Source: a virus. From it: 22,111 nt of DNA. Below the pieces are notes generated by a model. The model was given only the letters and a program-made list of their open reading frames with translations. It had not been told where the DNA came from and searched no databases. Location of the stretch: positions 1-22,111 of IMG/VR virus record IMGVR_UViG_3300020190_000389, one strand, 5' to 3'. Made by a program: the position numbers and the translations under genes. Below are positions 1 through 22,111 of this stretch, one piece after another (the stretch's first letter is position 1; each line of letters opens with the position of its first letter).

Positions 1-1
1 A

Positions 2-1330
2 ACTGGTTATGCTACAAGTGCAACCGGAAATTATTTAACATATGATCAGGTTATAAATTCGTCGAATTTACAACTATTTCCTATTCCTTCCTATGATGTA
101 GGTGTTGGAATTACTCGTAAAAATTGGTCTAGAGGATCAAAATTTACTCCTTGGTCTAAAAACAATAGCTCAAATTCATATGTCTTATATGATGATAAAG
201 TGTATCTTTGCGTGTCTAATAATGAAAAAAATATCGTAAACATATCCAATTCTTCTGTCATTCCACCTACACACACATCGGGTAAAGTAAAATATTCGGA
301 TGGATATATTTGGTTATATTTATATAGTATAAGTGCAAATGTGATAAACATGGTAAATTCTTTTACTATTCCTGCACCTAGTTCATATAGTCTAAAAAAA
401 TTAGTAATTGACAGAGAAATAAACGATATAGAATGTGGAGCAACTGCAGGAGTGACAGGAATTTGTGCATTATATCTAACTAATAGTTCCAAAACTACGG
501 CAAATTTAATTTATTCCAGTGAAGCATCGTGTGAATCTTGTAAAAATACTGCAGAAGAAACTACAAAAACAGATTTACTCACAACAGTATTTTATCCACA
601 AGGATTAACTTCAAGCAGCACCATTTCTATTAAAACTCCACAACAATTTTTAGAATTTTATATTTCAACAGAAAAAATAAATTCAAAATTAAATTTTGAA
701 GCCCGATGTTACGAAGAAGCAAAATTTTCTGGTATATCAGCAGGTGCAATTTTAGGAGCCTTTATCAATTTAAATACAATAACAGGAGTATCTGCTGCAT
801 ATCTTAATCTTACTGCTTCAGAGTTGCCTATTACTGTAACAGGTGGAGAAGGAACAGCAGCGTCAATTGAATTTATTACTATAAATAATTCCGGTCTTAA
901 TCAAATAACTGGAATTCGTTTAACTTCTGGCGGAACAAATTATACAACAGAACAAACACAAGTAAGTCTGTCTGGTATTGCGGATTCGACAAAACGAAAT
1001 ACAATACAATCTGCAATAAGTCTATCAGGAACAGCAAAATCTTTAACTTTTAACAATATTAATTCCATATTCGATGCAGCATCAACCAATTCTATCGGAA
1101 CAGATGGAGTGATCAGAATAATTAATTCCAGAATAGACGCTCATTCTCCTAGCACAAATTATTACGGTCTAATTGAAGCAGATCCGTATACCAATGAAAT
1201 CATATCTGAATTATGTCCAAGTGTTTTACGAATATATCCATATATTTCGACCGGATTAACTTTTGGTCGAGAATATTTAAATATAATTTTTAATCAACCA
1301 ATTAGTCAAACAGAATTACAAATGAGATAA
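2..1330 (+). CDS. 8: Baseplate wedge subunit, T4 gp8-like (5' end missing)
   Basis: The reading frame is open from the window edge to TAA at 1328-1330, giving 442 residues of a protein that begins upstream; the first internal ATG at 200 is not the start. T4 gp8 is a 334-residue wedge protein that links gp7, gp10 and gp6 in the baseplate. From memory of T4 gp8, the same landmarks appear here in order: an 'R-x-W' segment near residue 40 (ITRKNWSRGSKFTPWS), 'YDDKVYLCVSNN' matching 'INDIVVCNSAPYN', the strong 'SDGYIWLYLYSI' matching 'GDGYVWEYLFEI', and a C-terminal 'EYLNIIFNQP' matching 'EEINILFTF'. It is longer than T4 gp8. Around residues 230-330 lies an inserted Gly/Thr/Ser-rich beta segment with 'LTSGGTNYTTEQTQVSLSG', a pattern typical of beta-rich virion proteins. 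The gene order (gp8 upstream of the fibre region and gp13) agrees. The call rests on motif recall, not an alignment. Confidence 0.72.
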   Translation, partial: TGYATSATGNYLTYDQVINSSNLQLFPIPSYDVGVGITRKNWSRGSKFTPWSKNNSSNSYVLYDDKVYLCVSNNEKNIVNISNSSVIPPTHTSGKVKYSDGYIWLYLYSISANVINMVNSFTIPAPSSYSLKKLVIDREINDIECGATAGVTGICALYLTNSSKTTANLIYSSEASCESCKNTAEETTKTDLLTTVFYPQGLTSSSTISIKTPQQFLEFYISTEKINSKLNFEARCYEEAKFSGISAGAILGAFINLNTITGVSAAYLNLTASELPITVTGGEGTAASIEFITINNSGLNQITGIRLTSGGTNYTTEQTQVSLSGIADSTKRNTIQSAISLSGTAKSLTFNNINSIFDAASTNSIGTDGVIRIINSRIDAHSPSTNYYGLIEADPYTNEIISELCPSVLRIYPYISTGLTFGREYLNIIFNQPISQTELQMR

Positions 1331-1334
1331 TAAT

Positions 1335-2012
1335 ATGAAACCTCCATTTTCTAAAAATACACCACTCAGTCAATTTCCATATAATTCTAGAACAGGCGAT
1401 AATGAATTTGATACGTATGTCCCTTCCAAAAATTACATACTACACGGATTCAAACCTGGCAATGCACTTCAGGCATCAGAACTGAATGAAATTCAAGAAA
1501 ATTTTTATAAAAATTTAACTTTACATAATATTTTATTAAAAAATTGGATTTTTATTGGTTCCAGTTTATTTCAACCAGCAATACCAACAGAACCTATAAG
1601 AGGACCTTCCTGGTTCGGTGCTGTGCCACTCCATCCATTTCAAAGTGTATCATATATTAATGGAGTAGTATCTATTAAACCAGATTGGTACTTGGTAGAT
1701 GATTTTAGTGGTATTAAATTTTGGATCTATAATAATACGGTAAAAAATATTCCCATATCGTCTGTAAGTAACAATCTAACAATAGTATTAGATATAACTT
1801 CTGGTTATGTAAACGGAAATCAAGACACAAATTTAAAAGACAATTCAAATGGATATCTAAATTCTAGTTTAAGTTTAGGAGCAGATAGGTATAAATTTGA
1901 TATAAATGGTGTTAAAATCACAAGTAATCCTTTATCAAACCAACGCGAAATATTAAAAATAACTAACGGCAAGCTTTCTTATATAAATAATTTGCTATTT
2001 GCTACAATCTAA
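1335..2012 (+). CDS. Putative baseplate/tail-fibre-associated structural protein
   Basis: A 225-residue protein starting four bases after the gp8-like stop, so almost certainly co-transcribed and translationally coupled; no strong Shine-Dalgarno is visible. The clearest segment is near residues 38-62, 'GFKPGNALQASELNEIQ' followed by 'ENFYKNLTLHN'. This GF(K/R)PG-x-x-LQA-x-ELNE-x-Q pattern is seen at the N-terminus of phage baseplate and fibre proteins, where a helix packs on the baseplate. The rest is predicted beta-rich, with many Asn, Ser, Ile and Val residues and no cysteine. By position it occupies the T4 gene 9/10 slot and could anchor the large protein encoded next. The link to gp9 or gp10 is inference from position only. 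No enzymatic motif is seen. Confidence 0.55.
   Translation: MKPPFSKNTPLSQFPYNSRTGDNEFDTYVPSKNYILHGFKPGNALQASELNEIQENFYKNLTLHNILLKNWIFIGSSLFQPAIPTEPIRGPSWFGAVPLHPFQSVSYINGVVSIKPDWYLVDDFSGIKFWIYNNTVKNIPISSVSNNLTIVLDITSGYVNGNQDTNLKDNSNGYLNSSLSLGADRYKFDINGVKITSNPLSNQREILKITNGKLSYINNLLFATI
1982..1989 (+). promoter_or_regulatory. Candidate T4-type late promoter (TATAAATA) for the 2021 gene
   Basis: This is an exact match to the T4 late -10 consensus TATAAATA, inside the last codons of the 1335-2012 gene. In T4 the octamer spans about -13 to -6, so transcription would start near 1995, giving a leader of about 26 nt that contains AAGGAA (2011-2016) before the ATG at 2021. An AT-rich genome gives a few chance matches per 22 kb, so position is the main support. 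Confidence 0.5.
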
Positions 2013-2020
2013 GGAAATAA

Positions 2021-4744
2021 ATGTCATTCAATCCAATAACATCTTTACAATCAACCGATACCTTTCAGACTTTATTTACTAGAAATAATGAAGTAATAAG
2101 TCGAATTAATTCTTTAAAAATTGGAGGTATAAGTGCCGGAACTGGAATTATTATTAATGGTCCCAATAATCAAGGAGGAATAACATTAACTGTTGATTTT
2201 TCTCAAGGCACCGGCATTTCTGGTAATACTGTAATTACAATAAATGGAAATGTGCCGACAGGATTAGGTTTAAACTCTCCAATAGGAATAACTGGTGGTG
2301 TATTGGGAGCTTGTTCTACTAGTAGTTTAACTTCTTGTAGAAATTTTTTAGGATTCATATCAGACATAGCAGCATCTTCATATAAAATAACATCTAGTGG
2401 CAAAGTTTTTAACTCAAGTCTTTCTGAGAACACTTTATATTATTTAAATACCACGGGTGGTATTACTCCAACTCGTCCAACTGCAAACAACTCTATAATC
2501 AAACCGGTCTTGTTTAATATTAATTCAACATCAGGAGCAATTGTTCTACAACAAAACGAGACTCTAATAGATATTGCCTCCTCTACTTACATACAGTCAA
2601 GTTCCAGAAATATAGCTCAAATTCCTTCTAATGGTTTAGTACTAGGAGATACTGTTTATTTTGATATAGCATCTAATCAATGGAAAAAAGCACAAGCAAA
2701 TAATGCTGAAACTTCTGAAGTATTTGGTATTATCGAGTCTATCTCTGGCAGTACTGCTTCTGTAATTACTAACGGATCTATTACTACTATTCCAGCAGGT
2801 AAATTAAATAATTTAGGATCAGGTGGAGAAGGAGGAAATGATATTTGGTTTTTATCACCAACTATACCAGGATCTTTACAAAACCAAGGAGCTACATTAG
2901 CAGGACACATTGTAAAACCCGTATTTTATCAATTTCCACACACAACAGAAGGAATTGCATATACAGGTTATGTGGTAAATTACAGTGGTTATTTTGCAGG
3001 TGGGTCTGCAGCTGGCGGAGTAGCTGGTGGGGGTGGTGGTGTTACTAAAATTATAGCTGGCACTAATATTACTGTACAGCCTTCGAGTGGTTTAGGAGAA
3101 GTGACGATTAGTGCTTCTGGTGAGGGTGGGGGTGGGGGTGGTAGTATCACGACAATACAAGCAGGTTCCGGAATCCAGGTGACCGACGGTACAGGTCCGA
3201 CAGTAACAATATCAACATCAGAATCAAATCTAATTAGAATTGGAGAATTGAAACAAGTTGCATATCATGGAGCAAACAGATTTGTTTTTAAAAATTGGTT
3301 ATCTTCTGTAATTAAGGCGTCAGAAGGTGTTCAAACTAAGGCTGAAAACTGTGTTTGGTTAACTTCTTTTCCTTGTGATTTCAGAATTAGACCTGATAAT
3401 AATTATACTCAGTTTTTAGGAATCACATTTGAAGCTAACCAACTTACTCAAGCGCCGCTGCCATCTGTTCACAGATTAACTGATTCTAATTATATTGCAA
3501 TGGATGGAACATTGTATCTTGCAGAAAATCCATGGACTCCGATTACAAACGTATGGAAAGACGAATTTTCAAACGCATTACTCAGTACAGGAAATACTTT
3601 TAGTGTTCGTGATGATATTTTTACGAATCTGCCATTTCAAGGAGACGGCTCAGATAATACTACTACAGGTAAAGGAAGGACATACGAATCCGGCAGATAT
3701 CCATTAGAATTATTATGGAACAGTGGAGTAAATTCTATTGCAAGAGTACAACCTAATATAAACGAAGAAGATCCGATTGACACCAACAATATTGGAGGAG
3801 ATCTTAGTGGAGGTTCCGTTAATACCACAAGTCGTTGGAGAAGATTGATTCAATTGTGGTTTACTCAAAACGATCCGGAGGGAAACGCCTGGCCCTTAAT
3901 CAACTGGGCTAATGTGAGAGCAATATATTCAGATGAATTTAATGCCTTACTTGGTAACACTCTTATTCTTCCTGGTTCAGAAGGAGAATCCGAAATGGGA
4001 GACATACAGGATCCACTCGTAAACCCTGGTGCCTCGAATGACTGGCCTGGTGCTGGCATAGAACTTACAACATTTCGATCATCTATGGGAGGAGAAACTA
4101 ACCCGAATTATAGGAAATTTAAAAAAGAACTATTAACTTCTTTTTATCTTCCAGGATTTATGTTTCAACCTAGAACATATATAGGGGATACAAGTTCGTT
4201 TAACTCAGAAGATTCTCCTACATCTCCTGAAGAAAAAATTAAAACCAATTCGGAAGACGGAACAATTGATTTGTACTCTAACTGGATGATACACAATGCC
4301 CTACAAGATGTTCATGCAGACTGGCAAAAGATAGGATTTATTATACCAAGACAAGGTAGAGAGAAAACTAGTAATAGCGAAACTCTTGTAGATGTACCAC
4401 TCGCACAGCGCAGAGGAGGATTGTATTTTTATTCTCCTTATTATTGTATAACTGAAGGCATATGGGATTTGGATAAAGTTAATGTTCACAATTTTTTTAA
4501 AAATGTATCTAATCCACAGGTGCCGCCAGCACTACTAAATACTCCAAAAGCTATGCAATGGCATATTCGCGTAGGAGATAACACAGTGGATAATAGTCGA
4601 AAAGTTTTTCTGTTTCAACCCACATGGGTGCAACTTATTGCAGGATTAAACGGAATTCATTGTCCAGACTGGTCCAATCCAATTAGATCCGCCCAGGAGG
4701 ACTTTGCAGCTCCGCTTCCTAGAACACTGATGCGATTGTTTTAA
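2021..4744 (+). CDS. Large tail-fibre/adhesin-like structural protein with glycine-rich hinge
   Basis: A 907-residue protein preceded by a good Shine-Dalgarno (AAGGAA, 2011-2016) and a late promoter octamer. Residues 1-60 open like a trimeric fibre (SLQSTDTFQTLFTRNNEVIS, then 'GISAGTGIIINGPNN'). Residues ~60-320 are beta-rich with repeated Ile/Thr/Ser/Gly stretches. Residues ~325-376 form a flexible Gly hinge in two blocks flanking 'VTKIIAGTNITVQPSSG', a short beta repeat common in phage fibre shafts ('I-x-AG-x-x-I-x-V'). Residues ~395-907 are a large, more globular region rich in Trp, Tyr, Asn and Pro with few cysteines, and this may be the receptor-binding or enzymatic head. No catalytic motif could be recognised there. 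By position, downstream of gp8 and upstream of the collagen-like array, it is probably a baseplate-attached fibre or a replacement for gp10/gp12. The function is inferred from architecture only. Confidence 0.6.
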   Translation: MSFNPITSLQSTDTFQTLFTRNNEVISRINSLKIGGISAGTGIIINGPNNQGGITLTVDFSQGTGISGNTVITINGNVPTGLGLNSPIGITGGVLGACSTSSLTSCRNFLGFISDIAASSYKITSSGKVFNSSLSENTLYYLNTTGGITPTRPTANNSIIKPVLFNINSTSGAIVLQQNETLIDIASSTYIQSSSRNIAQIPSNGLVLGDTVYFDIASNQWKKAQANNAETSEVFGIIESISGSTASVITNGSITTIPAGKLNNLGSGGEGGNDIWFLSPTIPGSLQNQGATLAGHIVKPVFYQFPHTTEGIAYTGYVVNYSGYFAGGSAAGGVAGGGGGVTKIIAGTNITVQPSSGLGEVTISASGEGGGGGGSITTIQAGSGIQVTDGTGPTVTISTSESNLIRIGELKQVAYHGANRFVFKNWLSSVIKASEGVQTKAENCVWLTSFPCDFRIRPDNNYTQFLGITFEANQLTQAPLPSVHRLTDSNYIAMDGTLYLAENPWTPITNVWKDEFSNALLSTGNTFSVRDDIFTNLPFQGDGSDNTTTGKGRTYESGRYPLELLWNSGVNSIARVQPNINEEDPIDTNNIGGDLSGGSVNTTSRWRRLIQLWFTQNDPEGNAWPLINWANVRAIYSDEFNALLGNTLILPGSEGESEMGDIQDPLVNPGASNDWPGAGIELTTFRSSMGGETNPNYRKFKKELLTSFYLPGFMFQPRTYIGDTSSFNSEDSPTSPEEKIKTNSEDGTIDLYSNWMIHNALQDVHADWQKIGFIIPRQGREKTSNSETLVDVPLAQRRGGLYFYSPYYCITEGIWDLDKVNVHNFFKNVSNPQVPPALLNTPKAMQWHIRVGDNTVDNSRKVFLFQPTWVQLIAGLNGIHCPDWSNPIRSAQEDFAAPLPRTLMRLF

Positions 4745-4764
4745 ATAAAAACTGTAAACATATT

Positions 4765-5913
4765 ATGTCTAGTTTTGTACGAAACACATTCAATGACGGC
4801 ATAATAGGTCCAACAGGCCCAACAGGTCCTATTGGACCAATTGGTCCAAGAGGAGACACTGGAGCAAATATTTTTGGTCCAACTGGTTCTTCCATAACAG
4901 GAATAACATTAACTGATTCTCGATTGATATTTACATGGGAAAATGGATTTACAGCCAACAGTGAAACAATCAAAGGAATTACTGGACTTTGGGTTGTTCA
5001 ATTTGGCGTAACTGCACCAGACAATCAAATTATTAAAAGTTTTTCTAGAAACCCTAAAATACTGTCAAATTCTCCTACTATTACTACAAGTGATTCTTTG
5101 GTTTTAAAAACTATTCATACCAAGACTCCAGATGTAATAGAAATTAACAGAATAGAAGACAATAGAATACAAATTTCATATGTTGGATCTAGTGGAATTA
5201 CTTTAGATCAAACAAATTTAAATCAACTTGTTATTGCTACTAGTAGCAATGCATTTGATGGAGCAACAAATACAAATTGGAATCCTACTACTGGAGTTTT
5301 AGATTGGACTATAGCGCGATATGCAGAATTTACTCAAAGATTAGCAATAATCGATACCTCCTATAACATAAATGTAAACGATGGATCTGTTTTTTTATTA
5401 ATCGACGAAGGCACCAATAACGTACAGATTAATCTTACGGGAACCATACCTTCCAACCAAAGTGCTGGAATTACTATTATTATCCCGAGGACGACACCTA
5501 CTGTTACTTTTGATATAAAATCATCAGTTCTAGCGAGTAAAATAAGATTTCCGTTAATAGCACCATTACCAAAGACAGGAGTAAATATTTATACAGGAAT
5601 ATCTATCGGAAATATTTGGTATTTTTCTTGTAGTATGCTTGGTGGTATAAGTAACACTAAAACTTCATATTCTGACATAAATCCAACATTCAATCAGAGT
5701 GAAGCACTTCAGATGCTTGTAGGAAATTGTTGGAACAAATCAACTACAGACAATCCTATTTGTTCTACTTATGACCTCAATTCAGACGGCTTCATAGACG
5801 CCACCGATCTGACGTTACTTCTGTCCGCGTGGGGCGCGAACGTATTTGATTTCTATAGTGGATGTAATAGCATAAAAGGACCATCGTTTACTCGAGAGTG
5901 TATATCAGGATAA
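4765..5913 (+). CDS. Collagen-like virion protein with C-terminal dockerin-like calcium-binding motif
   Basis: A 382-residue protein. Residues 15-35 are perfect Gly-X-Y triplets (GPTGPTGPIGPIGPRGDTG), with a second short 'GPTG' at 38-41. Such phage collagen-like tracts form trimeric stalks. Residues ~45-310 are a beta-rich trunk with 'ITGITLTDSRLIFTW' and, near residue 172, 'NWNPTTGVLDW'; both recur in the 7602 protein, so the two are paralogues. Near the C-terminus D337-x-N339-x-D341-G-x-I-D345-x-x-D348 followed by 'LTLLLSAWG' is a textbook type I dockerin/EF-hand calcium loop. Only one of the two loops of a canonical dockerin is present. Cys residues flank it (GNCW, PICST, SGCN). The short coding stretch for this loop is visibly more GC-rich than the gene around it. 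No clear Shine-Dalgarno precedes the start; TTTAAATA at 4740 is a one-mismatch late octamer. Probably a virion surface fibre; the role is inferred. Confidence 0.62.
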   Translation: MSSFVRNTFNDGIIGPTGPTGPIGPIGPRGDTGANIFGPTGSSITGITLTDSRLIFTWENGFTANSETIKGITGLWVVQFGVTAPDNQIIKSFSRNPKILSNSPTITTSDSLVLKTIHTKTPDVIEINRIEDNRIQISYVGSSGITLDQTNLNQLVIATSSNAFDGATNTNWNPTTGVLDWTIARYAEFTQRLAIIDTSYNINVNDGSVFLLIDEGTNNVQINLTGTIPSNQSAGITIIIPRTTPTVTFDIKSSVLASKIRFPLIAPLPKTGVNIYTGISIGNIWYFSCSMLGGISNTKTSYSDINPTFNQSEALQMLVGNCWNKSTTDNPICSTYDLNSDGFIDATDLTLLLSAWGANVFDFYSGCNSIKGPSFTRECISG

Positions 5914-5916
5914 ATT

Positions 5917-7605
5917 ATGAAAAAACAATCCAGCAATCCTCTTAGTGCATTAAATATAAACGGATCTTGTCTTTACGAAGGACCAACAGGACCAGTATGT
6001 ATCTCAACGAATGCAGAAAAATGCCAGAGTCAATACAAAGGAGTGTTCGTAGAAGGATCAACATGTGGCTCAGCTTCTGGACTGAATGGAAGTTGTTGTT
6101 TATGGGATCCTGAAAACAAAACAATACTTCCGTGTCAAACTTCAACATTTTTAGCATGTCAGACGTTAGCCGAATCGTTTAATTTTAAATTTAATTGGTC
6201 TGTTGTTTCATGTAAAGAAAGAAAATGTGAATACGTTTTTGAATCTAAAGCATCAAGACAACCAATACTGGGTGCCTGTTGCAACGGTAACGGACTATGC
6301 AAGGAAACTACACAAGAAGATTGCGAAAACAGTCAATTCTTTTATCAGGGAAACGGTACTATATGCGACAAAGGAATTTGCATCGAAGGAACAGGAGGAT
6401 GTTGTAACGGAGTAACCTGTAATGATGGTATCACTGGAACTTATTGTGTTGAAAATAAGAGTTTATATTTAGGAAAAGGAAAACGATGTTGGGAATTTAC
6501 ATGTGAAACAAATCGACTTCCATGTTTGGACTCTATAACAACAGAAAAATTAAAAATTGGTGATCTATTCGAAGGCGGAGTTGTCGTCGGAATTTATCAA
6601 CCAGGAAATAGCAAAGGTATAGGTCCTAAATTTTTAACAAATCAAGTAGAAATAGATGATTTATTGAAATCTGAAGCAGAAACAATAGAATTAACTACTA
6701 TTGCAGATGGAAGAGGATATGGAGAAATTGAAGAGAACTTGTGTGAAATAAATTACAGTTATATTATGATTATGTCTATGAGTCCTATCGTTAATGATTT
6801 GACTAAGACAAGATATACATGGTCTAGAGATTCAAATGCTTGGGGACCGTTATTTACTTCTTGGGGAAAAATACTAGAATCTAATACAATTGATTTGAAT
6901 CTTAAAAATGAAGGATTTGTTTACAATAACGTTTTTTCGAATAAAATAAATAATAGTATTATTCGAGATAATATGGTAAATTACTGCAATAAAAGATCTG
7001 TTGGAGATGATCCGATAAAAAGACTAGATAATAGATCTACTCAAGGAATATGTGGAAAGTGGTCGACGGATTGGGGAATGTACAATACAATACGATTAAC
7101 TAATGCAAAGATTTTCGATCAAGCAGGAATAGATTATGATCAGTATTTAACTAAATCATTATACCAGAGTGGAGAAAAATTCGATTCAAATAGAATGGTT
7201 GATTTAGCAACAGCGATTTTAGAATACAATAAAACATCTACTTCTGCTAATAATCCCAACACATCAGATTGGTTTGTTGCTTCTGCAAACGAATGGGCTT
7301 ATATATTGAGAGAAATTAAATTAAATAATCTTAATGAAACTCTTATTGCAGCAGGAGCATATCCTATAACAGATATTAATTGGACTTCTACTGGAGCGTT
7401 CGATTACAAAAATTTAGAAGGAATATCAGAAACCGGAGAAACTTGTTCTGTAGGAAAGGTGGCGTTGGCAGTAAATAGTAATACAATGAAGTTTGAAATA
7501 AGAAACAGAATGGAACCTGCTTTAGCAAGACCTATACGTCTAGTTACATGTAATGGCAAATATCCCACCTCAGATTATTCTTCTCTATGGAGAATCAATA
7601 AATGA
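5917..7605 (+). CDS. Cysteine-rich repeat protein with DUF1566/C-type-lectin-like C-terminal domain
   Basis: A 562-residue protein starting 3 nt after the previous stop, with AGGA (5907-5910) as Shine-Dalgarno. Residues ~10-200 hold four to five cysteine-rich repeats, for example 'GACCNGNGLCKETTQEDC' and 'GGCCNGVTCNDGITGTYC', likely disulfide-bonded outside the cell. From about residue 213 to 555 the protein resembles the DUF1566 (Lcl C-terminal) fold, a C-type-lectin/FGE-like domain. The landmarks are 'IGDLFEGGVVVGIYQ' (~215), 'WFVASANEWAYIL' (~452), 'INWTSTGAFDYK' (~487) and 'ALARPIRLVTC' (~536). They match the family pattern G-G-x-V ... W-R-x-P-x-x-x-E-L ... W-S-S-x ... VRPVR. Such folds often bind glycans or receptors at phage fibre tips. 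Its stop overlaps the next start (ATGA at 7602). The domain call comes from motif reading, so an alternative C-lectin subfamily is possible. Confidence 0.62.
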   Translation: MKKQSSNPLSALNINGSCLYEGPTGPVCISTNAEKCQSQYKGVFVEGSTCGSASGLNGSCCLWDPENKTILPCQTSTFLACQTLAESFNFKFNWSVVSCKERKCEYVFESKASRQPILGACCNGNGLCKETTQEDCENSQFFYQGNGTICDKGICIEGTGGCCNGVTCNDGITGTYCVENKSLYLGKGKRCWEFTCETNRLPCLDSITTEKLKIGDLFEGGVVVGIYQPGNSKGIGPKFLTNQVEIDDLLKSEAETIELTTIADGRGYGEIEENLCEINYSYIMIMSMSPIVNDLTKTRYTWSRDSNAWGPLFTSWGKILESNTIDLNLKNEGFVYNNVFSNKINNSIIRDNMVNYCNKRSVGDDPIKRLDNRSTQGICGKWSTDWGMYNTIRLTNAKIFDQAGIDYDQYLTKSLYQSGEKFDSNRMVDLATAILEYNKTSTSANNPNTSDWFVASANEWAYILREIKLNNLNETLIAAGAYPITDINWTSTGAFDYKNLEGISETGETCSVGKVALAVNSNTMKFEIRNRMEPALARPIRLVTCNGKYPTSDYSSLWRINK

Positions 7606-8870
7606 CAAATATTCCTGGGAGTTCTTCTATTCCTGTGTTTCGTGGAGTTGGTCTGATCGGTTCAGTAGGACCTAATGGCCCAACCGGGCCCACTGGAATA
7701 ACTGGAAGTCCTGGACAATGTTTGCCAGGAGTAACTGGAATAGGAATTTCTGGAATAACTGTATCGGAAAATAATTTAATTTTGACTTTTGGTACTGCAG
7801 ATAATCAAGTAAATATACTTCATTCTTCAATAAAAGGAAATACCGGTACGAATAGTGTAAATGGTTCTGTTTTTAATATACAGGCAAGTTCATTGTCGGG
7901 TCATCACATATTTCAAACATTTAGTCCAGAAGAGTTTAGTACTAGATCTGTTACATTTTCAGCAAATCCTAATCAAACAAAAACACCTAAATTTTTAGGG
8001 ATTACATTCAATAACATTGATGTTATTGATGGTGCTACTTTTTATAAAATAAAAAGTCTTAAAACACTCTATAGTCCTTCTGGTTCTAGTGGTCAATTGG
8101 CTTATGTAGATCAATCGTTAGATAAATTTACAGTAAGAGGAGCCACTGGAACTTTATGGAATCCCATTACCGGTTTGCTTCGATATGTTCAAAACTACAC
8201 TAAAGAAATTGATAATTTTAGTTCTACTGATAACAGAGACAATTATAGATCTGAGAATATCAATACTATCGGGGGAACAGTAATTACTGGAGGATGGGGA
8301 AGTGGGATCACTTTTACTATACCGGTAACTACTATTTCTGGAAATACAGGACAATCAGGATTAATTGTTTCGGCTCCTACTAATATAAAAATACCATTTT
8401 TTTCTACGAATCATTCTAGTGGAAATACTGCAAATTTATTAGTAGGGGGAGCAACACTAGGTTCTTGTTTTTTGAGTACAATTCCAGATCCAAGAAAAAG
8501 ATGTGTTGATTTTATAAGTGAACCGTATTGTAAATCTATTCAAGGAAGTTGGAGCATAAATCCGTGTTCTAATAGAGAAGAAGTATTTTCTGCCGTTAAA
8601 ACTTGTTGTATATATAGTTACGAATTAGACAAAGTTACTTGTATAGAAACATTTGAATCTGAATGTTTACAGTTTATGGGATTACCTGGAAACTTAAGTA
8701 AATGTTCTGTTTACGAAGGACTAATGAAAAAATGTTCCAATTTAATAGATTTGTGTCTGGAATGTGATTCCGGACAATGTTGCTATAAAGGAATTTGTAC
8801 AGAAGAGTCAGAATATGATTGTATAACCAAAAATCCTGGGGCAGTTTGGTTTTCTGGAAAAACATGTTGA
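7602..8870 (+). CDS. Collagen-like virion protein with C-terminal cysteine-rich repeats
   Basis: A 422-residue protein overlapping the upstream stop by ATGA, so translation is probably coupled. The N-terminus reads 'GSSSI' and then a Gly-X-Y tract at about residues 17-38 (GSVGPNGPTGPTGITGSPG). The trunk, residues ~45-280, is paralogous to that of the 4765 protein: 'ISGITVSENNLILTF' and 'LWNPITGLLRYV' match 'ITGITLTDSRLIFTW' and 'NWNPTTGVLDW'. From residue ~286 the dockerin of the 4765 protein is replaced by three cysteine repeats (KRCVDF..., KTCCIY..., GQCCYKGICTEE...), each with a double-Cys or Cys start and a Gly-x-Trp/Gly-x-x-Trp-type centre. The last repeat runs to the C-terminus. The exchange of C-terminal modules on a shared stalk and trunk looks like modular evolution of a virion adhesin. 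No enzymatic motif is visible. Confidence 0.6.
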   Translation: MTNIPGSSSIPVFRGVGLIGSVGPNGPTGPTGITGSPGQCLPGVTGIGISGITVSENNLILTFGTADNQVNILHSSIKGNTGTNSVNGSVFNIQASSLSGHHIFQTFSPEEFSTRSVTFSANPNQTKTPKFLGITFNNIDVIDGATFYKIKSLKTLYSPSGSSGQLAYVDQSLDKFTVRGATGTLWNPITGLLRYVQNYTKEIDNFSSTDNRDNYRSENINTIGGTVITGGWGSGITFTIPVTTISGNTGQSGLIVSAPTNIKIPFFSTNHSSGNTANLLVGGATLGSCFLSTIPDPRKRCVDFISEPYCKSIQGSWSINPCSNREEVFSAVKTCCIYSYELDKVTCIETFESECLQFMGLPGNLSKCSVYEGLMKKCSNLIDLCLECDSGQCCYKGICTEESEYDCITKNPGAVWFSGKTC

Positions 8871-8884
8871 GTCAATTTTTTTAG

Positions 8885-8892
8885 TATAAATA
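8885..8892 (+). promoter_or_regulatory. T4-type late promoter (TATAAATA) for the giant gene
   Basis: An exact TATAAATA in the 114-nt gap between the 8870 stop and the 8985 start, the largest non-coding gap in the array. T4 geometry predicts transcription starting at about A8898, one base before ATG 8899. Confidence 0.65.
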
Positions 8893-8898
8893 ATTAAA

Positions 8899-8985
8899 AT
8901 GAAACTAGAATATAATACACGATCACTTAAAACTAATTTTAGTGTGGTTATTTTTGAAATAATTAACAAGAAAGACTTAATATAA
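8899..8985 (+). CDS. 28-residue upstream ORF (possible leader peptide), overlapping the giant gene start
   Basis: ATG at 8899 opens a 28-codon frame (MKLEYNTRSLKTNFSVVI and ten further residues) ending in TAA at 8983-8985, which shares its last A with the ATG of the giant gene (TAATG). There is no Shine-Dalgarno ahead of it. With the late promoter at 8885-8892 the transcript would begin about one base upstream, so translation would be leaderless. The giant gene itself lacks a strong Shine-Dalgarno, so stop-start coupling from this ORF could set its translation. The sequence matches no family I recognise, and its short length means it may be a chance frame. Confidence 0.35.
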   Translation: MKLEYNTRSLKTNFSVVIFEIINKKDLI

Positions 8986-11900
8986 TGCCTCCTGGTAGTG
9001 ACACGGGTAGTGGTGGACCTATATTTGGCGGCGGAGGCGGCGGAGGCGGCGGAGGCGGCGGAGGCGGAGGCGAAGGCGGCGGGCCGAACCCCGGCAATTG
9101 CCAGTTCGCCTGCTCATGCGATCGATATGCGTACATATGCTGCATATTCGGTTGCTGCCCGCTCGCTGGGGGGGACGGGTTCCATGGCGACTGCGATCTT
9201 TGGCTTACGTATGTAAACAAAAACGGCTTTGGCCCCCAAAATAGAATTAGTTGTGGGACCTCAAATCCGCCCTCCTCCACTGTGATTCAAACATGTGCGC
9301 CGTACGGAGAACCCTTTGTCAGAATTCCGCCCGAGAACAGGCCGCCGGGCGCGAGCCGATTCTGGGGGTTTGCAAAAAAACTAGGCAGTTATTGTGGTCC
9401 GATACATGTACTACGTGGCATCTTCGGCTCGCAGACAGACTGTTGCCGCCCTCCCTGCGCGATGCAGCACCAGGAATGTAATATGGCGTGCTTAGAATCG
9501 GGCACACCTGATGACTACTGCCATAATTATTCAGTTAAAACATATTTAACTACTTCTGGAATTAATCCGTATCGTGGAATACATTATGAAGCAACAGATA
9601 AACAATTGATTCCTCAATCGTACACAGGAACAACATTATACGGAATATACGCATCTGTTATTCCTGGAACCACATTTCCTTGGTGTGTAATCGGTACAAC
9701 ATCCTCCAGTATTAATCCGTGTTTTCCTGTGTTCGGTGACACCGAACAGTGTTATGTTTGTAAAAATATAAATACAAAGTTTATTTCTCCTAGTGTATTC
9801 AATACCAATACTATTTTGGGAAAACGATCCATAGGACAGGGTATAAATGGTGCCCCCTCGCCTGTTTCGCAAAATATTTTTACTTTTAATTCAATATTTG
9901 ACCAACAGCAACTCAAGAACATTGAAAAAATTGGAAGTAATCCTTTCTATTCTATCTCAACAAATAGACAATTCCAAACACTTGGAGTAATGAATCATGC
10001 CAAATATATAAACTCCTTTTCTTATTTTGGACTTACTGGATTGGGATGGAAGAATTTGAATATGGTTAGAGGAGTTCCTATTCCATTTAATTTTCCGAAT
10101 TTTGACTCGAACGACGCAACAAAACCCCTCTTTTCAAACGGATTTAATAATTCCATAGAAATAACTGCGGGCGACACTGCAACAGCATTCATAACACCGA
10201 ATTACATCCAGGCAGCACAAGGAAAAACTTTTTTCTGTGTTATAAATTCTAACGATTGTTCTGTTATAACAGATCATTCTACAGAACTTCCTGGAGAACA
10301 TCCCGATACAGTCGATGATCCGAATTACGGGCGTCCATATAAGCATTGGTGTCATATATTGAGAGATCAGGGATATGAAAGCATAAACCCAGCAGGAATA
10401 ACAAATAGAACTCTTGACGACTTATCTTTTAATAAATTAAGATATGCAAATAATTTAGGTGGTATAATCCAAGATTCCGATAGAATTATAGCTCGAGCTG
10501 AAACGGAACTCAGAGAAATAAGCGAAGAAAGCAACAGAATACCGCACTACATTAGTGGTAATTTTACAGAAACTGGTGAAGGAGATGTATTTGCAAGGAT
10601 ATGGAACGCACCTCATGTAAATCCTTATAGGTCTTTTGGATTTGATTATTATCGTGTATTCGAAACGTCATCAGGAATATCGTATCAGGCTAATTATAAA
10701 GATTTTCCTGATGGAGTATTTGGAGTAAGACCTGATTTATTTATTTCACGAATAATAACTAGAAATTGTCGAACTGATGGTAATTTATTTCCTATTGGAT
10801 ATGGAACAACAGCAGATTTACAAAATAATACTAGTTGTAATACTCATCAGTGGTTAGGCTGGGACAATTGGGGAATCACCAATCCATTTGAGCATTACAA
10901 AAATACAAATTGTGATAGCGACAACTTCAATCCTTCTAGATTTTATTATAATCAAATTTCTTTAGGAAATCAACACGGATTAGTATCACTTGGAATAGTT
11001 CCCGATGTAGCGGACGAAGCAGATTTCGTATATAAGAACCCTATTTCTGATATTAATTTTAAGCAAAGAGAAAAAAACATAAGATACTTGATACAATTTT
11101 CTGGTAAAGAAGTTTCGCCGTTACCAACTGACGGGATTTCTCGTTGGTCTACGGAACAGCTTGATCTTGCAGATGCTGGTAGTATTAATTTGTCATCATA
11201 TCCTGTTTCGAAATTTCTGAATCAACCAATCGAGGATGAAATATCGTATAGGATTTTTAATTTTACTGGTAGTTCTCCAGATAGAATCTGTAGTATAGAA
11301 GTTACAGGCGGATTAACCTTTGATGATATAACAGAAGATTTTTGTAGACTGAGTCATAAGTCTATCCAAGCAATTCCTCATTTAATTAATAAAAGTCTAT
11401 TAAGAGAATACGTTGGATTTGTCGGTGCAACTGTACGAAACGCAGGTTTTAATACTGAGGCGCATCCTATATGGAAACCGAGTCATAAACCGCCGATAGT
11501 ACATATATTAGACGCAGAAGGAATCGCCACACTAATTATAAAAAAGACAAATCCGGGTGCATTATATCCAACTAGTATTGGTTTATATAGAAATGCCAGT
11601 TGGAATTGGATTAGTGCCGGAACTAGTGGAAATAACTGTGCAGTTTTAGCATACACCCATGATAATAAGAGAATTCATAAGTTTTTATGTTGGGGTTCTC
11701 GGTACAACATACCAAATCCGGATCCAAAACATTGGCCAACTGGTATCTCTTTTCAAGAACACACAACTTCTTCTAATATTTGCACAGCTGGATTAACAGA
11801 AGACTGGAAACCATGTCAAGTAGATGTGACGATTGATACTCCTATATTTTATTTGAAAACTTATCCGTTTTCTAGTTATTGGATACGCTCTGAGAAAAAT

Positions 11901-13190
11901 CCATCAAGTTTTCCTCAAATTCCATCCAATGGACCCTTATCTTCTCAATTAATATTTAACACAAGAGCAAAAGTTATAACAAAATCACATAATAATGATA
12001 CATGGATTAAACATGAAAATCAGGCGTTTGGTCCTCCTATATATTTTAATTTTTATCAAAAATCTGATGATACAAAAGATTTTTTTAAGAAATTCAATAC
12101 TCCAAACGGAAAAGACTTATTTAATAATCATCTAAGTACTATATACAGAACCTTTGAGACTATTAGTGATATATTTGGTGCAAAAAATTATCCAGACTTA
12201 CCCACATATCTAGAGGTTAAAGGAAATAATAACTTATCAAACCTGTTTACGGGAGCTACTTTTCAGAACTGGGATTCTTCTTTATTAGGTCATCCTGGTA
12301 CAACATCAGGAATCACTTTTGTCGGATTCGATAATTCGTATATTCCTGTATCCAGTCATACAGATTACAAAGAGAGTCCTGCAACTTATTTGTCTAATAA
12401 TCTATATTTACCGTCATGGACTCCAAATTATCCGTTAGTGAGTGGTGGTGCTCATTTATTAAATATACTAAATCCGGGTTCTACCTATACATGTGGTTGT
12501 GGTGGAGGACAAACAGGTTGTTGTATTTCTGTTAGCGGTTGTACTATAGATGTTGAATGGGCATGCAAAACTATAGGAGGAACATGGAGTCCTGGATCTT
12601 GCCCGACTACATGTAATTGTAACCCCCTAAATACTAATCCGACAACTCTTTCATTCAACGAATCTGAAGGAACTCAGAACGTAATACTCGGTCAGACAGA
12701 TCCATTATGTCAGTGGACTGTATCTGTACCCGGAAATTGTCTATGGATCACTGCTCCAACGACAGGAACTAGTACTAGTATTTCAGTATCAGTAGAACAA
12801 AATTCAACGACAACTACTAGAACATGTACAATTACTGTTACGGCAAGTAATGCTACTAAATCCATAACAGTAACCCAAACGGGAACAGGAGGAGGATCAA
12901 ATACTGGAGCGTGTTGTTTACCGGATGGTTCTTGCGTTGATTCTGTGACTCAGACCGAGTGTAACACACAGAGCGGCAATTACCGTGGCAACAATACAGT
13001 TTGCTCGCAGCAAAACTGTGGTAGTGGTGGTGGTGGTGGTGGATTTATAGACTGTTGTGATTATTTTGTAGGTCCTTGTTGTAAAAACAATAGTTGTGCG
13101 GAAAATACAACTCCACAAGAATGTTATACTGCTAAAGGTATATTTTTAGGATTTAATCGAACTTGTGACGATTGTCCAACAACGAGTTAA
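8985..13190 (+). CDS. Giant modular virion protein: poly-Gly/Cys-rich head, BACON-like domain, Cys-rich repeats
   Basis: A 1401-residue protein, the largest in the window. Residues 1-38 are almost pure glycine after a short start. Residues ~38-178 are very cysteine-rich (CSC, ICC, GCC, DCC, PPC), and this N-terminal coding stretch (to about 9520) is strikingly GC-rich against the AT-rich remainder. Residues ~180-1180 are a long region of unknown fold rich in Asn, Tyr, Ser and Pro; within it 'ISAGTSGNNCAVLAY' followed by 'KFLCWGSRYN' (~residues 876-910) resembles one RCC1-type blade. Residues ~1180-1210 hold a cysteine repeat (TGCCISVSGC ... GGTWSPGSC). Residues ~1216-1301 look like a BACON Ig-fold domain: 'TLSFNESEGTQNV', 'CQWTVSVP', 'CLWITAPTTGT', 'CTITVTASNATKSITVTQTG'. 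BACON domains bind glycans or mucin in phages and gut bacteria. Residues ~1307-1401 hold two more cysteine repeats separated by a Gly run. Probably a large surface adhesin; the function is inferred. Confidence 0.6.
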   Translation: MPPGSDTGSGGPIFGGGGGGGGGGGGGGGEGGGPNPGNCQFACSCDRYAYICCIFGCCPLAGGDGFHGDCDLWLTYVNKNGFGPQNRISCGTSNPPSSTVIQTCAPYGEPFVRIPPENRPPGASRFWGFAKKLGSYCGPIHVLRGIFGSQTDCCRPPCAMQHQECNMACLESGTPDDYCHNYSVKTYLTTSGINPYRGIHYEATDKQLIPQSYTGTTLYGIYASVIPGTTFPWCVIGTTSSSINPCFPVFGDTEQCYVCKNINTKFISPSVFNTNTILGKRSIGQGINGAPSPVSQNIFTFNSIFDQQQLKNIEKIGSNPFYSISTNRQFQTLGVMNHAKYINSFSYFGLTGLGWKNLNMVRGVPIPFNFPNFDSNDATKPLFSNGFNNSIEITAGDTATAFITPNYIQAAQGKTFFCVINSNDCSVITDHSTELPGEHPDTVDDPNYGRPYKHWCHILRDQGYESINPAGITNRTLDDLSFNKLRYANNLGGIIQDSDRIIARAETELREISEESNRIPHYISGNFTETGEGDVFARIWNAPHVNPYRSFGFDYYRVFETSSGISYQANYKDFPDGVFGVRPDLFISRIITRNCRTDGNLFPIGYGTTADLQNNTSCNTHQWLGWDNWGITNPFEHYKNTNCDSDNFNPSRFYYNQISLGNQHGLVSLGIVPDVADEADFVYKNPISDINFKQREKNIRYLIQFSGKEVSPLPTDGISRWSTEQLDLADAGSINLSSYPVSKFLNQPIEDEISYRIFNFTGSSPDRICSIEVTGGLTFDDITEDFCRLSHKSIQAIPHLINKSLLREYVGFVGATVRNAGFNTEAHPIWKPSHKPPIVHILDAEGIATLIIKKTNPGALYPTSIGLYRNASWNWISAGTSGNNCAVLAYTHDNKRIHKFLCWGSRYNIPNPDPKHWPTGISFQEHTTSSNICTAGLTEDWKPCQVDVTIDTPIFYLKTYPFSSYWIRSEKNPSSFPQIPSNGPLSSQLIFNTRAKVITKSHNNDTWIKHENQAFGPPIYFNFYQKSDDTKDFFKKFNTPNGKDLFNNHLSTIYRTFETISDIFGAKNYPDLPTYLEVKGNNNLSNLFTGATFQNWDSSLLGHPGTTSGITFVGFDNSYIPVSSHTDYKESPATYLSNNLYLPSWTPNYPLVSGGAHLLNILNPGSTYTCGCGGGQTGCCISVSGCTIDVEWACKTIGGTWSPGSCPTTCNCNPLNTNPTTLSFNESEGTQNVILGQTDPLCQWTVSVPGNCLWITAPTTGTSTSISVSVEQNSTTTTRTCTITVTASNATKSITVTQTGTGGGSNTGACCLPDGSCVDSVTQTECNTQSGNYRGNNTVCSQQNCGSGGGGGGFIDCCDYFVGPCCKNNSCAENTTPQECYTAKGIFLGFNRTCDDCPTTS
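9026..9085 (+). repeat. GGC-GGC-GGA tandem repeat encoding poly-glycine
   Basis: A short tandem array based on the nine-base unit GGCGGCGGA, repeated about four times and then degenerating through GGAGGC and GAAGGC. It encodes roughly 15 consecutive glycines, then Glu and three more Gly. It stays in frame, so length changes by whole codons would be tolerated. Repeated GG runs on the coding strand could stack as G-quadruplex-like structure. Confidence 0.8.
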
Positions 13191-13193
13191 CAT

Positions 13194-15308
13194 ATGAGTA
13201 TAATTGGATCTAGTTCTATATTAACAACAGGTATTCCTGGTCCTGTAGGGCCGATAGGTCCTACAGGAAACACAGGAAATGTAGGATTATCTGCTGCTAA
13301 CTGTGAAAATTTAGCAAGAGGAGGAACTTCTACTTATATAACCAGTGTAAAACAAGAAAATAATCCGTATGCTAATACTGTATTCTCTTTTTCTGATAAT
13401 CAAAAACAATCCTTTATATATTCCAAACTAGCAGGATCTACTTTATTTGATTCGTATGGAGTTCTTGGGAGTGCAGTGTCTACTCCTTCTATTTTTATAG
13501 CGGCTTCTGGATCTAACGCAGGAGTTACATATCATTTCAAATCAATTAGTTCAGAAATAGCCGCAATGGAAGTTACTTCCGATTCTGATCATATCTATAT
13601 TAATGGTCCGGTTAATCCATATGATGCAAAGGGATTCATTGAAAATGAGTTATTGTATTTTACTGGTAAAACACAAGATCCTATTTTAGACGGTATAACT
13701 GGAGGGCTAGGTTCTTTTAGATTTGAACCAAAAACGAATCACTTCAGTGTTAATACAGGAATATTAACCAGAACTATAGTATCTACCATTTCTTCTGCTG
13801 CTATTGGAAGCAGTGGTAGTTATATTGATATAAGACAAGGAGGAGTATTTTATATCAATACTCCAAACGGAATATTAGGAATAACAGGAATGACTGGTAG
13901 TGTAGGTTCTACTGGAAATATTATAACATTAACAGTCATTACTCAAAGTGATTATATTTGGAAATTTCCAACAAATGTCTGGTTTGAAAAAGGAGAAAAT
14001 TATTTAGGATGTGGTGAGACTGTTATAAATTTAACATCCAATAATAATGGTTTAAACTGGAACGCAACTGTTTTTGGAAGAGGATTTAACTCTACTGTTT
14101 TGACTTGCAATTCTTCATGGGATATGGGATCTTGTAATTACAATCAAGGTCAAACTTGTAATAATTATATTACTCGTGCAGATTGTAATTTAAGTAACGG
14201 CATATTTTGTCTCAGATCTTGTGATTTAGAATGGGAAGTATTTGATACCGGATCTTGTTGTATTAATGGAGTATGTAAAGACAATACTTCAAAATTTTTA
14301 TGTACAAAATACGGAGGTAGATGGTGGAGTCCGGTTCAAACCGGTAATAACGGTTGCAATGCATTTAAATGTTGGGATCCTTGTGTAGACGGACCAGGAT
14401 CTTGTTGTCCTCCCGCTGGATCCACTTGTTTAGACAGACATTCCAAAACAGAATGTGATATGCTCAGTGGAACATGGTCGGGAGAAGAGTGTAATCCATT
14501 TAGTTGCACACCTCTTGGTGGTAGTATAGGAGCATGTTGTTTGGGTCCCAATTTATGTGAATCACTAACCTATAAGGATTGTGCAAAAAGAGGAGGAATA
14601 TTTACTGGTATCGGAGAATTGTGTGGAGAAGTTAATTGTGACTGTTTCAATTACTTGCCGTCAGGAATAGGTTGTGGAACAGGAATTTCATTTTCCGATT
14701 CCGGAGTAAAATTTTCAGAATTTCAATTAAATACCAATGGATTTGATTTTACTGAAAGTGAAGGAATAACTAGTGCTAAAATTTGTTTTAGATATAAACC
14801 ACTAGGAAAAAAAGATAGATTCTTTATCTTACGAACAAATGATGCAGATCCTGCAATTAAGTCAGGAATAAGAAATCTTCCAGCAAAAAATTATTATGAT
14901 AATTATATTCCATTTATAACTAACCCAATTTTAAGTCATCCTAGATATGTTAATCCAGAAAATCCACAGAGTAAAGATGGAACTAATTATGATACTGCTA
15001 TTTTCGACTCAGGATGTACATCTGGAAACGAATGGAAAAATGTGGAACTAACAATAAAAGATTCTGATGTTGAAATATACGATAATACTGATCAATGGTA
15101 TAAAAAATTAAGACTTTGGGTCTTTGCTGGTTGTGATCCAACTCAATCAGGTGCAACTAAATGGTTTTTGGGAATAACTTGTGACGAATGTCCAACTCAG
15201 TCCTCATTAGCATTAATAAATTCGGTCGAAAATGTCAATAGTGCTGATACAAAAATAATAAATATAGCAGACAGTGTATTTAAAATAATCGGCGGAGATA
15301 TCTCATGA
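13194..15308 (+). CDS. Collagen-like virion protein with four cysteine repeats and a unique C-terminal domain
   Basis: A 704-residue protein starting 3 nt after the giant gene's stop. It opens with 'MSIIGSSSI' and a Gly-X-Y tract at residues 13-31 (GIPGPVGPIGPTGNTGNVG), the same plan as the 7602 protein. Residues ~35-300 are a beta-rich trunk of the same general type, with a second short collagen-like 'GMTGSVGSTGN' near residue 240. Residues ~305-485 contain four cysteine repeats, including 'GSCCINGVCKDNTSKFLC', 'GSCCPPAGSTC' and 'GACCLGPNLCESLTYKDC', each with a Gly-Gly-x-Trp or Gly-x-Trp/Phe centre. Residues ~490-704 are a separate domain of mixed character that I do not recognise, containing 'CDPTQSGATKWFLGITC'. 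The end overlaps the next start (ATGA at 15305). Probably a trimeric surface fibre; no enzyme motif is seen. Confidence 0.6.
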   Translation: MSIIGSSSILTTGIPGPVGPIGPTGNTGNVGLSAANCENLARGGTSTYITSVKQENNPYANTVFSFSDNQKQSFIYSKLAGSTLFDSYGVLGSAVSTPSIFIAASGSNAGVTYHFKSISSEIAAMEVTSDSDHIYINGPVNPYDAKGFIENELLYFTGKTQDPILDGITGGLGSFRFEPKTNHFSVNTGILTRTIVSTISSAAIGSSGSYIDIRQGGVFYINTPNGILGITGMTGSVGSTGNIITLTVITQSDYIWKFPTNVWFEKGENYLGCGETVINLTSNNNGLNWNATVFGRGFNSTVLTCNSSWDMGSCNYNQGQTCNNYITRADCNLSNGIFCLRSCDLEWEVFDTGSCCINGVCKDNTSKFLCTKYGGRWWSPVQTGNNGCNAFKCWDPCVDGPGSCCPPAGSTCLDRHSKTECDMLSGTWSGEECNPFSCTPLGGSIGACCLGPNLCESLTYKDCAKRGGIFTGIGELCGEVNCDCFNYLPSGIGCGTGISFSDSGVKFSEFQLNTNGFDFTESEGITSAKICFRYKPLGKKDRFFILRTNDADPAIKSGIRNLPAKNYYDNYIPFITNPILSHPRYVNPENPQSKDGTNYDTAIFDSGCTSGNEWKNVELTIKDSDVEIYDNTDQWYKKLRLWVFAGCDPTQSGATKWFLGITCDECPTQSSLALINSVENVNSADTKIINIADSVFKIIGGDIS

Positions 15309-15547
15309 CTACAAATTTTCGCTCAAGAATACCTGATATTATAAATCACGACATTGTATTGCATCAAGGAATTTGTTGTACCGGAAACAGCAGAATAGGA
15401 TCTACAGGAGAATTCGGATATCATGAATGTTTTGCAAATAATGGACAATATTTTCCGTACATATATTCTATAGTTGGTTCTACTGGAACGATAATCACAT
15501 CCGCAATACCAACATGTGAACAAAGAAATCCAAAAAATGTCACTTAA
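15305..15547 (+). CDS. Small cysteine-rich protein, probably the N-terminal half of a split gene
   Basis: An 80-residue frame that overlaps the preceding stop by ATGA and has a good Shine-Dalgarno (GGAG, 15294-15297, 7 nt spacing). It carries one cysteine repeat of the local type (GICCTGNSRIGSTGEFGYHEC ending before 'ANNGQYF', with a last Cys in 'PTCEQRN'). It ends abruptly after 'RNPKNVT' just past a run of six A's (15532-15537). The next frame (ATG 15537) continues with another cysteine repeat and the lectin-like domain, exactly the order seen in the single 5917 protein. The likeliest reading is that 15305-16343 is, or was, one gene of about 345 residues interrupted by a one-base shift at the A6 run. 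Independent coupled genes remain possible. Confidence 0.5.
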   Translation: MTTNFRSRIPDIINHDIVLHQGICCTGNSRIGSTGEFGYHECFANNGQYFPYIYSIVGSTGTIITSAIPTCEQRNPKNVT

Positions 15548-16343
15548 TTCGACTGAAATTAAAATATTAAATGAAAGCAAACTTATGTGGGGCAGTTGTT
15601 ATACAACAATTGATCAAGATAATGAAAAATATACCTCATGTAAAGAATCAATTGCGTATGAATGTAGTGGATATTTTGAACCACAAGATCCATGTTCTAC
15701 ATTTAATTTTTCAAACTTATTTAAACATGATAATAATTGGCAATCTTATAGTATGCCCGGAGCTAGTTTTTCTAATATTAGTATAGGATCTGAGTTCCAA
15801 GGGATAATATATGCAGGAAATTATACTCCGAGTTCATTTCAAATATCAGATCAACTGAAAACTTATACTTCTCAAGATTCTAATAGTTATGCAATTTTTG
15901 TTTATTCTGATTTAGTTTCTCAATCTTTTGATTCATATAATCCATTAAAAAAAGATACTTCTGCTTTTAGTGGTTCTTATAATAAATTTTTTGGAAATAA
16001 AATAAATTCTATATTAAATAGTTCAGATTATTCAGATATTGGAATACTGTGGTCTGATTTTTGTGTTCCTTCTTTAGGAGAATTGGTATTTCTAAAAAAT
16101 CAATTTAACTCTATAACAAATTTTAGAGCCAAATTAAATTCTTTATTGTCTGGAACAAATTTTATATTAACATCATCTACTGTTTTTGTTGGAGATACAA
16201 TTAGTTACAGACAATTAAAACCATTTAATCAAAAATTTTTATATGGAATAGATCTAAACTCTGATACTATACCATATCCTTTAATAAGTTCAAAATTAAA
16301 CATACATAACGTGGTTCACACTAGATCAATTCCTTTAACTTAA
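15537..16343 (+). CDS. Cysteine repeat plus DUF1566/C-type-lectin-like domain protein (probable C-terminal half of split gene)
   Basis: 268 residues from ATG 15537; a GTG at 15516 is in frame, but neither start has a clear Shine-Dalgarno. It overlaps the preceding gene by 11 nt in another frame. Residues ~14-45 hold a cysteine repeat (GSCYTTIDQDNEKYTSC, then 'YECSGYFEPQDPC'). From residue ~75 onward it parallels the C-terminal domain of the 5917 protein: 'IGSEFQGIIYAGNY' against 'IGDLFEGGVVVGIYQ', 'WSDFCVPSLGELVFL' (~172) against 'WFVASANEWAYIL', 'NFILTSSTVF' against 'NWTSTGAF', and a final 'HTRSIPLT' against 'LARPIRLVT'. It is a shorter paralogue with the same DUF1566/C-lectin-like fold, probably a receptor- or glycan-binding tip. 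It lies directly after a collagen-like gene, repeating the 4765-5917 arrangement. Confidence 0.58.
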   Translation: MSLNSTEIKILNESKLMWGSCYTTIDQDNEKYTSCKESIAYECSGYFEPQDPCSTFNFSNLFKHDNNWQSYSMPGASFSNISIGSEFQGIIYAGNYTPSSFQISDQLKTYTSQDSNSYAIFVYSDLVSQSFDSYNPLKKDTSAFSGSYNKFFGNKINSILNSSDYSDIGILWSDFCVPSLGELVFLKNQFNSITNFRAKLNSLLSGTNFILTSSTVFVGDTISYRQLKPFNQKFLYGIDLNSDTIPYPLISSKLNIHNVVHTRSIPLT

Positions 16344-16353
16344 TAAATCTAAT

Positions 16354-16818
16354 ATGGGATGTGGTTGTAATAAAAATAAAAACTCTGAAAAATCCTGCAC
16401 TGGCACGGATTGTCCGTCAACAAAAGTAGCAAAAGAAATTACAATTCAACATCTGATTGAACCCGTTTCTAATATAAATACTCGTAGTGTTCCTGTTTGG
16501 TTAAAACAAAAAGGTTATAATATGGATCAAGAATTTAAAAAACGAGAAGTGGCGCCTTCAAATCCGATTGCAAAAGGATTTGGAATGGCAACAAGTTTTA
16601 TTAATGCAATAGCTTCTAAAGGAGTTAACAGCGAAAAAGTAAACATTCCCTTAAAACAATTACGAGTATTGAGTTGTTTTGGGAATAAAGATTCTGGTGG
16701 AGTATTGCCTGCTTGTGAATACCTACAAACAAGTGCGACACCAGGAAAATTCTTTTGTGGAGGATGTGGTTGTGGAGATAAGCCTCTTACTTGGTTAAAC
16801 GGCACTGCAGACGAATAG
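16354..16818 (+). CDS. Small cysteine-cluster protein (hypothetical), probably truncated by a frameshift
   Basis: A 154-residue protein starting 'MGCGCNKNKN', with further Cys pairs (CTGTDC), a central Cys (LSCFGNKDSGG, ACEYLQ) and a dense C-terminal cluster 'FFCGGCGCGDKPLTW'. The spacing suggests bound metal, zinc or iron-sulfur, but this is not demonstrated. No membrane segment or signal peptide is visible. It lies between the lectin-like array and the neck genes, and its role is unknown. It ends at TAG 16816-16818, while the -1 frame carries on with '...DYPKLACPLQMPGFSNY', another Cys/Pro segment that looks like a natural continuation. The stop may therefore be bypassed by -1 frameshifting or result from a one-base loss. 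No Shine-Dalgarno is obvious before the ATG. Confidence 0.55.
   Translation: MGCGCNKNKNSEKSCTGTDCPSTKVAKEITIQHLIEPVSNINTRSVPVWLKQKGYNMDQEFKKREVAPSNPIAKGFGMATSFINAIASKGVNSEKVNIPLKQLRVLSCFGNKDSGGVLPACEYLQTSATPGKFFCGGCGCGDKPLTWLNGTADE
16794..16800 (+). promoter_or_regulatory. Candidate -1 frameshift slippery heptamer G_TTA_AAC
   Basis: The heptamer is in register (TTA AAC codons of the 16354 gene) inside the only interval where a shift to the -1 frame avoids both stops: the -1 frame is open from 16782 and the 0 frame closes at 16816. GTTAAAC is a used slippery site in some RNA viruses. No strong stimulatory stem is evident downstream. Confidence 0.3.
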
Positions 16819-16847
16819 ATTATCCAAAACTTGCCTGTCCTCTTCAA

Positions 16848-16988
16848 ATGCCTGGGTTCTCTAATTATAAAGAATCTGCACCAGAAGAATCTGTTGCACC
16901 AGTTACTCGTCGGGCCTATATCGAAAAGATGAAATTTGAAGAATTAAATTCGGTTTCAGTAACCATGCCAGAAGATCCTAAGAGTTAA
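16848..16988 (+). CDS. Small hypothetical frame, probable C-terminal extension of the 16354 gene
   Basis: From ATG 16848 this gives 46 residues (MPGFSNYKESAPEES ... RRAYIEKMKFEELNSVSV). The same frame is open back to 16782, with a TTG at 16791, and upstream of the ATG it reads 'DYPKLACPLQ', which looks conserved in style (Cys-Pro, Pro-Gly) rather than random. No Shine-Dalgarno precedes ATG 16848. The best explanation is that this is the end of the preceding cysteine-cluster protein reached by a -1 shift, giving a product of about 205 residues. The alternative is a separate small gene starting at TTG 16791 or ATG 16848. The charged tail may be a short helix. Function unknown. Confidence 0.4.
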   Translation: MPGFSNYKESAPEESVAPVTRRAYIEKMKFEELNSVSVTMPEDPKS

Positions 16989-17009
16989 ATATTTTCGAGT
17001 GAAGGCCCA

Positions 17010-17032
17010 GCTCCTTATAAATAAAATGGAGC
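17010..17032 (+). promoter_or_regulatory. Small hairpin that would sequester the gp13 ribosome binding site
   Basis: GCTCC (17010-17014) pairs with GGAGC (17028-17032) around a 13-nt AT-rich loop containing the late promoter octamer. The 3' arm is the Shine-Dalgarno for gp13. In T4, genes such as e (lysozyme) use a hairpin of this kind to block translation of read-through RNA while late-promoter RNA escapes it. The five-pair stem is short, so it may form weakly. Confidence 0.4.
17016..17023 (+). promoter_or_regulatory. T4-type late promoter (TATAAATA) for the neck/terminase block
   Basis: An exact TATAAATA in the 48-nt gap before gp13. T4 geometry puts the transcription start at about G17029, inside the GGAG Shine-Dalgarno (17028-17031), leaving only about 8 nt of leader. 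It lies in the loop of the 17010-17032 inverted repeat. Confidence 0.6.
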
Positions 17033-17036
17033 AATA

Positions 17037-17840
17037 ATGGGAAATATTAACTCAAAAGACAAAATTATTAAATACGCACTCAGGGCATTAGGTCATCCTG
17101 TAATAGACATCAATGTAGACCACGAACAATGTCTGGATCGCGTAGACGACGCGCTAGAGTTGTTTGCAGAACGACACTTTGATGGAGTAGAAAAGGTGTA
17201 TTTTCGTCATACTATGACCGAAGATAATATACAAAAACGATATATTGATACAGAAACCTTATCTAATCCTACCGGTATAACCGGAGACGGACCCGATGGA
17301 ACAACCATAGTAAGTGTTGTAAAATTATTTCGTTTTAGTAATTTTGCTAACATTAATATGTTTGATATCAGATATCAACTTGCCCTAACAGATTATTTTG
17401 GCATCAATAGAGGACTGGCTTCTCAATCCTCACTAGGTCTTCCTCAATACAGCGCAACAAAACGATATATTAATTTAATTGAACAATTTTTTGCTCCAGA
17501 AAAAGCCATAAGATTTAGTAAAGTTAAAAACAGAATTTATATTGACGGAACTATGGAAGAATTATCAGCAGGTGCAGTTATGGTTATTGAGGCCTATGCT
17601 GCACTGGATCCAAACAAGTACACTGAAATATACGACGACAGATTATTAAAAAAATATGTTACTGCACTAATTAAAAGACAATGGGGAGCGAATATGGCAA
17701 AATTTGATGGAGTTCAATTGCCTGGTGGAATCACCACTCGAGGCGCTGCAATTCAACAAGAGGCAATACAAGAAATAGAATTAATCGAAAACGAGATAAG
17801 AGGAACACACGAACTACCTTCTGACTTCTTCATAGGATAA
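17037..17840 (+). CDS. 13: Neck protein gp13 (head completion)
   Basis: A 267-residue protein with Shine-Dalgarno GGAG 5 nt upstream. T4 gp13 (309 aa) works with gp14 as the neck that closes the filled head and receives the tail. The N-terminus here carries the family signature: 'ALRALGHPVIDINVDHEQC' followed by 'DRVDDALELFAERHFDGVEKVYFRH', a helix-rich start in which the 'D-x-x-DDAL-x-F-x-x-x-HFDGVEK' run is characteristic of T4-superfamily gp13. The C-terminal half is helical with 'KKYVTALIKRQWGANMAKF', also typical. It is the first gene of the conserved 13-14-15-16-17 block and is followed by gp14 after 3 nt. It is shorter than the T4 protein. Confidence 0.9.
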   Translation: MGNINSKDKIIKYALRALGHPVIDINVDHEQCLDRVDDALELFAERHFDGVEKVYFRHTMTEDNIQKRYIDTETLSNPTGITGDGPDGTTIVSVVKLFRFSNFANINMFDIRYQLALTDYFGINRGLASQSSLGLPQYSATKRYINLIEQFFAPEKAIRFSKVKNRIYIDGTMEELSAGAVMVIEAYAALDPNKYTEIYDDRLLKKYVTALIKRQWGANMAKFDGVQLPGGITTRGAAIQQEAIQEIELIENEIRGTHELPSDFFIG

Positions 17841-17843
17841 TGT

Positions 17844-18782
17844 ATGGCGACAAATCCGTATTTCAGATCATACGATTCTGATCGAGAACAAAAACTCATC
17901 AATGAATTGACTATTGAAACTATTCGTGCAATGGGTCGAGATGTTCTGTATATTCCTAGAGATTATTTGAATATAGACAACATATTCGGAGAAGATCCTG
18001 AAGCAAAATTTACCGAAGGATATCCAATAGAGGCCTATCTGGTAGACGTAGATCGGTTTCAGGGAAATCGAGACGTTATCGCAAAATTTGGTGTACAAAT
18101 AACAGATCGTTGCACTATACTGTTATCTAAAACTAGATTCGAAGAAGAAATAAAACTTAAAAGAACAGAGATACTCAAGCCTCGTGCTGGAGATTTAATA
18201 TATCTTCCTCTTTCCAAGTCTTTATTTGAAATCAATTATGTAGAAGACGAATTTCCATTTTATCAATTAGGCGGATTAACTACATATACTCTTACTCTGG
18301 AACTGTTCACATACGACGGAGAAACCATCGATGTTGGAGTTACCGATGTAGATGTCATAGAAACAGAAAGAAAAACTCCTGCCATTATATCGTATATTCA
18401 CGGAAGTCCTATTACTGGATCAAATGAAATTAGAGACGGCGAATTAGTATTTCAAGTATTAGGAGTAACCGGGCCCGGTTCTACTTTAGCAAATGCAACA
18501 GCAACTGCTACAGTAGTAGATATTATTCACGGCACGACAATGAACGCACTGTATCTGTCTGGAATTAGTGGTGCCTTCTCTTATAGTCAAACTCAAACCG
18601 TTAAGGGAAGTGTATCAGGTGCAGAATATTACTTCCGAGTAGCAGGAACATCCAGTGACAGAATAATTCCAACAGATCCGTTTACCGGTAAAAATGTAAA
18701 CGATAATAATGATTTGAAACAGTCTACAATGACCATTTTTGATTTTACTGATATTGATCCGTTTTCTGAAGGAAATTATTAA
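17844..18782 (+). CDS. 14: Neck protein gp14 (head completion)
   Basis: A 312-residue protein with AGGA (17834-17837) as Shine-Dalgarno, starting 3 nt after gp13. T4 gp14 (256 aa) forms the neck with gp13. Recognisable family segments are 'NPYFRSYDSDREQKLINEL' at the N-terminus, 'GRDVLYIPRDYLNIDNIFGED' (~31-51), 'YPIEAYLVDVDRFQGN' and 'FGVQITDRCTILLSKTRFEEE', then 'RPRAGDLIYLPLSKSLFEI'-type text (here KPRAGDLIYLPLSKSLFEI). Residues ~190-280 hold a Gly/Thr-rich beta segment not needed for the T4 protein, and this explains the extra length. The stop overlaps the gp15 start (TAATG). Confidence 0.9.
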   Translation: MATNPYFRSYDSDREQKLINELTIETIRAMGRDVLYIPRDYLNIDNIFGEDPEAKFTEGYPIEAYLVDVDRFQGNRDVIAKFGVQITDRCTILLSKTRFEEEIKLKRTEILKPRAGDLIYLPLSKSLFEINYVEDEFPFYQLGGLTTYTLTLELFTYDGETIDVGVTDVDVIETERKTPAIISYIHGSPITGSNEIRDGELVFQVLGVTGPGSTLANATATATVVDIIHGTTMNALYLSGISGAFSYSQTQTVKGSVSGAEYYFRVAGTSSDRIIPTDPFTGKNVNDNNDLKQSTMTIFDFTDIDPFSEGNY

Positions 18783-19528
18783 TGTTTAATCAGATTTTAG
18801 AAAGCGGGTTTGACGATATTATTAAAAAACATGTTATTGCATTCGGTTCGTTGTTTAGTTCTGTTTATACCATGACTGAAAGAAACGGCCAAACAGAAAA
18901 AAGAAGAGTTCCAATATCATTTGGTGCAAAAGAAAAATTTATTCAAATAATTATAAACGAAAGTGGTCTAACAGATAAAACTCATATTCAAATGGATTTA
19001 CCGAGAATGGGATTTGAACTGGTAAATATTCAATACGATCCTGGACGCAGAATAAACAAACTACAAAAGAAAACAAAAATTCTTAACAATGTTCAAAAAC
19101 AAGCTTTTTCAGAATCTCCTTATAATTTTACATTTGCACTGTATGTATTTTCTAGAAGTATGCAACACAATTTACAAGTAATTGAACAAATTGCTCCGTA
19201 TTTTACTCCAGACTTTACTGTTACAATGAATATGAACGAACTGTACCAACGAGTAGATGTTCCTATTGTTCTAATGGACATAGATATTAACGAAGATTAT
19301 GAAGGAACATTCGATCAGCGTAGATCAATAGTTTCTGTGTTGCAGTTTAATATGAAAGGTTACATTTACTCGCCCACAAAAACTAATACTACTGGTGTTA
19401 TTGAAACTAGTGACATTAATTTGTTTGACGGCTTGACTGGAAATAATTTTATTTTAGATATTGGATATACCGGAGACGCTGATATCGGTCCGTCAAGTAT
19501 TGTTTGGTCTCCCGAAGGAAATCCATGA
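18782..19528 (+). CDS. 15: Tail terminator / proximal tail sheath stabiliser gp15
   Basis: A 248-residue protein overlapping the gp14 stop by one base (TAATG), with AAGGAA about 8 nt upstream. T4 gp15 (272 aa) forms a hexameric ring that caps the tail tube and sheath and docks the tail to the neck. Here 'FGSLFSSVYTMTERNGQTEK' followed by 'RVPISFGAKEKFIQII' (~21-57), 'MDLPRMGFELVNIQYDPGRRI' and 'NVQKQAFSESPYNFTFALYVFSRSM' (~105-135) are the conserved core seen across T4-like gp15 proteins. The position between gp14 and gp16 agrees. It overlaps gp16 by 4 nt (ATGA). Confidence 0.9.
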   Translation: MFNQILESGFDDIIKKHVIAFGSLFSSVYTMTERNGQTEKRRVPISFGAKEKFIQIIINESGLTDKTHIQMDLPRMGFELVNIQYDPGRRINKLQKKTKILNNVQKQAFSESPYNFTFALYVFSRSMQHNLQVIEQIAPYFTPDFTVTMNMNELYQRVDVPIVLMDIDINEDYEGTFDQRRSIVSVLQFNMKGYIYSPTKTNTTGVIETSDINLFDGLTGNNFILDIGYTGDADIGPSSIVWSPEGNP

Positions 19529-19959
19529 AATCTAGTAATGAAAAAATATCAGATGCACTGAATATCAAATTTACACCAGAAGAAACTACTTCAATAGTTA
19601 AACCTGTTCCAGAAAAAGAGTCTACAGATTTAACAGGAGATTTTAATTCTGCTCGACAGAATATTTCTTCTCTGATTGATACTGGAATGACTGCATTAGA
19701 CGGAATATTAAAGGTGGCAACAGAATCCGATTCTCCCAGAGCATATGAAGTATTATCTAATATGATCAGAACTTTAAGTGAAATGAATAAGGATCTGATG
19801 GATATACACGAGAAAATGTCGAATACCGAATCTAAAAAAATTACAGTTAAAAATACAACAAATAATTCAATATATGTGGGATCTACTAGTGATCTTCAAA
19901 ATCTAATTAATAGAGAAAGAAGTCCGTTAAAAGTTTTTGAAGAAGAGGATAAAGAATGA
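19525..19959 (+). CDS. 16: Small terminase subunit gp16
   Basis: I choose ATG 19525 (144 residues) over the in-frame TTG 19504: it overlaps the gp15 stop as ATGA and has AAGGA (19515-19519) 5 nt upstream. T4 gp16 (164 aa) forms a ring that recognises DNA and stimulates gp17 during packaging initiation. The central helical region 'NISSLIDTGMTALDGILKVA' followed by 'SPRAYEVLSNMIRTLSEMNKDLMDIHEKM' (~45-98) is the typical coiled-coil ring-forming core, with the 'A-L-x-G-I-L ... PRA-x-EV' pattern of T4-like phages. The tail is acidic (EEEDKE). Its stop overlaps the gp17 start (ATGA). Confidence 0.85.
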   Translation: MKSSNEKISDALNIKFTPEETTSIVKPVPEKESTDLTGDFNSARQNISSLIDTGMTALDGILKVATESDSPRAYEVLSNMIRTLSEMNKDLMDIHEKMSNTESKKITVKNTTNNSIYVGSTSDLQNLINRERSPLKVFEEEDKE

Positions 19960-21677
19960 AGAAGCCTGGATATCTGGGAAACACAAATCTTAAACCAGAA
20001 GGCCAACGCATTGAATTCACTAAAGAACAAGTAGAAGAATATGTTCGTTGTGCCCAAGATCCTAGTTATTTTGTATCCAAATATATCAAAGTAGTTTCTC
20101 TTGATAAAGGTCTTGTTGCTTTTGATATGTATCCGTATCAGAAAAAAATGATCGAAATGATTCATAATAATAGATTTGTTATAGCAAAACTTCCCAGACA
20201 GAGTGGAAAAACTACAACAGTTGCCTCTTATTTACTACATTATATTTTATTTAATCAGAGTGTTAATATTGCCATTCTGGCAAACAAACAGTCTACTGCA
20301 AGAGAAATTCTTGCACGGTTGAAATTGTCATACGAATATTTGCCTCTTTGGTTACAACAAGGAGTTCGAGAATGGAACAAGCACTCTATTGTTTTAGAAA
20401 ACGGGTCTAGAATCATTGCAGCAGCAACTTCTTCTAGTGCAATCCGTGGAGGATCATACAATGTTATTCTTTTAGACGAATACGCACACGTTCCTACTAC
20501 AGTGGCAGAAGAATTCTTCAGCTCCGTTTATCCTACGATCACTGCCGGTCAAACTACCAGAGTTATAATGATTTCTACTCCAAAGGGCCTAAATATGTTT
20601 TATCGTTTTTGGAAAGGAGCTCAAAGTAAACAAAATGAATATATTCCGATGGAAGTTACATGGAATGAGGTTCCAAAATACCCAGGAGGTCCATTACGAG
20701 ACGAAGAATGGAAACAAGAAACTATACGAAATTCTTCAGAACGACAATTTCAAGAAGAATTCGTATGTGATTTTATAGGATCAACCAATACTCTGATATC
20801 ATCTCAAAAATTAAACAGCTTAGTCTGGAAAAAGCCTATTTCTAAAACTAATGACGGGTTAACAATTTTAGAACCGAGTCCAGAACCAAACGAAAAGGGA
20901 CGATCTAATATTTATTTTATGGTAGTAGATGTGGCTCGAGGACAAGGAAAAGACTACAGCGCATTTACCATTGTAGATATAACTAAATTTCCGTATCGTG
21001 TGGTAGGAAAATACAGAAATAATACTGTTTCTCCGTTATTGTTTCCGTCTATTATTCGTGCAGTTGCTGGCAGATACAATAATGCCTATGTGATGGTGGA
21101 ACTAAATGACATTGGAGCCCAAGTGGCTGATGTATTGCATACAGATCTAGAATACGAAAATTTAGTTAAATCTAATATTTTAGGTAGAAAAGGACAGGTA
21201 TTAAACGAAGGCTTTGGAAGACAAAAATCTCTTCAACTAGGAGTCAGAACAAGTCAAATAGTCAAAAAAGTCGGATGTGCAGTTTTAAAGAATCTTATAG
21301 AAAACGATAAATTAATTGTCGAAGATTCTGATATTATCGAAGAACTTACCACCTTTATTGCAGATAATTCATCGTTTCAGGCAGAAGACGGGTATACAGA
21401 CGATTTGGTTATGACTCTGGTTTTATTTTCTTGGGCGACTCGTCAAGAATTTTTTAAAAATATTACAGATTCCGATATCAGAACAGAAATGTATTCACAA
21501 GAAATGAAAAAAATAGAAGAAGATTTGTTACCATTTGGTTATATTTTAGACGGAACCCCTGAGATATCACTTGAATCTGATTCAGAAGATACAAAAAAAG
21601 ATAATTGGTTATTGGCACATCAATCTGAAGATCCAAAACGATGGGTGGATCTGTACCGACAAAATAGATTTTTTTGA
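19956..21677 (+). CDS. 17: Large terminase subunit gp17 (ATPase/nuclease packaging motor)
   Basis: A 573-residue protein (T4: 610) that pumps DNA into the prohead and cuts the concatemer. Shine-Dalgarno GAGG lies 7 nt upstream. The ATPase domain carries the deviant Walker A R81-Q-S-G84-K85-T86-T, a Walker B 'ILLDE' with D174 and catalytic E175, and the coupling motif S207-T-P. The C-terminal RNase H-like nuclease holds metal ligands D325 (in 'FMVVDVARGQGKDYSAF'), E382 ('VMVELNDIGAQ') and D482/D483 ('GYTDDLVMTL'), corresponding to the D, E, D triad of T4. All key residues are present, so it should be active. It is the last gene of the block; no terminator is visible before the sheath promoter. 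Confidence 0.97.
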   Translation: MKKPGYLGNTNLKPEGQRIEFTKEQVEEYVRCAQDPSYFVSKYIKVVSLDKGLVAFDMYPYQKKMIEMIHNNRFVIAKLPRQSGKTTTVASYLLHYILFNQSVNIAILANKQSTAREILARLKLSYEYLPLWLQQGVREWNKHSIVLENGSRIIAAATSSSAIRGGSYNVILLDEYAHVPTTVAEEFFSSVYPTITAGQTTRVIMISTPKGLNMFYRFWKGAQSKQNEYIPMEVTWNEVPKYPGGPLRDEEWKQETIRNSSERQFQEEFVCDFIGSTNTLISSQKLNSLVWKKPISKTNDGLTILEPSPEPNEKGRSNIYFMVVDVARGQGKDYSAFTIVDITKFPYRVVGKYRNNTVSPLLFPSIIRAVAGRYNNAYVMVELNDIGAQVADVLHTDLEYENLVKSNILGRKGQVLNEGFGRQKSLQLGVRTSQIVKKVGCAVLKNLIENDKLIVEDSDIIEELTTFIADNSSFQAEDGYTDDLVMTLVLFSWATRQEFFKNITDSDIRTEMYSQEMKKIEEDLLPFGYILDGTPEISLESDSEDTKKDNWLLAHQSEDPKRWVDLYRQNRFF

Positions 21678-21690
21678 AAATATAAAAAAG

Positions 21691-21698
21691 TATAAATA
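21691..21698 (+). promoter_or_regulatory. T4-type late promoter (TATAAATA) for the sheath-position gene
   Basis: An exact TATAAATA in the 52-nt gap after gp17. T4 geometry gives a start at about A21704 and a 26-nt leader containing AAAGGAGA (21717-21724), a strong Shine-Dalgarno 6 nt before ATG 21730. This is the best-formed promoter and ribosome-site pair in the window, as expected for a highly expressed structural gene. Confidence 0.8.
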
Positions 21699-21729
21699 AG
21701 TAAAAGTTTTAGATCTAAAGGAGACTTAA

Positions 21730-22111
21730 ATGACAGCAAGATCTCGACCAAATATTAAGTTAAAATTAACAGATACTTCTTTCGTAATTCCACCAACAGA
21801 CACTCTTCTAAATACAAGTACAGCAGCTTGTTGGGCTCCCGAATTGGGTTTGTTAGCGACTGCAACAGAAATTCAAAACGGATTTATTCGAGTAGAGTCT
21901 CAGGGAAATTGGTTTGGTCGAGTAACTTCTTTAATTCAAAATGCAATCGGTGTTACAGAAGGAAATCTTGATAGATTTGAGTTAATAATGAATGGAGTTT
22001 CTGGTTCAAACGGAGTAACTACTGGCGGTGCAATCGGATTACTAAATTCCCCATACGGAACAACGTATACTGTTAATGTACTTCAGGGTGTAACAAATGG
22101 CTTAACCCTGA
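21730..22111 (+). CDS. 18: Probable tail sheath protein gp18 (N-terminal part, runs off the window)
   Basis: ATG 21730 opens a frame continuing to the window end (127 residues seen), behind a strong late promoter and Shine-Dalgarno. In T4-like genomes the gene after 17 is 18, the contractile tail sheath, and the strong expression signals agree. The visible sequence starts 'MTARSRPNIKLKLTDTSFV', roughly like the sheath N-terminus 'S-P-G-I/V-x-x-x-x-x-D-x-S', and continues 'STAACWAPELGLLATATEIQ' and 'NWFGRVTSLIQNAIG'. It does not match the T4 gp18 N-terminus closely, so the assignment is mainly positional. An inserted or different structural protein cannot be excluded. Confidence 0.55.
   Translation, partial: MTARSRPNIKLKLTDTSFVIPPTDTLLNTSTAACWAPELGLLATATEIQNGFIRVESQGNWFGRVTSLIQNAIGVTEGNLDRFELIMNGVSGSNGVTTGGAIGLLNSPYGTTYTVNVLQGVTNGLTL

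Follow-up and report, generated by a model that had tools for sequence, protein, structure and literature searches.

We describe a block of genes in a T4-like phage fragment that lies between a gp8-like baseplate gene and gp13 and that is probably a receptor-recognition cassette of putative collagen-stalk, glycan-binding proteins exchanged as a unit. The window, i.e. an IMG/VR virus fragment taken over the full 22,111 bp of its record, runs from the gp8-like and VrlC-like genes over a 907-aa protein, collagen A, a Cys/lectin gene, collagen B, a 1401-aa Cys/BACON gene, collagen + Cys C, an 80-aa ORF, a lectin-like ORF and a small Cys gene to gp13-gp17 and the start of gp18 (Table 1). What occupies the position of the lost T4 tail genes in aquatic T4-like phages is not settled in the literature; the cassette is one concrete answer. 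The place of the block and its hypervariability are known; new are its content, its clade-wide occurrence, the sharp allelic border and the structural model of a presumed receptor-binding head. It thereby offers candidates for receptor binding, a set of natural alleles whose border is exactly placed, and a first pointer to hosts among the Planctomycetota.

Table 1. Features of the window with positions, strand and supporting evidence.
Feature	Position	Strand	Evidence
gp8-like baseplate wedge gene, 5' end cut by contig	2..1330	+	phrog_438 baseplate wedge, E 1.8e-9
Short VrlC-like protein, 225 aa	1335..2012	+	DUF4815 below cut-off, phrog_358, hhalign to VrlC
TATAAATA, T4-type late promoter-like site before ORF 2021	1982..1989	+	motif count
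907-aa protein, N-terminal ~320 aa conserved, remainder diverged	2021..4744	+	comparison with relatives
Collagen protein A, 382 aa, C-terminal dockerin-like loop DLNSDGFIDATDLTLLLSAWG after 8 Gly-X-Y triplets	4765..5913	+	
Cys-repeat + Lcl_C/DUF1566 C-type-lectin-like protein, 562 aa, 28 Cys	5917..7605	+	
Collagen protein B of 422 aa with 8 Gly-X-Y triplets, a body and a Cys-rich tail with 18 Cys	7602..8870	+	
TATAAATA, late promoter-like site in gap before 1401-aa ORF	8885..8892	+	
1401-aa Cys/BACON protein, 59 Cys, poly-Gly N-terminus	8985..13190	+	BACON 32.4 bits
Collagen protein C with Cys repeats and two Gly-X-Y tracts, 704 aa, 34 Cys	13194..15308	+	
80-aa Cys-containing protein	15305..15547	+	44-53% in G002 and G008
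Lcl-like lectin protein of 267 aa, degenerate; closes the putatively exchanged block	15540..16343	+	
Right border of the putatively exchanged block	16343..16353	.	nucleotide identity step in seven relatives
Small Cys protein, marker gene just before gp13, frame-shifted in the window	16354..16988	+	~214 aa in relatives
gp13, conserved flank	17037..17840	+	phrog_211; hhalign 99.4% to T4 gp13
gp14, gp15, gp16, gp17, conserved flank	17844..21677	+	PHROG matches; 93-97% nucleotide identity, closest relatives

The ORFs between 4765 and 16343 are placed as a sequence-only reading of this DNA had stated, and gp13-gp17 then follow. The start of the interval has to be moved from 4765 to the left, as the variable block begins at about 1335. 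The gp8-like gene gives an hhalign profile match of 93% to gp8 of pelagiphage HTVC008M. Assignment of the ORF at 21730 to gp18 rests on its place because it has no PHROG match; its relative in the related contig G010, a gene of 462 aa, occupies the place of the sheath gene. The T4-type late promoter core TATAAATA occurs nine times in the window compared to 4.1 expected, a number reached in 1 of 100 shuffles, and stands shortly upstream of the ORFs at 2021 and 8985, of gp13 and of gp18 (at 1982, 8885, 17016-17023 and 21691). In relatives, the ORFs 16354-16818 and 16791-16988 correspond to one gene of ~214 aa; compared with these, the window is short of 10 bp near 16818, so that a frame shift splits the small Cys gene. 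Contig 3300021376_003021, which is 99.99% identical to the window, ends near 16818 in the relatives' form. Upstream of gp8, the gene between gp6 and gp8 (gp7 position) of G001 and G008 encodes ~395 aa, its counterparts in T4 and HTVC008M having 1032 aa and 1016 aa, respectively, and has no profile match to either of them.

The ORFs at 4765, 7602 and 13194 open with Gly-X-Y tracts of 6-8 triplets. They had been read as three paralogous collagen proteins, which holds for the shared collagen cassette; beyond it, hhalign finds only a weak similarity of A and B (E 1.4e-4 over 26 columns) and none of C to either of them. Collagen B and C have orthologues in the relatives G002 and G008 with 37-49% (blastp) and 38-49% identity, respectively. 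In collagen A, the Pfam families Collagen and Dockerin_1 both stay below their cut-offs (19.1 versus 22.9 bits for Dockerin_1), and a single loop is present instead of the two calcium-loop repeats of type I dockerins. In allele G002 (L035:8201-13900), collagen A is 1899 aa long and carries ten IPT/TIG domains (E 3e-109) after the dockerin-like loop. The 907-aa protein shares 52-56% with its relatives over residues 1-325 and 23-27% beyond, and has no family match and no PDB match; PDB sequence searches with this protein, the collagen proteins and the 1401-aa protein gave nothing useful. The sequence-only reading was right about the 1401-residue BACON protein, where PF13004 covers residues 1246-1298 with 32.4 bits against a cut-off of 25. 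Its first ~310 residues (8985-9915) have no match in allele G008, whose matches begin at residue 311, and a GGC-GGC-GGA poly-Gly tract at 9027-9079 lies in a region of 47% G+C as compared with ~35% around it, which suggests that this N-terminal part is a recent addition. The proposed repetition of the order collagen gene, then Cys/lectin gene is only loose since the second unit consists of three ORFs (13194-15308, 15305-15547 and the ORF ending at 16343). The last of these and the Lcl-type domain have the start motif GD.F.GGI..G.Y.P in common (hhalign E 2.7e-5 over 25 columns); this ORF also keeps the order W-PS-EL..SST..RSIP, and is 34-37% identical between alleles.

A DUF1566/C-lectin-like domain had been assigned to the protein encoded at 5917-7605. 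The window copy gives no Pfam match to Lcl_C (PF07603, formerly DUF1566), but Lcl_C, the sole Pfam family found, matches in half of the 26 aligned relatives (13) when E-values up to 0.01 are admitted, the best being 2.5e-7. Relatives scored singly reach 16.7-24.8 bits, below the curated cut-off of 34.9. AlphaFold2 modelled residues 206-562 from 26 sequences of the C-terminal domain with a pLDDT of 88.5 and a pTM of 0.92; these were used instead of a model of the whole 562-aa protein from 5 sequences, which had a pLDDT of 42 and was set aside. In Foldseek, the best PDB match of the modelled domain is the C-terminal domain of Legionella Lcl (8q4e, probability 0.97, E 0.057), followed by many C-type lectins with weaker E-values, and the BFVD matches include a 'tail fiber', several 'DUF1566' and one 'Collagen triple helix repeat' protein. 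As modelled, the fold of this C-terminal domain is Lcl/C-type-lectin-like, and the adhesin system that had been proposed fits both the domains and this fold. Caveats to such a reading are the shortness of the collagen tracts in the window and the E-value of the PDB match despite its probability.

Legionella Lcl (PF07603, PDB 8q4e) likewise combines a collagen stalk with an Lcl_C C-type-lectin-like head; it is a trimer that binds sulphated glycosaminoglycans (PMC11162425). Given these properties, the phage collagen/lectin proteins most likely work by analogy in the same way. Differences are that stalk (4765-5913) and head (5917-7605) are encoded by two adjacent genes in the window, that Cys repeats are added, and that these are genes of a phage tail region rather than of a bacterial surface protein. 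In the distant relatives G421, G422, G423 and G424, collagen A and the Cys/lectin protein form one chain, and in G422 (L204) the fused gene is followed by a collagen-headed ORF of 3870 aa with 438 cysteines. Phage-encoded collagen stalks that are thought to be parts of tail fibres are also known from the Escherichia coli prophage proteins EPclA-D (PMC3368898), which differ by their flanking domains PfN, Pf2 and PfC, by their origin from lambdoid prophages and by being without Cys/Lcl_C heads. Judged from the Gly-X-Y tracts, Lcl and the prophage collagen fibres, the collagen proteins of the cassette would form rigid trimeric stalks, and the disulphide-type Cys repeats, the BACON domain and the Lcl_C/C-type-lectin-like heads could bind surface glycans.

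This architecture recurs in a large uncultured clade of T4-related lake and sea phages that stands beside the Kyanoviridae, and not in the cultured cyanophages examined. At least 120 viral contigs encode the small Cys gene, which we used as a marker; 80 of these were kept, and 21 loci with 10 kb upstream of the marker were compared. In 20 of the 21, there are between one and three collagen ORFs and between one and four ORFs with Cys repeats, with 89-226 cysteines per ~3,300 residues. L260 and L288 have the small Cys gene with neither collagen nor Cys-repeat ORFs upstream, L288 being the exception in the set of 21. Five cyanophage intervals contain no collagen tract of comparable length, no Cys repeat and 2-19 cysteines; in the HTVC008M interval there is a single collagen ORF with 13 cysteines in all, and Cys repeats are absent. 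In a gp17 tree, in which several forks are weak, the window clade is separate (94/96) and adjoins the Kyanoviridae group (83/89), with the distant relative G421 outside both. Among 50,697 phage records, none matched any of the four array proteins searched at E 0.1.

The Cys repeats resemble those of surface proteins of Planctomycetota, and a planctomycete host or gene donor is therefore plausible as a lead rather than as proof. The last ~90 aa of the 1401-aa protein contain two Cys units, one of which shares 67% identity over 39 residues with Planctomycetota proteins (L070 and L123). In L123, the repeat and a dockerin-like loop resembling that of collagen A (58% over 24 residues) occur in the same planctomycete ORF. 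Phycisphaerae proteins with Cys repeats and dockerins thus share the GACCxPDGxC repeat and the dockerin-like loop with the phage, in which the two modules are found in separate proteins and are joined to collagen and BACON. In a genome collection, the pattern GACCxPDG[ST]C is present at 119 or more loci, and 102 of the 119 matches listed (86%) are labelled Planctomycetota; Phycisphaer-, Planctomycet- and planctomycete were counted as such in titles as deposited, and the genomes are fewer than the loci.

That these modules are unrelated to the host, i.e. that the phage infects other bacteria and its lineage acquired a widespread repeat, has in our view about an even chance. It agrees with the other 17 of the 119 listed loci, which are without a Planctomycetota label and include Zixiibacteriota, Bacteroidota, Myxococcales, Eisenbacteria and unnamed bacteria. 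Furthermore, a search for gp17 terminase in 397 genomes of the class of the planctomycete metagenome-assembled genome behind L133 gave one match of 27% and none higher, and neither tRNA genes, which are absent from the window and few in relatives, nor CRISPR provided a host link. A spacer-directed DNA search of the same 397 genomes was uninformative, with only the GGC-GGC-GGA low-complexity repeat among the matches listed. Against this reading stand the share of Planctomycetota among the listed motif loci and the observation that, of ten IMG/VR contigs with the motif, six (L183, L184, L186, L187, L189 and L192) code for relatives of this group's tail proteins, and a seventh (L190) is the near-identical sister contig of the window. 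In addition, psbA is absent from 20 related contigs of up to 118 kb, all fragments, which speaks against a typical cyanophage. It is possible, albeit doubtful at present, that a widespread uncultured T4-like clade infects Planctomycetota (Phycisphaerae) with adhesins made of the host's Cys-repeat and dockerin-like modules on collagen stalks, the whole cassette being exchanged between coexisting phages to change the receptor. A narrow search of the open-access literature found no papers on Planctomycetota phages.

The borders of the block point to its exchange. Protein identities of G008 and G002 to the window are 97-99% for gp13 and gp14 and 89-95% for the small Cys gene, compared to 24-67% in the block 1335-16343. 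On the left side, gp25 and gp6 are 99-100% identical between the window and G008, the gp7-position gene 93% and gp8 88%; past the edge, the values are 57% for the VrlC-like gene and 35% for the 907-aa protein. The left edge at 1335 refers to this comparison, as divergence from G002 already begins in the wedge genes. On the right side, nucleotide identity to seven relatives of other allele classes is 47-52% left and 82-93% right of the border; this step lies no more than a few bases from where the small Cys gene starts. The left sides form three classes (window and L012; L006, L007, L009 and L231; L011, L013 and L230). Gene order is the same and orthologous in independent contigs, which is more than chance. 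The natural reading of these alignments is that the block would be an exchanged cassette with at least three alleles. Module swapping as proposed earlier agrees with the sharp border and with at least three allele classes in one phage group. Since the gene order is fixed and the flanks are nearly identical, homologous recombination can exchange the whole cassette; it would act at the conserved flanks, i.e. the small Cys gene and gp13 on the right and the gp25-gp8 side on the left, between co-occurring phages and might switch their receptor specificity.

Fast evolution within a fixed gene order could also produce divergence of this kind, but taken by itself it is at odds with the sharp border. 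Rapid point mutation under selection without cassette exchange, including the action of a diversity-generating retroelement, would explain why every protein in the block diverges, and DUF1566/C-type-lectin-like domains are among the published targets of such elements. We consider this unlikely given that 15 related contigs of up to 118 kb, all fragments, contain no reverse transcriptase (PF00078), that the divergence spans ~15 kb including non-lectin genes and drops to flank level at 16343-16353, and that the sequences fall into discrete allele classes.

Replacement of T4 genes 9, 10, 11, 12 and wac, with which the array shares the position between gp8 and gp13 and a presumed role in adsorption, agrees with the profile comparisons. 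By hhalign, we compared orthologue profiles of the array proteins with wac and gp6-gp15 of T4 and also with the VrlC and gp8 proteins of the phages HTVC008M and S-SRM01. T4 gp9-gp12 and wac gave no match, while the controls gp13 and gp14 were found with 99.4% and 99.8%; canonical gp9-gp12 and fibritin folds, whose presence the sequence-only reading had named as a refutation, are thus not found at the level of sequence profiles. Strongly diverged orthologues of gp9-gp12 and wac that keep the canonical folds would occupy the same place in the late operon, and T4 gp12 and fibritin are likewise trimeric fibres. Such cryptic orthology is nonetheless improbable in view of the negative profiles next to these controls and of the well-modelled domain, which matches Lcl and C-type lectins rather than T4 baseplate folds.

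A receptor-recognition cassette would replace not only T4 gp9-12 and fibritin by the block 1335-16343, but also most of the VrlC of cyano- and pelagiphages. The 225-aa protein aligns with residues 1-296 of S-SRM01 VrlC (hhalign 98.7%) and residues 1-284 of HTVC008M VrlC (97.7%), whereas full VrlC has 2001 aa in HTVC008M and 2001-2431 aa across both phages; the window is without a complete VrlC. This short N-terminus, perhaps together with the conserved N-terminus of the 907-aa protein, may dock the cassette on the gp8/gp6 wedge. It has been reported that wac, g10, g11 and g12 are missing from cyanomyoviruses (PMC2984593). Pelagi- and cyanomyophages reportedly have VrlC in common, and between it and gp14 they carry a hypervariable host recognition cluster whose structural operon encodes collagen repeats and Mtd domains (PMC7029224). 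The place of the array is therefore known, and the novelty claimed for it holds for its content, but not for the loss of T4 genes or the hypervariable cluster. We found no published description of a VrlC cut to its N-terminus or of this collagen/Cys/lectin content. Like the host recognition cluster, the block is a hypervariable island between the VrlC/gp8 side and gp13/gp14, variable compared to its flanks, and encodes putative structural proteins with carbohydrate-binding domains, which in the cluster include collagen repeats and Mtd domains (PMC7029224). In contrast to the cluster, only the N-terminal 225 aa of VrlC are present in the window, the collagen / Cys-repeat / Lcl_C / BACON set has a fixed order and a sharp right border before gp13, its Cys repeats do not occur in the cultured cyanophage and HTVC008M intervals, and its gp17 clade stands beside the Kyanoviridae.

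We regard it as rather improbable that the array encodes secreted or cell-surface proteins that act outside the virion during infection, e.g. in coinfection exclusion or cell aggregation: BACON, dockerin-like and Cys-repeat modules are found in secreted bacterial proteins (planctomycetes), and the same island of pelagiphages carries surface-modifying genes (PMC7029224), but the position in the baseplate-neck operon with late promoter-like sites, the collagen N-termini right after the start codon region and the structural likeness to phage tail-fibre and DUF1566 proteins speak for virion proteins. Tandem expansion, by which the sequence-only reading had explained the array, is not supported, as relatives keep the gene order with orthologous genes and the paralogy outside the collagen cassette is weak. 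A 118-kb relative of the window (G426, L299-L301) contains at 79-106 kb, as read from its sequence, a series of genes resembling sugar-nucleotide and glycosyltransferase genes, along with more fibre-like ORFs that bear collagen.

Follow-up and report, generated by a model that had tools for sequence, protein, structure and literature searches.

Foreign codon usage at a putative N-terminal exchange slot in a virion-type gene of a T4-like phage

Tail-fibre genes of phages combine a shared body with an interchangeable end, and the variation is usually C-terminal. In the account of PMC12529663, the gp38 adhesins of T-even phages have five glycine-rich motifs alternating with four hypervariable segments.

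The DNA analyzed here, referred to as the window, is a stretch of 22,111 nucleotides from a virus (IMG/VR record IMGVR_UViG_3300020190_000389, positions 1 to 22,111). The gene at 8985-13190 (plus strand, as are its parts, the island at 5719-5898 and the gene 7602-8870 described below) encodes a structural-type protein of 1401 aa, in which the open reading frame, the relatives of the body and a BACON match distinguish a variable head, a family-specific body, a BACON-like domain and a Cys-rich tail. The start of this virion-type gene is likely an N-terminal exchange slot, where the protein module encoded by 9027-9521 has recently taken the place of a previous head; both the route of transfer and a role at the surface are what we infer.

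The phage is T4-like. Terminase, neck and sheath-stabiliser genes of T4 type are found in order, and among the matches listed (15 of 2518 records) those closest to the terminase, at about 53-57%, belong to Synechococcus T4-like phages. Neighbouring genes match PHROG neck, head-closure, Hc2, tail-sheath-stabiliser and baseplate-wedge families, and the 8985 gene sits between a baseplate-wedge-like gene and the neck/terminase genes. The N-terminal slot is preceded by a collagen-like, Cys-rich gene (7602-8870) conserved in four lineages (50, 42 and 36% identity in alignments), and followed by the conserved body and the Cys-rich tail. The motif TATAAATA, which we take to resemble a T4 late promoter, resides in the intergenic DNA before the gene (8885-8892). 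Intergenic space ahead of the slot gene is nearly zero in L013 and L009, two of the related contigs described below.

Composition and codon usage of the gene

Among the compositional features of the window, a GC step at 8987-9522 stands out as the strongest. This is the top-scoring GC-rich segment of the 22,111 bases, with a score of 71.8, the maximum and mean in 200 first-order Markov sequences being 17.2 and 9.2. GC over 400 bases peaks at 0.59 in the stretch starting at 8991 (mean of all 400-base stretches 0.348, sd 0.047). Of the six 30-codon blocks of 8985-9524, five have a GC3 of 0.50-0.73 and the poly-Gly block has 0.43. Blocks past 9524 range from 0.00 to 0.50, mostly 0.1-0.3, and the single block reaching 0.50 downstream of the head is 12945-13034.

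The step is synonymous in nature. Given its residues and the codon usage of 12 other genes of the window, taken as reference, the head (8985-9524) should have a GC content of 0.453, and the observed value is 0.580 (z 12.8; all z values assume that codons are independent). When most of the poly-Gly run is left out (9075-9524), z is 12.2. The body (9525-12899), which is common to related phages as judged by alignments, has native codon usage, the observed GC being 0.352 vs. 0.350 expected (z 0.5). GC3 is 0.56 in the head and 0.22 in the body, and the TGC/TGT ratio is 12/5 in the head vs. 3/25 in the body. The synonymous excess persists after correction for amino acids, and the GC step is therefore not an effect of Cys and Gly content alone. 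The original prediction of a GC-rich stretch at about 9000-9525, reverting to AT-rich DNA within one reading frame, holds for both base composition and codon usage. Its description of the encoded segment as packed with CC and CxC motifs is correct as to Cys richness (150 residues contain 17 Cys and three CC motifs) and slightly strong otherwise, a single CxC being present.

The maximal amino-acid-corrected foreign segment spans 9027-9521 (codons 15-179, 165 codons), and includes a poly-Gly part followed by a Cys-rich part. Codons 1-14 (8985-9026) fall outside this segment and are native in style. The poly-Gly tract (9027-9079) is made of a 9-base unit, GGCGGCGGA, found in 4.6 perfect copies at 9027-9067, and may be a joint or linker. 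GC content by codon position is 0.51, 0.56 and 0.58 in the head, which denotes little periodicity. The gene's own frame is the sole open one of six across the head, and an out-of-frame or inverted origin of this DNA was rejected, as the other five frames carry 3 to 5 stops each in 9081-9525.

A sliding scan corrected for amino acids (1086 intervals of 36 codons each in the 16 listed genes) gave z above 4 at three places. Peak values are 9.5 for the head, 5.0 for 12909-13052, likewise within the 8985 gene, and 5.1 for 5737-5898 of the gene 4765-5913. The interval 6277-6384 has a z of 4.0, and weaker ones (z 3.1-3.9) are found in the genes starting at 2021, 4765, 5917, 8985 and 17037. Codon usage and the scan delimit a second, smaller island at 12945-13016, encoding a GACCLPDGSC-type Cys module between Gly runs. 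A BACON domain (PF13004) lies at residues 1246-1298 of the same protein (E 9.3e-8, 32.4 bits, Pfam cut-off 25). The third island (5719-5898) is at the end of the gene 4765-5913, and overlaps a dockerin type I-like stretch (5716-5820). The Dockerin_1 match (E 0.0015, 19.1 bits) is under the Pfam cut-off of 22.9, and a single calcium-loop-like repeat was seen by eye. By eye, a dockerin-like stretch was also noticed in the counterpart gene of L055 and L056, and is absent in L058, where presumed IPT/TIG-like repeats take its place.

Heads and additional modules in related phages

Relatives were found by scans with gp13 (26 loci) and by alignment of the body (7 contigs). The latter comprise the window's twin, L012 and L013, L009 and L041, L040, and L014. 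Proteins are identical within the L012/L013 pair and within the L009/L041 pair, here represented by L013 and L009. L014 begins inside the body, so that heads are visible in six of the seven contigs, corresponding to four lineages. Aligned bodies are 22-37% identical to that of the window. ORFs were listed for 7 of the 26 gp13 loci (L009, L012, L013, L014, L025, L031 and L033), and other large genes occupy this region in L025, L031 and L033.

The four lineages carry four Cys/Gly-rich heads at the equivalent site, ranging from 74 to about 354 residues. The window head (about 180 codons, 17 Cys) and the L013 head (74 codons, 9 Cys, z 9.1) have foreign codons. Codon usage is nearly native in the L009 head (108 codons, 15 Cys, z 2.0) and in the L040 head (about 354 codons, 65 Cys, z -0.6), the limits of these two having been placed by eye where the Gly- and Cys-rich stretch ends. 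A separate Cys-rich ORF of 274 aa precedes the L040 head (z 2.9). Compared with the z of the window body, that of the L009 body is 1.4 and that of the L013 body 4.1, spread over 926 codons. No significant match was detected by blastp when heads and additional modules were compared with each other.

Variation is not restricted to the N-terminus. At the site of the window island 12945-13016, L013 carries an unrelated GC-rich module and L014 none. The L013 C-terminal module (5629-5824) is Cys-containing, placed between Gly runs and foreign in codon usage (z 10.9 for 5635-5823). L009 has a codon-foreign insertion (3394-4236, extending to about 4247; z 10.6), and past this point the gene is divided between two ORFs (1281 and 473 aa). 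Inspected by eye, the end of the insertion is similar to that of a neighbouring gene in L056 (1899 aa). Gly runs adjoin the left edge of the window head, the right edge of the L013 and L009 heads, and both edges of the L013 C-terminal module; such a run is lacking at the right border of the window head.

Bodies align and heads are unrelated, so that the lineages have the slot in common but not its contents. This pattern suggests that modules have been replaced repeatedly at a single N-terminal site. The window head looks like one of the most recent replacements. The near-native L009 and L040 heads fit older captures, local origin being the alternative. The sharp borders of the window head, its foreign codons and the unrelated heads of its relatives support the putative acquisition of a module from a GC-richer source. 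A single recent graft from a GC-rich donor had been proposed for this locus; foreign codons, sharp borders and a GC-richer source agree with the proposal. A one-off event is not supported, since L013 has its own step and Cys-rich heads are found in two further lineages. A relative with the same GC step had been regarded as an argument against acquisition. L013 does show a step at the equivalent site, but with a different head; together with the near-native Cys-rich heads of two lineages, this points to an old slot whose content is exchanged, and shifts the reading from one graft to repeated replacement. The label exon-like has no basis beyond the size of the module, which is that of a domain.

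Cys-rich products are encoded elsewhere in these phages. In L009, about 40 consecutive prolines and, after them, a Cys-rich stretch are encoded near the end of another structural gene (7700-8237, GC content about 0.6). L033 contains a 1634-aa ORF (2695-7599) with a collagen-like start and very rich in Cys, which represents the extreme of this style. The 1424-aa gene of L025 (704-4978), found in a lineage with an 82% identical gp13, encodes a product which by eye presumably holds a formylglycine-generating-enzyme/C-type-lectin-like stretch.

Origin of the modules and alternative explanations

The window head is an orphan domain. Its own twin was the only match in IMG/VR, none of 28 candidates from GTDB contigs was confirmed, and no relative was found in INPHARED, PLSDB, Pfam, PHROGs, NCBIfam and PDB. 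At the nucleotide level, 8871-9534 has one match in INPHARED, which is 34 bases long (query positions 17-50) and located outside the head. The gene as a whole matches no PHROG or NCBIfam family, and Pfam reveals BACON domains only. AlphaFold models of the head (mean pLDDT 36.8) and of a 617-residue piece of the body, obtained with five sequences (mean pLDDT 33.3), were unusable. Ten of 294 Planctomycetota-type genomes, a set covering one phylum type with the phylum inferred, weakly match the head (E 3.3e-4 to 0.0096). Stops interrupt the two best matches, genomes G002 and G253 have no match to the head, and the weak matches are taken as chance. The protein search for relatives of the head thus leads to the twin only, and the collections searched yielded no donor.

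Other modules gave clearer results. A Planctomycetia MAG (L042) has a match to the L013 C-terminal module (47%, E 4e-10), in an ORF that is an array of such repeats. The module has matches in 3 of the 294 genomes, the best (60% identity, E 4.2e-12) being in G002, the MAG's own genome; no phage or plasmid match was detected. The window module 12921-13034 matches 2 of the 294 genomes (44%, E 6.6e-5) and the dockerin-like end 5 of them (46%, E 1.2e-6). G002 and G253 are present in all three match lists; one G253 ORF combines GACCLPDGSC repeats with dockerin-like repeats, and another G253 locus has a GC content of 0.65-0.67. The L009 insertion has no match in the set. One foreign-codon module of L013 and two of the window resemble, by these matches, secreted-protein modules of Planctomycetota-type genomes, which represent a possible kind of source rather than the donor itself. 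For the window head, the set offers no credible match.

The acquisition of the head was weighed against other explanations. An abrupt step and a head with no relative in the collections searched could also result from a GC-rich fragment fused to an AT-rich phage contig during assembly. The IMG/VR contig IMGVR_UViG_3300021376_003021 (19,957 bases) begins 3.1 kb farther upstream, ends near window position 16,817, and matches the window over 16,817 aligned bases at a rounded 100% identity, both borders being spanned. The same junctions in a second contig with different ends make a random chimera unlikely, although the two records may share reads or stem from related samples. The frame moreover remains open through 1401 codons, and L012 and L013 bear a different GC-rich head at the equivalent site, which makes an assembly artefact very improbable. 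That the head is native, and GC-rich merely through its Cys, Gly and Pro codons, holds for L040 and mostly for L009, but is hardly credible for the window, where the excess survives correction even outside most of the poly-Gly run and extends to the choice between TGC and TGT.

The weak periodicity of GC by codon position would be in line with DNA maintained for RNA or DNA structure, such as a regulatory RNA or an internal element, rather than for protein. The folding energy of the stretch equals that of shuffled sequences (z 0.07), and the lone Rfam match is sub-threshold (E 0.48) and ends at 8987, ahead of the stretch. On these grounds an RNA element was rejected, and a structural role of the nucleic acid, with the gene's own frame alone open, is highly improbable. 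More weight is given to the possibility that heads derive from phages of different GC content, and not directly from bacterial genes. Tail genes are usually acquired by exchange between phages, and the bacterial matches concern modules other than the window head. Yet the head has no match in phages or viral contigs beyond the twin, and the L013 C-terminal module has a Planctomycetia match and none in phages or plasmids; exchange between phages seems unlikely, though a tenable alternative.

Proposed mechanism and comparison with known systems

According to the preferred reading, replacement of modules at the slot, new modules would enter through illegitimate or Gly-linker-assisted recombination. 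Genes of bacterial surface or secreted proteins, or other phages that have acquired such modules, would be their source, and captured modules would drift toward the codon usage of the phage. Poly-Gly tracts at module edges may provide flexible linkers and also sites at which recombination occurs. The slot protein may be part of a tail fibre or a baseplate decoration, and the head may be a surface domain stabilised by disulphides or metal, the exchange of which would change what the virion sticks to. Because of the gene neighbourhood, the BACON domain and the exchange itself, the predicted role of the head is probably at the virion surface or in adsorption. A broader scenario, in which a dedicated slot repeatedly captures bacterial extracellular domains, notably from Planctomycetota, and the particle is decorated with these borrowed Cys-rich repeats and dockerin-like ends to stick to hosts or bacterial aggregates, is doubtful.

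Several apparent stages of one process are found side by side, foreign- and near-native-codon modules occupying one site of one phage gene. Recent domain capture in phage structural genes may be detected from sequence alone, with the indication of an unexpected type of source. If heads bind hosts, the slot would provide a natural series for how phages gain attachment domains.

The slot gene shares with gp38 adhesins variable stretches adjoining glycine-rich ones in a T4-type background (PMC12892980, PMC12529663). In gp38, as presented in these reports, variable segments or loops belong to one fold, whereas in the window family whole unrelated Cys-rich modules vary at the N-terminus, two of four with foreign codons. 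Gly runs adjoin the exchanged modules, but not in the five-motif, four-segment order outlined in PMC12529663. Pfam, PHROGs and NCBIfam reveal no sequence relation of the window gene to gp38 adhesins or known phage tail-fibre families, and the slot gene may be regarded as similar to gp38 in kind, not as a family member by sequence. A limited check of the literature found no description of such a slot. As in the mosaic exchange of tail fibres, a shared body is joined to unrelated, interchangeable ends; the variable end of the slot gene differs in being N-terminal and Cys-rich.
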